Positions 1 to 52,629 of a DNA stretch of 52,629 nucleotides are shown here, one piece after another (the first letter of the stretch is position 1; every line of letters begins with the position of its first letter). Source of the stretch: Candidatus Solibacter sp. (GTDB taxonomy: Bacteria; Acidobacteriota; Terriglobia; Bryobacterales; Bryobacteraceae); NCBI GenBank assembly GCA_025361425.1, contig JANYAH010000233.1, forward strand, positions 1-52,629, given 5' to 3'. The notes below the pieces were generated by a model. It searched no databases. It was not told where the DNA came from and saw nothing but the letters and a program-made list of their open reading frames with translations. A program made the translations under genes and the position numbers.

Positions 1-2144
1 CCATCCTCTCCGGCGGCGGGCGCGCCTCCGGGCCGCTGTCGTTCATGAAGGGCTTCGACGCCTTCGCCGGCGTCATCAAATCCGGCGGCAAGACGCGCCG
101 CGCCGCCAAAATGGTGATCCTCAACGTGGATCATCCCGACGTCGACAAGTTCATCTGGTGCAAGGCCAAGGAAGAGAAGAAGGCGTACACCCTGGTGGAG
201 GCCGGCTACGATGCCTCGCTCGATGGCGAAGCCTACAGTTCCATCTTCTTCCAGAACGCCAACAACAGCGTTCGCGCCACCGACGACTTCATGGAAGCCG
301 CGAGGAGCGGCGAAGACTGGTGGACGAAATCTGTCTCCACCGGACAACCTGTGAAGCGTCACAAGGCGCAGGACCTGATGCGCCAAATCGCCGAAGCCAC
401 CCACCAGTGCGGCGACCCCGGCATGCAGTTCGATACCACGGTGAACCGCTGGCATCCCTGCAAGAACACGGCGCGCATCAACGCCTCCAACCCCTGCTCC
501 GAGTACATGTTCCTGGACGATTCGGCCTGCAACCTCTCCTCGCTGAATCTGATGAAGTTTGTCGGACCCGACGGCCAGTTCGATGTGGAAGCGTTCCGTC
601 ACGCCGTGGATACCATGGTCCTGGCGCAGGAAATCATCGTCGATAGCGCCAGCTATCCTACCGAGAAGATCGGGCAGAATTCACACGCCTTCCGTCCTCT
701 GGGCCTCGGTTTCGCCAACCTGGGCGCGCTGCTCATGTCGATGGGAGTGCCCTATGACAGCGACCAGGGCCGCGACCACGCGGGCGCCATCTCTGCCATC
801 ATGTGCGGCCAAGCCTACCTTACCAGTTCCCGCGTCGCCGAAGCGGTGGGCACTTTTGAAGGCTACGCCGTCAACCAGCAGCCGTTCCTGGACGTTATCC
901 GTATGCACCGCGATGCGGTCAATCGCATCGATGGCCACCACGTGCCCACCGCTATGATGCAGGGCGCCCGGCAGTGCTGGGACGACGCATACGAAAGTGG
1001 CCGCCGCAACGGTTACCGCAACGCGCAGGTGACCGTGATCGCGCCCACCGGCACCATTGGCTTCATGATGGATTGCGATACCACCGGCATCGAGCCCGAT
1101 CTCGCGCTCATCAAGTACAAGAAACTGGTGGGGGGCGGCGTCATTAAGATCGTCAACAATACCGTCCCCGTCGCCCTCATCAAGCTGGGCTATTCGCCCG
1201 CGCAGGTGGAGAAGATCGTCACCCACATCGATTCCTCCGGCACCATTGAGGGCGCCACCGAATTGAAGCCGGAGCATCTGCCGGTGTTCGATTGCAGCTT
1301 CCGTCCGCAGAACGGTGTGCGTTTCATCCACTACATGGGTCACGTCAGGATGATGGCCGCGGTCCAGCCGTTCATCTCTGGCGCCATTTCCAAAACCATC
1401 AACATGCCCGAAGAGTGCTCGGTGGAGGACATCATGACCGCCTACACCGAAAGCTGGAAGCTGGGCTTGAAAGCCGTGGCCATTTACCGCGACAACTCAA
1501 AGCGGGTACAGCCGCTCAGTTCGGGATCCGGCAAGGGCGAGAAGAAGAACGCGGGAGCCGTGGCTACTGCCGCCGCCGCCGCCGCGCCGGTGGAGCGCGT
1601 GGTCTACCGCCCGGTGCGCCGCAAACTGCCCGACGAGCGCCGCTCCATCACCCACAAGTTCTCCATCGGCGGACATGAAGGCTACATCACGGTCGGCATG
1701 TACGACGACGGAACGCCGGGCGAAATCTTCATCACCATGGCCAAGGAAGGGTCCACTATTTCCGGCCTGATGGACGCCTTCGCCACCGCCGTGAGCTTCA
1801 ACCTGCAATACGGCGTGCCCTTCAAGTTCCTGGTGGATAAATTCGCCCACGTGCGTTTCGAGCCTAGCGGGTGGACCGGGAATCCGCAGATCCCCTACGC
1901 CAAATCCATCATGGATTACATCTTCCGCTGGTTGGGCGCCAAGTTCCTCGGTCCGGAATATGCCGTGAGCGAGGCCGGCGAGGCCATGACCCTGCGTCCC
2001 ACCGAAACCAGTCCGCAGCAGGAACTGCCGTTCAATCCCATGACCACGGATGCCCCCCTCTGTTCGGAATGCGGCTCCATCATGACCCGCAACGGAAGCT
2101 GCTACAAGTGCGGCAATTGCGGCGGCACCAGCGGCTGCAGCTAG
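1..2144 (+). CDS. nrdJ: Vitamin B12-dependent (class II) ribonucleotide reductase, 3' part
   Basis: Reduces ribonucleotides to deoxyribonucleotides with adenosylcobalamin as radical source; cytoplasmic. The frame is open from base 3, so the N-terminus lies outside the window; the ATG at 45 is internal (RASGPLSFMKGF runs through it). About 714 codons are visible of a protein that is usually 900 residues or more. Visible marks are the NPCSEY motif, which carries the thiyl-radical Cys and the active-site Asn and Glu of the family, followed by ACNLSSLNL, and APTGTIG further on. After an Ala-rich linker (about 1,570-1,600) comes a C-terminal domain ending in a Cys-rich tail (CSECG, CYKCGNCGG, GCS) of the kind used for redox relay or zinc binding in NrdJ. 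It stands alone before a strong terminator. Family assignment is firm. Confidence 0.95.
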   Translation, partial: ILSGGGRASGPLSFMKGFDAFAGVIKSGGKTRRAAKMVILNVDHPDVDKFIWCKAKEEKKAYTLVEAGYDASLDGEAYSSIFFQNANNSVRATDDFMEAARSGEDWWTKSVSTGQPVKRHKAQDLMRQIAEATHQCGDPGMQFDTTVNRWHPCKNTARINASNPCSEYMFLDDSACNLSSLNLMKFVGPDGQFDVEAFRHAVDTMVLAQEIIVDSASYPTEKIGQNSHAFRPLGLGFANLGALLMSMGVPYDSDQGRDHAGAISAIMCGQAYLTSSRVAEAVGTFEGYAVNQQPFLDVIRMHRDAVNRIDGHHVPTAMMQGARQCWDDAYESGRRNGYRNAQVTVIAPTGTIGFMMDCDTTGIEPDLALIKYKKLVGGGVIKIVNNTVPVALIKLGYSPAQVEKIVTHIDSSGTIEGATELKPEHLPVFDCSFRPQNGVRFIHYMGHVRMMAAVQPFISGAISKTINMPEECSVEDIMTAYTESWKLGLKAVAIYRDNSKRVQPLSSGSGKGEKKNAGAVATAAAAAAPVERVVYRPVRRKLPDERRSITHKFSIGGHEGYITVGMYDDGTPGEIFITMAKEGSTISGLMDAFATAVSFNLQYGVPFKFLVDKFAHVRFEPSGWTGNPQIPYAKSIMDYIFRWLGAKFLGPEYAVSEAGEAMTLRPTETSPQQELPFNPMTTDAPLCSECGSIMTRNGSCYKCGNCGGTSGCS

Positions 2145-2183
2145 AATTTTCTTTCCAGAAGTTTGAAGTGGGAGAATCGCAAC

Positions 2184-2220
2184 GCTCCCGGACGGCAACC
2201 TTCGTCCGGGAGCCTTTTTT
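2184..2220 (+). terminator. Rho-independent terminator of nrdJ
   Basis: A perfect 10-bp stem GCTCCCGGAC / GTCCGGGAGC (2184-2193 and 2204-2213) with a 10-nt loop is followed by C and six T. It lies 39 bases after the nrdJ stop. The clearest intrinsic terminator in the window. Confidence 0.9.
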
Positions 2221-2336
2221 ATTGGCAACGACCCCAGGTCACGAACTATGCTGCATGGCTGGTCTCGATGGCCAACCCCTTGCCGAGCGCCTGGAACGCG
2301 GCTTCCATCGGATGGGGCCTGGAGTATTCCCCCCTC

Positions 2337-3629
2337 CTACGGCATCCCCTCGATCGCCGGTACCAGATCCCCCGTCAGCCGCAGCACGCTCCACCTCGCC
2401 TTTTCCACCGCGTACTGCGCGTCGTAAAACGCCATCCACTTGCCGTTCTCCGCCACCCGCGCCTCTTCCACCTGGCGCAGCGACAGCCGACCCTCCTGCA
2501 TCTGTGCCAGATTCACCGACAGTTGCTCGCGCGCCACCTCCAGATCCAGCCGTGCCACCTCCGCCGCCATCCCGGCCTTCTTCACTTCGCGGAACGATTG
2601 CTGCAAATCCGCGCCGATCTGGTTGCGCGCGATGTTCAACTGAACCCTCAGGCGCGAAATATCGGCCTCCGTCTGCGACATCTGCGCCTTGACGCCAGGA
2701 CCGCTGAATACCGGCACCTGGAACGATACGCCGATCTGCCCGTTGTGCCGCTGGAACGTGCGGAAGTAGTCCTCGTAGTGGTTGAATTTGGCGAACAGTC
2801 CATACTGCGCCACCAGGTCGACGCGCGGCAACCGCGCCGCCTTCTCGCCGCGCATTTCCAGGCCCTTGGCGGCGATCTGCGATTGCAGTTTGCGCAACTC
2901 CTGGTTGGCATCCAGCGCCGCCTGCACCGCGTGCTCTTCCGATTCCGGCAGCGCCGGCGCCGGCCGCTGTTCCGCCACCGGACGCACCCGGTCGTCGGCC
3001 GAGAACCCCACCGCAATGCCGAGCGCAGTCTCCGCATTGGCCTGATCGCCGTCCAGCGCCTCCGCCAGTTGCCGCGCCCGCGCCAGTTGCAACGCCGCCT
3101 GCTTCTCCACCAGGGGCAGCGCGCGCCCTTCCTTTACTTGCGCCTGAATCGCAGCCAGCACGGTTTGCAGGCTCTCCGCGTCTTTGCGCGCCAGCGTGAG
3201 CACACGCGCCGCGCGTTCCGCATTCAGGTAGAGCGACGCGGTTCGATACGCCACCTCATCGCGTTTGCCGGCCACCTCGAAGCCGGCGCCGCGCACATGC
3301 TCCTTGGCCTGCGCCACCGCATAACTCTGCTGGCGATTGAAGAGGAACTGGGTCGCGCGCGCCTGAACGATGCTCGGCGCCGAGCCTTCGATGCTCATCG
3401 GAAACCCGTTGCTGTACGCCAGGCCGCTGCCCACAGTGACCCGTGGCGCAAATGGGTCCTTCGCCACTTGTACCCCGTATCGCGCGTTCTCTTCGTCCAG
3501 CCGCGCGAGCGTGATATCGGGATTCTGACGCACCGCCCGCCCCACCGCCTCGCGCAGCGTCATGGGGTGAATCTCCGCGTGCAGCCGGAAACACAGGGCA
3601 ATACTAAGGAGGACCGCTCGATTCACCAT
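2337..3629 (-). CDS. TolC-like outer-membrane efflux protein (OEP family)
   Basis: About 430 residues. The start was placed at 3629 because MVNRAVLLSIALCFRLHAE gives a signal peptide; the frame is open further upstream to 3767, but that extension has no export character. Two long helical repeats follow (roughly residues 25-215 and 240-420), rich in Ala/Gln/Glu heptads with LxxAxxxR-type spacing, as in outer-membrane channel proteins of tripartite efflux and type I secretion systems. TLREAVGRAVRQNPDI near the N-terminus is typical of OEP repeats. No periplasmic adaptor or inner-membrane pump lies next to it, so its partner is elsewhere. Divergent from the ThuA-type gene. The specific substrate cannot be told. 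Confidence 0.85.
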   Translation of the reverse strand: MVNRAVLLSIALCFRLHAEIHPMTLREAVGRAVRQNPDITLARLDEENARYGVQVAKDPFAPRVTVGSGLAYSNGFPMSIEGSAPSIVQARATQFLFNRQQSYAVAQAKEHVRGAGFEVAGKRDEVAYRTASLYLNAERAARVLTLARKDAESLQTVLAAIQAQVKEGRALPLVEKQAALQLARARQLAEALDGDQANAETALGIAVGFSADDRVRPVAEQRPAPALPESEEHAVQAALDANQELRKLQSQIAAKGLEMRGEKAARLPRVDLVAQYGLFAKFNHYEDYFRTFQRHNGQIGVSFQVPVFSGPGVKAQMSQTEADISRLRVQLNIARNQIGADLQQSFREVKKAGMAAEVARLDLEVAREQLSVNLAQMQEGRLSLRQVEEARVAENGKWMAFYDAQYAVEKARWSVLRLTGDLVPAIEGMP

Positions 3630-3868
3630 CCCTTGATTGTAAGCAGACAACGCAGGGGAGAGACCTGCCTGTCCCCAGGCGGCGCGCGTTGCCGCCGCGT
3701 GAGGGGAACCCTCCGTGTCCAGTGCCGAGCCCGGTTCTATTTCGTGCAAGGGTCTTGCAAGGGTCAACTCTTCATCTCTGAAAGCCGGAACACTGCTATC
3801 ATGTGCGGTCTACTTGCGATGTTTGTCGCACGACTAGCGCGGCCGGAAGACGCCGCACGGGAGGAATT

Positions 3869-5371
3869 ATGCCATTCAAAGACTCGACAGCTCCGCTGCT
3901 GATTGGTGTTTGCGCCGCGGCTTTGTGCGCGGGTGCCTTGGCCGCGCTGGAGGCGCCGCAGGCTCCAGCGGCGCCCCAAGGCCAGCAGGCCGCCCCCGGC
4001 GGGCGTGGCGGCGGGCGCGGGGGAGCCGCTGCCGGCGTTTTCGCGGCGGCCGATTCGAATAAGGACGGTTCTGTCTCGCGCGAGGAGCTGAAGGCCGCCT
4101 TTGCCAAGTGGCTATCCGATGGCGATGCCGGCAGGACAGGCTCACTGACGCAGGATCAGCTTGCGGGCGCGGTGAATGCCGCATTGCCTCAGCCCGCGGC
4201 GCCAGCCGGCGGTGGTGGTGGCCGGGGCGCCGCGCCCCAGAACCAGACCGCCAAGCCGGCCGACGTGGAGAAAATGATGGCCGCATTGCCCGCCAAGGCG
4301 CCGGCCAAGCCGAAGCAGCCTCGCAAGGTGCTCGTCCTGGCCAAGGCCAACGGCTATGTGCACTCGTGCATCCCGCTCGCGGCCAAGGCCGTCGAAGCGC
4401 TCGGCATCAAGACCGGCGCCTGGTCCACCACGGTTACCTATGATCCGGCCGCCATCACCGCGCAAAATCTGAAGCAGTTCGATCTGGTATTCCTGGACAA
4501 CACCACGGGAGCCTTCCTGGACGACGCGAACGACCCGTCGGCGTCGGACGCCCGCAAGAAGGCGTTGCTCGAATTTGTCAGGTCCGGCAAGGGGCTGGCG
4601 GGGATTCACGCCGCCGCCGATTCCTACCATGAACAATCCCGCGCGGGCCGGAGCGGCGCCGCGACAACTGCCGCGGGTGGCCGTGGCGGCGGCGCGGGGG
4701 CGGTCCTCGCCTCGCAGATGCTGGCCGCCGGCGACAAGAACAGCGATCAGAAGCTCAGCCGCGACGAGTTGAGCGCGCTGGCGGACGTCTGGTTCGACCA
4801 ACTCGACACGGAAAAGGCCGGTAAGGTGAGCCAGCAGAATTTCACGGCGCGGTTCGCGTCGGTCCTGCCTCCGGCGCCGCCCGCCGCCCCCCGCGGCGCC
4901 CAGCCGGGCCGCGACACCCAAGTGGCCACATGGCCCGACTTCAACAAGATGATTGGCGGTTTCTTCAAGTTCCACTGGTTGGACCCGCAGCTCATTACCA
5001 CTAAAATCGACGACCCCAAGAGCCCGGTTACCGCCATGTTTCACGGCCAGTCGTTCGAGATCCACGACGAGACCTATACGTTCGGCATGGACACGTATTC
5101 CCGCACGAACCTGCACGTCCTGACCAGCATCGACTACGACAAGATGAGCGACGCGGACAAGGCGAAGGAAGACTATCCGCGCGTCGACCACGACTACGGT
5201 TTGAGCTGGATCCGCCGCGAGGGCAAGGGCCGCGTCTTCTACGAAGCACACGGCCACAACGAAAAGGTCTACGCCATCGCGCCGATGTTGGAGCACGTCC
5301 TGGCCGGCGTGCAATACGCGCTCGGCGATTTGAAGGCCGACGATAGCCCAAGCGTGAAGCCAAAGAAGTAG
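3869..5371 (+). CDS. ThuA-domain protein with EF-hands, exported
   Basis: 500 residues. The start at 3869 is fixed by the ribosome site GGAGGAATT directly upstream and by the signal peptide that follows (PLLIGVCAAALCAGALAAL). Order: signal peptide; Gly/Ala/Pro-rich linker; EF-hand at about 62-73 (DSNKDGSVSREE) and a weaker second loop near 85; low-complexity linker; first half of a ThuA (trehalose-utilization-like, class I amidotransferase-like) fold at about 152-253 (RKVLVLAKANGYVH, GLAGIHAAADSYH); a Gly-rich insert with two more EF-hand-like loops at about 278-333 (DKNSDQKLSRDE); then the second half of the ThuA fold at about 353-483 (WPDFNKMIGGFFKFHW, ending HNEKVYAIAPMLEHVLAGVQYALG). ThuA proteins are usually linked to sugar metabolism, but the exact reaction is not settled. 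The calcium-type insert inside the fold is unusual. Confidence 0.85.
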   Translation: MPFKDSTAPLLIGVCAAALCAGALAALEAPQAPAAPQGQQAAPGGRGGGRGGAAAGVFAAADSNKDGSVSREELKAAFAKWLSDGDAGRTGSLTQDQLAGAVNAALPQPAAPAGGGGGRGAAPQNQTAKPADVEKMMAALPAKAPAKPKQPRKVLVLAKANGYVHSCIPLAAKAVEALGIKTGAWSTTVTYDPAAITAQNLKQFDLVFLDNTTGAFLDDANDPSASDARKKALLEFVRSGKGLAGIHAAADSYHEQSRAGRSGAATTAAGGRGGGAGAVLASQMLAAGDKNSDQKLSRDELSALADVWFDQLDTEKAGKVSQQNFTARFASVLPPAPPAAPRGAQPGRDTQVATWPDFNKMIGGFFKFHWLDPQLITTKIDDPKSPVTAMFHGQSFEIHDETYTFGMDTYSRTNLHVLTSIDYDKMSDADKAKEDYPRVDHDYGLSWIRREGKGRVFYEAHGHNEKVYAIAPMLEHVLAGVQYALGDLKADDSPSVKPKK

Positions 5372-5392
5372 CCCAGGGAAACCTGCACCACG

Positions 5393-5415
5393 AAGGCGGG
5401 CAAGAAGCCCGCCTT
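5393..5415. repeat. GC-rich hairpin, possible terminator
   Basis: Perfect 9-bp stem AAGGCGGGC / GCCCGCCTT with a 5-nt AAGAA loop, 21 bases after the stop of the ThuA-type gene. There is no U-tract, so it may be one of the window's dispersed palindromes rather than a true intrinsic terminator. Its right arm overlaps the stop codon of the Uma2-type remnant. Confidence 0.5.
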
Positions 5416-5624
5416 ATACAAGTTCAGCCAAAGGAACGCAAATATCCGGATCTTCCGTCTGGAGAATGCCGTCCTTCACTTCCTGTACGGATTCCAGTGT
5501 GTACACAAACGCGCGCCGCGTACGCGGGTGAAGCGGCCAGGCATAGCGCACGCCGACGTTGGGGTAGTGGTCAAACCGCTCTTCCAATCCAACTTCACGC
5601 TACGAAATCGCTGGCAGTTGTCTG
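5414..5624 (-). pseudogene. Decayed C-terminal fragment of a Uma2-family (DUF820) protein
   Basis: On the minus strand an open frame from a stop near 5624 to TAA at 5414 reads about 69 codons with no plausible start. Its last part (HPRTRRAFVYT, then VKDGILQTEDPDI, ending VPLAELV) looks like the end of Uma2-type PD-(D/E)XK nuclease-like proteins, where a DP-x-x-R-R-x-x-VY-T strand is followed by L-R-T-x-D-P-x-I-x-V-P-L-x-E-L-F. The upstream nuclease core is missing, so this is read as a relic. Recognition is by motif only. Confidence 0.5.
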
Positions 5625-5932
5625 AAAGTCGTTGACAATATACAGACAATGAGAGCATCATACATTAAATCAAGAATTCTCGCTGTTCTCGTCACGGGTC
5701 GCATGCTTCTTTGCCCAGAATTGCCGGGGTATGGTGTGCGGCGTAGTCACCGACGGGAGTTCGTCAGTGAGTGCCGAAAGTTTCGTTACCGATGCTAAAC
5801 AGCAAAACCGGTGTCAGAGCCGTCGAGAAGACCAACGTGAAAGGCCGATACTTTTTCGCCTTGCGGCTTGCCATCGCCATCAAAGTACAGTATTCGTTAG
5901 TCTCGCAAATTCAATAGGTTAGGGGTATAAGT

Positions 5933-8900
5933 ATGAGATTGCATCGTTTTGCATTCAATCTGATAACAGCAACGTTGCTGTTATTTATGTTATCTTCCAG
6001 CGGACTGGCCCAGAGCTACCGCGGCCGCGTTCAAGGTGTAGTGACAGACCAAAGCCAGGCGGTAATCGTCGGCGCGAATGTCGTTCTCCTAAACGTCGCC
6101 ACGGGCGTTAAGGCAGTGCGCAAAACCAGTGAAACCGGCCTGTATCTCTTTGATTTAGTAGATCCAGGCAACTATTCCGTTTCCGTGGACTCCGTAGGCT
6201 TCGGCAAGTTTGTTCAAGAGAACATCAACGTGCAGATGCGCGGCGACGTGACGGTAGACGTCAATCTGAAGACGGGGGCGGTGCAAGAGAGCGTTACCGT
6301 CACCGAGTCCCCGGTTGCGGTGCAGTTCAACTCCAGCAACAAAGATTTTACGCTGGATTCCAAGTTGACCGAGGAGATTCCTCGTATCGACCGCAATCCC
6401 TTCAAATTAACGTTGCTGGCGCCATCCGCGGTGAACACCCGCGGCGAGATGCTGCCCTACCACTCATGGGCGGCGAACAGCGTTGACCTGGGCGGCGGCA
6501 CCAACCTGAAGAATGACCTCCAGGTGGACGGCAGCCCCATCGGCCTGGGCCACAAGAACAGTTATTCGCCCAACCCGGACGCCGTGCAGGAAGTGGTGGT
6601 CTCGCAGAACAGCGTGGACGCCGAGTCCGGCCACAGCGCCGGCGGCCTGATCAGCATGACGTTGAAATCGGGCACGAACGATTGGCATGGCACCGGATTC
6701 TACCTGGGTCGTTATCCCTGGCTGAACGCCGAGGCGGACCGCACGCGGTTCACCAAGAACGCGCAACGGCAGCATATGATGGGCGGAACACTCGGTAACG
6801 CCATCATCAAGAATAAGCTGTTCAATTTCTTCTCGCTGGAGTACTGGAAAGTCGGTTACCCCAGCAGCTACACGACGACGATTCCGACAGCGCTGGAACG
6901 CGGCGGTGACTTCTCCAAGTCGCTCAATATCGGTGGCGGCGTCAAGACGATTTTCGATCCCTATACGACGGTGCTGAACCCCTCGACGGGGGCCATAACG
7001 CGCACCCCGTTTGCGGGCAACGTCGTGCCGAAGAACCGCTTCGACCCTCTCTCGGCGTCCTTGATGAGCAATTTCTGGGACCCGAATAGTGCCGGCGACA
7101 ATATCACCGGCGTGAATAACTTCAAAGCAGGCTACGTCGAGACGTATAACTACTACAACTTCTCCGACCGCGTGGACTACAACATCAACGACAAGTGGAA
7201 GGTTTACGGCCGTATCGGCCGGTACCACACCACGGATATCAGCCCGAACGCCACGCCCAACCAATCTCAGTTGTACGCACCGACGGGCACCCTAAGGGCT
7301 TCCACGCAGATTTCTGGCGATGCGGTCTGGACCGCGAACTCACGCACCGTGGTGAACTTCCACGGCGACTGGCACAAAGTCATCGACGCTTACGTTTCGG
7401 ACAGTCTTGGCACGGAAGGTTGGGGCAAAATTTGGCCATCCAACCCCTGGTACAAGGACTATCAGACCGCCTCACCCGGCGTACCGGTCTACTTCCCGGG
7501 AATGAACATCGGCGGCAATGGATTTGGCGGGCGCGGGTTCTACTGGGACCAGAAGCCTCAGGGCCAAGCCTATAGCGCCAAGATCGCGCAACAGCACGGA
7601 TCTCACTTCCTGAAGGCCGGCATTGAGCACCGGCGCGGCTACGGCGTGACCTTCGTCGGCAACACGTCGAACTTCTACTTCCCCGTGGATGTCACTGCCA
7701 ACTCCTACATCAGCCCGGACACCAAGCTTACGGGCAGCGGTTTCGCCACGTTCCTGCTGGGTGCGCTGGACGGCAGTTCGCAGATGATCGGCGGCCCTGC
7801 CCCTGACCCCCATGTTCAGTATTGGGGTATGTACCTCCAGGACGACTGGAAGGTGAGCCGCCGCCTGACGGTCAACCTTGGCTTGCGCAATGAATATGAA
7901 TCGGCCTGGTCCGATCCGCTGCACAATATGTCGCAGGGGCTGGATCTATCGCAGCCGATCGCCGAAATGAAAGCGACGCCTCCGAACATGCCGGCAAGCG
8001 CTCTGGCGCTGGTGGGCAACAACTATTACAAGTACAACGGCCAATGGCAATGGACTTCGAAAGAGCACCCCGGTACCTGGGATGCGCCGAAGCTCGCTCT
8101 GGCGCCCCGCGCCGGCGCGGCCTTCAAGATCAACGACAAGACGGTGTTGCGTGCGGGCTACGCGCGCTACGTGATCCCCTCCGAGTTGACCTTGAGCCAA
8201 GCTCCAGTGTCAGGCTTCGAGACGGTCAGCTTCCTCGAGCCTCCGTTCTTCGGCGTGAAGGGATATCAGAATACGCAGGGGCTGCTGCAGGGCATTCCGC
8301 AGCAGACTATCTCCAATCCGTACCCTGCGAACAATCCCTTGTTGACGATCAACGGAAAGGCCTACGGAACCAATTTGGGCCGCGGCGGAGCTCCGCTGCT
8401 GTGGTACCCGAAGAATTTCAAGAAGGCTTACAACGATCGCATCAACATCAACTTCCAGCACCAAATGCCTGCCCAGATCATGGTTTCGGCCACCTACTTC
8501 CTGAACCTGGGCGACCAGCACTACACGAAGGCGTTCAACAACATGGATCCCCGCATTCAGGTTGCGCAACAAGGCGCCATCACCACGAACGTGGACAACC
8601 CGTTCTACAACTACCTGACACCGGCTCTGTTCCCCGGTCCTTCGCGGAACCAGAAGACTGTGTCTCTGTCATCGTTGCTGAGACCGTATCCCCAGTATGG
8701 AGGCCTCTACGAGGTTGCCACGCTGGGCGCCAGCGAGCGTTATCACTCGCTGGAATTGAAGGCGCAGAAGGCCTACAGCAAGGGCTACCACTTCCTGGTC
8801 GCCTACGTTTTTATTCGCGAGAAGACTCAACAGTTCTTCAACGGACTCGACGAATACCAGAACAACCTGACCTATCAGAACAGCAATCAGCCGCGTCATC

Positions 8901-9448
8901 GCGTGACGGTCGCAGGCAGTTATGAGCTTCCGTTCGGGGTGGGCCGCACGTTCCTGAAGAGCACAAACAGGGCAGTGGATGCCGTTCTCGGTGGCTGGAA
9001 AGTTACCGGGGTCTCGACGTGGTCCACAGGCTCCATTCTGCGGTTCGGGACAATGAACTACGACGGCAGCAATCCGACCGTATCCAATCCCACACCGGAG
9101 AAGTGGTTTAACACGGCTGCGTTTACCAAGATCGCCGCCAACACGTTCGTCATCCGGTCAAATCCGCTGCAGTTCGACAATCTGACGGGTCCGAAGTACT
9201 TCACGTTGGACGGCACACTCTCCAAGAACATCAAAATCACGGAGAAAGTTAAGGCGGAACTCAAGATGGCGGCCTATAACGCCCTCAATCGTCTGAGCCG
9301 TGGCAACCCGAACACGGACGTCAATAGCTCGCAGTTCGGCCAGGCCCTGTACCAGGGATCGCCCTCCGCGACGTTTGGTCCGCAAACCCAGGAGATGGGC
9401 AATGTCTCCGGTCGGCAGGTCGAAATCGGCCTAAGGATCGTCTTCTAA
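5933..9448 (+). CDS. Oar-like TonB-dependent receptor with carboxypeptidase-regulatory domain
   Basis: 1,171 residues. A signal peptide (residues 1-27, ending SSGLAQ) is followed by a CarboxypepD_reg beta-sandwich (about 30-115: GRVQGVVTDQSQAVIVGANV, then the GLYLFDLVDPGNYSVSV strand), a plug-like domain (about 120-250, with SVDLGGGTNLKNDLQVDG and QEVVVSQNSVDAESGHSAGG) and a long outer-membrane barrel whose last strand ends in a terminal Phe (VEIGLRIVF), as expected for BAM-dependent insertion. An AGGGG ribosome site precedes the ATG. Proteins of this type are strongly expanded in Acidobacteria and are thought to take up large nutrients or bind them at the cell surface; the substrate is unknown. 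Codon use and base composition match the neighbours. No TonB/ExbBD genes are nearby. Confidence 0.92.
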   Translation: MRLHRFAFNLITATLLLFMLSSSGLAQSYRGRVQGVVTDQSQAVIVGANVVLLNVATGVKAVRKTSETGLYLFDLVDPGNYSVSVDSVGFGKFVQENINVQMRGDVTVDVNLKTGAVQESVTVTESPVAVQFNSSNKDFTLDSKLTEEIPRIDRNPFKLTLLAPSAVNTRGEMLPYHSWAANSVDLGGGTNLKNDLQVDGSPIGLGHKNSYSPNPDAVQEVVVSQNSVDAESGHSAGGLISMTLKSGTNDWHGTGFYLGRYPWLNAEADRTRFTKNAQRQHMMGGTLGNAIIKNKLFNFFSLEYWKVGYPSSYTTTIPTALERGGDFSKSLNIGGGVKTIFDPYTTVLNPSTGAITRTPFAGNVVPKNRFDPLSASLMSNFWDPNSAGDNITGVNNFKAGYVETYNYYNFSDRVDYNINDKWKVYGRIGRYHTTDISPNATPNQSQLYAPTGTLRASTQISGDAVWTANSRTVVNFHGDWHKVIDAYVSDSLGTEGWGKIWPSNPWYKDYQTASPGVPVYFPGMNIGGNGFGGRGFYWDQKPQGQAYSAKIAQQHGSHFLKAGIEHRRGYGVTFVGNTSNFYFPVDVTANSYISPDTKLTGSGFATFLLGALDGSSQMIGGPAPDPHVQYWGMYLQDDWKVSRRLTVNLGLRNEYESAWSDPLHNMSQGLDLSQPIAEMKATPPNMPASALALVGNNYYKYNGQWQWTSKEHPGTWDAPKLALAPRAGAAFKINDKTVLRAGYARYVIPSELTLSQAPVSGFETVSFLEPPFFGVKGYQNTQGLLQGIPQQTISNPYPANNPLLTINGKAYGTNLGRGGAPLLWYPKNFKKAYNDRININFQHQMPAQIMVSATYFLNLGDQHYTKAFNNMDPRIQVAQQGAITTNVDNPFYNYLTPALFPGPSRNQKTVSLSSLLRPYPQYGGLYEVATLGASERYHSLELKAQKAYSKGYHFLVAYVFIREKTQQFFNGLDEYQNNLTYQNSNQPRHRVTVAGSYELPFGVGRTFLKSTNRAVDAVLGGWKVTGVSTWSTGSILRFGTMNYDGSNPTVSNPTPEKWFNTAAFTKIAANTFVIRSNPLQFDNLTGPKYFTLDGTLSKNIKITEKVKAELKMAAYNALNRLSRGNPNTDVNSSQFGQALYQGSPSATFGPQTQEMGNVSGRQVEIGLRIVF

Positions 9449-9476
9449 ACCACGCCGAAGACTGCGTCACTCCCAT

Positions 9477-9524
9477 CCGCGCGGAGGTTCGAGGGTTCTG
9501 CCCTCGGGCCTCCGCGCGGGTCTT
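9477..9524 (+). terminator. Large nested hairpin after the TonB-dependent receptor
   Basis: Perfect 11-bp outer stem CCGCGCGGAGG (9477-9487) / CCTCCGCGCGG (9509-9519) encloses a 6-bp inner stem CGAGGG / CCCTCG (9490-9495, 9501-9506). It begins 28 bases after the stop codon and is followed by GTCTTTGTT, a weak U-tract. Likely transcription terminator. Confidence 0.75.
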
Positions 9525-9585
9525 TGTTAGCCCCCGTATTTCCACTTGGCGACAGCGCATATACTAAGCACAGTAAGATTTCGCT

Positions 9586-11346
9586 ATGGCTCTTTTCACC
9601 CGGCGGACAGCCCTCAGTCTATTCACGCTCCCAATTGTCGATCTGCACGGCCAAATCCAGGGCATGGCCTCCCGCGGTGTGAAGGCGGCGCCTCGCGGCA
9701 AGCCTTCGGGGCTGCCTTTCCAGGCGCGCTTCACCGACGTGGCCCGGCAAGCCGGACTGAAGGAGATTGTTGTCGCCGGGCACACCGACCACGCCGACTA
9801 TATCGTCGAAGTGATGACTGGGGGAGCTGCATTTTTTGACTACGACAATGACGGCTGGCTGGACATTCTGGTGTTATGTGGCTCCCGATTCGGCGATCCA
9901 CCCCCCAACGCATCCAACCGCCTTTACAAAAACAACCGCGATGGTACCTTCACGGATGTAACCGAAAAGGCCGGGCTGTTCCGCACCGGATTCGCGCAAG
10001 GTGTCACCATCGGCGACTATAACAACGATGGCTTCGAAGACATCTTCATTACCTACTACCCCCACAACGTCCTTTACCGCAATAACGGCGATGGGACGTT
10101 CACGGATGTGACCAAGGATGCGGGGCTCTTGAACTCAGCGCCGCGTTTCGGTTCCGGTTGCGCGTTTGTCGATTATGACCGCGATGGCCATCTGGACTTG
10201 TTTGTTTCCAACTACGTCACCTTCGACATGAAAACCATCCCGCGGCCAACTGATGCCGGCGCCTGCAACTACCTGGGAGTGCCGGTGAATTGCGGTCCGC
10301 GCGGCCTGCCCTATGGCCACCACTCTTTGTATCGCAACAATGGCGACGGCACTTTCACGGATGTCACCGCGAAGTCGGGCATCGGTAAGGTGGATGGCGG
10401 CTTCGGCCTGACCGTGGTTGCCGCCGATTTCGACAACGACGGCTGGCCGGATATCTACGTGGCCTGCGATTCAACCCCCAGTCTGTTATTCCACAACAAC
10501 CACGACGGCACCTTCACGGAACAGGGGTTGGATTGCGGCGCCGCCTTGAGTGAGGACGGCATGGAACAGGCCGGCATGGGCTTGGGCATAGGCGATTTCA
10601 ACCTGGACGGCCACCTGGACATCGTCAAGACGCACTTCAAGGACGACACACCCGCCGTGTACATGAATGACGGCAAGGGCAACTTCCGGGACGTGACAAT
10701 TCGCTCCGGGCTGGGGGTGGAGACACGATTTGTGAACTGGGGTGTGGGCGTCGTCGACCTGGACAACGATGGCAATCCGGACATCTTCTCGGTGACCGGC
10801 AATATCTATCCGGAGGTGGAAAAGAAGTTCCCCCTCGTGGCGCACAAGACGCCTCGCGTCCTGTTCCGGAACCTCGGCAAGGGACAGTTTGAGGAGTTGA
10901 TTGGAGCGGCCGGCCCGGGCGTGGAGGCCGCGCACTCCAGCCGGGGTTGCGCGTTCGGCGACTTCGACAACGATGGCGATATGGACATCCTGATCGTCAA
11001 TCAGAACGAACCTCCGTCTCTGTTGCGCAACGATGTCAGCGGCGGCCATCATTGGATCAAGGTGAAGTTGGCCGGCGTAAAGTCGAATCGAAGTGCGATT
11101 GGCGCTCGCGTGACGGTGCGATATGGCGGAAACGTGCAAGCGCAAGAGGTGCTCAGCCAGTCCTCCTACTTGTCCGTGAGCGACACGCGCCTGCATTTCG
11201 GACTGGGGGCGGCGAAGACCGCGGATATCGAGATCCGTTGGCCGATGGGGCAAGTGGAGAAGCTCACAGCGGTGGCGCCGGACCAGCTGATCTATGTTAC
11301 GGAGGGTTCCGGAATCACTCGCACGCAAAAATTCAGGCAGGCGTGA
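9586..11346 (+). CDS. CRTAC1-family protein: FG-GAP/VCBS repeats plus ASPIC/UnbV domain
   Basis: 586 residues. The N-terminus (TRRTALSLFTLPIV) has twin arginines before a short hydrophobic stretch, so export, perhaps by Tat, is likely. The body is a beta-propeller built from at least seven calcium-binding loops of the form D-x-D-x-D-G (DYDNDGWLDI, DYNNDGFEDI, DYDRDGHLDL, DFDNDGWPDI, DFNLDGHLDI, DLDNDGNPDI, DFDNDGDMDI). The C-terminal 100 residues (from SNRSAIGARVTVRYGG to IRWPMGQVEKL) form the ASPIC/UnbV domain. No catalytic site is recognised; such proteins are thought to be secreted adhesion or binding proteins. Only 3 bases separate it from the TPR gene downstream, so the two are probably cotranscribed and work together. 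Confidence 0.9.
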   Translation: MALFTRRTALSLFTLPIVDLHGQIQGMASRGVKAAPRGKPSGLPFQARFTDVARQAGLKEIVVAGHTDHADYIVEVMTGGAAFFDYDNDGWLDILVLCGSRFGDPPPNASNRLYKNNRDGTFTDVTEKAGLFRTGFAQGVTIGDYNNDGFEDIFITYYPHNVLYRNNGDGTFTDVTKDAGLLNSAPRFGSGCAFVDYDRDGHLDLFVSNYVTFDMKTIPRPTDAGACNYLGVPVNCGPRGLPYGHHSLYRNNGDGTFTDVTAKSGIGKVDGGFGLTVVAADFDNDGWPDIYVACDSTPSLLFHNNHDGTFTEQGLDCGAALSEDGMEQAGMGLGIGDFNLDGHLDIVKTHFKDDTPAVYMNDGKGNFRDVTIRSGLGVETRFVNWGVGVVDLDNDGNPDIFSVTGNIYPEVEKKFPLVAHKTPRVLFRNLGKGQFEELIGAAGPGVEAAHSSRGCAFGDFDNDGDMDILIVNQNEPPSLLRNDVSGGHHWIKVKLAGVKSNRSAIGARVTVRYGGNVQAQEVLSQSSYLSVSDTRLHFGLGAAKTADIEIRWPMGQVEKLTAVAPDQLIYVTEGSGITRTQKFRQA

Positions 11347-11349
11347 GCT

Positions 11350-12576
11350 ATGGTCCACGTGAATGGGTGCTTGAAATTCCTTTGTCTTCTTGCTGGCGCC
11401 GTGCTGTTGCTGGCGCAGCGGCCACCGGTGGATGAAGCGTGGGACCTTCTGGCGAAAGGTGAGCGCGCCAAGGCTGCTCAGGTATTGCAGAACATCATCA
11501 AGGCCAATCCGCGCGATGCCACCGCACGGCTCGTGTTGGGCAGTTTGTTGGCGGAAGAAGGGAAGCGGACGGAAGCCCTGGCGCAACTTGAGGAGGCGGT
11601 CCGGCTGCGGCCGCGTTCGGCGGAGGCGCACCATGCGTTGGGCGAGGCGCTACGGGGTTTCGGCGACAGGGGCCCCGCGCGTAGCGAGTTCGAAAAGGCT
11701 GTCGCCTTGGATCCGAACTTCGCGCAGGCGCGCGTCGACCTCAGTGTGGCCCTGCTTGAGGCGCGCGAGTTTAACGGTGCTGCCGTGCACCTGGATCGGG
11801 CCATTCTTCTGCTGTCGAAGAAGCCGGATGCGGCCTATCCGAAATACCTGCGGGCCAAGATCCACACCGAAAATGGTGAAGTGGGAAAGGCCGCCGCGGA
11901 GTTGACCCAGGCGGTGACGCTGCGGGGTGATTTCGCAGAGGCGTGGTCCGACCTGGGCCTGGCTCGAAAAACTCTTTTGGATGACGCGGGGGCCCTGATG
12001 GCCTTCCGGAAATCGGTAGAAGCGGATGCTGAGAACGCCGTGGCCCAGTATCGTCTCGGTGCGGAGTACCTCCGGCAGGGGCTGGCGCACCAGGCGGTGC
12101 CGCATTTGCAGGCTGCGTACCGCCTGAATCCGGCGGACCAGTCCACGCTGAACAGCCTCCAGTTGGCGCTTCGCCAGGACGGGAAACTGGAGGAGTCCAA
12201 GCAGATCAAGGAGAAGCTGGCCGAGGTGCTTCGCAATATCGACACGGAGAGCCAAGGCGCTTTCGCCGCGCTCCGCTTGAACAACGAGGGCGCCGCACTG
12301 GAGAAGGCCGGTGACTTGAGAGGGGCGCGTGAGAAGTACCGGGAAGCTTTGGTACTGGATCCGACGCACATCGGGATCCGCGTGAATTTCGCGGTGGCCT
12401 CGCTGAGGATGGGCCAGTGGGTGGAGGGCATCTCCCAGTTGCGGGAGGCGCTACGCCGGGATCCGGAGAACGCGCAGGTCAAGACCGCGTTGGAAGACGC
12501 GCTGCAACAGGCTCCCCCGGAGTTCGGGGGAAGGGGAATGGCGCTGCCTGTCCGGAAACCCGTCCAGCCGGATTGA
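11350..12576 (+). CDS. TPR-repeat protein, exported
   Basis: 408 residues. A short signal peptide (FLCLLAGAVLLLAQ) is followed by about nine tetratricopeptide units from residue 28 on, with the usual A-x-x-x-L-G-x-x-L and A-L-x-L-x-P spacing (LEEAVRLRPRSAEAHHALGE, FEKAVALDPNFAQARVDL, YREALVLDPTHIGIRVNFAV). TPR arrays act as protein-protein scaffolds. It starts 3 bases after the CRTAC1 gene and lacks its own clear ribosome site, which fits translational coupling. In Acidobacteria and Planctomycetes, CRTAC1 and TPR proteins are often neighbours or fused. No enzymatic domain is seen. Confidence 0.88.
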   Translation: MVHVNGCLKFLCLLAGAVLLLAQRPPVDEAWDLLAKGERAKAAQVLQNIIKANPRDATARLVLGSLLAEEGKRTEALAQLEEAVRLRPRSAEAHHALGEALRGFGDRGPARSEFEKAVALDPNFAQARVDLSVALLEAREFNGAAVHLDRAILLLSKKPDAAYPKYLRAKIHTENGEVGKAAAELTQAVTLRGDFAEAWSDLGLARKTLLDDAGALMAFRKSVEADAENAVAQYRLGAEYLRQGLAHQAVPHLQAAYRLNPADQSTLNSLQLALRQDGKLEESKQIKEKLAEVLRNIDTESQGAFAALRLNNEGAALEKAGDLRGAREKYREALVLDPTHIGIRVNFAVASLRMGQWVEGISQLREALRRDPENAQVKTALEDALQQAPPEFGGRGMALPVRKPVQPD

Positions 12577-12644
12577 CGCGGCGCCATCGGCCTTGTGCTG
12601 AGCGCACGGCGATTGCTTCCGTCACCCGTATGGCCCGCCCAACT

Positions 12645-13892
12645 TCACACCCTGCGCAGGAGCATGGCGGAGTTCTTGCTGCCGAAGGCGATGCAGTTGG
12701 CAATGGCATGCTCGACCTGGAGCTTGCGCCCTATGTCGGGCACGTAATCCAGATCGCAGTTGGGGTCTGGCTCTTCCACGTTGATGGTGGGCGGCACCAC
12801 GCCGTCGCGCATGGAGAGCAGGATGGCGGCAATACCGGCGGCTCCGCAGGCGCCCTGCGGATGGCCGATCATGCTCTTCAAGGAGGAGCCCGCCAGTTTG
12901 TAGGCGTGCTCGCCGAAGGCCAGTTTCACGGCGCGGGTTTCGATGCGGTCGTTGAGTTCCGTGGAGGTGCCGTGATAGTGGATGTACTGCACGTCGGTGG
13001 GCGCAATGCCACCCTCTTTGAGCGACATGCCGATGGCGCGCGCCGGCTCTTCGCCGCACTCTTCCAGACGCACCCGGTGATAGGCTTCGCAGGTGGAGGC
13101 GTAGCCGGCGATCTCGCCGTAAATGTGGGCGCCGCGCGCCTTGGCCCGCTCCATCTCTTCCATCACGAAGAACCAGGAGCCCTCGGCCAGCACGAAGCCG
13201 TCGCGATCTTTGGAGAAGGGCCGGGAGGCGCGCGTTGGCTCATGGTTCCAACGCGTGGACATGATGCGCATCAACTGGAAGCCGCGCAAGATCAGCGGGG
13301 CGATGGGCGAATCCACGCCGCCGGTCACGACGGTATCCAGCACGCCCGCCTGAATGTTGCGGTAGGCATAGCCCATGGCGTCGGTGGAGGACGTGCAGCC
13401 GGTGGACACGATGTGGCTCAGCCCGCGAAACCCGAAACGCATGGAGACTTCGCTGGCCAGCGTGCCGATGGTGCCGGTGGGGATAGTGTACACGCTGCAC
13501 TGCTTGATCAGGCCGGCGTAATAGAGCCGGTATTGCTCTTCGGTGAAATCCTGGCTACCGCCTCCGGAGCCCACGAGGACACCGATGCCGCGCAATTCGT
13601 CGCGGGACATGGCTTTGACGTCGAGCCCGGCATCGGCCACGGCCTCTTCGACGCTCGCCACGGCGAGGGGGACGGCGCGCGAAACGTGCGGGCGGTCCTT
13701 GATCTCCACGTACTTTTTCTCGTCGAACTCGTCGGGAATTTCGCCGGCTACCTGCACTTGATAAGCGGAAGGGTCGAAGCGGGTGATCCGGCGGACCCCG
13801 CTCACGCCGTTCCGCGTAGCTTCCCAAAAGCGTTCACGCCCGATTCCGTTCGGGCTGACCGCGCCAATCCCTGTAATGACTACACGCCGCAT
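12645..13892 (-). CDS. fabF: 3-oxoacyl-[ACP] synthase II
   Basis: 415 residues, the usual length. Condenses malonyl-ACP with a growing acyl-ACP in fatty-acid elongation; cytoplasmic homodimer with a thiolase fold. The catalytic triad is visible: Cys166 in STGCTSSTDAMGYA, His307 in HYHGTSTELND and His344 in SLKSMIGHPQGACGA. The N-terminal RRVVITGIGAVSPNG and the C-terminal CIAFGSKNSAMLL are also diagnostic. No acpP, fabD or fabG is adjacent, so this may be a stand-alone or extra KAS II, or one serving a special acyl or polyketide product; the HYHGTS context (usually N/V-A-H-G-T-S) and the rather divergent first 60 residues leave that open. Convergent with the TPR gene, 68 bases apart. Confidence 0.9.
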   Translation of the reverse strand: MRRVVITGIGAVSPNGIGRERFWEATRNGVSGVRRITRFDPSAYQVQVAGEIPDEFDEKKYVEIKDRPHVSRAVPLAVASVEEAVADAGLDVKAMSRDELRGIGVLVGSGGGSQDFTEEQYRLYYAGLIKQCSVYTIPTGTIGTLASEVSMRFGFRGLSHIVSTGCTSSTDAMGYAYRNIQAGVLDTVVTGGVDSPIAPLILRGFQLMRIMSTRWNHEPTRASRPFSKDRDGFVLAEGSWFFVMEEMERAKARGAHIYGEIAGYASTCEAYHRVRLEECGEEPARAIGMSLKEGGIAPTDVQYIHYHGTSTELNDRIETRAVKLAFGEHAYKLAGSSLKSMIGHPQGACGAAGIAAILLSMRDGVVPPTINVEEPDPNCDLDYVPDIGRKLQVEHAIANCIAFGSKNSAMLLRRV

Positions 13893-13939
13893 TGATTTTA
13901 CTTTGCCTTTAGTCTTCCGGTCAGTATAGGCTGAAACTT

Positions 13940-14515
13940 ATGAATAGCACGGCACACCGGCCGGCGAAGCCGCTCGCAATTTTCCTGGCTGGACTCCAGG
14001 CGGGCATGATCGGTATTTGCTGGATGCTGGCATGGCTGGGCTTGAGTGCGATGGAGCAGCTCCGGAGTTTCTGGACAGCGGAGAATCTGATGGCCAGCGT
14101 ATTTCACGGCGACGCCGCGCTTCGCCGAGGCTTCGGCTCCAGCACGCTGAGCGGTCTCGCGCTCTACCTGCTGATCTACAGTCTGTTGGGAGCCGTGTTT
14201 GCCGCTGGAATTCGGAACCGCTTCACCGGCCTGGGGACGGTGCTCCTGGGCGTGCTGTTTTCGGTGGGCTGGTACTGCCTGTGGTTTCGCGCGCTCGGCC
14301 CAAGAATGATGCCGCTGGTCTGGCTGCTGCACGCCGAGGGCAGCACCGCCTTTGGCCACGTAATCTTCGGAGCCTTGCTGGCTCGCTTCCCGGTTTATCT
14401 GCCCAAGTGGAAGCCAGCGGCCAACGATGCGCCCCCCGCGAAAGAGCCGCCCCCCCAAACACCCGCGGCGACACAAACCAGTGGAGCGATCCCGACCGAT
14501 CCCGACTTGAGTTGA
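13940..14515 (+). CDS. Conserved-type small integral membrane protein, function unknown
   Basis: 191 residues, not recognised. Four hydrophobic segments are visible at about 11-36 (LAIFLAGLQAGMIGICWMLA), 70-90 (GLALYLLIYSLLGAVFAAG), 95-115 (GLGTVLLGVLFSVGWYCLWF) and 120-147 (PLVWLLHAEGSTAFGHVIFG), then a cytoplasm- or periplasm-exposed Pro/Ala/Thr-rich tail from about 155 to the end. It sits divergently from fabF (47 bases between starts) and only 9 bases from the end of the convergent rpsA. No ribosome site stronger than a few purines precedes it. The pattern of helices and codon use make it a real gene. Confidence 0.65.
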   Translation: MNSTAHRPAKPLAIFLAGLQAGMIGICWMLAWLGLSAMEQLRSFWTAENLMASVFHGDAALRRGFGSSTLSGLALYLLIYSLLGAVFAAGIRNRFTGLGTVLLGVLFSVGWYCLWFRALGPRMMPLVWLLHAEGSTAFGHVIFGALLARFPVYLPKWKPAANDAPPAKEPPPQTPAATQTSGAIPTDPDLS

Positions 14516-14524
14516 GCGGAGCAG

Positions 14525-16234
14525 TTACCCGAGCTCCAGTTCGATTTTTTTCGCCGCCGGGTCGAGCTTGCTGATGCGGAAGCTCCGAATCTGGCCGCTG
14601 CGCGGGCCTTCGGCCTTGGATCCGCCGCCTTGGCCACCCTTCCAGCGGGCCTGCAACATGGACGTCAAGGAAGACAGGTCGACACTTTCCGGGCTGGATT
14701 TTTCTTCTTCCTTGGGAGCGTCCGCACTCAAGCGGCAAGTGGCGTGGACACCTTCGCCCAGTTCCACCTTGGCGCGCGAACCGGAAACGTCGGTCATGCG
14801 GCCAGTCACCACGTCGCCTTCCTTGTGCTCGGCGATATACTCGTCGAGACTGGTGGGAATCAGTTGCCTCATGCCGAGACGCATACGGCGCTTCTCCACA
14901 TCGAGTTCGAGCACCAACGCCTTAACCACCTGCCCGGTGTGCAGCACATCCTGGGGATGATTGATGCGCTTCTCCGCGCTGACATCGCCCACGTGGACCA
15001 TGCCCTCGACGCCTTCGGCCACCTGCACGAACGCGCCGAACTTCTGGAGGCTGGTGACGGGACCTTCGACCACCGAGCCCACGGCAAATTTCTGCGCCGC
15101 GCCGGCCCAGGGATCGCCCAGCGCCTGTTTGAGACCGAGCGAAATGCGCCGGTCCGGGGCATTGACACCCAGCACGACCACCTCGACGGTATCGCCCGCA
15201 TTCACCACATCGGAGGGCTTCCGCACGTTCTTGGTCCAGGACATTTCGGAGAGATGCAACAGACCTTCGATGCCCTTTTCCAGTTCGACGAAGGCGCCGA
15301 AATCGGTGACGCGCGTCACGCTGCCATTGACGCGCTCGCCCACCTTATACTTGTCGGCGACCAGGTCCCAGGGGTGCGGCTGTAGTTGCTTGAGTCCGAG
15401 CGAAATGCGTTTCTTAGCGGGATCTACCTTTAGGATCCGCGCCTCCACCTTATCGCCTACCTTGAGGACGTCGGAGGGCTTGTTAACGCGGCCCCAGGAG
15501 ATATCGGCCACGTGCAGCAGGGCATCCACCCCACCGATATCGACGAAGGCGCCGTAGTCGGTCAGGCTGCGCACGGTACCGTGCACCGTCTCACCTTCTT
15601 TGACTTCGGAGTAGCGCTTGTCCTTCTCGACGCGCTCCTCCTCTTCGAGGACGGCGCGGCGGTCCACCACCACGTCTTCATCGGCGACATCGAGCTTGAT
15701 GATGCGGCAGCGGATTTCCTGGCCGACCAGCTTTTCCATTTCGGCGGCATCGCGAGCGCCGCTACGCGACGCCGGCATGAAGGCACGAACGCCCACATCG
15801 ACGCTGACGCCGCCTTTGACCACGCCGGAGACCACGCCGGCAATGGCGCTCTTGTCCGCGAATACCTTCTCTAGGGCGGACCAATCCTTCGGCCGCTCCA
15901 CCTTGAGGCGGGAAAGCTCGTAGTAGCCCTCCTGGTCGCGGCCTTTGATAGAGACCGGCAACTTGTCGCCAACCTTCGGCGAGTCGCCGGAGGCCTGGAA
16001 CTCCGCGAGGGGGATGATGCCTTCAGTCTTGTAGCCGATATCGAGGAAGACCGATTCGCCGGTGACGACGATCACGGTGCCTTCCAGTCCGCGCTTGCCC
16101 TCTTCGCGGATGCGATGAGTGTGGGACTGTTCGTACTCGGAAAGAATATCGCCAAAAGACTCGTCAGGCTCGTTGGTGGTTGGGGACTTCGGATCGACAG
16201 GCCGATCCTGGTCCAGCATGCTTGGGTTGGACAT
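14525..16234 (-). CDS. rpsA: 30S ribosomal protein S1
   Basis: 569 residues, a typical length for six-domain S1. It helps load mRNA onto the 30S subunit. Six S1 (OB-fold) domains are visible: about 48-115 (GTVIVVTGESVFLDIGYKTE), 128-195 (GVVSGVVKGGVSVDVGVRAF), 213-281 (GTVRSLTDYGAFVDIGGVDA), 296-367 (GSVTRVTDFGAFVELEKGIE), 383-452 (GPVTSLQKFGAFVQVAEGVE) and a degenerate sixth near 470-540. As usual, domains 1-2 are the most divergent and 3-5 the most canonical. The final 30 residues are charged and end KKIELELG. No cmk gene is next to it, unlike many genomes. It is divergent from the histidine kinase with only 48 bases between the starts. Confidence 0.95.
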   Translation of the reverse strand: MSNPSMLDQDRPVDPKSPTTNEPDESFGDILSEYEQSHTHRIREEGKRGLEGTVIVVTGESVFLDIGYKTEGIIPLAEFQASGDSPKVGDKLPVSIKGRDQEGYYELSRLKVERPKDWSALEKVFADKSAIAGVVSGVVKGGVSVDVGVRAFMPASRSGARDAAEMEKLVGQEIRCRIIKLDVADEDVVVDRRAVLEEEERVEKDKRYSEVKEGETVHGTVRSLTDYGAFVDIGGVDALLHVADISWGRVNKPSDVLKVGDKVEARILKVDPAKKRISLGLKQLQPHPWDLVADKYKVGERVNGSVTRVTDFGAFVELEKGIEGLLHLSEMSWTKNVRKPSDVVNAGDTVEVVVLGVNAPDRRISLGLKQALGDPWAGAAQKFAVGSVVEGPVTSLQKFGAFVQVAEGVEGMVHVGDVSAEKRINHPQDVLHTGQVVKALVLELDVEKRRMRLGMRQLIPTSLDEYIAEHKEGDVVTGRMTDVSGSRAKVELGEGVHATCRLSADAPKEEEKSSPESVDLSSLTSMLQARWKGGQGGGSKAEGPRSGQIRSFRISKLDPAAKKIELELG

Positions 16235-16282
16235 GGGACGTTACTTAAACATTGTGGCATAATCCCGACTGGGATATCTCGC

Positions 16283-17542
16283 GTGCCAGAAAGTCTATTC
16301 TTCAGGTGGTTACGGCTGATCCGTCCGCAGGATTTCGTCTGGATCCCTCTGTTCATCGCTCTGGCCGCCACCAGCGAGATTCTGGACGTATTCGTGGTGG
16401 TTCCACTGGTCGCTCTGGGACTGGTGCAAGTGCTGGAGCCGAAGCTTCCGGTGCTGGGTTCGGCGCGCTGGCGAGGGGCGTGGATCTTGCTGAAACTGGT
16501 CCTGGTCTACCTGTTGATCGCGTATACGGGCGGGATTCAGAGCAACTTCTGGCTGTTGCTGCTGCTGCCGGTGGTTTCGGCGGCAACGGTATCGGGCGTG
16601 ATGGGCACGATGGTGTTCACGGCGCTGGCCGCCTGCGCCTATCTCTCTTTCCTTCTCTTCCTGGACTGGGAAAAGTTCGTCCTGGAGCGGCCGGAGATCG
16701 AGGGAATGATTCAGCGGCTGGTTTGCCTGTTCATGGTGGGAAACCTGGCGAATGTGCTGGCGGAGGCGCTGCGCGTGCAAAGCGAGAAGCACCGGCGAGC
16801 CGCGGAGCATTTGGCGGAGGCGAACCGTCAGGTGCTGCTGGCGCACGAGGCGGTGCGGCGCTCCGATAAACTGGCGGCGCTGGGGCAACTCACCGCGGGG
16901 TTGGCGCACGAACTACGCAATCCGCTGGGCACCATCAAGGCGTCGGCGGAGATGTTGAACCAGCAACTCAGCGCGGAGAATGAAGTGGCGCGCGAAGTGG
17001 CGGGGTTCATTTCGACGGAAGTGGACCGCACCAATTCGCTGGTCACGCGATTTCTGCAATTCGCGCGCCCGCTGCGGCTGCACCTGGAAACCGCGGACCT
17101 GGCGCAATTGCTGGACCGGGCGATCGCCGGTGCGGAGCGGGAGGCGCCGGGGATCGCGATCTATCGGAATTATGCGCTGGAGATTCCAGCCTTCTCCTTC
17201 GATGCGGAGTTGTTGGAGCGGGTGTTCTACAATTTGGTGCTAAACGCGGCCCAGGCCACTGCCCACGGGGGCACGGTGACGGTGAAGACGCGCGCCGAAG
17301 GGCGCACGGCCGAGATCGCGGTGATCGACCGCGGAGTGGGGATCGACGCGGCCCAGATGAAGGATATTTTCAATCCGTTTTTCACCACCAAGCCCGAGGG
17401 GGTGGGGCTTGGCCTGGCGATTGTCGCCAAGATCGTGGACGAGCACGGCGGTAAGATAGCAGTAGAGAGCGAACCCGGCAAAGGTAGCATCTTCTGCGTC
17501 TCGCTGCCCATGGATCCGGCGCCCTCCCCACCCGCCGAATGA
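16283..17542 (+). CDS. Membrane sensor histidine kinase (NtrB/AtoS-type)
   Basis: 419 residues from a GTG at 16283. The frame is open back to 16115, but that would overlap the divergent rpsA gene by 120 bases, and the translation there has no membrane character, so the GTG (with GGGAT 9 bases upstream) is preferred. Residues about 15-135 hold five or six hydrophobic segments without a large periplasmic loop. A short linker with charged helices leads to HisKA (GQLTAGLAHELRNPLGTIKA; phospho-acceptor His209) and HATPase_c with N-box NLVLNAAQA, G1 DRGVGID, F-box FNPFFTTK and G2 GVGLGLAIV. It overlaps the next gene by 4 bases (ATGA) and forms a two-component system with it. The signal is unknown; a membrane-embedded sensor suggests a lipophilic or envelope cue. 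Confidence 0.9.
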   Translation: MPESLFFRWLRLIRPQDFVWIPLFIALAATSEILDVFVVVPLVALGLVQVLEPKLPVLGSARWRGAWILLKLVLVYLLIAYTGGIQSNFWLLLLLPVVSAATVSGVMGTMVFTALAACAYLSFLLFLDWEKFVLERPEIEGMIQRLVCLFMVGNLANVLAEALRVQSEKHRRAAEHLAEANRQVLLAHEAVRRSDKLAALGQLTAGLAHELRNPLGTIKASAEMLNQQLSAENEVAREVAGFISTEVDRTNSLVTRFLQFARPLRLHLETADLAQLLDRAIAGAEREAPGIAIYRNYALEIPAFSFDAELLERVFYNLVLNAAQATAHGGTVTVKTRAEGRTAEIAVIDRGVGIDAAQMKDIFNPFFTTKPEGVGLGLAIVAKIVDEHGGKIAVESEPGKGSIFCVSLPMDPAPSPPAE

Positions 17543-18888
17543 AGAAACGCATCCTGGTTGTCGAAGACGAAGAGAAACTCCGTCGCGTGCTCGAATTGCA
17601 ACTGATGTCCGCCGGGTTCGAGGTGGACAAAGCGGCGAGCGCCGAAGAAGGATTGAAACTGGTGGACCGCGCCGCCATGGTGCTGACCGATCTGAAGCTG
17701 CCGCATATGGATGGGCAGGAGTTCCTGGCGCTGATCCGGCGGCAGAACGCGCAGGTGCCGGTGGTCATGATGACGGCGTACGGCAGCGTGGAAACGGCGG
17801 TGGAAGCAATGAAGGCCGGCGCCACCGATTTTCTGCTGAAGCCGTTTTCGCTGGAGCACCTGATGCAGGTGGTGCATAAGGCGCTGGAGGTGCGGGCGCT
17901 GCGCGACGAGAATCGCCAGCTCAAGGAAGAACTGGGGCGGCGCTACGAATTCGACAACATCATCGGGCGGAGCGCGGCGATGCAGGAGATTTTCGCGGCG
18001 ATCGAGCGCGTGGGGCCCACCCGCGCCACCGTGCTGTTGACGGGAGAAAGCGGCGTGGGCAAGGATTTGATCGCTCGCGCGATTCACTTTCATTCCCCCC
18101 GCAAGGACCGGCCGCTGGTGAAGATCAACTGCTCGGCGATCCCGGAGAATTTGATGGAGAGCGAGCTCTTTGGTTACGAGAAGGGCGCGTTCACGGGTGC
18201 GCAGACGACCAAGCCGGGCAAGTTCGAGCAGGCGGACACGGGGACGGTATTTCTGGACGAGATAGGCGACGTGCCGACGGCGATTCAGGTGAAGCTGCTG
18301 CGGGTTTTGCAGGAGCGGGAATTTGAGCGGTTGGGAAGCAATGTGACGCGGCACATCGATATACGCCTAATAGCGGCGACCAACCAGGATCTGCGAGCGG
18401 CGCTGGAGCAGGGGACGTTTCGCGAGGACCTCTACTACCGGCTGAACGTGGTGCCGCTGAATATTCCGCCGTTGCGGGAGCGCAAGGTGGACATCCCGAC
18501 GCTGGCCAATCACTTCGTCAGTAAGCTGGCTCCGGAGACGGGGTGCCGGGTGGAATCGATCACCGAAGCGGCGATGGAAAAACTGGTGGCGTACCACTGG
18601 CCGGGCAATGTGAGAGAGCTGGAGAACGTGATCGAGCGCAGCCTGGTGATGGCGACGGAGACGCAGTTGGATGCGAGCGATATCAAACTGGAGAGCGCGC
18701 CGCGGCCTCGGGGGGTGGGCGATTCGCATTTCCTGCCGGAAGGGCTGAGTCTGGATCAATACGAGCAGGACATCATTAAGGAAGCGCTACGGCGGGCGGA
18801 CGGGAATAAGAGTCAGGCGGCGCGGCTGCTGGGGCTGACCAGAAATGCCCTGCGCTATCGGTTGACGCAGATGGGGCTGGAGAGTTGA
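17539..18888 (+). CDS. Sigma-54-dependent response regulator (NtrC family)
   Basis: 449 residues. Receiver domain 1-118 with acidic pocket (EDE at 9-11), phospho-acceptor Asp51 in [11 protein letters not shown] and Lys101 in LLKPF. AAA+ domain about 142-370 with Walker A GESGVGKD (169-176), the sigma-54 contact loop GAFTGA (216-221), Walker B VFLDEIGD (237-244) and the arginine-finger region [11 protein letters not shown]. The last 45 residues form a Fis-type helix-turn-helix ([20 protein letters not shown]). It should bind an enhancer and activate RpoN promoters when phosphorylated by the kinase upstream, with which it overlaps by 4 bases. No -24/-12 promoter was recognised nearby, so targets are probably elsewhere. 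Confidence 0.95.
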
Positions 18889-18907
18889 GCGGCTAGGGGA
18901 GATGCGA

Positions 18908-18951
18908 TTCAACGCAGAGATGCGGAGATCGCGGAGATGAGCGCAGAAAAA
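18908..18951 (+). repeat. Dispersed CGCAGAGA-type repeat, copy 1
   Basis: A purine-rich stretch beginning TTCAACGCAGAGA and continuing with GCGGAG units to GCAGAAAAA. The reverse complement of 34031-34073 has the same design (TTCACCGCGGA, CAGAGA, GCAGAGGA, CGCGGAGAAAA). The ATG at 18937 falls inside this copy, so the apparent first 14 residues of pgi are repeat-derived. Confidence 0.6.
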
Positions 18952-18978
18952 GGCAAGAACAAGTTCCAGGGGATCTTT

Positions 18979-20562
<1,584 letters not shown>

Positions 20563-20571
20563 GGGGAAACC

Positions 20572-20599
20572 CGCCAAAACCGGACATCGGTTTCCGGCG
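20572..20599. terminator. Hairpin between convergent pgi and rrf2
   Basis: Inverted repeat CGCC-A-AAACCG / CGGTTT-CC-GGCG with a 5-nt loop (one small internal mismatch), 9 bases after the pgi stop. It can form on either strand, so it may end both converging transcripts. No U-tract is present. Confidence 0.4.
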
Positions 20600-20631
20600 T
20601 CTCGGCCAATCCTCTATGGCCGCGCACCGGT

Positions 20632-21108
20632 TCACTGAATAAAGTGCAGACCCTTGGCGCCGGGAATGGTCCGCACCCAGGTATTCATCTCTTCTTCGTT
20701 CTGTAGCAGATCGCGCAAGGTCGCTTTACTGAGCACCTGATCCACCGCCACCTGGACGGCGCGCCACAGGGAACGCACGGAGCAATCCACACTCCGGGTG
20801 CAGATGGGCGCCTGGCCGGCGTGGCTGTCGCAGAAGCTGCTTTCGAAGATGCGCCCGCCGAGCACGTCCATCACGTCGCCGATTACGATGGCCTCCGCCG
20901 GCCGGGCCAGGGTATATCCGCCGTCCTTGCCGCGCGCCGCTTTAACAAATCCGCCCCTGCGAAGCACGCGCAGGATTTTGGCCGCATAGGCGGGGGACAC
21001 GCCTTCCGCCTGGCTCATTTCGGGAATCGTCAGGCTACCGCCCTCGCCGGCGTAACCAATGCGGACCAGGCAGCGCAGGCCGTATTCTTCATTGGCGCTC
21101 AACTTCAT
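20632..21108 (-). CDS. Rrf2-family iron-sulfur regulator (IscR/SufR-like)
   Basis: 158 residues. Winged helix-turn-helix in the first 70 (KLSANEEYGLRCLVRIGYA, SPAYAAKILRVLRRGGFV), then the dimer helix and a three-Cys cluster loop: Cys93, Cys103 and Cys109 (SFCDSHAGQAPICTRSVDC), matching in order the three Fe-S ligands of IscR, though the first gap is longer. It is the last gene of the suf operon and overlaps sufT by 4 bases (ATGA). By analogy with IscR and cyanobacterial SufR, it would sense cluster status and repress the operon; a 24-bp palindrome in front of sufB (26668-26691) is the likely binding site. Confidence 0.9.
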   Translation of the reverse strand: MKLSANEEYGLRCLVRIGYAGEGGSLTIPEMSQAEGVSPAYAAKILRVLRRGGFVKAARGKDGGYTLARPAEAIVIGDVMDVLGGRIFESSFCDSHAGQAPICTRSVDCSVRSLWRAVQVAVDQVLSKATLRDLLQNEEEMNTWVRTIPGAKGLHFIQ

Positions 21109-21449
21109 CGGCGCAGCCTCGAAATGGGAATGATGTCTTCGATACCCATCGCCAGCTTGGCGGCTTCGGACATGCGCGCTTTGGTCCAGGGTGGGTCGAA
21201 AGTGAGTTCCAGTTTGACGCCGGTGACGCCGGGGACGGCACGCGCGGCGCGTTCCACTTCCGCCGGAAGGCTGCCGGCCACGGGACAGTTGGGCGCGGTC
21301 AGGGTCATACGGATGGCGACTTGCCCGGCCGCATCCACCTCGACGCCATAGATGAGGCCGAGTTCGTAGATGTTAACCGGCATTTCCGGGTCGTAGACCT
21401 TTTTGAATGCGGCTACAATCTGGTCTTTTAGATTCAATTCCAGATTCAT
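21105..21449 (-). CDS. sufT: SufT-like DUF59 / MIP18-family Fe-S assembly factor
   Basis: 114 residues. The open frame continues upstream, but the start at 21449 (MNLELNLKDQIVAAFKKVYD) overlaps the sufU stop by 4 bases (ATGA) and matches the family length. Motifs: YDPEMPVNIYELGLIY, then MTLTAPNCPVAGSLPAEVE with the conserved Cys of the DUF59 fold, and LELTFDPPWTKARMSEAAKL. Members help load or mature 4Fe-4S proteins alongside the SUF scaffold. Its place between sufU and the Rrf2 regulator supports this role. The name sufT follows usage for DUF59 genes in suf operons; the true Staphylococcus SufT is longer or shorter in some lineages. Confidence 0.88.
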   Translation of the reverse strand: MNLELNLKDQIVAAFKKVYDPEMPVNIYELGLIYGVEVDAAGQVAIRMTLTAPNCPVAGSLPAEVERAARAVPGVTGVKLELTFDPPWTKARMSEAAKLAMGIEDIIPISRLRR

Positions 21450-21886
21450 TCCGTGGTTACCGGCTCCGCGAGCTCCGTGCTCAGAGCGGATTTCAAGGTG
21501 TGCCACGCCAGCGTGGCGCACTTGACGCGTGCCGGGTAATCGCGTACGCCGCAGAAGACCACCAGCTTGCCCAAGTCCTGGCTGACGGCGGTATCGGTGG
21601 TCAATAGCTCGTGGAACTTGTCCAGCAGCTTGAGCGCTTCCTGGCGGGTTTTGCCCTTGAGGCTCTCGGTCATCAGGGACGCCGAAGCGGTGGAGATGGC
21701 GCACCCCGAACCGACAAAGCTGACGTCCACGACGATGTCGTTTTCCACTTTGACGAAGAGCTTCAGCTTGTCGCCGCAGAGAGGGTTATAGCCATCGGCC
21801 TGGCGGGTGGCGTCCGCCATGAAATGGCAGTTCCGCGGACGCTTGCTGTGATCGAGAATGATTTCCTGGTAGAGATCGTGAACCAT
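21446..21886 (-). CDS. sufU: SufU-type sulfur-transfer / scaffold protein
   Basis: 146 residues. The ATG at 21886 overlaps the sufS stop by one base (TAATG), so upstream in-frame starts are not used. Zinc or cluster ligands are visible as Cys37 and Asp39 (PLCGDK), Cys62 (SGCAISTASASLM) and Cys123 (VKCATLAWHTL). The roughly 20-residue insertion between the second and third Cys that separates SufU from IscU is present (LLTTDTAVSQDLGK region). In SufU-type systems the protein accepts persulfide sulfur from SufS and hands it to SufBCD. It is placed directly after sufS, as in Firmicutes and many Acidobacteria. Confidence 0.93.
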   Translation of the reverse strand: MVHDLYQEIILDHSKRPRNCHFMADATRQADGYNPLCGDKLKLFVKVENDIVVDVSFVGSGCAISTASASLMTESLKGKTRQEALKLLDKFHELLTTDTAVSQDLGKLVVFCGVRDYPARVKCATLAWHTLKSALSTELAEPVTTE

Positions 21887-23157
21887 TAGGCGAAAACCTC
21901 CTTCACTTTGTGAAGGCCGGCGACGAGCGCATCGATTTCGCCGAAGGTATTGTAGAAGGCGAGCGAGGCGCGGGTAGTGGCGGGTACGTTGAAAAAATCC
22001 ATGACCGGCTGTGCACAATGGTGGCCGGTGCGGACGGCGATGCCCTGTCTATCTAGAAGCGTGCCGATATCGTGCGGGTGAATGCCTTCCATGACGAAGG
22101 AAAGAACGCTGGCCTTTTCGCGCGCCGTGCCGATCAGGCGCAGACCCGGAATGCTGGTGAGCGCTTCGGTGCCGTAGGCGAGCAGGGCATGTTCGTAGGC
22201 CGCAATTTGATCGATCCCGAGGTGGTTGACGTAATCGAGCGCGGCGCCGAGCCCGATGCCGCCTGCGATGTTGGGCGTGCCGGCTTCGAATTTGTACGGC
22301 AGGTCCGCGTAGGTGGTCTTTTCAAAGGTGACCACTCGGATCATGTCGCCGCCCCCCTGGTAAGGAGGCATGGCATTGAGCAGCGCCGTCTTGCCGTAGA
22401 GGATGCCGATGCCGGTGGGGCCGAAGACCTTGTGGCCGCTGAAAGTGTAGAAATCGGCGTCGAGGGCCTGTAAATCCACCTTCATGTGGGGCACGGCCTG
22501 GGCGCCATCGATCAGCGTCAGGGCGCCAGCGCGGTGGGCCATGTCGATGATCTGCTTGACCGGGTTGATGGTGCCGAGCGCGTTAGAGACGTGGGTAACG
22601 GCGACCATGCGGGTGCGCGGATTGAGCAGCTTTTCGTACTCTTCCATCAGCAGTTCGCCGCGCTCGTTCATGGGGATGACGCGCAGTTTGGCGCCTGTTT
22701 CTTCGCACAGCATCTGCCAGGGGACGATGTTGGAGTGGTGCTCCATGGCCGAGATGACGATCTCGTCGCCCGGCTTCACATTCTTGCGGCCCCACGAACT
22801 GCTGACCAGATTGATGCCTTCCGTAGCGCCGCGGACAAAGATCAATTCGTTCGTGTAACGCGAGTTGAGAAAGCGTTTGGCCTTGGAGCGGGTTTCCTCG
22901 TAAGCGGCGGTGGAGCGTTGGGAGAGCTCATGAACCCCGCGGTGGATGTTGGCGCAATCCACTTCGTGGAAGCGGCGGATGGCATCGATCACCGCGAATG
23001 GCTTCTGGGCGGTGGCGGCGCTATCCAGATACACCAGCGGCTTGCCGTGAATGTTCTGCTTCAGGACGGGGAAATCCTCGCGGATCTTCTCCACGTCAAA
23101 TTTGCTCGTGGCACCGGCTGTGGCACCGGCTGTAGTTGGGTTACTCAGCGTGCTCAT
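21886..23157 (-). CDS. sufS: Cysteine desulfurase SufS
   Basis: 423 residues from the ATG at 23157. A PLP enzyme that takes sulfur from cysteine for Fe-S cluster assembly. The PLP lysine is Lys243 in TFSGHKVFGPTG, and the catalytic Cys381 lies in RTGHHCAQPVM, the short-loop arrangement of group II (SufS) enzymes. DSAATAQKP and ANIHRGVHELSQRS are typical of the group. The first 20 residues are poorly conserved and include a tandem 12-base duplication (GTGGCACCGGCT twice around 23110-23135) that encodes repeated Thr-Ala-Gly-Ala. The gene overlaps the end of sufD by 17 bases. Confidence 0.95.
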   Translation of the reverse strand: MSTLSNPTTAGATAGATSKFDVEKIREDFPVLKQNIHGKPLVYLDSAATAQKPFAVIDAIRRFHEVDCANIHRGVHELSQRSTAAYEETRSKAKRFLNSRYTNELIFVRGATEGINLVSSSWGRKNVKPGDEIVISAMEHHSNIVPWQMLCEETGAKLRVIPMNERGELLMEEYEKLLNPRTRMVAVTHVSNALGTINPVKQIIDMAHRAGALTLIDGAQAVPHMKVDLQALDADFYTFSGHKVFGPTGIGILYGKTALLNAMPPYQGGGDMIRVVTFEKTTYADLPYKFEAGTPNIAGGIGLGAALDYVNHLGIDQIAAYEHALLAYGTEALTSIPGLRLIGTAREKASVLSFVMEGIHPHDIGTLLDRQGIAVRTGHHCAQPVMDFFNVPATTRASLAFYNTFGEIDALVAGLHKVKEVFA

Positions 23158-24403
23158 GGAATTTCTCGAACAAAATCCGTTCCAGCGAATCGCGTAACGA
23201 CTGTACTTTGATGCGGTCAACCACGTCCTGGGCGAAAGCGTAGGTTAGCAGGCTACGGGCCTCGCGCTTACCAATGCCGCGCGATTGCAGGTAGAACAGG
23301 GCTTCGGCGTCGAGTTGGCCGATAGTCGCGCCATGGGTGCAGCGCACATCGTCGGCGAAGATCTGCAGCTCGGGTTTGGTATCCACCACGGCGTCGTCGG
23401 AGAGGACCAGGTTTTTATTGGTCTGCTTGGAATCGGTCTTCTGCGCATCCTTGCGGACGATAATTTTGCCGTTGAAGACGGCGTGCGCTTTGCCGTCGAG
23501 AATGCCCTTGTAGATTTCGTGGCTGGTGCCGTGCGGCATGGTGTGGTCGATCATTGTGTGATTGTCCACGTGCTGCGTGCCGTTCACGATGTACAGGCCG
23601 TTCAGTGCCGCGTCGGAGCCCGCGGAGAGGGTGGCGTTGGCGTCGTTGCGGACCAGCGCGCCGCCCAGGGAAATGGAGTGCGAGGCAAAAGTAGCGCTGC
23701 GTCCGATGCTGACTTGCAGGGTCGAAATGTGGAACGCGTTGGCGGTTTCCTGCTGGATTTTGTAGTGATCCACCACGGAGCGATCGCCGGCGATAATTTC
23801 GGTGACGGCGTTGTTGAAGTAGACGCCATCGCCCGCGCCCTGGTAACGCTCCACGACGGTGCAGTGCGCGTCCGCCCCCACGACGATGAGCGCGCGCGGA
23901 TGGACGGCGATGGGCTGCGCCGATCCGGTGGTCAGGTAGAAGATTTCGATGGGCTCCGCAATGACGGCTCCGCTAGCGACGCGGACCAGCGCGCCATCTT
24001 CGATCATCGCGGTGTTGAGCGCGACAAAGGCGTTCTCCGCGAAGGAAGCGTGCTTACCGAGGTGCTGCGCGATGGCCGCCGGATCATCGGCGAATCCGCC
24101 AACGTGAAGGCCCGCGGGCAGGCTCTCCGGGCGCGTCAGCAGATGGCCGTTGGCGAAGACCAATTGAACCGGGCCCTTGGCGAATTTAGTTTCGGGAACA
24201 CCTTGGCGTCCCGCCGCGAACGTGGTGCGCGCGATGGGGGCGACATTGGTAAAGCGCCACTCTTCGTTGTGCGTGTTGGGAAAGCCGAGTTCCACGAAGC
24301 GCGCGAAGGCGGCATCGCGCAGGGGCTGCAACCACGCGGGCGCCGGAAGCTGATTAGTGAAAAGCTCCATCCAGGCGCCAGTCTGTTCCGCTACGGCCGT
24401 CAT
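23141..24403 (-). CDS. sufD: Fe-S cluster assembly protein SufD
   Basis: 420 residues. Partner of SufB in the SufBC2D scaffold. The N-terminal helical part (LPAPAWLQPLRDAAFARF, FPNTHNEEWRFTNV) and the right-handed beta-helix core from about residue 140 are clear; the C-terminal section carries the conserved DDVRCTHGATIGQLD motif, with Cys and His, and ends SRGIGKREARSLLTYAFAQDV and so on. Overlaps sufC by 4 bases at its start and sufS at its end, in an unbroken sufBCDSUT order. Confidence 0.95.
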   Translation of the reverse strand: MTAVAEQTGAWMELFTNQLPAPAWLQPLRDAAFARFVELGFPNTHNEEWRFTNVAPIARTTFAAGRQGVPETKFAKGPVQLVFANGHLLTRPESLPAGLHVGGFADDPAAIAQHLGKHASFAENAFVALNTAMIEDGALVRVASGAVIAEPIEIFYLTTGSAQPIAVHPRALIVVGADAHCTVVERYQGAGDGVYFNNAVTEIIAGDRSVVDHYKIQQETANAFHISTLQVSIGRSATFASHSISLGGALVRNDANATLSAGSDAALNGLYIVNGTQHVDNHTMIDHTMPHGTSHEIYKGILDGKAHAVFNGKIIVRKDAQKTDSKQTNKNLVLSDDAVVDTKPELQIFADDVRCTHGATIGQLDAEALFYLQSRGIGKREARSLLTYAFAQDVVDRIKVQSLRDSLERILFEKFHEHAE

Positions 24404-25176
24404 ACTCTACCGACCGCCTCCGGCTCGTCATAGGCGCCGAGGGCCTCGTAGCCTTCGGCTTCCAGTTCGAGCGCCAGTTCCTTGCCGCCGGATTTCACGA
24501 TGCGGCCTTCGGCCAGCACGTGGACGAAATCGGGCACGATCTCATTGAGCAGGCGCTGATAGTGGGTGACCACGATCATGGCGCGCTCTGGAGACCGCAT
24601 GGCGTTGACGCCGCCGCTGACGACGCGCAGGGCGTCGATATCCAGGCCGGAATCGGTTTCATCCAACACGGCGAGTTTGGGCTCCAGCACGGCCATCTGG
24701 AAAATTTCGTTGCGTTTCTTCTCGCCGCCGGAGAAGCCGGTGTTGACCGGGCGGTTTAGCAGCGTCTGATCCATCTTCATGATCTGCATTTTGTCGCGGA
24801 CCAGATTCAAGAAGTCCATGGCGTCGAGTTCGTCGATGCCGTGGTGCTTGCGAATGGTGTTGAGCGCGGCCTTGAGGAAGTACATGTTGCTCACGCCGGG
24901 AATTTCGACGGGGTACTGGAACGCGAGGAAGATGCCTTCGCGCGCGCGGTCCTCAGGGGACATTTCGAGCAGGTCCTTGCCCAGGTAGGTGACGGAGCCG
25001 CCGGTGACCACGTAGAGTTCGCGGCCGGCCAGCACCTGGGCCAGCGTGCTTTTACCGCTGCCGTTGGGCCCCATGATGGCATGCACTTCACCGGCGTTCA
25101 CGGTGAGGTTGATGCCCTTCAGAATTTCACGATCGCCAACTTTGGCGTGCAGATCTTTGATTTCAAGTAATGCCAT
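24400..25176 (-). CDS. sufC: Fe-S cluster assembly ATPase SufC
   Basis: 258 residues. ABC-type ATPase that drives the SufB-SufD scaffold. Walker A GPNGSGKST (about 36-44), Q-loop AFQYPVEIPGV, the SufC form of the ABC signature FSGGEKKRNE, Walker B with the characteristic LAVLDETDSGLDIDAL, and H-loop VVTHYQR. Starts at the base after the sufB stop (TAA-ATG), so translation is coupled. Confidence 0.97.
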   Translation of the reverse strand: MALLEIKDLHAKVGDREILKGINLTVNAGEVHAIMGPNGSGKSTLAQVLAGRELYVVTGGSVTYLGKDLLEMSPEDRAREGIFLAFQYPVEIPGVSNMYFLKAALNTIRKHHGIDELDAMDFLNLVRDKMQIMKMDQTLLNRPVNTGFSGGEKKRNEIFQMAVLEPKLAVLDETDSGLDIDALRVVSGGVNAMRSPERAMIVVTHYQRLLNEIVPDFVHVLAEGRIVKSGGKELALELEAEGYEALGAYDEPEAVGRV

Positions 25177-26625
25177 TTATCCAACGCTTCCTTCCAGACT
25201 CACTCCGAGTAGTTTTTGCGCTTCCACGGCGAACTCCATGGGCAGTTCGCGGAAAACTTCCTTGCAGAATCCATGCACGATCATCGACACCGCATCTTCA
25301 CTGGAGATGCCGCGCTGCCGGCAGTAGAAAATCTGGTCTTCGCCAATTTTCGAGGTGGACGCTTCGTGCTCCACCTGCGCCGACGTGTTGCGCACTTCCA
25401 GATAGGGGAACGTGTGCGCGCCGCATTTATCGCCCAGCAGCAGCGAATCGCATTGCGAGTAGTTGCGCGCGCCGGTGGCGGATTTCAGAATTTTGACGCC
25501 GCCGCGATACGTGTTCTGTCCGTGTCCGGCCGAGATGCCCTTGCTGACGATAGTGGAAGTGGTGTTCTTCCCAATGTGGATCATCTTAGTGCCGGTGTCG
25601 GCCTGCTGCCAGTTGTTGGTGAGGGCGACCGAGTAAAACTCGCCGACGGAATTGTCGCCGATCAGCAGGCAGCTGGGATACTTCCAGGTGATGGCGGAAC
25701 CGGTCTCCACCTGGGTCCAGGAGATCTTGGAGTTGACGCCGCGGCAGGCGCCGCGCTTGGTGACGAAATTGTAGATGCCGCCCTTGCCGTCTTTATCGCC
25801 GGGGTACCAGTTCTGCACCGTCGAATACTTAATTTGGGCGTTATCCAGGGCGACAAGTTCCACCACGGCCGCGTGCAACTGGTTGGTGTCGCGCATGGGC
25901 GCGGTGCAGCCTTCCAGGTAGCTGACGGTGGCGCCTTCGTCGGCGACGATCAGGGTGCGCTCAAACTGCCCGGTGTCCTTGGCGTTGATGCGGAAGTAGG
26001 TAGAGAGTTCCATGGGGCACTTGACGCCCTTGGGGATGTAGCAGAAACTGCCATCGCTGAAGACGGCCGAGTTCAAGGCCGCGAAGAAATTATCGCTGAT
26101 GGGGACCACCGATCCCAGATACTGGCGGACCAGTTCCGGATGCTCTTTGACGGCTTCGGAGAAGGACCCGAAGATGATGCCCACTTCGTGCAGCTTGGCC
26201 TTAAAGGTGGTGGCGACGGAAACGCTATCGAATACAGCATCCACCGCTACGCCGGCGAGAATCGCCTGCTCCTGCAGGGGGATACCGAGCTTGGCATAGG
26301 TCTTGAGCAGTTCCGGATCGACGTCGTCCAAGCTCTTGGGCCCGTCGCCCTTGGCCTTGGGGGATGAGTAGTAAATAATGTTCTGGTAATCGATCTTGGG
26401 GTAATGGATATTGGCCCACGTGGGCTCTTTGAGGGTCAGCCAATGGCGGTACGCCTTCAGGCGCCATTCGAGGAGCCATTCGGGCTCGTTCTTCTTGGCG
26501 GAGATCAGGCGGACCACGTCCTCGCTCAAGCCGCGGGGGATGGCATCGGCTTCAATGTCGGTTACGAACCCCCACTTATATTCCTGATTCGCAAATGTTT
26601 CGATCGTGTTGGTGGAATCGCTCAC
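25177..26625 (-). CDS. sufB: Fe-S cluster assembly scaffold SufB
   Basis: 482 residues, the usual length. The start is a GTG at 26625 with TAGGAG about 9 bases upstream. Motifs of Suf[30 protein letters not shown], then [40 protein letters not shown], and the C-terminal [17 protein letters not shown]. It is the platform on which the cluster is built with SufC and SufD. First gene of the suf operon; the palindromic Rrf2-like site lies 43-66 bases upstream of the start. Confidence 0.97.
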
Positions 26626-26667
26626 TTGGATACGCTCCTAAACCGTTGGCCTGTTACCATCTTCGCT

Positions 26668-26691
26668 AATCTGTACTTTATAGTCAAGATT
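26668..26691 (-). promoter_or_regulatory. Palindromic Rrf2/IscR-like operator over the suf promoter
   Basis: On the minus strand: AATCTTGACT-ATAA-AGTACAGATT, two 10-base arms with 8 of 10 complementary positions around a 4-base AT centre. It resembles IscR-type sites, which carry TTGACTA and its mirror image. It contains a TTGACT hexamer (26682-26687) that could serve as a -35 element, with a weak GAAGAT 17 bases on; alternatively TATAAA within it acts as a -10. Either way a bound regulator would block sufB transcription. Binding by the Rrf2 protein of the same operon is an inference. Confidence 0.65.
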
Positions 26692-26840
26692 ACTCATTTA
26701 ATGGATGCAGCAGCAGGGCGAACGGGTGCGAAAAGCGTTCGAAAGGCACGGGGTGGGCGGATGGCGGGTTGGTGTGGACGTTGGAGTGTGGCCGCTGGTT
26801 CAACCGTCTGGTCTTCGGGCCAGCACCCCGCACCGCTCGC

Positions 26841-27014
26841 TCAATTGTCCTGGCAAGCCGACCAGATTGCCTGAATTCGCCGCAGTTCGTCGCGGCTCAT
26901 CAGGTTCGCGCCACGCAGCCAGTCGCCCAATTTGCGCTTGTAGTGTACGCGGTCGAAGAGAATCACAAAGCTCATCATATAGACAAGCGAAAGCAGTGCG
27001 TATTGGCCCGTCAT
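26841..27014 (-). CDS. Small single-span membrane protein, unknown
   Basis: 57 residues from the ATG at 27014, which has GGAGG six bases upstream; an ATG one codon earlier (27017) is also possible, and the frame extends to a TTG at 27044. One transmembrane helix (YALLSLVYMMSFVILFD, about residues 5-21) is followed by a basic segment (RVHYKRKLGDWLRG) and a polar C-terminal helix (MSRDELRRIQAIWSACQD). The strong ribosome site and membrane-plus-amphipathic layout argue for a real gene. Not recognised; it lies upstream of sufB on the same strand but is separated by the suf promoter. Confidence 0.5.
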   Translation of the reverse strand: MTGQYALLSLVYMMSFVILFDRVHYKRKLGDWLRGANLMSRDELRRIQAIWSACQDN

Positions 27015-27138
27015 CATCAGCCTCCGTGGGGCTAGTTGCCCCAAAACTACCCAGTCAACGAAGGTAGTATGCCCACACGAGTGCCGAGAGATCTAGCCCC
27101 AAAGGTTAACCCCAGTTTGAGGGAGTTATGGAGTAGTA

Positions 27139-27435
27139 CTAGGCGATACGTTTATAGGTAAACACGACGGGGTCGGCCCGTAATTCCGTGGAGACTTGGC
27201 TGAAGGCGTTCATGTGAGCCGATCTCGCGTGGCGGTCGAGCGCTTCCCGGGTGGTCCAGTTCTCCACGAAGACGAACTTGCGCGAGTCGTCGTCGGAGAC
27301 GTGGAGGTGGTACTGGACGCAGCCTTCCTCCTGGCGAGTGTGCTCAACAAGCACGAGAAGGTGGCGCTTCAGTTCCTCTTCTTTGCCCGGCTTGGCGGTC
27401 ATTTCGGCGATCACGGTAACGTAGTGGGGAATCAT
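27139..27435 (-). CDS. ABM-domain monooxygenase-like protein
   Basis: 98 residues from the ATG at 27435 (GGAGAG upstream); an in-frame start at 27459 lacks this. Single antibiotic-biosynthesis-monooxygenase (dimeric alpha-beta barrel) domain: VTVIAEMTAKPGKEEELKRH, then TRQEEGCVQYHLHVSDD, FVFVENWTTREALDRHARSA and the final strand. The E-x-G-C-x-x-Y and E-x-W pattern is that of YgiN-like quinol monooxygenases and related small enzymes that oxidise aromatic substrates without a cofactor. Substrate unknown; it is not in an operon. Confidence 0.85.
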   Translation of the reverse strand: MIPHYVTVIAEMTAKPGKEEELKRHLLVLVEHTRQEEGCVQYHLHVSDDDSRKFVFVENWTTREALDRHARSAHMNAFSQVSTELRADPVVFTYKRIA

Positions 27436-27564
27436 AGCGACTCTCCGATGGTCGCACACGTTGCTTTTCCCTCGTGAAATGGGCTGTAAACTGTTCGTAA
27501 TCAGTTTCTTCTTGCCCTGCCCGCCATTTTTAAGGAAACTGAAGAATTAAGGAGACGCATCACG

Positions 27565-29511
27565 TTGGATAGAAATGGCCGCAAGGGCTCGCTCGTCATG
27601 GAGCCGACAGAACGATGGACCCCTCAAACGGCCAGCGACCTATACGACGTCGCGAGCTGGGGCAAGGGCTATTTTTCGGTGGGCGAGAACGGGCACGTCC
27701 TGGTGCATCCCGAGAAGGAAGCGGCGCGATCGATCGATCTCAAACAACTGGTCGATACGCTGGTGCTGCGCGGCATCAACCTGCCGATCCTGATCCGCTT
27801 CGCCGATATTCTGAAGCACCGCCTGGCAGACATCCACGGCGCTTTCCAAACCGCCATCAACGAGCACAAGTACCAGGGCGGCTATTGCTGCGTCTACCCG
27901 ATCAAAGTAAACCAGCAGCGCCAGGTTGTGGAAGAGGTGCTCGAGTTCGGCAAGCCTTACCGCTTCGGCCTGGAAGCCGGATCCAAACCGGAACTGATGG
28001 CGGTGATGGCGCTGGCCGACAACGACACGCCGATCATCTGCAACGGCTTCAAGGACGATGAATACATCGAGATGGCCATGCTCGCCCAGAAGATGGGCCG
28101 CAAGATCATCCCGGTGGTGGAAAAGTACACGGAACTGCACCTGATTCTGAAATACAGCCAGCGTGTAGGCGTGCGGCCGTCCATCGGTCTTCGCGTCAAG
28201 CTGGCCAGCCGCGGGTCAGGGCGCTGGAAATCCTCAGGCGGATACCGCTCCAAATTTGGCCTTTCGGCAACCGAGGCAGTGCGCGCGCTACAAGAGCTGA
28301 AAGACCTCGGCATGGCCGATTGTCTCAACCTCCTGCACTTCCATTTGGGCAGCCAGATTACCAATATCCGTCAAATCAAGGGCGCGGTGAATGAAGCCGT
28401 GCGCGTGTATGTGGATCTGGCGCGCGCCGGCGCCGGACTGAGATTCCTGGACGTTGGCGGTGGCCTGGGAATCGACTACGACGGCTCGCAGACCGATTTC
28501 GAATCCAGCGTGAACTACACCCTGCAGGAGTACGCCAACGACATCATTTACCACGTGCAAAACGTGTGCGATGAAGTCGAGGTGCCGCACCCCACCATCA
28601 TCACGGAAAGCGGGCGCGCCATCGCCGCGTATCACAGCGTGCTGGTCTTCAACGTTTTGGGCGTGTCCGGGATGGGCGAAGCCGACGTGCCGGCCGATCC
28701 GCCGCCGGACGCCGAACAGCCGCTGATCGACCTGGCGGAAACCTACCGCGGGCTGACCGCCAAGACTCTACTGGAGAGCTATCACGACGCGCAGCAGGCG
28801 CTCGAACAGGCGCTGAACCTGTTCAGCCTCGGGTACTTGTCGCTGGAGCAGCGCTGCATTGCGGAGAATTTGTACTGGGCCATCTCGCGCAAGATCCAGC
28901 GGCTGGCCGGCGAGCTGGATTACTTCCCCGAAGAGCTGGAAGGCATCGACGCCATGCTCTCCGACACCTACTTCTGCAACTTCTCGCTGTTCCAGAGCAT
29001 GCCGGACAGTTGGGCCATCAAGCAGCTCTTCCCCATCATGCCGATCCACCGCCTGGAAGAGCAGCCCACTCGCCCCGCCGTGCTGGGCGACATCACCTGC
29101 GATTCCGATGGCAAGGTGGATGCCTTCATTGACCGCCGCGACGTCAAGCGCACCTTGCAATTGCACGCCTTCGACGGCGGCAATTACTACCTGGGCGCAT
29201 TCCTGCTGGGAGCGTACCAGGAAATTCTCGGCGACATGCACAATCTGTTCGGCGATACCAACGCGGTCCACGTGCGGCTGGGGCCCACGGGCGAAGTGAT
29301 GCTGGATTCCGTGATCAAGGGCGATACCGTCCGCGAAGTGCTCAACTACGTGCAGTTCTCCGCCGACACGCTGGTGATGCAGCTCCGCCGCGACGTGGAG
29401 GCCGCTCTGCGCGAAGGCCGCCTGACCTATGAAGAGAGCGGCGCGCTACTCCGCTTCTACGAAGAGGGTCTGCACGGCTACACGTACCTGGAAGACGTGC
29501 ATGAGCTGTAG
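27565..29511 (+). CDS. speA: Biosynthetic arginine decarboxylase
   Basis: Up to 648 residues. Makes agmatine from arginine for polyamine synthesis; PLP-dependent, alanine-racemase-like barrel (fold III). PLP Lys114 is in YPIKVNQQRQ; HFHLGSQI, FLDVGGGLGIDYDGSQT and the C-terminal SDTYFCNFSLFQSMPDSWA (catalytic Cys region) are all typical of SpeA rather than of ornithine decarboxylases. The TTG at 27565 has AAGGAG ten bases upstream; the ATG at 27598 has AAGGG at a similar distance and would shorten the protein by 11 residues, so the start is uncertain. No agmatinase gene is adjacent. Confidence 0.93.
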   Translation: MDRNGRKGSLVMEPTERWTPQTASDLYDVASWGKGYFSVGENGHVLVHPEKEAARSIDLKQLVDTLVLRGINLPILIRFADILKHRLADIHGAFQTAINEHKYQGGYCCVYPIKVNQQRQVVEEVLEFGKPYRFGLEAGSKPELMAVMALADNDTPIICNGFKDDEYIEMAMLAQKMGRKIIPVVEKYTELHLILKYSQRVGVRPSIGLRVKLASRGSGRWKSSGGYRSKFGLSATEAVRALQELKDLGMADCLNLLHFHLGSQITNIRQIKGAVNEAVRVYVDLARAGAGLRFLDVGGGLGIDYDGSQTDFESSVNYTLQEYANDIIYHVQNVCDEVEVPHPTIITESGRAIAAYHSVLVFNVLGVSGMGEADVPADPPPDAEQPLIDLAETYRGLTAKTLLESYHDAQQALEQALNLFSLGYLSLEQRCIAENLYWAISRKIQRLAGELDYFPEELEGIDAMLSDTYFCNFSLFQSMPDSWAIKQLFPIMPIHRLEEQPTRPAVLGDITCDSDGKVDAFIDRRDVKRTLQLHAFDGGNYYLGAFLLGAYQEILGDMHNLFGDTNAVHVRLGPTGEVMLDSVIKGDTVREVLNYVQFSADTLVMQLRRDVEAALREGRLTYEESGALLRFYEEGLHGYTYLEDVHEL

Positions 29512-29557
29512 GGCGGCTACTCGAAATTGAAATTTTCCGGCCCGGCTGTAACGCCGG

Positions 29558-30898
29558 TTACCGGATCGAGAACAGTGTGTTCTGTCCACGTAGATAGATG
29601 GTCCCATCCATGATGGCGGGCGTGGCAATGAACACCTGGTCCGCCAGCGTGTTGGTGGCCAGTACCTCGAACTTTTCACCCAGGCGCAACACCACCACGT
29701 CGCCATCCTCGGTGGCCAGGTACAACTTGCCGTTGGCCGCCACCGGAGACGCCTTAAAGCTGTAGCTCTTCGGCAACCGCGTTTGCAAGTAAAATGCTCT
29801 CCCCGTCTTGGCGTCGAAGCAGGAGATGGTGCCGTTATCGGTGAGCATATAGAGCTTGCCTTCGTGCAGCACGGGTGACGGGGTGTAGGAATTGCCCCGC
29901 TGGTTCTGCCACAGAATGGCATCGGTCCCGGTCAGAACGCCCTCACCGCCCAGCCGGATGGCCAGCAGGTTGGGAGATTGATAACCGCTCATCACGATGG
30001 CCACGCCATCCGCCACCACGGGCATCGGGATCACGTTACGGCCCAGTCCCGTGGCCTGCCAGATCAGCTTGCCGTTTTCCAGATCGTACCCGGCTACGAA
30101 CTTGGTGGCCGCCACCAGCACCTGCTTCTTTCCGCCAACGGTAATCACCATTGGGCTTGACCAGGTACTGCCGGCCGGCCGCGGCGCCCGCCAGAGTTCG
30201 CGCCCGGTGTTTTTGTCCAGCGCCACCAGCAACGAGTCGCCCTCGTGATCGAACAGCAGCACCAGCTTGTCGCCATCCAGAGCGGGCGAAGACCCTTCAC
30301 CGAAGGCCATCGTCATCCGCATCTTGATGCCGAAATCCTTCTGCCATACCAGTTGGCCCTCGTGCGTGTAGCAGTACACGCCGCGCGACCCGAAGAAGGC
30401 GATCGCGTGCTTGCTGTCCACCATCGCCGAGGGGGAGGCGAAGCTTCCGTATTGCGAGTGGAAGCCCTCGTGCGGCGTGGCCACAATTGCCGTTTTCTCC
30501 CAAAGCTGCTTGCCGGTTTTACGGTCGAAAGCCAGCACCATCAACTTCTGCTCGACCTGCGGTCCGCCGCCCCCGCCAAACCCTCCTCTCCGGCCGGCAG
30601 GTTCCGGATTCGCGGGCGCCGCGGCCGGCGGGTTGCCCGTAGGCACAGCCGTCGTCACCGCCGTGGTCAGAAAGATACGATCCCCCCAGATCACCGGAGA
30701 GGAATGCCCTTTCCCCGGCACCTGCACCTTCCAGGCGATGTGATCCTTGTCGCTCCAGGTGAGCGGAGCGTCACCGCGCGCCACCCCGTTGAACTCAGGG
30801 CCGCGCCAACGGGGCCAAGCGTCCGGAGCATCGGCGGCGATGGCACACCCGCCGATCAGAAAAGAGAGAATCAGACCTGTATGTGCGCGCGGCATCAT
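29558..30898 (-). CDS. Exported PQQ-type beta-propeller protein (propeller 1)
   Basis: 446 residues. Signal peptide (LILSFLIGGCAIAADA), then the W-P-R-W-R-G-P motif that opens all six proteins of this kind in the window. Propeller blades carry the usual motif of A-x-D-x-x-T-G-x-x-x-W (AFDRKTGKQLWEK, ALDKNTGRELWRA, DLENGKLIWQA, CFDAKTGRAFYLQ). A Gly/Pro-rich insertion lies at about residues 88-110. The fold resembles PQQ alcohol dehydrogenases and BamB, but no PQQ-dehydrogenase active-site residues or heme motif (CxxCH) are seen, so function is unknown. It follows the Oar-like receptor gene by 15 bases on the same strand and is probably cotranscribed with it. Confidence 0.85.
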   Translation of the reverse strand: MMPRAHTGLILSFLIGGCAIAADAPDAWPRWRGPEFNGVARGDAPLTWSDKDHIAWKVQVPGKGHSSPVIWGDRIFLTTAVTTAVPTGNPPAAAPANPEPAGRRGGFGGGGGPQVEQKLMVLAFDRKTGKQLWEKTAIVATPHEGFHSQYGSFASPSAMVDSKHAIAFFGSRGVYCYTHEGQLVWQKDFGIKMRMTMAFGEGSSPALDGDKLVLLFDHEGDSLLVALDKNTGRELWRAPRPAGSTWSSPMVITVGGKKQVLVAATKFVAGYDLENGKLIWQATGLGRNVIPMPVVADGVAIVMSGYQSPNLLAIRLGGEGVLTGTDAILWQNQRGNSYTPSPVLHEGKLYMLTDNGTISCFDAKTGRAFYLQTRLPKSYSFKASPVAANGKLYLATEDGDVVVLRLGEKFEVLATNTLADQVFIATPAIMDGTIYLRGQNTLFSIR

Positions 30899-30913
30899 GC
30901 CTCATTGTAACTT

Positions 30914-33900
30914 TCAGAACAGGAGTTTCAACCCGAACTGGATACGCCTCGGGCTTTGCGCCGATTGGATCTTCCCGAAGGTCGGCGAGCCCAGGAAGAT
31001 ATCGGGAAGATTTGGATTCACGCGATTCAGAAGATTGAATGCCTCGGCGCGGAATTGAAGGCGGGCGCGTTCGCGCAATCCCGTGGTCTTGATCACCGAC
31101 ACATTCACGTTCCGATACCCCGGACCCGTCAGTATGTTGCGCCCGGCATTCCCAAAGTTGCCGAAAGGCGGTAATACGAAGGCCGAGGTGTCGAACCAAC
31201 GCTCGGGACTGCGCTGGGAAAGCGCCGGATTGCGCAGGACATTCGGCCGGTCGTTGGCTCCGAAGCCGAGCGTGGAACGGCCGGTGTTGCTGTTGTCCAG
31301 GTCGGAAAGAAGCGCCACCGTAAACGGCCGGCCGGTCTGGAAGGTCCAGACGCCGAAGGTCTGCCACCCGCCTCGCAGACGCCCTTTGCCGAAAGGTAGG
31401 TCATAGCCATAGCCCAGGGAGAAGCGATGCCGCACGTCGAAATCCGAGAGCCCGCGCTCCAGGTTCACGTGACGGCTGTCCTGCGGATAATTCGGATCCC
31501 CCGCGCTGCTGAAGAAGCCCGAAGCGTCGTCGACGGATTTCGACCACGTGTAGGCGGCGTTGGCCGCCAGACCGGCGCGCAAAGTCCGCCGCATGCCCGC
31601 TTGCAGACTCTGGTAATTCGAATTGCCGCGCGACTCGATGACGTTGATGTCGTCGAATTGCGGTACCGGCCGCGGATTAGGCTGCTGCGCGCTGGGCAGC
31701 GGCTGATTGAGATCGCGCGCGCCAATCAGCTTGGTACTTTTCGAACCCGCGTACGCCAGTTCGATCACCTGATTCCGCCCGGCCTCCTGCTGCACCTCGA
31801 AGCTCCACTGCTGCGTATAGGCCGTGCGCAGGTCGCGCTGGAAGGCCAAGGCGGTGGAGGGCAGCGTCAGCGGGTAATGAGCGGGAAACGGGTCGGACAG
31901 GCTGAGCGGAAACTGTGCGAATGAGTAGTAGAGGTTGAAGAGGTAGTATGGCGCGTTGAAGTAAAGTCCTTCGCCGGTGGCCAGCGCAGACTGGTTGTAG
32001 GCGATACCATATCCGGCGCGTACCATCGTCCCCTTCTGCGCGGGACGCCACGCCACGCCCAGCCGCGGCGCGAAGTTGTTGCCGTCCGCCGCGTACCCCC
32101 CGCGCGGAATGCCGTTCATACCCACCCGGATCAGCGACCGCGTGGCGGGGTCGTACACGTTGGCGCGGTCCGCGGTATCCACCGGTGGCGCGTTGTATTC
32201 GTAGCGCACGCCGGCGGAAACCGTCAGCTCCGGCCGCACGCGCCACGTGTCCTGGAAGAACGCGTATTCGCTGTGCGTGCGCAGGTGCTGGTGGTTGTCC
32301 ACGTGCGCCACCCCGGTGACCGAAGGCATCCCGATCAGCATTTCCGCCAGCGCATTGCCGGTCATGCCCAGGAAACTTAGGTAGCCCTTGGCCATCACGT
32401 CGCGATACGCGTTCTGCTGGAGCCGGCGCACATCCACCCCGGCCTTCAACAGGTGCCGCCCGCGCACCGCCGTGACCGTATCGGTTACCTGATAGATCGT
32501 CGTGGCGCTGTGCTGGGGGTTGTTGTACTCGTCGCCGATGGGCGAATAGCCGGTGATGTTGATCAGGCTGAGGCCGGTGTCGCGCGGGTTGGCGGAAACC
32601 TGCGGCAGCCCGATCTCGCGGTTGAGGTTGTGCCCCAGATTCTCCTGGAAGGCGCCGGCCGAAATCCGGTTCAATCCGAAGCGCAGTTCATTCAGCAGGC
32701 GGGCCGTGAAGATGTGCGTCTCACTCGCCATGGCATTCTGCGCGCGCCGCGGCACGTTGTCGCCGAAACCCGGAATGGCGGCAAACGTTGGGCCCGTGAA
32801 CGGTTCGTACAAGGCACGGTCGGCAAAGCTGTAGCGCACCGCCAGATCGTCCGAAGGCCCCAGATTGTGGTCCACGCGGATATCGAAATGGTCGTCGCGA
32901 TCGCGCTCCGCCGGGGAGGAAACATAGTTTTGATTGGCCGCGGAGCGGTTGGGCAGCGGATACAGCGCCGCAATCGCCAGGCCAACCGGATTCAGGTATT
33001 GCTTCGGAATCGCGTTGCCGGCGAAAGGCCGTTGCGTGAACGGGTCGATGGCCAGGAGGCCGCTGCGCGAAAAATCGCCGGCGCGCTCTAGCGCCGTGGG
33101 GACGTTGGTGATGCGGGTAATTCCCTCGCGCACGCGGCGGCCTTCGTAATCGCCGAAGAAGAAGGTGCGATTGCGCCGCAGCGGACCGCCCACCGAAGCG
33201 CCGAACTGGTTGCGCTGGTATCCCGGGCTCTTCTGCTCCATGGGGGCGAAGAAGTTGCGTGCGTCCACCGCGCGGTTGCGCAGGAACTCGTACGCCGTGC
33301 CGTGGACCGGATTGCCGCCGCTCTTGAGCACCACATTGAACTGCCCACCGCCGTTGCGTCCAAATGAAGCATCATAGCCGCTGGTTGCCACCTCGAACTC
33401 GCGCACCGCGTCCGCCGGCGGCGTCACGGCGATGCCGTTCAGCTTGGGGTCGCCGTTGAAGACACCGTCCAGCAGGAAGTTGTTGGCGTCCTCCCGGGCG
33501 CCGTTGATGTTGACCGCAAAATCGCCGCGGACTGACCCCGCCGATCCCGGGGCGGCAGGCACCACACCGGGCAGCAACAGGCCGAGCTCGAAGACATTGC
33601 GCCCATCCAAAGGCAAGCCGGTGATCTGGCGGTTATCCACCACGCCGCCCAGCGCAGCCGGGCCGGTGCGCAGCACATCGGCAACGGCGGTCACCTGCAC
33701 CATATCCTTGCGCTGGCGCGGCAGCAGCAAAATCTCCATGCCGACGTCCTGGTTCAGCCATAGCCCGAATTGCCGGACCTGGCTGGCGTAGCCTTCCCGC
33801 TCGACCTCGATCCGGTATTCCCCGGGCGCCAGGTTCGAGATGGTAAACTCGCCCTCTGGGTCCGTGAGCGCGTTGCGCTGCCGGTTGGTCTCCTGGTGAA

Positions 33901-34015
33901 CCAGGCGCACCGCCACGCCGTCAAGCGCCTTCCGCCCTCCATCGGTGACCCTGCCGCGGACCAACTGACCACTCGCCGCCACCGGAGCCAACAGGCAGAT
34001 CAGTAGCGCCGCCAT
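30914..34015 (-). CDS. Oar-like TonB-dependent receptor, second copy
   Basis: 1,033 residues from the ATG at 34015 (AAGGA upstream), which gives the signal peptide MAALLICLLAPVAASGQ. The frame is open to 34117, but that part is encoded by a dispersed repeat (34031-34073) and is not taken as coding. After the signal come a CarboxypepD_reg domain (about 20-95: LVRGRVTDGGRKALDGVAV, FTISNLAPGEYRIEV), a plug with GLPLDGRNVFELGLLLPGV and LDGVFNGDPKLNG, and a barrel ending in Phe (RRIQFGLKLLF). Compared with the first copy it has a more classical plug (QITGLPLDGRN). Substrate unknown; paired with a propeller gene downstream. Confidence 0.92.
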   Translation of the reverse strand: MAALLICLLAPVAASGQLVRGRVTDGGRKALDGVAVRLVHQETNRQRNALTDPEGEFTISNLAPGEYRIEVEREGYASQVRQFGLWLNQDVGMEILLLPRQRKDMVQVTAVADVLRTGPAALGGVVDNRQITGLPLDGRNVFELGLLLPGVVPAAPGSAGSVRGDFAVNINGAREDANNFLLDGVFNGDPKLNGIAVTPPADAVREFEVATSGYDASFGRNGGGQFNVVLKSGGNPVHGTAYEFLRNRAVDARNFFAPMEQKSPGYQRNQFGASVGGPLRRNRTFFFGDYEGRRVREGITRITNVPTALERAGDFSRSGLLAIDPFTQRPFAGNAIPKQYLNPVGLAIAALYPLPNRSAANQNYVSSPAERDRDDHFDIRVDHNLGPSDDLAVRYSFADRALYEPFTGPTFAAIPGFGDNVPRRAQNAMASETHIFTARLLNELRFGLNRISAGAFQENLGHNLNREIGLPQVSANPRDTGLSLINITGYSPIGDEYNNPQHSATTIYQVTDTVTAVRGRHLLKAGVDVRRLQQNAYRDVMAKGYLSFLGMTGNALAEMLIGMPSVTGVAHVDNHQHLRTHSEYAFFQDTWRVRPELTVSAGVRYEYNAPPVDTADRANVYDPATRSLIRVGMNGIPRGGYAADGNNFAPRLGVAWRPAQKGTMVRAGYGIAYNQSALATGEGLYFNAPYYLFNLYYSFAQFPLSLSDPFPAHYPLTLPSTALAFQRDLRTAYTQQWSFEVQQEAGRNQVIELAYAGSKSTKLIGARDLNQPLPSAQQPNPRPVPQFDDINVIESRGNSNYQSLQAGMRRTLRAGLAANAAYTWSKSVDDASGFFSSAGDPNYPQDSRHVNLERGLSDFDVRHRFSLGYGYDLPFGKGRLRGGWQTFGVWTFQTGRPFTVALLSDLDNSNTGRSTLGFGANDRPNVLRNPALSQRSPERWFDTSAFVLPPFGNFGNAGRNILTGPGYRNVNVSVIKTTGLRERARLQFRAEAFNLLNRVNPNLPDIFLGSPTFGKIQSAQSPRRIQFGLKLLF

Positions 34016-34030
34016 CCGGCTTGTTCCTTG

Positions 34031-34073
34031 TTTTCTCCGCGTTTCCTCTGCAATCTCTGTGTATCCGCGGTGA
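34031..34073 (-). repeat. Dispersed CGCAGAGA-type repeat, copy 2
   Basis: Minus-strand reading TTCACCGCGGATACACAGAG, then GCAGAGGA and CGCGGAGAAAA; same design as 18908-18951. It sits between the receptor gene's true start and its presumed promoter and translates into the apparent but false N-terminus SFHRGYTEIAEETRRK. Confidence 0.6.
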
Positions 34074-34124
34074 AAGGACTCCCCTGTTTGGTTCCGGCTT
34101 CGCCTGTTTCCAACCATCCGCTCC

Positions 34125-34154
34125 AGTATAAATATATTCAGATCGAGATGTCGA
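34125..34154 (-). promoter_or_regulatory. Putative promoter for the Oar-like gene
   Basis: Minus strand: TCGACA (34149-34154), an 18-base spacer and TATACT (34125-34130). Five of six and five of six matches to the sigma-70 hexamers. It would give a 5' leader of about 100 bases that contains the dispersed repeat. Confidence 0.4.
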
Positions 34155-34158
34155 GTTT

Positions 34159-34167
34159 TGCTACAAT
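34159..34167 (+). promoter_or_regulatory. Extended -10 promoter for the glycosyltransferase operon
   Basis: TGC-TACAAT (34159-34167), an extended -10 hexamer, lies 24 bases upstream of the ATG at 34192; no good -35 is seen. Together with the opposite element it makes a compact divergent promoter region. Confidence 0.4.
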
Positions 34168-34191
34168 TGGTGCGATTCCTGAACGAGGCGT

Positions 34192-35505
34192 ATGAAGATT
34201 CTGGCGTTCACCGCCGGCGCGGCCAAAATGTATTGCGGCAGTTGCCTGCGCGACAACGCGCTGGCCGCGGAACTCAAGAACCAGGGCCACGACGTCATAC
34301 TGCTGCCGCTTTACACGCCCACCCGCACCGATGAATCGAACGTCAGTGAGCCCCTGGTATTCCTCAACGGAATCAGCGTGTGCCTGGACCAGCAGGCCGC
34401 CTTCTTCCGCAAAACCCACCGCCTGCTGGACCGTCTATGGGACGCACGCTGGATGCTGAAGCTAGCCTCCCAAACCTCCATCGAAGTGGACCCGCACCTG
34501 CTAGGCGGGATGACGGTCTCCATGCTGCGCGGCGAGGATGGCTTCCAACTCAAGGAGATCCGCAAGCTGAGCGTATGGCTGAAGGAATGGTTGCGCCACG
34601 AAGCGGCGCCGGACGTGGTCACCCTGCCAAATTCCTTGCTGATTGGCCTCGCGCGGCCGGTGCGCGAAGCCTTGAGCCGGCCAGTGTGCTGCACATTGCA
34701 GGGTGAGGAGTGGTTTCTCAGCCAGTTGCAGGAGCCCTTCCGGACGCAAGCGCTGGAGCTGATTCGCGCCAAGCTCCACCATGTCGATGGGTTCGTGGCC
34801 GTCAGCCGGTACTCCGCCGGCTATTGGATCCGCGAGTTGGGCATTCCCGAAAACCAGATGCACGTGGTCCCGCTGGGCATCAATCTGGAGGGATACTACG
34901 CGGCGGAGCGCGCGCCTCACCGGCTCTTTCGGGTTGGCTACCTGGCGCGGGTCGCGCCGGAGAAAGGGCTCCATCTGTTGGCGGAGAGTTACCTGCGCCT
35001 GCGCCGCGAGACCGATTTCGGCGGCGCGGTGTTGGAGGTGGCCGGTTATCTCGCCGCGGAGCATCGCGCCTATCTGCGCGGCATCGAACGGCGGATGAAG
35101 GACGCCGGCTTCGGGCCGGAGTTCCACTATCGCGGCGAACTCGACCGGGCGCACAAAATCGAATTCCTGAGCAGTCTCGACCTCCTCAGCGTCCCCAGCA
35201 CCTACGACGAGCCCAAGGGGATCTCCCTGCTGGAGGCGATGGCCAGCGGCGTGGCCGTGGTGCAGCCGCGGCGCGGTGCATTCCCGGAGATCCTGGCCCA
35301 GACCGGAGGCGGAGTTCTGGTGGAACCCGACGACCCGGCAAGCCTCGCCGACGCCATCTACCGCCTGTGGAAGGCTCCCGCAGAAATCGCGGAGTTGGGG
35401 CGTCGCGGCGCGCAGGGCGTTCGCCGGCACTACAACGTGTCGCAGATGGCGGAGCGGGCGCTCGCAGCCTACCAGAACATTGTCGCGGCGGTGGCCCATG
35501 CTTGA
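34192..35505 (+). CDS. Family 4-type glycosyltransferase
   Basis: 437 residues, GT-B fold, no signal peptide; cytoplasmic or peripheral. The N-terminal AFTAGAAKMYCGSCLRDNAL is followed by a 200-residue acceptor domain; the C-terminal donor half has VPLGINLEGYY, VGYLARVAPEKGLHLLAESY and the E-x7-E region STYDEPKGISLLEAMASGVA, where the usual E-P-F-G is E-P-K-G. Retaining GT4 enzymes use nucleotide sugars; the acceptor is unknown. First gene of an operon with an ABC ATPase (8-base overlap), a very large permease and a propeller protein, which suggests a glycan or glycolipid that is then exported or an envelope lipoprotein system. Confidence 0.9.
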   Translation: MKILAFTAGAAKMYCGSCLRDNALAAELKNQGHDVILLPLYTPTRTDESNVSEPLVFLNGISVCLDQQAAFFRKTHRLLDRLWDARWMLKLASQTSIEVDPHLLGGMTVSMLRGEDGFQLKEIRKLSVWLKEWLRHEAAPDVVTLPNSLLIGLARPVREALSRPVCCTLQGEEWFLSQLQEPFRTQALELIRAKLHHVDGFVAVSRYSAGYWIRELGIPENQMHVVPLGINLEGYYAAERAPHRLFRVGYLARVAPEKGLHLLAESYLRLRRETDFGGAVLEVAGYLAAEHRAYLRGIERRMKDAGFGPEFHYRGELDRAHKIEFLSSLDLLSVPSTYDEPKGISLLEAMASGVAVVQPRRGAFPEILAQTGGGVLVEPDDPASLADAIYRLWKAPAEIAELGRRGAQGVRRHYNVSQMAERALAAYQNIVAAVAHA

Positions 35506-36169
35506 AATCTCCCACGTCGCCAAAGAGTATCCGTCGCCCCGCGGGCCGCTGACCGTGCTTTCAGGCGTCTCGCTGGCGCTGAAACGGGGCGACTCGGCGG
35601 CCATCATGGGACCGTCTGGAGCCGGTAAGAGCACGCTGCTTTACATCGCCGGGGGCCTCGAGCCACCCACGGCTGGCGTGGTGACGCTCGACGGCACCAA
35701 TCCCTACCAGCTTGCCGAAAAGCAACTGGCGGCGTTCCGCAACCAGAAGATTGGCTTTATCTTCCAGGATCATTGCCTGCTGCCCCAGTGCTCGGTGTTG
35801 GAGAACGTGCTGATTCCAACGCTGGTGGCTCACGACGCCGCGGACGCTCCGCGGCGCGCCCGGGAACTGCTGGACCAGGTCGGGCTGGCGGACCGTCTGG
35901 ATCACCGGCCGGCCGAGCTATCCGGCGGCGAAAAGCAGCGTGTCGCGCTGGCCCGGGCGCTCATCCGGCGTCCGCATCTGCTGCTCTGCGACGAACCCAC
36001 CGGCAACCTGGATGAGGCGTCGGCAGAGAGGGTCGCGGACCTTCTGATGGAGTTGCACGCCGGCCAGCAGACCATGCTCATCGTGGTGACCCACAGCGCC
36101 GCTCTGGCCGCGCGATTTCCCCTACGCTATGAGTTGCGTCATGCGAATCTCAACCCTGCTGGCGCGTAA
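35498..36169 (+). CDS. ABC transporter ATP-binding protein (LolD/MacB type)
   Basis: 223 residues from the ATG at 35498; the longer upstream frame overlaps the glycosyltransferase and is not used. Walker A GPSGAGKST, Q-loop FIFQDHCLLPQ, signature LSGGEKQRVALARAL, Walker B LLLCDEPTGNLDE, H-loop VVTHSAAL. The QxxxLLPxxxVLENV segment and the short length are those of LolD/MacB ATPases, which pair with FtsX-like permeases and move lipoproteins, peptides or lipids out of the membrane rather than solutes across it. Overlaps both neighbours. Confidence 0.93.
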   Translation: MLEISHVAKEYPSPRGPLTVLSGVSLALKRGDSAAIMGPSGAGKSTLLYIAGGLEPPTAGVVTLDGTNPYQLAEKQLAAFRNQKIGFIFQDHCLLPQCSVLENVLIPTLVAHDAADAPRRARELLDQVGLADRLDHRPAELSGGEKQRVALARALIRRPHLLLCDEPTGNLDEASAERVADLLMELHAGQQTMLIVVTHSAALAARFPLRYELRHANLNPAGA

Positions 36170-39100
36170 TCTCACCTGGTATTGGCGCACGAACCTGGCG
36201 GTTCTGCTGGGGGTCGCCACCGCCACCGGCGTATTGGGCGGCGCGGCCCTGGTGGGCGAATCGGTGCGCGCCAGTTTGCGCAGCCTGGTGCTGGACCGGC
36301 TGGGCAATGCGGATTTCGTGGTCACACGCAGCGGATTCTTCCGCCAAGAGCTGGCGGCCGAAATGCAGCCTGCCGCACCGTTGATCGCCCTCGATGGCGC
36401 CGTGGCACACGAGCCCAGCGGCAAGCGCGCCGCCGGAATCCAGGTTTATGGAGTGGACGAACGCTTCTGGAAGTTCCAGGGGCTGCCCGGCGACGCGCCG
36501 CGCGGGCGCGAGATTCAGTTGACCGCGGCGCTGGCACGGGAACTGGGCGCCGCCACCAACGAAACCATCCTGCTGCGCATCCCGAAGCCCTCGGCGATTC
36601 CGTTAGAGACCCTGCACGGCCGCAAGGAAGATCTCGGAAAAACGCTCCGGCTCACCCTGAGCGGCGTTGTGCAACGCCCGTTCTCCCTACGCGCGCAACA
36701 GGGGGATGTGCGTGCGGTGTTTGTGTCCGTGGCGCATTTGCAGCGCGAAGTGAATCAGCCGCGCAGAGTCAATACGATTGTCGCCACACAAGGGAAGCTG
36801 CCCGCGCTCACACTGGCCGACTTGGGCATCCGCCTGCGCCTTGTGGAACTGGAGCAAGGGGTGGGGCGGACCCCCCAGGACCCCCTTCTCGCCAACGAGC
36901 GAAGCCGCGTCCAGGCGGCGCAAGCCGGCGGAGGCGCCGTTTCCCTGTCGCTCGAAACCGACAGCGCCGTGATCTCCGATGCCCTGGCGGACGTGGCCAC
37001 GCGCACGGCGCAGACCCTCGGCCTGCGCGTGCAACCCGTCTTGAGCTACCTCGCCAACAGCATGCGCATCGGCGGGCGCGAGGTGCCGTATTCGGTGGTG
37101 ACCGCGCTCGACACCGCGCCCGCGCCAGCCGCCGGGGATGGCATCGTCCTCAACCAGTGGGCTGCCAGCGATCTCCGCGCCAGAGTGGGCGATTGGTTGG
37201 AACTGGACTACTTCGTCTGGAAGCCGGATGGCCAACTGCACACCGAGACCTCCAAGTTCCAGGTGGAGCGCATCGTGCCAATCGACGCGGGGGACCGCGA
37301 GCTGACGCCCGAATACCCGGGGATCACGGAGTCGCGCAGCCTGCGCGATTGGGACCCGCCGTTCCCGCTGGACCTGACCCGCATCCGCCCGCGGGACGAG
37401 CACTACTGGGGCCGCTACCGCACCACACCGAAGGCCTTCGTCCGCCTCGCGCGTGGCCGCGCCCTTTGGGGCACGCGGTTCGGCAGCCTCACTTCCCTCC
37501 GCATCGGTGGGGCGGACCCCCAGGTCCGCGCGGGTTCCCCTGGACCCGCTCTTCGCTCGCCGAACCAGGACTTTACCGCCAGCGATCGGCCGCCCAGGGG
37601 GCAGGCATCGGACGCGGGCGGCCGCCCCCCGGTCCAACCTGGTGAGGCAGGCCTTCAGCCTCCCGCTGGAGTTTCTGCATTTTCAGGACAGGTGGCCAAT
37701 CGGCCCGCCAGCCTTCAGCCGGCGTTGGTGGGGAAGGCGCTTCCGCCTGCCGGCACTTTGGCCGGGCCCTATGCTGAGGCGCTACGCGCGGCGCTCGACC
37801 CCGCCACCCTGGGCCTCGCGGTCATCCCGGTGAAGGCGCAGAGCCTGGAAGCGGCGCAAGGCGCCACCGATTTCGGCGAGTATTTCGTCTATTTCAGCTT
37901 CTTTCTGGTGGTGTCGGCGCTCCTGCTGACGGGGCTGTTCTTCCGCCTGGGCATCGAACAGCGCAAACGCGAGATTGGCACCCTGCGCTCGCTGGGTTTT
38001 TCGGCATCCAAAATCCGCACGGTGTTTCTGCTGGAAGGGGCCACGCTCGCCGTGGCGGGCGCCGCGGTGGGCATCGGCGTGGCACTGGCATATGGCGCCC
38101 TCATCCTGCTGGGGTTGCGCACCTGGTGGTTCGACGCGGTGGGTACGCGCCTGCTCTCGCTACATGCCGCGGCCGCACCGCTGGCCGTAGGGGCCATCGC
38201 CGGGGTGGCCGTAGGCCTGGGTTCGGTGGCATGGACCCTGCGCGGACTTCAGCCGGAAACTCCCCGGGGTCTGCTGGCGGGTGTGCAGAAGACCGCGACC
38301 GGACGTTGGCGCTGGTTCGCCGGAGCTACGGCGGCGGGCCTCGCGGCGGCACTGATGGGCGCGGGTCTGGCCGTGCGGTTCGACCCCACCGCCGGATTCT
38401 TCGGCGCCGGCACGCTGCTGCTGATTGCCGCGCTGCTGCTGGAATCCGCCTGGCTGCATACGCGGCGCTTCGCCCCGATTCGAGGACAAGCCACGTTGGG
38501 GATGCGCAACGTCGCCTACCGCCCGGGCCGCAGCATTCTTTGCATCGCCCTGATCGCTTCGGCAACCTTCGTAATCGTCTCGCTGGATGCCTTCCGCCGA
38601 GATGGTTCCGCGGCGGGAACGGGCGGGTTCCCCCTGCTGGCGGACTCGGTATTGCCGCTGATTCACGATCCCAATTCGGCGGCGGGCCGGAGCGCATTGA
38701 ATCTTCCTTTGCTCGATAGTGTCCAGTTGGTTCCCTTCCGCCTGCGGCCGGGCGACGACACCAGTTGTCTGAATCTTTACCAGGCGCTTCGTCCGCGCAT
38801 TCTGGCGCCTCCCGCGACGTTCCTCCGCTCTGCGCGTTTCGCCTTTCAGCGTGCCGGGGGGCAGACGAAAAACCCGTGGCTGCTGTTGGAATCGAAGCTC
38901 GCCGGGGGCGCGATTCCCGCCATCGCCGACGCCAATTCGATGACCTATGTGCTGCACCGCAAACTGGGCGAGGAGTTCGAGTTGGATGGGGTCCGCTTCC
39001 GCATTGTGGCAGCGCTCCAGGACAGCTTGTTTCAGAGCGAATTGATCGTCTCGGAGGAGAGCTTCTTGCGGCTGTATCCGGACACCCCGGGCTACCGCTT

Positions 39101-39611
39101 CTTCCTGGTGAACGCGCCACCGGGGAAAGAGAAGGAGACCACGCGGGTGCTGGAGGACGGGCTCTCTGGTTACGGCTTCAACGTGCAGTCCGCGCCCGCC
39201 CGCCTGGCGGCTTTTCACCGGGTAGAGAACTCGTATCTGGAAACTTTCCGCGCGCTCGGCGCGCTGGGTTTGCTGCTGGGCACGGTTGGCCTGGCGGCGG
39301 TGCTGATGCGCAGCGTGCTGGAGCGCCGTGCGGAACTGGCACTGTTGCGCGCCGTGGGGTATCGCCCGCGGCACCTGGTAGTGATGGTGCTGGCGGAGAA
39401 TCTGTTTCTTCTGGTGGTTGGCTTGGCCACCGGCGCCGCGTGCGCCGCCGTCGCGGTGGCTCCCGCCGTTGCCGTGCGCGGTGGTCATCTGCCCGTGATG
39501 AGTTTGAGCGTGCTGCTGGCCCTGGTGCTGGCGACCGGAATGCTTGCTTCCCTTGCCGCCACGGCGGCGGTTTTGCGTGCTGGGGTGCTGGACGCACTCA
39601 GATCGGAGTAA
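36141..39611 (+). CDS. Giant FtsX-like ABC permease (duplicated MacB/LolCE-type)
   Basis: 1,156 residues from the ATG at 36141 (an ATG at 36129 adds four residues), overlapping the end of the ATPase gene by 29 bases. TM1 at about 18-42, then a MacB-like periplasmic domain, TM2-4 with the FtsX core (FVYFSFFLVVSALLLTGLFF, EIGTLRSLGFSASKIRTVFL), a central set of helices, a second periplasmic part, and a second FtsX core near the end (LGALGLLLGTVGLAAVLMRS, LALLRAVGYRPRHLVVM). About ten helices, so both halves of a permease are fused. Residues near 237-250 and 457-545 are Pro/Gly-rich, appear only in this region, and are encoded by palindromic repeat DNA that lies in frame. Probably works on a lipid-linked or lipoprotein substrate. 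Confidence 0.88.
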   Translation: MRISTLLARNLTWYWRTNLAVLLGVATATGVLGGAALVGESVRASLRSLVLDRLGNADFVVTRSGFFRQELAAEMQPAAPLIALDGAVAHEPSGKRAAGIQVYGVDERFWKFQGLPGDAPRGREIQLTAALARELGAATNETILLRIPKPSAIPLETLHGRKEDLGKTLRLTLSGVVQRPFSLRAQQGDVRAVFVSVAHLQREVNQPRRVNTIVATQGKLPALTLADLGIRLRLVELEQGVGRTPQDPLLANERSRVQAAQAGGGAVSLSLETDSAVISDALADVATRTAQTLGLRVQPVLSYLANSMRIGGREVPYSVVTALDTAPAPAAGDGIVLNQWAASDLRARVGDWLELDYFVWKPDGQLHTETSKFQVERIVPIDAGDRELTPEYPGITESRSLRDWDPPFPLDLTRIRPRDEHYWGRYRTTPKAFVRLARGRALWGTRFGSLTSLRIGGADPQVRAGSPGPALRSPNQDFTASDRPPRGQASDAGGRPPVQPGEAGLQPPAGVSAFSGQVANRPASLQPALVGKALPPAGTLAGPYAEALRAALDPATLGLAVIPVKAQSLEAAQGATDFGEYFVYFSFFLVVSALLLTGLFFRLGIEQRKREIGTLRSLGFSASKIRTVFLLEGATLAVAGAAVGIGVALAYGALILLGLRTWWFDAVGTRLLSLHAAAAPLAVGAIAGVAVGLGSVAWTLRGLQPETPRGLLAGVQKTATGRWRWFAGATAAGLAAALMGAGLAVRFDPTAGFFGAGTLLLIAALLLESAWLHTRRFAPIRGQATLGMRNVAYRPGRSILCIALIASATFVIVSLDAFRRDGSAAGTGGFPLLADSVLPLIHDPNSAAGRSALNLPLLDSVQLVPFRLRPGDDTSCLNLYQALRPRILAPPATFLRSARFAFQRAGGQTKNPWLLLESKLAGGAIPAIADANSMTYVLHRKLGEEFELDGVRFRIVAALQDSLFQSELIVSEESFLRLYPDTPGYRFFLVNAPPGKEKETTRVLEDGLSGYGFNVQSAPARLAAFHRVENSYLETFRALGALGLLLGTVGLAAVLMRSVLERRAELALLRAVGYRPRHLVVMVLAENLFLLVVGLATGAACAAVAVAPAVAVRGGHLPVMSLSVLLALVLATGMLASLAATAAVLRAGVLDALRSE
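36860..36882. repeat. GGTGGGGCGGACCCCC repeat, copy A (inside permease gene)
   Basis: GGTGGGGCGGACCCCCC then AGGACC, also present at 37506 with one C fewer. Self-complementary core GGGGCGGACCCC-like. Translated here as part of the permease in a different reading frame from copy B. Confidence 0.6.
37506..37760. repeat. Cluster of palindromic repeats inside the permease gene
   Basis: Starts with copy B of GGTGGGGCGGACCCCC, then GGTCCGCGCGGG / GGGTCCAGGGGAACCC-like inverted pieces, then GGCAGGCCTTCAGCCTCC, GCCAGCCTTCAGCCGGCG and GGGGAAGGCGCTTCCGCC. The same style of hairpin (GGCAGGCT-TC-AGCCTGCC) occurs in the gap at 47475-47492. The stretch stays open in the permease frame and adds about 85 low-complexity residues. 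Confidence 0.55.
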
Positions 39612-39617
39612 AGTGCC

Positions 39618-40862
39618 ATGAGATTTCACCCATGTTGGATGATTCTGCTCCCACTTGCGGGGTATGCCGAAAACTGGCCACAGTGGCGCGGCCCCTCGCT
39701 GAACGGCATCAGCAGCGAGCAGAATCTGCCCGTCCGTTGGAGCACCACCGGGAACGTGGCGTGGAAGCTGGCGATGCCCAGTAAGACGGGTGCCACGCCC
39801 ATCATCTGGGGCAACCGGATCTTCCTCAACGTCGCCGAAGGCGGCAGCCTTTACCTGTGGTGCGTCGACAAGGCCAAGGGCCAGCCGCTCTGGAAGAAAC
39901 TGCTTGCCGGCGGCGACTACCAGATCAACAAACAGAACATGTCGTCTCCCTCGCCTGTGACCGATGGCACGGCGGTATTCGCCATGACGGGCGTCGGCGT
40001 GTTGAAAGCCTTCGATTTCGCCGGCAACGAACTTTGGGTGCGCGATATCCAAAAGGATTACGGGAAGTTCGGCCTCAACTGGGGGTATGCGGCGTCTCCC
40101 CTGCTCTCTGGCGACAGCCTGTACATTGAAGTGCTGCACGGGATGAAGACCAAGGACCCATCCTATCTGCTGCGCATCGACACGAGGAGCGGCAAGACGG
40201 TGTGGCGGGTGGAGCGGCGCACGGACGCAGTCCGCGAATCGCCCGATTCGTATACCACGCCAGCGCTGCTGAAGTACGGCGACCAGGTGGAGATTGTCAT
40301 CTCGGGCGGCGATTGCGTCACCGGGCACAACCCGGCCACGGGCAAAGAGTTGTGGCGCGCCAAGGGGCTCAACCCGGACAACAATCCGTTCTACCGGACC
40401 ATCGCCTCCACCGTGGTTTTTGGCGACCTGTTCTTCGTGCCCACGCGCGTCAGGCCGCTGCTGGCATTCCGCGCGGGAGGACGCGGCGATATCACCGAAT
40501 CGCACCGCCTGTGGAGCTTCAACAACGGTCCGGACGTGCCCACGCCGGTCACCGACGGCAAGTACTTCTACACGGTGAACGATCGCGGCATCATGTGGTG
40601 TCTCGATGCCCGCACCGGGCAGGAGATCTGGGGTAGCCAACGGCTCAAGCCCGCGGTCTACAGTTCGTCGCCGGTGCTGGCGGATGGCAAGCTCTACGTC
40701 AGCAACGAAGACGGCCTCACCACGGTGGTCAAGGCCGGCCCCAAATTCGAAGTGCTGGCGGAGAACGATCTGGAGGGCTACACGCTGAGTTCGCCGGCCA
40801 TCTCCGATGGCCGCATTTTCCTGCGCACGGCACAGTTCCTATACTCCATCGGCGGGCGGTAG
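39618..40862 (+). CDS. Exported PQQ-type beta-propeller protein (propeller 2)
   Basis: 414 residues. A short signal ([11 protein letters not shown]) is followed by [15 protein letters not shown], the shared opening motif. Blade motifs: [63 protein letters not shown]. Few Cys and no heme motif. It starts 6 bases after the permease stop with GGAG upstream, hence is the last gene of the glycosyltransferase-ABC operon. A BamB-like scaffold role in the envelope is possible; enzymatic activity cannot be claimed. Confidence 0.85.
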
Positions 40863-40871
40863 GAAGCTTGT

Positions 40872-40907
40872 GCGGCAATCCTGGCGGCCGGCCGGCATTC
40901 TTGCCGC
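40872..40907. repeat. Palindrome between convergent propeller genes
   Basis: Outer arms GCGGCAA (40872-40878) and TTGCCGC (40901-40907) enclose a GGCGGCCGGCCGGC core. It lies 9 bases after the stop of the plus-strand gene and 15 before that of the minus-strand one and could end both transcripts. Confidence 0.5.
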
Positions 40908-40921
40908 TCGCGAGGTAGGCG

Positions 40922-42013
40922 CTATTTTCCCCCGAAGCAATAAAGCCGGCCGTCCTGCGCACCGATGACGATGCGGCCGGCGGCGATGGCGGGCGACGCG
41001 GAGAGCGGGGCACCGGCTTCGAAATCCCATAGCTTTTTCCCCGACGCCAGATCCAGCACGTAGAAGTGGCCGTCGTTGGAACCGATGTAGACGCGGCCGC
41101 CGGCGATTGCCGGGGACGAATCCACACGGGCGCGCGTCACGAAAGTCCAGATCGCCTTTCCGGTTTTCAAATTCAGACAGTGCACCTTCTTGTCGCGCCC
41201 GCCGAGCACCATGCGGTCCCCCGTGACTGCCGCCGACGAGTAGAACGGGAACGCGCTGGGATGCCGCCAGACGATCCGCTTACGCCGCACATCGGCGCCC
41301 ATCACCTCATTGCCGAGCGTGCCATACCAGGCCCAATCGCCCATGCGCACGGGGGAGGCGCCGGTATAGCCGCCAGAGGGAAATTGCACCGTTTCCCGCC
41401 CGTCTGCGATGCGTATGCCGTGAAAGACTTCATCGCAACCGGCCACCCACGCGATGCCGGCGGAAACGGCGGGCGTGGCGTGCACGTAGCTGGCGGTTTC
41501 GGCTTTCCACAGCAGCTTGCCGTCGCTGCGCGACAGCGCGTAGAGGTTGCTGTCGTAAGAGCCGATCAACACCCGGTCGCCAACGATCACCGGCGACGAT
41601 TTGATCTCCGCCTCGGTTTTAAAGGTCCACAGCCGCTTGCCGGTGGCTGCGTTGACGGCGTGCAGCACGCCCGCGAGATCGCCCACGTAGACGCTTAACC
41701 CGGCGACGGCGGGGGAGGATTCGCCGATGCCATCGGTCGCGCGGTATTTCCAGCGCAGCTTGCCGGTTGCCAGATCGATGGCCAACAGATCCTTGGATTG
41801 CGACCCGACGTATACCGTGCCGCCCGCAATCGCGGCGGAAGATTCGATGGCTTCGCCCGCATCGTAGGTCCAGAGCAGTTTCAGAACGTCCGGGACCGGC
41901 CCCGCGGCCACTCCGGTGAGTTGTGGATTGCCGCGAAACTGGGGCCACTCGTCACTGGCGCTGAGGGTGGCGGCGGCCATCAGCAGAACCGCCAGCCGGC
42001 GCATGGCGGTCAC
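40922..42013 (-). CDS. Exported PQQ-type beta-propeller protein (propeller 3)
   Basis: 363 residues from a GTG at 42013 that overlaps the previous stop by 4 bases (GTGA); an ATG four codons in (42004, MRRLAVLLMAAATLSAS) would also serve as the start of the signal peptide. Opening motif DEWPQFRGNPQLTGVA. The blades are shorter and more regular than in the others (AIDLATGKLRWKY, AVNAATGKRLWTF, ALSRSDGKLLWKA, CLNLKTGKAIWTF, VLDLASGKKLWDF), each with a V-Y-V/I-G-S repeat strand, so this is a clean seven- or eight-bladed propeller. Third of three tandem propeller genes. Confidence 0.85.
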   Translation of the reverse strand: MTAMRRLAVLLMAAATLSASDEWPQFRGNPQLTGVAAGPVPDVLKLLWTYDAGEAIESSAAIAGGTVYVGSQSKDLLAIDLATGKLRWKYRATDGIGESSPAVAGLSVYVGDLAGVLHAVNAATGKRLWTFKTEAEIKSSPVIVGDRVLIGSYDSNLYALSRSDGKLLWKAETASYVHATPAVSAGIAWVAGCDEVFHGIRIADGRETVQFPSGGYTGASPVRMGDWAWYGTLGNEVMGADVRRKRIVWRHPSAFPFYSSAAVTGDRMVLGGRDKKVHCLNLKTGKAIWTFVTRARVDSSPAIAGGRVYIGSNDGHFYVLDLASGKKLWDFEAGAPLSASPAIAAGRIVIGAQDGRLYCFGGK

Positions 42014-43383
42014 GGCTTCGCCGCGAGCGCGAAGAGCTGGTTGCGGTTGCTCAGGAACAAGGTCCCATTGGCCGGCACCACGGTGGAGTAGACGTTGCTT
42101 CCCATGTTGGTTTCGAAAATCAGCTTCTTCTCCTTGGCCGCTTCCATCACCACTACGTCGCCGTCTTCGTCGCCCAGGTAAACCTTACCGCCGATCACCA
42201 TGGGCGAGGCCCAGACCTTGGACAGCACATCGTGGGTCCAGTGCGCCTTGCCAGTGTTGACATCGAGGCAGTGCAGGAAGCCCGCTAGATCGGCAATAAA
42301 CAGCAAGCCGTTCTCGATGGCGACGCTGGAGACGCTGCGCGACACCTTGTCGTATTCCCAGATGCGTCCGCTGGTGGTGATGTCGCCCCGCTTCGTGGCG
42401 TCGATGGCGTAGAGGTGGGCTGGCCCCGCGCCGCTTTCGGGGTCCTGTCCGTTGACGATATAGACCTTGTTCTGCCAGATCACCGGCGTCGCAATAATCT
42501 CATTGCGCGTCTTCGGCCACACCGAACTCTTGGGGTTGGTGTCGAACTCCCACAGCTTTTTGCCGGAAAGCGCCTCGTAAGAGCGCACCCAGCCGTCGCC
42601 TTCGCCGATCGCCACCTGGGCCGCGCCGTCCACCGCTGCCACCGCCGGTGACGACCACTGGCCGTTCAGAATCTTGTCCCCGACACTGTTCACCTGCCAG
42701 ACCAGCTTGCCGGTTTTCTTGTCGACGGCGACCATGGAAGGCGCGCGCGGCGCGGGCACGCGTTCGCGATTCTCATCCTGGCCGTTGGAAGTGCCCGCGA
42801 TCACCAGATCGCCGAACGTCACCGGCGATGAGTTCGACTGATTGCGCGGGGACACGCCGAGTTCCTTGATCATGTCGAACTTCCAGACGACCTTGGCGTT
42901 GCCGCTGCCGTCGCCGTGCGTGTCCAGGCAGACGAGTTCGCAGCGGTTCGTCACGTAGTACAGGCGGTCGGCTTCCACCAAAGGCGAGGAGCAGGCGCCA
43001 ATTTCGGGCCAGTCCTGAGCCGCGCCGGTCGCCAGCTTCTCATTGGCGTGCTGCCACAGGAACGCGCCGTCCCTTTCGCGGAAGCACATCAGCACGCTGC
43101 GGTCGCCGGGTTCCTTGGGGTTGCGCACCAGTTCGTTGTTGGTGCCCACGTAGACTTGTCCGCCCGACACCACGGGGTTGCCATAGGTCTGCGACCCCAG
43201 CTTCGCCACCCACTTCACGTTCTTCCCGGTCTTGACGTCCCACGTGGCAGGGGCGCCGTTCATGGAAGAGACCATGTTGCGGTCCCCAGTGCCGCCCCAC
43301 ATGGGCCAATCGCGCGCGGCCGGGTCGCTGGCCACCAGCAGGCAGCCGTAGACGGCACAACAGAGAAGGGTCAAGCGTGACAT
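42010..43383 (-). CDS. Exported PQQ-type beta-propeller protein (propeller 4)
   Basis: 457 residues. Signal peptide (LTLLCCAVYGCLLVASD), then ARDWPMWGGTGDRNMVSS, a variant of the shared opening. It is the most divergent of the set, with a longer N-terminal half (NELVRNPKEPGDRSVLMCFR, CLDTHGDGSGNAKVVWKFD). Blade motifs AVDKKTGKLVWQV, SYEALSGKKLWEF and CLDVNTGKAHWTH are present. Located 13 bases downstream of propeller 5 and overlapping propeller 3, so the three are one transcription unit. Function not known. Confidence 0.84.
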   Translation of the reverse strand: MSRLTLLCCAVYGCLLVASDPAARDWPMWGGTGDRNMVSSMNGAPATWDVKTGKNVKWVAKLGSQTYGNPVVSGGQVYVGTNNELVRNPKEPGDRSVLMCFRERDGAFLWQHANEKLATGAAQDWPEIGACSSPLVEADRLYYVTNRCELVCLDTHGDGSGNAKVVWKFDMIKELGVSPRNQSNSSPVTFGDLVIAGTSNGQDENRERVPAPRAPSMVAVDKKTGKLVWQVNSVGDKILNGQWSSPAVAAVDGAAQVAIGEGDGWVRSYEALSGKKLWEFDTNPKSSVWPKTRNEIIATPVIWQNKVYIVNGQDPESGAGPAHLYAIDATKRGDITTSGRIWEYDKVSRSVSSVAIENGLLFIADLAGFLHCLDVNTGKAHWTHDVLSKVWASPMVIGGKVYLGDEDGDVVVMEAAKEKKLIFETNMGSNVYSTVVPANGTLFLSNRNQLFALAAKP

Positions 43384-43396
43384 AGTTTCAGCGGTT

Positions 43397-44605
43397 TCAA
43401 CGTTTGATGTCGTAACTGTAGAGGTTGTCCTGCTCGCGCAGGTAGAGCCGGCCGTTCGCCACCACGGGCGGTGTCCAGGTGGGGTTCCCTCCGCGCGGGA
43501 TTTCGAACCGCGATTTCTCCGTGTAGGCTGCCGGCGTGGGCTCGATCAGCCCGACGACGCCGTCTTCGCCCATGCAATAGAGCCGCTGCTCGGCGTAGAT
43601 GCAGTTGCCTTTACCGACGCTGCGGTTGCGCCATGCCACTTTCCCAGTGAGGAACTCCATGGCGGTGAGAATGCCGCTGGAGAAGCCGTATAGGTGCTCG
43701 CCCACCAGCACGGCGGTGGTGTAGTGGTTGCGCATGTCTTTATTGAAATAGACCTCGGAAGCCTGCACAGACCCGTCCTGCGGCGTGAGTTTCAGTAGGG
43801 CGCAGCCGGTGCCGTAGTCGCTGGAAACGAAGATGTGATCTTTGTTGACAATCGGCGTCGCGGCATTAGCGGTGCGGTTTGCGACATTGGTATAACGCCA
43901 CAGCAATTCGCCGTTCTTCATATTCAGCCCGACGGCGGCGCTGGCGGTGAGAGTGGCCAAGCCGCGGGTTCCGCCGGCATCGAATGGAATCGCCGAGGAG
44001 TACCCTGCCCCGTCGCTCTGCGATTTCCATAGGACTGAGCCGGTGGCTTTGTTCAGCGCGACGATGGACGCGCCAGGTCCGCCGGGGGTCACGATCACCC
44101 GGTCGCCTTCCACCAGGGGCGATTCGCTGTATCCCCATCGCGGCTCGCGGCCTTTGAAATCGGCGACGAAGTTGGTTCCCCAAACGCGCTTTCCCGTGTC
44201 CGTCTCCAGGCAGACCAGCGTGCCGTCGCCGGCCACCGCGTAGAGGCGGTTGCCATCCACCGTGGGCGTGCCGCGCGGGCCGTTCCCCTTGTCATTGCCG
44301 AAGCCGCGGCCGGAGGGCGTCTTCCAGAGTTGTTTGCCGGTAGCCACGTCCAGCGCGAGCACGAACTCCTGCTCGCCCCGCTGCCCCTGGGTGTACAGGC
44401 GATTGCCTACCACGGCAAACGAGGAATAGCCTTCGCCCAGCCCTTGCCCCTTCCAGACAAGGCGCGGTCCGCCGGCCGGCCATTGCGCGAGCAAGCCGGT
44501 TTCCGCGGATTTTCCGTCGCGATTGGGCCCGCGCCACTGAGACCAATCGGCTGCCGGGGCAAGCGCACAGAAGAAGAGAGCGATCAGACAAATAGATCTG
44601 AACAT
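43397..44605 (-). CDS. Exported PQQ-type beta-propeller protein (propeller 5)
   Basis: 402 residues. Signal peptide SICLIALFFCALAPA, then ADWSQWRGPNRDGKS. Blade motifs: ALDVATGKQLWKT, CLETDTGKRVWGT, ALNKATGSVLWKS, GLNMKNGELLWRY. An internal repeat of -FVSSDYGTGCALLKL- type is seen in this subgroup. Follows the enolase-superfamily gene by 59 bases and heads the three-propeller group; may share its promoter. No ribosome site is obvious. Confidence 0.85.
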   Translation of the reverse strand: MFRSICLIALFFCALAPAADWSQWRGPNRDGKSAETGLLAQWPAGGPRLVWKGQGLGEGYSSFAVVGNRLYTQGQRGEQEFVLALDVATGKQLWKTPSGRGFGNDKGNGPRGTPTVDGNRLYAVAGDGTLVCLETDTGKRVWGTNFVADFKGREPRWGYSESPLVEGDRVIVTPGGPGASIVALNKATGSVLWKSQSDGAGYSSAIPFDAGGTRGLATLTASAAVGLNMKNGELLWRYTNVANRTANAATPIVNKDHIFVSSDYGTGCALLKLTPQDGSVQASEVYFNKDMRNHYTTAVLVGEHLYGFSSGILTAMEFLTGKVAWRNRSVGKGNCIYAEQRLYCMGEDGVVGLIEPTPAAYTEKSRFEIPRGGNPTWTPPVVANGRLYLREQDNLYSYDIKR

Positions 44606-44664
44606 GCCGCAAGAGTAACCCGTCGCGGCCCGCTACGCAATATGGCCAAACAGCTACTCCAACC

Positions 44665-45885
44665 CTACGCCCAGTCCTCTCCCTTCGGCGTGTGCTCGCG
44701 CATGAAAGCGGGATCGATTTCCAGGCCGAGGCCCGGACCCGTGGGTATCTGAAACATCGAGTTGCGGATCACCGGCGGCGTGCCGAGAGACATCTTCTCG
44801 TACATGCGGCCGGGGCGGCCCAGACGGCATTCCGAACGGTAGAAGTTCGAAATCCCGGCGGCCAGGTGCACCGAAGCATACGTCCTTACCAGCGACCCGA
44901 TATTGTGCAGGGCCACCGGCATGCGGTTCATCGCCGCATAATCGGCGATCTTGCGGCAGCCGCTGATTCCGCCCGCGAAGGAGACGTCGGGGTGGAGAAT
45001 GTCCACCGCCTGATGATCCACGAACGGCTTGAACTGTTTCACCATCTCCAGCTTTTCGCCGGTCAACATGGGGGTCCGCGTGGCCTGCTTGATGGCCAGC
45101 CAGGCTTCGCAATACTCTACGTTGCTCAACAGGTCTTCGATGAATAAGGGGGCGATGGATTCGGTGGCACGGGAGACCGCGATGGCGCTCGGCAGGTCCC
45201 ATTGGTTGTGGCAATGCACCGCGATATCGATGGAGTCGCCCACCGCCTCGCGCACGTTGGCGAACCCCTTGGCGATCTTGCGCAGTTGCGCGCTGGTCAC
45301 CGTGGGGCCCACCCCGCGCTCGCCGGCCAGCGTCTGCGTCGGCTCGATCTTGTAGGCCGAGAACCCTTCCGGCTGCTCGCGGATCATCTGCGCCCACTCC
45401 TTGCAGGACGCCAGGCTGCTCATGTCCTTAATGGCGTCGCCGTGCGAGTACATGGGCACGGCACTGCGCTGCGGGCCGCCCATCAGCTTGCAGACCGGCA
45501 CGTCCAGAATCTTTCCGGCCAGGTCCCACAGCGCGATGTCGATCCCGCTGATCAGCGGGATACTCGGCAGAAAGGGATGAATCCCACTGGTCATGGACTG
45601 GAAGTGGCGCTCGATCGACAGCGGGTCGGCGCCCACCAGGCGATATTGCCCGATCCGCGCGCGCGCCATCTTGACATCCACCCCGGTTTCGCCGTACCCG
45701 GTGATTCCGGCGTCTGTTTCGATTCTGACCAGACAGCCGTCTCCCTGAAAATCGAGTTGCAGCGCCTTGACGGCGGTAATCTTCACCGCCCCGCGCGCCG
45801 GCGCCGCTAATGCTTCGTAGTGCGCCAGCCATGACCCCGCGGGTGCTGCCAGCGCCATTCTCAAAATATCTCTACGTGACCACAT
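44665..45885 (-). CDS. Enolase-superfamily (mandelate racemase / acid-sugar dehydratase-like) protein, Tat signal
   Basis: 406 residues. N-terminal SRRDILRMALAAPAGSW is a twin-arginine signal, so the enzyme is probably periplasmic. N-terminal capping domain about 33-150, then the barrel. Candidate metal and catalytic residues: the segment VHCHNQWD (224-230) where family members have D-x-H, so His224 stands in for the first Asp; Glu250 in FIEDLLS; Glu277 in TGEKLEM; Asp300 in HPDVSFAGG; His327 in LHNIGS. Lys179 (AYKIEP) fits the K-x-K region with only one Lys. GGAGG precedes the ATG. Likely acts on a sugar acid; substrate not known. Genomic link to propellers 3-5 downstream. Confidence 0.85.
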   Translation of the reverse strand: MWSRRDILRMALAAPAGSWLAHYEALAAPARGAVKITAVKALQLDFQGDGCLVRIETDAGITGYGETGVDVKMARARIGQYRLVGADPLSIERHFQSMTSGIHPFLPSIPLISGIDIALWDLAGKILDVPVCKLMGGPQRSAVPMYSHGDAIKDMSSLASCKEWAQMIREQPEGFSAYKIEPTQTLAGERGVGPTVTSAQLRKIAKGFANVREAVGDSIDIAVHCHNQWDLPSAIAVSRATESIAPLFIEDLLSNVEYCEAWLAIKQATRTPMLTGEKLEMVKQFKPFVDHQAVDILHPDVSFAGGISGCRKIADYAAMNRMPVALHNIGSLVRTYASVHLAAGISNFYRSECRLGRPGRMYEKMSLGTPPVIRNSMFQIPTGPGLGLEIDPAFMREHTPKGEDWA

Positions 45886-46006
45886 TCCCTGCCTCCATTA
45901 CACGCACAACCCTGCATTGTAATCCCTTGCCACGCTTGAGCTTGTGTATTTTTTGAAGAAACCCGGGCGCGACAGAACGCTACTCTTCAAAAACAAGTGA
46001 AACAGC

Positions 46007-46077
46007 GTGGGACAGACCATCGCCTTTCGTGGTCTGTTATGCCTCGACAGACGACACAAACCGATCGTCTGTCCCAC
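46007..46077. repeat. GTGGGACAGAC palindromic element, 71 bp
   Basis: Outer arms GTGGGACAGACCATCG (46007-46022) and CGATCGTCTGTCCCAC (46062-46077) pair at 15 of 16 positions; an inner pair GTGGTCTGT / ACAGACGAC pairs at 8 of 9. The element folds as a long hairpin or cruciform with four related ACAGAC units. It lies between the ferredoxin-like gene and the enolase-superfamily gene and could also stop the former's transcript. Confidence 0.75.
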
Positions 46078-46109
46078 CGCCCTTGGCGAGGCGTGTCCTG
46101 CGCCGCCAT

Positions 46110-47234
46110 TCAGAACTTCATGCCCAGCAGTTTTCTTCCGCCCAGTTTCGCCATCCCCCAGGGACCGTAGCGTTCCTGGAGGAGTCGCACGTAGAGCGCC
46201 CGCGTGTCGTCCGGCGGCACTTTCCGCCGCGGGTTCTCCGCCAGCCGGAGAGCGCCTGACGGGCACGTGGTCACGCATAGGCCGCACCCGATGCACCGCG
46301 CGTGGTCCACTCGCATCTTCCCGCCGCCATCCAAAAGCGCGTCCATCTGGCAGCGCGACTGGCATACCCCGCACGCATCGCACAGATCCGCATCCACCTC
46401 GGCCTGAAAGTTCGCGCTGAAGTACTCCGCCGGTTGCGGGAACTGCTTGGCCGACGTGAGTACGCCGCAACAGCAACCGCAGCAACAGCAGACAAACAGC
46501 GGGCTCTTCGTGTTCTCCGGTTGCAGGACGAGGCCTTCTCTATCGGCAATATCCAGAAGTTCGAGCATTTCCTCCCGGCTGATGGATCTGGCCTGGCCGA
46601 TGCGCACCATCTCGCGAGCTGCCACACCCAGCGTGAGGCAGTTCTCCTTGAGGTTGGTCTGCCGGCACTTCTCTCCCTGCAGCTCCCTCCCGTGGCGGCA
46701 AATGCAAGTCATGGTGGCGAAGGGCCCGCCGCTCGATTCGACATAACCCCGCAGTCCCGCGTAAGTCGCCACGTTGCGCTCCGTAGCGATGGTCTTGTTG
46801 ACGGGCACGACCCTCAATTGCGTGGTCTTCCTGCTGTGGAATGCCTGTGCGAAGGCTCCCAGCAGGTATTCGCGGCAATCCCGTTCCAGCTCCGGCGTCA
46901 GCCGTTTCAACTGGCGCTCGTAAAACCCGACGGCGAACATCAGCTTGCCGTAGAGTGGCTTCCCCTTGGCCTCGTTTCGCAGGATGAGCCCCTTGTCGGC
47001 CATCTGCTCCAACGCCGTCGTGACTTCGGCGAGTGTCATTCGCGGTTTGACGCGCCGGTGAATCGTGCTGGCTGGCTCGGGAATGGCGCTGGCTTGGAGC
47101 GCGAGTTCGGCCTCCGCGGCAGTGAAGAGTTGCCGCAGAATCCGAATCTCCACACCGGATTCGGTGGCCGGAAACCCGACCGGCATCCGGTCGAGATGCT
47201 GCTGGAGTTTGCGATAGACAGTTTGAGATTCCAT
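46110..47234 (-). CDS. Cys-rich 4Fe-4S ferredoxin-like protein with winged-helix N-terminus
   Basis: 374 residues, cytoplasmic by the absence of a signal. Residues about 1-110 look like a winged-helix domain (TLAEVTTALEQMADKGLIL). The middle has CICRHGRELQGEKC and an exceptional run FVCCCCGCCCG (seven Cys in a nine-residue core). The C-terminal third holds two ferredoxin clusters CDACGVCQSRC and CIGCGLCVTTCPSGAL. Proteins with this order occur in anaerobes and acidobacteria beside redox enzymes and are annotated only as 4Fe-4S dicluster proteins; the N-terminal HTH may point to regulation. A 48-codon frame lies directly upstream (47243-47389). Confidence 0.82.
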   Translation of the reverse strand: MESQTVYRKLQQHLDRMPVGFPATESGVEIRILRQLFTAAEAELALQASAIPEPASTIHRRVKPRMTLAEVTTALEQMADKGLILRNEAKGKPLYGKLMFAVGFYERQLKRLTPELERDCREYLLGAFAQAFHSRKTTQLRVVPVNKTIATERNVATYAGLRGYVESSGGPFATMTCICRHGRELQGEKCRQTNLKENCLTLGVAAREMVRIGQARSISREEMLELLDIADREGLVLQPENTKSPLFVCCCCGCCCGVLTSAKQFPQPAEYFSANFQAEVDADLCDACGVCQSRCQMDALLDGGGKMRVDHARCIGCGLCVTTCPSGALRLAENPRRKVPPDDTRALYVRLLQERYGPWGMAKLGGRKLLGMKF

Positions 47235-47242
47235 GCGGTCTT

Positions 47243-47389
47243 TTACGGCCGCACGCCGTCGGAACTCGCGGGTGTGGCCATCACCGTCTCGCCGATCTCA
47301 TTTTCAGCCAGCAGCTTGTACGCGCGGCCGGCGCCGGCACGAACAACCGGTCCCCACTCCGCCGCCATCGCCAACGCACTGGTCGTCAT
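47243..47389 (-). CDS. Doubtful 48-residue leader-like protein
   Basis: Frame MTTSALAMAAEWGPVVRAGA to VRP followed by TAA; ends 8 bases before the start of the 4Fe-4S gene on the same strand. Ribosome site is poor (AATGG) and no family is recognised. May be a translated leader or chance. Confidence 0.25.
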   Translation of the reverse strand: MTTSALAMAAEWGPVVRAGAGRAYKLLAENEIGETVMATPASSDGVRP

Positions 47390-47408
47390 ACGGTTCCATT
47401 TTACAAAC

Positions 47409-47430
47409 CTTCAGGCCTCAATATCGAGTA
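47409..47430. repeat. CTTCAGGCC-NN-AATATCGAGT repeat, copy 1
   Basis: CTTCAGGCCTCAATATCGAGT recurs at 48547 with CG in place of TC, 1,138 bases further on; the vapBC module lies between the two copies. No coding sense found for it. Confidence 0.55.
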
Positions 47431-47474
47431 CCACTCTTTGATGGTAGCAACCTCGTGAACCCCATCTTTGGTGG

Positions 47475-47492
47475 GGCAGGCTTCAGCCTGCC
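47475..47492. repeat. GGCAGGCTTCAGCCTGCC hairpin
   Basis: Perfect 8-bp stem GGCAGGCT / AGCCTGCC with a 2-nt loop, preceded by GTGG, as in the palindromic element at 51360. Part of the same family as the repeats inside the permease gene. Confidence 0.55.
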
Positions 47493-47629
47493 AACGCCCG
47501 CCCGCAGGCGCATTTCTTCTCGCCTTCTGACTTTGGGGAGCGGTCATAGTGATCGGACTTTCGCAGGAATGCGGGGCTGCGCACAAACCAAGGGATGGCT
47601 GGGCAGACGATTCGCGATTCGCGCCTGGC

Positions 47630-47659
47630 ATGTGTATAATTATCTTCAGGGATACACAT
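47630..47659 (+). promoter_or_regulatory. vapBC promoter with inverted-repeat operator
   Basis: ATGTGTAT (47630-47637) and ATACACAT (47652-47659) are perfect inverted 8-mers with centres 22 bp apart, two helical turns. The -10 hexamer TATAAT is 47635-47640 and overlaps the left arm, so an antitoxin or toxin-antitoxin complex bound there would block transcription. The ribosome site CAGGGA lies between the arms. A -35 is not well matched. Confidence 0.65.
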
Positions 47660-47661
47660 CC

Positions 47662-47856
47662 ATGCGGACGAACATCGTAATTGACGATAAACTGATGCGG
47701 GACACGCTTCGCGCAACGGGCCTGAAGACCAAGCGCGAGGCCGTGGATGAGGCGCTGCGGACTTTGCTCCGCCTGAGGCGACAGGCGGGGATCCGCCGGC
47801 TCCGCGGCAAACTGGACTGGCAGGGCGATCTAAACGCGATGAGGAGCAACAGTTGA
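47662..47856 (+). CDS. vapB: VapB-type antitoxin
   Basis: 64 residues: N-terminal ribbon-helix-helix (MRTNIVIDDKLMRDTLRATG, then KTKREAVDEALRTLLR) followed by a short toxin-binding tail (RLRGKLDWQGDLNAM). This is the usual VapB layout for the MRTNIVIDD subgroup. The TGA stop overlaps the toxin's TTG by 4 bases. The inverted repeat in the promoter is the probable autoregulatory site. Confidence 0.9.
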   Translation: MRTNIVIDDKLMRDTLRATGLKTKREAVDEALRTLLRLRRQAGIRRLRGKLDWQGDLNAMRSNS

Positions 47857-48245
47857 TCCTCGTCGATTCCAGCGTGTGGATCGATTACTTTAAGGGGACG
47901 ATCACGGTGCAGACCGGGACCCTCGACAACCTGCTTGGCCAACAGCCTCTGGCCATTGGTGACTTGATTCTGACTGAGGTCTTGCAAGGCTTCGACAACG
48001 AACGAGACTTCAAGGACGCTATGGAAATGCTGACTTCGCTGCTGGTAGTGGAGTTGGGCGGGCAGGAAATCGCCATTCAAGCGGCCAAGAATTTCCGCGC
48101 GCTGCGCCGGCTCGGCGTGACCGTTCGCAAGACCATCAATACGGTGATTGCCACCCGATGCATCGAAAGCGGGTATGACCTGCTGCACAACGACCGGGAT
48201 TTTGATCCATTCGCCAAGCACCTCGGCCTGCGCGTGGCGGTCTGA
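47853..48245 (+). CDS. vapC: VapC-type PIN-domain ribonuclease toxin
   Basis: 130 residues, from a TTG at 47853 (GAGGAG eight bases upstream; TTGA overlap with vapB). PIN-domain acidic residues: Asp5 (LVDSSVWIDYFKG), Glu42 (DLILTEVLQGF) and Asp near NTVIATRC / LLHNDRDFDPFA. Toxins of this kind cut tRNA or other RNA when free of VapB. The rare TTG start may lower toxin yield relative to antitoxin. The pair lies between two copies of the CTTCAGGCC repeat, in a region of weak gene density. Confidence 0.9.
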   Translation: MILVDSSVWIDYFKGTITVQTGTLDNLLGQQPLAIGDLILTEVLQGFDNERDFKDAMEMLTSLLVVELGGQEIAIQAAKNFRALRRLGVTVRKTINTVIATRCIESGYDLLHNDRDFDPFAKHLGLRVAV

Positions 48246-48619
48246 CAACCCGGCTGCTGTCAGTCACAGCACTTGGACATTATGTTCAGCCATCTAACCC
48301 CCCAACGCTCTTCCACTTACGCTTCGTCGCACTGAGTGAACCCCGGGAAGTCCTTCACCCCGGCAAAAGGGGGTCGTCGGGGCCCCTGAACCTCCCTTCC
48401 GCCCGCCCCGCAAGGCCGGCGGATCGCCCACACTCGCGGACCCTCCGGTTCGCCGGCACGCGATTCCCGAAGCTGCTCCCGCCGGCAGCTCGTCTCGGCA
48501 CCTTGGCTCCCGTGGCCGGCGCGAAAAACGTCCCACCGTTGTGTATCTTCAGGCCCGAATATCGAGTTATACTACGGGCAAAGGTGTTGTTCTTTTCTAC
48601 ACACGAGGAGAAGTTCTGA
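48246..48619. other. GC-rich gap upstream of the redox operon
   Basis: 374 bases with no gene. The first 290 bases are very GC-rich and lack any convincing frame. At the right end are the second CTTCAGGCC repeat, a TATACT hexamer (48568-48573) that may be the -10 of the following operon, and the ribosome site GAGGAG before 48620. Confidence 0.5.
48547..48567. repeat. CTTCAGGCC-NN-AATATCGAGT repeat, copy 2
   Basis: CTTCAGGCCCGAATATCGAGT, second copy of the motif at 47409. It directly abuts a possible -10 box (TATACT at 48568), so it may take part in the promoter. Confidence 0.55.
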
Positions 48620-49876
48620 ATGTACACCCGGCGAGGTTGGATCATCGGCGCGGGCGCCGCGGGGGTTGCCTCCCTGCTGCCGGCGGCGCAGGGGTCGGAC
48701 TGGACGCAGTTCCGCGGGCCGGACCGAAACAACATCTCCAAAGAGACGGGTCTGTTGCGCAAATGGCCGGCCGCCGGACCCAAGGTGCTGTGGTCGGTTC
48801 CGGTGACGCAGGGGTATGCCGCCGCCGCCATCGTGGGCGGACGTGTCTACCACCACGACTACGATGAGGCCAAGTCCGAGTGGTGCGTCAACTGCCGCTC
48901 CCTGGCCGATGGCAAGCTGATCTGGCAGTTCCGCGAAGCGCGCGAAGTCCGCCCCAACCACGCCATCACCCGCACCATCCCGGCGGTGGACAGCCGTTTC
49001 GTCTGCTCTTTGGACCCCAAGGCCGTGCTGCATTGCCTGGACGTCAAGACCGGCAAACAGATCTGGCGCAAGAGCCTGGTCACGGAATACAAGGCCACCA
49101 TTCCCTCCTGGTACAACGGGCAGTGCCCCTTGCAGGAAGCCGACCGCTTGATCATCGCCACCGGCGGCGCGGCCATCATGGTGGCGCTCGACAAAGCCAC
49201 CGGCAAGGAACTCTGGCGCACCCCGAACCCGGGGCAGTACATGCTCTCGCACTCGTCGGTGATGCCGGCGGTTCTGGGCGGCGTCAGGCAGTACCTCTAC
49301 GGCACGCTCAAGGGTCCGCTGGGTGTCTCTGCCAAGGACGGTAAGCTGCTCTGGGAATTCGGCCGCAAGTTCAACGTGGCGGTTGCGCCCTCGCCCATCG
49401 CGGTGGATGAGGAACGCGTTTTTATGACCGCCAGCTACGACGCGGGCAGCGTGATGGTCCGCGTGCGGCGCACGGGCGAAGCCTTTAAGGCCGAGGCCGT
49501 GTTCGACCTGAAGAACAACGAGTGGAACTCCGAGGTGCACACGCCGATTGTCCACAAAGGCCACATGTTCGCCGTGGGCAAGAAGAAGCGCGGCTTGTTT
49601 ACCTGCCTCAGCTTCGACGGCAAGGAGGTTTGGACCAGCGAGGGCAAAGCCTCCTTCGGGCTGGGCAGCTTCATGATGGCCGACGGCATGTTCTTTGTGC
49701 TGGACGGCGACACGGGCAAACTGCGACTCATCGAGGCCGGCGCCGCGCGCTACAACGAACTGGGCAGCGCGCAGGTTCTCGCGGGCCAGGAGGTCTGGGC
49801 CCCCATGGCATTGTCGGACGGCAAGCTGGTCTTGCGGGACCTGACCAAGATGATCTGCATCGACGTTCGCGGGTAG
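48620..49876 (+). CDS. Tat-exported PQQ-type beta-propeller protein (propeller 6)
   Basis: 418 residues. YTRRGWIIGAGAAGVASLL is a twin-arginine signal, so unlike the other propellers it may be exported folded, perhaps with a cofactor. Opening motif SDWTQFRGPDRNNIS. Blade motifs: [49 protein letters not shown] run HSSVMPAVLGG is seen where metal or cofactor could bind, but no heme motif. GAGGAG ribosome site. First gene of an operon that continues with NHL, polyferredoxin and NapH-like genes. Confidence 0.86.
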   Translation: MYTRRGWIIGAGAAGVASLLPAAQGSDWTQFRGPDRNNISKETGLLRKWPAAGPKVLWSVPVTQGYAAAAIVGGRVYHHDYDEAKSEWCVNCRSLADGKLIWQFREAREVRPNHAITRTIPAVDSRFVCSLDPKAVLHCLDVKTGKQIWRKSLVTEYKATIPSWYNGQCPLQEADRLIIATGGAAIMVALDKATGKELWRTPNPGQYMLSHSSVMPAVLGGVRQYLYGTLKGPLGVSAKDGKLLWEFGRKFNVAVAPSPIAVDEERVFMTASYDAGSVMVRVRRTGEAFKAEAVFDLKNNEWNSEVHTPIVHKGHMFAVGKKKRGLFTCLSFDGKEVWTSEGKASFGLGSFMMADGMFFVLDGDTGKLRLIEAGAARYNELGSAQVLAGQEVWAPMALSDGKLVLRDLTKMICIDVRG

Positions 49877-49888
49877 GGGAAGGGCGTG

Positions 49889-50710
49889 ATGACATACCGG
49901 CAAATTCGAGTCATCGGCGGCAAGGGCAACGCGCCCGGCCAGTTCGCGACATCGCTGCGCTGCCTTGCGGTGGATGCCCACGGGCAACTCTTTGCGGGCG
50001 GCGATTCCGAGATCAAGCTGTTCGACGCCGCCGGCCGGCTCAAGCGGCGCTGGTCCACCTCCCGGCCGGTGCTCTCCCTGGCCGTGGCGGGCGATGGGGC
50101 AGTATATGCCGGCCAACCGGGCCAGATTGAAATCTTTGACGGCGCCGCCAAACTCGTCAACACCTGGCGCGGCGAAACCCTGCTGGGGCGCGTCACGGCC
50201 ATCGGCTTCGTCAAGGACGGCGTGTTGGCTGGGGACGCGGCGGACCGCGCGATCCGCCACTTCGACCGCACAGGCAAGTTCCGCAACCACATCGGCAAGC
50301 ACAATCCGGTGAACGGCTTCCTCATCCCCAACGGCGTGGTGGATTTCGCGGTGGACGCCCAAGGCGTCATCCACGCGGCCAACCCCGGCAAGCACCGCGT
50401 GGAGCGCTACTTGCCCACCGGCGAGTTGCTCGGCCACATCGGGCGCTTTCACGGCACCGATCCGGCGGGCTTCGGCGGCTGCTGCAACCCCACCAATGTG
50501 GCTGTCCGCGACCATATCTACGTCACCGAGAAGGCCGGCCCGCGCGCCAAGGTCTACGATTTCAACGGCAACCTGCAGGCCGTCGTCGCGTCCGCCCCGT
50601 TCGACCCCAATTGCAAGAACATGAGCGTGGCCGTGGATGGGCGAGGGTTGGTTTACGTCGCCGACACGGTCAAGCTCGCCGTCTTCGTTTTTGAACCGGT
50701 GACCGTATGA
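49889..50710 (+). CDS. NHL-repeat six-bladed beta-propeller protein
   Basis: 273 residues from the ATG at 49889 (GGGGAAGGG upstream; a GTG directly before it is also possible). Blades of the NHL kind: VIGGKGNAPGQFATSLRCLA, HFDRTGKFRNHIGKHN, YLPTGELLGHIGRFHGTD, VYDFNGNLQAVVAS. FGGCCNPTNVAV and DPNCKN place Cys pairs near one face. No signal peptide or membrane segment is visible, which is odd between exported partners; it may act inside the cell, ride out with the Tat substrate or be a sensor. The stop overlaps the next start by 4 bases. Confidence 0.8.
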   Translation: MTYRQIRVIGGKGNAPGQFATSLRCLAVDAHGQLFAGGDSEIKLFDAAGRLKRRWSTSRPVLSLAVAGDGAVYAGQPGQIEIFDGAAKLVNTWRGETLLGRVTAIGFVKDGVLAGDAADRAIRHFDRTGKFRNHIGKHNPVNGFLIPNGVVDFAVDAQGVIHAANPGKHRVERYLPTGELLGHIGRFHGTDPAGFGGCCNPTNVAVRDHIYVTEKAGPRAKVYDFNGNLQAVVASAPFDPNCKNMSVAVDGRGLVYVADTVKLAVFVFEPVTV

Positions 50711-51327
50711 GCGAACCGGTAACCAGGCGGGATCTGTTGCACCAGGTGGTCCGCGGCGGCGTCCTCGCGACGTTCGGCGGCGGCGCCATTTTCCTGGTCC
50801 AAAAAGCCCACGGACAGGTGGTCTGGCAAGTGGATGCGTCACGCTGCATCAACAGCCGCCTGGGCGATACCGGCGCGGAGGCGTGCAAGCTCTGCACCAC
50901 GGAGTGCGTGGTCGCGCTATCGGCGGTCCGCGCGGTCAACGAGTATTCGAAATGCGGGCGCTGCAATATCTGTCCGGCCTACTTCAACATCACCAGCGCG
51001 GTGGATGCCCAGGGCTTGCCAAGCGAAAAACTCTGCCCGCGCGATGCCATTGCGCGCAAGCCCATCGGCAAGGCCGACCCCGAGGACCCGGCCAACAATT
51101 TCTACGAATACTCGATTGATGAGGAGAAGTGCGACGGCTGCGGCAAGTGCGTCATGAAGTGCAAGGAACCGCTTGGGCTGGGTTCCATTGTCCTGCGGGT
51201 CCGTTACGACAAATGCGAGGACTGCAACCGCTGCGCCATCTCCCGGGCATGCCCGAAGGACGCCCTGATTCAGGTTCCGGTGGAACAAGCTCTCCGCCCG
51301 CCGGAACTCCACCCCCGCACCGAATGA
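50707..51327 (+). CDS. Tat-exported polyferredoxin
   Basis: 206 residues. The twin-arginine signal (TRRDLLHQVVRGGVLATFGG) shows export as a folded, cluster-loaded protein; an uncleaved anchor is possible. Cys motifs in order: a solitary Cys (ASRCINS), CKLCTTEC, CGRCNICP, LCPRDA, CDGCGKCVMKC, CEDCNRC and ACPKDA, enough for about four 4Fe-4S clusters. The layout recalls NapG/NrfC-like periplasmic ferredoxins that pass electrons between a membrane NapH and a soluble partner. Overlaps both neighbours by 4 bases (ATGA), so tightly coupled. Confidence 0.88.
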   Translation: MSEPVTRRDLLHQVVRGGVLATFGGGAIFLVQKAHGQVVWQVDASRCINSRLGDTGAEACKLCTTECVVALSAVRAVNEYSKCGRCNICPAYFNITSAVDAQGLPSEKLCPRDAIARKPIGKADPEDPANNFYEYSIDEEKCDGCGKCVMKCKEPLGLGSIVLRVRYDKCEDCNRCAISRACPKDALIQVPVEQALRPPELHPRTE

Positions 51328-52406
51328 TGAGGGCGAGGGAGTTCGTTCAACCCCCAGGTGTGGGGCAGGCAATCCTGCCTGCGGACACGCTTTCCAGCGT
51401 GTCCAGACGCCAGATGGAAAGCCGGCGGCAGCCAGGATTGGCTGCCCCACAGAGGCTCCTACTACTTCTCCTCTCGCTCTTCCTGGCCTTCGCACCCACC
51501 CTCCCCGCGCAATCTATTCCCTATTCGCGTCCCGTGGAAACCGCGCCGCAAGCGGAGACCATCGGCGGCGGCTACAAAACGCCCGCCGTCCAGAAACCCC
51601 TGCCGCGCGATGCCTACCTTCAGATGTTGGATGTACTGCTCCTGGCGGCGGCGATGGGAATCTCCGTCTGGTTGGTGATCAAGCGGCGCAGCCGGAAATG
51701 GGCGGTCGCTCTGACCATCGGATCGCTGGCCTACTTCGGCTTCTATCGCGAAGGCTGCGTCTGCCCCATCGGGTCGATTCAGAACGTGGCGCTGGCGCTT
51801 ACCGACCGCACCTACGCCATCCCCATGGTCGTGACCGCGACCTTCTTCCTGCCCCTGGTCATCGCTCTGTTTTTCGGGCGCGCCTTCTGCGGCGGCGTGT
51901 GTGCGCTCGGCGCCATCCAGGAACTGGTACTGCTGAAGCCGGTCCGTGTGCCGCCGCGGCTCGATCGCGCCCTGGGCCTGTTGAAATACGTTTATCTCGG
52001 CCTCGCCATCTTCCTAGCCATCAAACCCGCCCTCGGCCGCGACTTCCTGATCTGTCGCTTTGACCCGTTCGTCGGTTTCTTCCGCCGCACCGGCGCGCCC
52101 CACATGCTGCTGCTGGGCGGGGGATTTCTGCTGCTCGGCATGTTTGTGGGACGGCCCTACTGCCGCTACCTGTGCCCGTATGGCGGCTTGCTGGCGTGGT
52201 GCACCCGGCTGGCCCGCCGTGGAGTCACCATCACGCCGGATAAAGAACTCGATTGCGGCCTCTGCGCCGAAGCCTGCCCCTACGGCGCCATCGAGCACAT
52301 GCGCGCCGTGCGCAAAGACTGTCTGTATTGCGCCCGATGCTATGCCTCGTGCCCGCGCGATGGCGAGTTGGCGCACACGAAGGCGGAGCTGGTGCACCTG
52401 TCATGA
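51324..52406 (+). CDS. NapH/NosR-like membrane 4Fe-4S protein, 5' end repeat-derived
   Basis: 360 residues from the ATG that overlaps the preceding stop (ATGA). Residues about 13-42 are encoded by a 91-bp palindromic element (51360-51450), after which a hydrophobic stretch (LLLLLLSLFLAFA) and five more helices follow. Cys motifs at the membrane: GCVCPIG, FCGGVCALG, YCRYLCPYG, as in NapH and NosR; then two soluble ferredoxin clusters CGLCAEACP and CLYCARCYASCP. Carries electrons from quinol or through the membrane to the polyferredoxin upstream. An ATG at 51414, still inside the repeat, is an alternative start. Confidence 0.88.
   Translation: MMRAREFVQPPGVGQAILPADTLSSVSRRQMESRRQPGLAAPQRLLLLLLSLFLAFAPTLPAQSIPYSRPVETAPQAETIGGGYKTPAVQKPLPRDAYLQMLDVLLLAAAMGISVWLVIKRRSRKWAVALTIGSLAYFGFYREGCVCPIGSIQNVALALTDRTYAIPMVVTATFFLPLVIALFFGRAFCGGVCALGAIQELVLLKPVRVPPRLDRALGLLKYVYLGLAIFLAIKPALGRDFLICRFDPFVGFFRRTGAPHMLLLGGGFLLLGMFVGRPYCRYLCPYGGLLAWCTRLARRGVTITPDKELDCGLCAEACPYGAIEHMRAVRKDCLYCARCYASCPRDGELAHTKAELVHLS
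51360..51450. repeat. GTGGGGCAGGC palindromic element, 91 bp, inside a gene
   Basis: Outer arms GTGGGGCAGGCAATCCTG and CAGGATTGGCTGCCCCAC pair nearly completely; the centre holds a perfect 9-bp hairpin GGACACGCT-TTCC-AGCGTGTCC (51383-51404). It is translated in the NapH-like gene as VGQAILPADTLSS and RQPGLAAP, a peptide pair that betrays this element. Confidence 0.75.
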
Positions 52407-52629
52407 GACGCGCAGCTTGGATCTCGGGCAGCCTGATTGCCTTGTGCGTCGCCGTTCTGTTGACCGACTACGCAGTCGCCACCCGCCGCACGCCAAACGA
52501 TGACCGCCTCATCAAGTCCCTACAGGAGAAGGTGAAATCCGATGCGCAGTTGGCCCCCAAACTGGCCGCTGAGCAGAAGCGAGTCACCGCCGTGCGCCGC
52601 GCCCGCAAGTCGCGCGACAACGCCCTCGC
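52403..52629 (+). CDS. Membrane-anchored protein, N-terminal part (cut by window end)
   Basis: 75 codons are visible; the ATG overlaps the NapH-like stop by 4 bases, so it belongs to the same operon. A single membrane helix (AWISGSLIALCVAVLLTDY) is followed by a short basic piece (ATRRTPNDDR) and a helical, charged stretch (LIKSLQEKVKSDAQLAPK, then AAEQKRVTAVRRARKSR) likely to form a coiled coil. No family recognised from this part. In NapH-type modules the next gene is often an FMN-binding or ferredoxin protein, but that cannot be judged here. Confidence 0.6.
   Translation, partial: MRRAAWISGSLIALCVAVLLTDYAVATRRTPNDDRLIKSLQEKVKSDAQLAPKLAAEQKRVTAVRRARKSRDNAL

Follow-up and report, generated by a model that had tools for sequence, protein, structure and literature searches.

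The five genes at the end of the window, the 52,629-nucleotide stretch of Candidatus Solibacter DNA analysed here, begin an operon of seven genes. Judging from the encoded proteins, we consider it somewhat probable that this operon specifies a membrane-bound electron-bifurcating enzyme of the Bfu family with a new partner module, wired to periplasmic Fe-S and propeller proteins. The sequence-only reading had proposed an undescribed periplasmic redox module; a redox module of conserved order is indeed present, but it reaches beyond the periplasm, since a cytosolic location is predicted for the partner encoded past the window end. Our literature search of open-licence papers found no paper describing the operon.

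An ORF listing confirmed the five genes on the forward strand, from 48,620 to the window end, with the tight spacing claimed earlier: a gap of 12 bases after gene 1, with an ATG start at 49889, and 4-base overlaps at the next three junctions. Gene 1 (48620..49876, +) encodes a PQQ_2-type beta-propeller (PF13360, E 6.5e-42) with a Tat-like N-terminus, MYTRRGWIIGAG, and gene 2 (49889..50710, +; alternative start GTG 49886) a six-bladed NHL propeller with a CCNP motif. These are followed by a Tat-type polyferredoxin with Pfam Fer4 domains (gene 3, 50707..51327, +) and a NapH/NosR-like membrane Fe-S protein with two Fer4_5 stretches and a Fer4 match in Pfam (gene 4, 51324..52406, +). The N-terminus of the latter is lengthened by a palindromic repeat within the 5' end of the gene (51359..51451; 24-nt arms, 92% complementary), which also occurs at many other places in the genome. 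Only the start of gene 5, the membrane anchor of BfuC, lies in the window (52403..52629, +), and this part had no Pfam match in the domain scan of the window proteins. It had been read as a membrane-anchored coiled-coil protein; the gene is cut by the contig end. On contig C224 (L009), which overlaps the last 141 bases of the window exactly, it is completed to a 288-aa fusion of a two-helix transmembrane anchor with NuoE/BfuC. Across the seven genes, dN/dS against up to five relatives ranged from 0.05-0.31, with the BfuA value computed over the first ~120 codons only.

The anchor-NuoE gene is followed by a NuoF-type gene, BfuB (L009:778-2538), and by an Nfn-type BfuA from about L009:2807. The predicted products beyond the window are therefore of NuoE, NuoF and Nfn type, that is, a Bfu-family NADH/ferredoxin enzyme for which electron bifurcation itself is a prediction, and no known terminal reductase is found among them, as had been the case within the window. 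BfuB of this genome matches Pfam Complex1_51K, NADH_4Fe-4S and Fer4_21, its closest solved relatives are 9n5u (NfnB), 8oh5 and 9bov, and it has both the NuoF-type FMN domain and the C-terminal two-cluster ferredoxin domain that the Bfu family requires. Its residues C427, C465, H514, C519 and C524 align to C438, C476, H525, C531 and C536 of 7t2r, which form the pentacoordinate site according to the cited passages of PMC9304861. The B2-site ligands are thus present in the alignment to 7t2r, including the His reported there as missing from non-bifurcating homologues (PMC9304861). A regular expression for the B2 ligands matched 38 of the 43 BfuB sequences having the B1 motif; three of the other five differ in the linker but retain His and Cys, and two showed no such region. 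BfuC and BfuA were compared using the complete copies of a relative (G004). Its BfuC matched 7t2r_C (E 4.8e-36) and PF01257, the NuoE-type [2Fe-2S] subunit (E 5e-40), and C208, C213, C250 and C254 are conserved in a 35-row alignment. Its BfuA matched 9bov_A (E 1.7e-167) and 8oh5_C (E 7.7e-149).

The operon is not a chance arrangement because its order recurs in all 39 loci of our first set, contig ends allowed for, and a related form is found in Planctomycetota. The redox module is thus conserved in Acidobacteria and Planctomycetes with its propellers included, as the check suggested by the sequence-only reading had anticipated; that of gene 1 was seen in 38/39 loci, the single miss being a contig start. 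On our reading, the propellers lie beside NapH-like genes elsewhere and no known reductase operon begins after the window, the two points on which the earlier proposal had said it could fail. The polyferredoxin served as bait in the locus search, and the 39/39 figure tests order only; strand and distance filters had been centred on that protein. The shared strand was seen in unfiltered gene lists. Of 396 sampled Acidobacteria genomes, the same 11 are picked out by the polyferredoxin (E<=1e-20) and by the NapH-like protein (E<=1e-95), whose next match is at E 1.2e-38; the NHL protein (E<=4.1e-87, next match 1.1e-30) picks out these and two more in which the operon is truncated. The polyferredoxin was detected in 36 of 392 sampled Planctomycetota genomes (E<=1e-12); each of the two samples includes the genome it was centred on. 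The operon's gene distances co-vary (Mantel r 0.78-0.94, 0/999 permutations).

Three exceptions are real. One genome (G298, locus L066) has genes 1-4 and the anchor with no Bfu genes in the next 4.3 kb, another (G282, L068) has BfuB without BfuA after it, and in a third (G492, L120) unrelated genes come after the polyferredoxin, and neither NapH nor Bfu genes occur within 7.6 kb. Propeller pairs seen without redox genes in G196 and G144 were rejected as exceptions since they reflect assembly breaks: at locus L125, 100 N directly follow the NHL gene, and a BfuB end and BfuA lie behind another 100-N gap (L156), while the G144 contig stops 78 bases past the NHL stop codon. POR_N (PF01855) scored above cut-off in 32/32 operon genomes; its presence is only permissive because 10/14 controls have it too.

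The observed gene content and order, conserved ligands, anchor fusions and partial loss of the BfuA NADP domain would fit a scheme in which cytosolic BfuC-BfuB (NuoE- and NuoF-type, with FMN and ferredoxin-facing clusters) trade electrons with NADH and ferredoxin, BfuA links them to the membrane, and the two-helix coiled-coil anchor holds the complex. The NapH-like protein would provide a transmembrane route, from its cytosolic ferredoxin clusters through the CX3C(P) pair to an outer-face cysteine triad, and would pass electrons to the Tat-exported four-cluster polyferredoxin, which may serve one or more propeller proteins. Electrons would usually pass from NADH and reduced ferredoxin out to a mid-potential acceptor in the periplasm, and the reverse is possible. 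A shared operon is no proof of a shared complex; the assembly of all parts into one complex, the passage of electrons across the membrane and its usual direction are what we infer.

Given a cytosolic Bfu partner, the NapH-like protein has a possible electron donor besides quinol. It carries an additional conserved triad of cysteines (CxC + CxxDPF) on the side predicted to face outwards, found in 57/57 NapH-like proteins and absent from a NosR, a NosR-like protein and YccM, and it misses the NCBIfam cut-offs of TIGR02163 (31.3 vs 213.05 bits) and NF046105 (36.1 vs 1000). A hydropathy script returned five to seven stretches, varying between members, and the six helices and membrane sides given here are predictions from our own reading of hydropathy. 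A structure model was discarded for its low pLDDT of 58. In the polyferredoxin, 16 conserved Cys correspond to four [4Fe-4S] sites (alignment), and two relatives with a TGA-bearing polyferredoxin gene (G153/G290 type) appear to use selenocysteine as a cluster ligand; the local fold of a possible SECIS region was no better than shuffles (z 0.22). The triad and the polyferredoxin bear on an unlikely alternative, in which the NapH-like protein would be a quinol/quinone site and menaquinone the third substrate of the Bfu enzyme, with polyferredoxin and propellers only stabilising or regulating it. The membrane module is a relative of NapH and NosR, and published accounts have NapH oxidising menaquinol (PMC5928378) and predict a menaquinone link for Nuo-Bfu (PMC9304861), all consistent with a quinone link. 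However, a quinone-only enzyme would need neither an outer-face triad kept in 57/57 proteins nor the exported four-cluster polyferredoxin that is retained.

The third partner of the enzyme could also be sought in NADPH. Enzymes of the Nfn-Bfu/Stn kind have a BfuA with a GltD-like domain that binds FAD and NADP(H). BfuA keeps its NADP domain in 24/27 of the first set, and NADPH may therefore still be a substrate there; the domain is absent in the other three (L057, L069, L070), and two further first-set copies, the window's own included, are cut before it. By motif it is also missing from 18/18 copies in the Planctomycetota set, which include at least two broken fragments, and at locus L104 NuoE, BfuB and a NuoG-like stub share one 998-aa ORF without FAD or NADP motifs. 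Because the domain is missing from BfuA of the Planctomycetota form, NADPH is probably not an essential third partner. Depending on the lineage, the fusion partner of the anchor domain is NuoE, NapH (L066) or a propeller (L069, L070 and Planctomycetota); hhalign comparisons of these domains gave 97.2% and 99.1%, with two controls at 0.08%, and a direct comparison of the propeller-fused and NapH-fused anchors gave 57%. It is quite unlikely, in our view, that the Bfu genes encode a Stn/Nfn-Bfu transhydrogenase of NADPH, NADH and ferredoxin with no more than a tether to the membrane, and that the other four genes form a periplasmic redox unit of their own. The near relative's BfuA does align along Stn/Nfn-type subunits, most first-set copies keep the NADP domain, and L066 has the first four genes and the anchor without Bfu genes. 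Against this, the membrane genes stay where the NADP domain is lost, the order holds throughout the first set, and a common anchor occurs in the NuoE, NapH and propeller fusions.

Both propellers lack a recognised redox cofactor. Gene 1 scored 30.6 bits against the PQQ-dehydrogenase model TIGR03075 (cut-off 480.05), PqqE was above cut-off in 0/32 operon genomes (and in 0/14 controls, which leaves the search without a positive control), and in a number of loci propeller 1 has, by inspection, a Sec-like start or membrane helix instead of a Tat signal. The PQQ and PQQ-maturation reading is weak on these grounds, PQQ is unlikely as the propeller cofactor, and the earlier suggestion of a cofactor maturation system for the propeller found no support. 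The product of gene 2 has SGL and NHL matches in Pfam, both below cut-off; its AlphaFold model (pLDDT 92) is nearest to NHL domains among solved folds, and the CCNP motif is kept in 57/57 NHL proteins. The NHL protein of the window may be cytosolic in its lineage because no signal peptide is visible, and no hydrophobic N-terminal stretch was seen at 33/39 loci, one of these cut. An inward flow, with a periplasmic donor oxidised at the propellers and electrons passing through the polyferredoxin and NapH-like protein to a Bfu enzyme that bifurcates to NAD+ and ferredoxin, would agree with the described reversibility of Bfu enzymes (PMC9304861), with CCNP in the NHL protein and with the conserved polar residues, His and Trp in alignments of propeller 1. 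It is improbable given the cofactor and PqqE results. We are equally doubtful of a role in maturation or reactivation, in which a propeller's metal or cofactor site in the periplasm would be kept reduced by the electrons, much as NosR acts in NosZ activation (PMC5928378). A NosR-like membrane protein beside a propeller and the invariant CCNP would suit such a role, but a Pfam scan found no NosR-type FMN domain in the window's NapH-like protein, and the NHL protein may not be periplasmic here.

Further upstream in the window is a unit whose genes recur near the operon in other loci. It comprises a glycosyltransferase (34192..35505, +; Pfam Glyco_transf_4 / Glycos_transf_1), an ABC ATPase named by inspection of its translation (35498..36169, +), a 1160-aa ABC permease, FtsX-like by inspection (36129..39611, +), and ORFs for propellers A (39618..40862, +), B (40922..42013, -), C (42010..43383, -) and D (43397..44605, -). 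The window holds six propellers of the PQQ-like/NHL kind. Such propeller families are numerous in Acidobacteria and Planctomycetota, and the operon offers a testable function for some of their members.

It is useful to set the operon beside known systems. The cited text of PMC9304861 counts 17 BfuB clades for which no function is obvious and predicts that further third substrates await discovery; the operon is a concrete, conserved candidate for a Bfu enzyme of this kind. With StnABC, the Nfn-Bfu enzyme of Sporomusa ovata (8oh5; PMC10482914), it shares NuoE-, NuoF- and Nfn/GltD-type subunits. It differs in its membrane-anchored BfuC, in the added NapH-like protein, polyferredoxin and two propellers, in the loss of the NADP domain from part of the family, and in BfuA, whose C-terminus is shorter and retains ligands for just one of the two ferredoxin clusters. 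A Bfu core is likewise joined to a membrane module in Nuo-Bfu and Mbh-Bfu, which PMC9304861 predicts to be membrane-bound, whereas here the NapH-like Fe-S protein and the exported Fe-S/propeller proteins take the place of a proton pump of the Complex I or Mbh type. NapGH and NosR/NirI share the two CX3C(P) motifs, the C-terminal ferredoxin domain and an adjoining Tat polyferredoxin, but the present operon has the extra triad, a cytosolic Bfu partner and no terminal reductase; the G004 NapH-like copy is 25-31% identical, over 49-85% of its length, to the plasmid-borne relatives found. The Rnf complex links ferredoxin and NADH to the membrane, and no Rnf subunits were seen in the operon. RnfC is above cut-off in 13/32 operon genomes, so the operon does not simply replace Rnf. 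Tentatively, the operon could represent a new class of membrane-bound Bfu enzyme in which NADH and ferredoxin, or the reverse, are coupled to electrons of low or mid potential outside the membrane, carried to the propellers by an Fe-S-only transmembrane wire, in some species with a selenocysteine-ligated [4Fe-4S] cluster. If the wiring is true, cytosolic NADH and ferredoxin would be linked to periplasmic chemistry by a cytochrome-free route, unrelated to Rnf, for bringing bifurcated electrons into the periplasm.

The operon that begins at 48,620 and runs past the end of the window is a seven-gene unit conserved in Acidobacteria and Planctomycetota, in which genes for two propellers and two iron-sulfur proteins are followed by those of an apparently Bfu-type (electron-bifurcating) enzyme. 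All five ORFs that the sequence-only reading had proposed here (a PQQ_2 propeller, an NHL propeller, a Tat polyferredoxin, a NapH-like membrane protein and a membrane-anchored coiled-coil protein) were recovered by ORF calling, together with the junctions it had described. The first 141 bases of contig C224 (locus L009) are identical to the last 141 bases of the window, and gene 5 reaches its full length of 288 aa there, with two hydrophobic helices, a charged stretch between them and then a NuoE-type domain (BfuC). It overlaps gene 6 by 4 bases (start L009:778, gene 5 stop at 781). Gene 6 encodes BfuB, a NuoF-type protein of 586 aa with a C-terminal ferredoxin domain, and gene 7 (BfuA), starting at about L009:2807, extends past the contig end; complete copies in relatives have about 690 aa, comprising a 2Fe-2S domain, a GltD-like FAD/NADP part and C-terminal clusters. 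No joining of contigs is needed in the relatives L032, where all seven genes are contiguous, and L031, which holds the last six and the end of gene 1. Just upstream, the window has a 4Fe-4S protein gene (46110-47234, minus strand) with an odd cysteine run (CCCCGCCCG) and, between it and the operon, a pair resembling VapB/VapC (PIN) toxin-antitoxin genes by eye (47662-48245); a similar-looking pair follows BfuB in locus L068.

A search for the same gene order elsewhere, which the sequence-only reading had proposed as a check, found the order kept in 39/39 loci. Searching genome contigs with a polyferredoxin profile gave 30 of these, from Acidobacteria (with Bryobacterales in many of the record titles), from Planctomycetota/Phycisphaerae and, in one case, from a record with no title beyond "bacterium". 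The window and eight loci of greater divergence from its own phylum complete the set. Genes 2-4 are present in all 39, gene 1 in 38, BfuC in 36, BfuB in 35 and BfuA in 29. Eleven loci are incomplete, nine of them at a contig end, leaving L066, where the following 4.3 kb lack Bfu genes, and L068, where BfuB has no BfuA after it. Among 392 Planctomycetota genomes, 36 carry the polyferredoxin at E<=1e-12, and 20 of these neighborhoods were examined. So far as contigs and frames permit (truncations or broken frames affect parts of L109, L112, L114, L116 and L117), 19 of the 20 have a related form: propeller, NHL, polyferredoxin and NapH-like genes, then an anchor that is joined to another propeller, then NuoE, BfuB and BfuA. 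There are two NHL genes in L116. The remaining locus, L120 (G492), is a genuine exception: its polyferredoxin (7665-8213) lies near a contig end and is followed over 7.6 kb by unrelated genes, none of them of the NapH or Bfu kind.

The association was also examined without the polyferredoxin as bait, by running NapH-like and NHL profiles separately on 396 sampled genomes from the window's phylum. NapH-like matches at E<=1e-95 fell in 11 genomes, exactly those with the polyferredoxin, the next match being 1.2e-38 or worse. NHL matches at E<=4.1e-87 fell in 13, the same 11 plus G144 and G196 (next, 1.1e-30). Gene loss was considered for the single-contig genome G196, where a propeller and NHL stand without redox genes, and rejected, since 100-N scaffold gaps (L125) split the operon; in G144 the contig ends just past the NHL gene. 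Pairwise distances of six operon genes over 23 loci correlate at r 0.78-0.94, a level reached by 0/999 permutations. In a quick tree, one branch with support of 100 separates 46 operon BfuBs from 11 non-operon NuoF/BfuB proteins that these genomes also encode, the latter being the subset of further matches that were obtained as loci and long enough.

By sequence, the enzyme appears to be of the Bfu type. The closest solved chains to BfuB are 9n5u, 8oh5 (Sporomusa Stn) and 9bov, and its C427, C465, H514, C519 and C524 align with C438, C476, H525, C531 and C536 of the NiFe-Bfu subunit 7t2r_B, a site whose ligand list comes from passages of PMC9304861. Passages of the Stn paper (PMC10482914) place a Zn ion in the StnB linker, and the two papers differ on the nature of the site. 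In Stn, electrons of NADPH are described as entering through the GltD-like domain (PMC10482914, in part). That domain is present in 24/27 BfuA of the first set (missing in L057, L069 and L070), and its motif is missing in 18/18 of the Planctomycetota set. L104 comes from a single-contig genome of 7.4 Mb; here one 998-aa ORF unites NuoE, BfuB and a NuoG-like iron-sulfur stub, and no FAD or NADP motif is visible in it by inspection. This locus retains the genes for the propeller, the NHL protein, the polyferredoxin and the NapH-like protein. The system therefore seems able to do without NADP(H), and the membrane module looks like the more constant partner.

The two-helix coiled-coil anchor sits on NuoE in the window's form, on NapH in L066 (3811-5298), and on a propeller in L069, L070 and the Planctomycetota form. 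By hhalign, 33 NuoE-fused anchors matched 18 propeller-fused ones at 97.2% probability and the one NapH-fused anchor at 99.1%; propeller-fused and NapH-fused anchors matched at 57%, and two control comparisons with NHL anchors gave 0.08% each. Fusion of one domain to NuoE, NapH and a propeller supports the suggestion that the Bfu core, NapH and propeller would be physically close.

Gene 1 looks exported: by inspection, its N-terminus resembles a Tat signal in the window and in several Bryobacterales loci and a Sec signal in others, and it has a membrane helix in all five other-form loci inspected (L069, L070, L101, L102 and L104). The NHL protein has no hydrophobic start in 33/39 first-set loci; the exceptions are L063-L065, L067, L069 and L070, and such a start is also seen in most members of the Planctomycetota set. 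The protein carries a CCNP motif in 57/57 cases, and its predicted structure (pLDDT 92) is confident save for the loop preceding CCNP. Analyses of gene 1 and the NHL protein gave no sign of a redox cofactor.

The window has a second unit at 30914-44605, made up of a glycosyltransferase, an ABC ATPase, a large permease, propellers A-D and a TonB-type receptor, which is again found close to the redox operon in both other Acidobacteria and Planctomycetota. Of propeller B, glycosyltransferase, ABC ATPase and permease, three or more occur at 8/58 distinct loci (the window, G004, G243, G102, G391, G568, G610 and G725), a count of occurrences near the operon only, with flanks too short to judge at many loci. 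The unit was not seen in the flanks of G436, G441, G608 and G702, and beside L104 there are two weak matches only.

Sixteen cysteines of the polyferredoxin, which has a twin-arginine start, are conserved in 37 aligned rows. These omit L064 (G290) and L065 (G153), two loci of one genus with a single in-frame TGA (9237 and 9131, respectively) at the position of cluster ligand C86. The 15 codons after it are identical in both genomes while 77/197 codons differ gene-wide, and a run of this kind at this position arose in 0.015% of shuffles. Twelve bases downstream lies a 7-bp hairpin with a UGGA loop, in a stretch identical between the two genomes. Three Cys-bearing relatives fold less well in this region, but the local fold, taken whole, does not outperform shuffled sequence. 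A tRNA-Sec match of 72-73 bits is present in each of the two genomes (ARAGORN confirms anticodon tca for G290), and matches exceed the cut-off in 13/13 genomes searched and also in 5/14 controls. Scanning the loci for further internal stops at conserved Cys positions revealed none. Selenocysteine is a probable [4Fe-4S] cluster ligand in these two proteins.

A hydropathy script gave five to seven stretches for the NapH-like proteins, which we read as six helices. Judged by charge distribution, GCxC(P) and CxxDP[FY] would lie on the outer side, with the ferredoxin domain and the CX3C(P) pair on the inner. The gene content of the operon and its conservation are established, and with moderate confidence we infer one complex with transmembrane electron flow. 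In the window's clade the first ferredoxin motif of the NapH-like protein lacks its first Cys (KELDCGLC; window 51324-52406), and the cluster there may be unusual; the motif is complete in L070 (DECNNCRLC; 9971-11320). The coding start of the window's NapH-like gene contains a palindromic repeat (51359-51451) with many copies in the genome, and near relatives have different palindrome-like stretches at the same place.

In the BfuA members inspected, one cluster of the C-terminal ferredoxin part still has its ligands; the ligands of the other are gone, and we infer that this lost cluster is the counterpart of Stn C2; passages of PMC10482914 regard the C1/C2 branch as outside the electron path. 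CX3CP motifs are described, in excerpts of the literature that leave their chemistry unsettled, as important for NapH and NosR. The GCxC(P) and CxxDP[FY] cysteines occur in 57/57 NapH-like family members (a 58th row, L056, was dropped as a mis-extracted frame), whereas Paracoccus NosR, an Aquabacterium NosR-like protein and E. coli YccM are without them, and a Leptolinea homologue has one.
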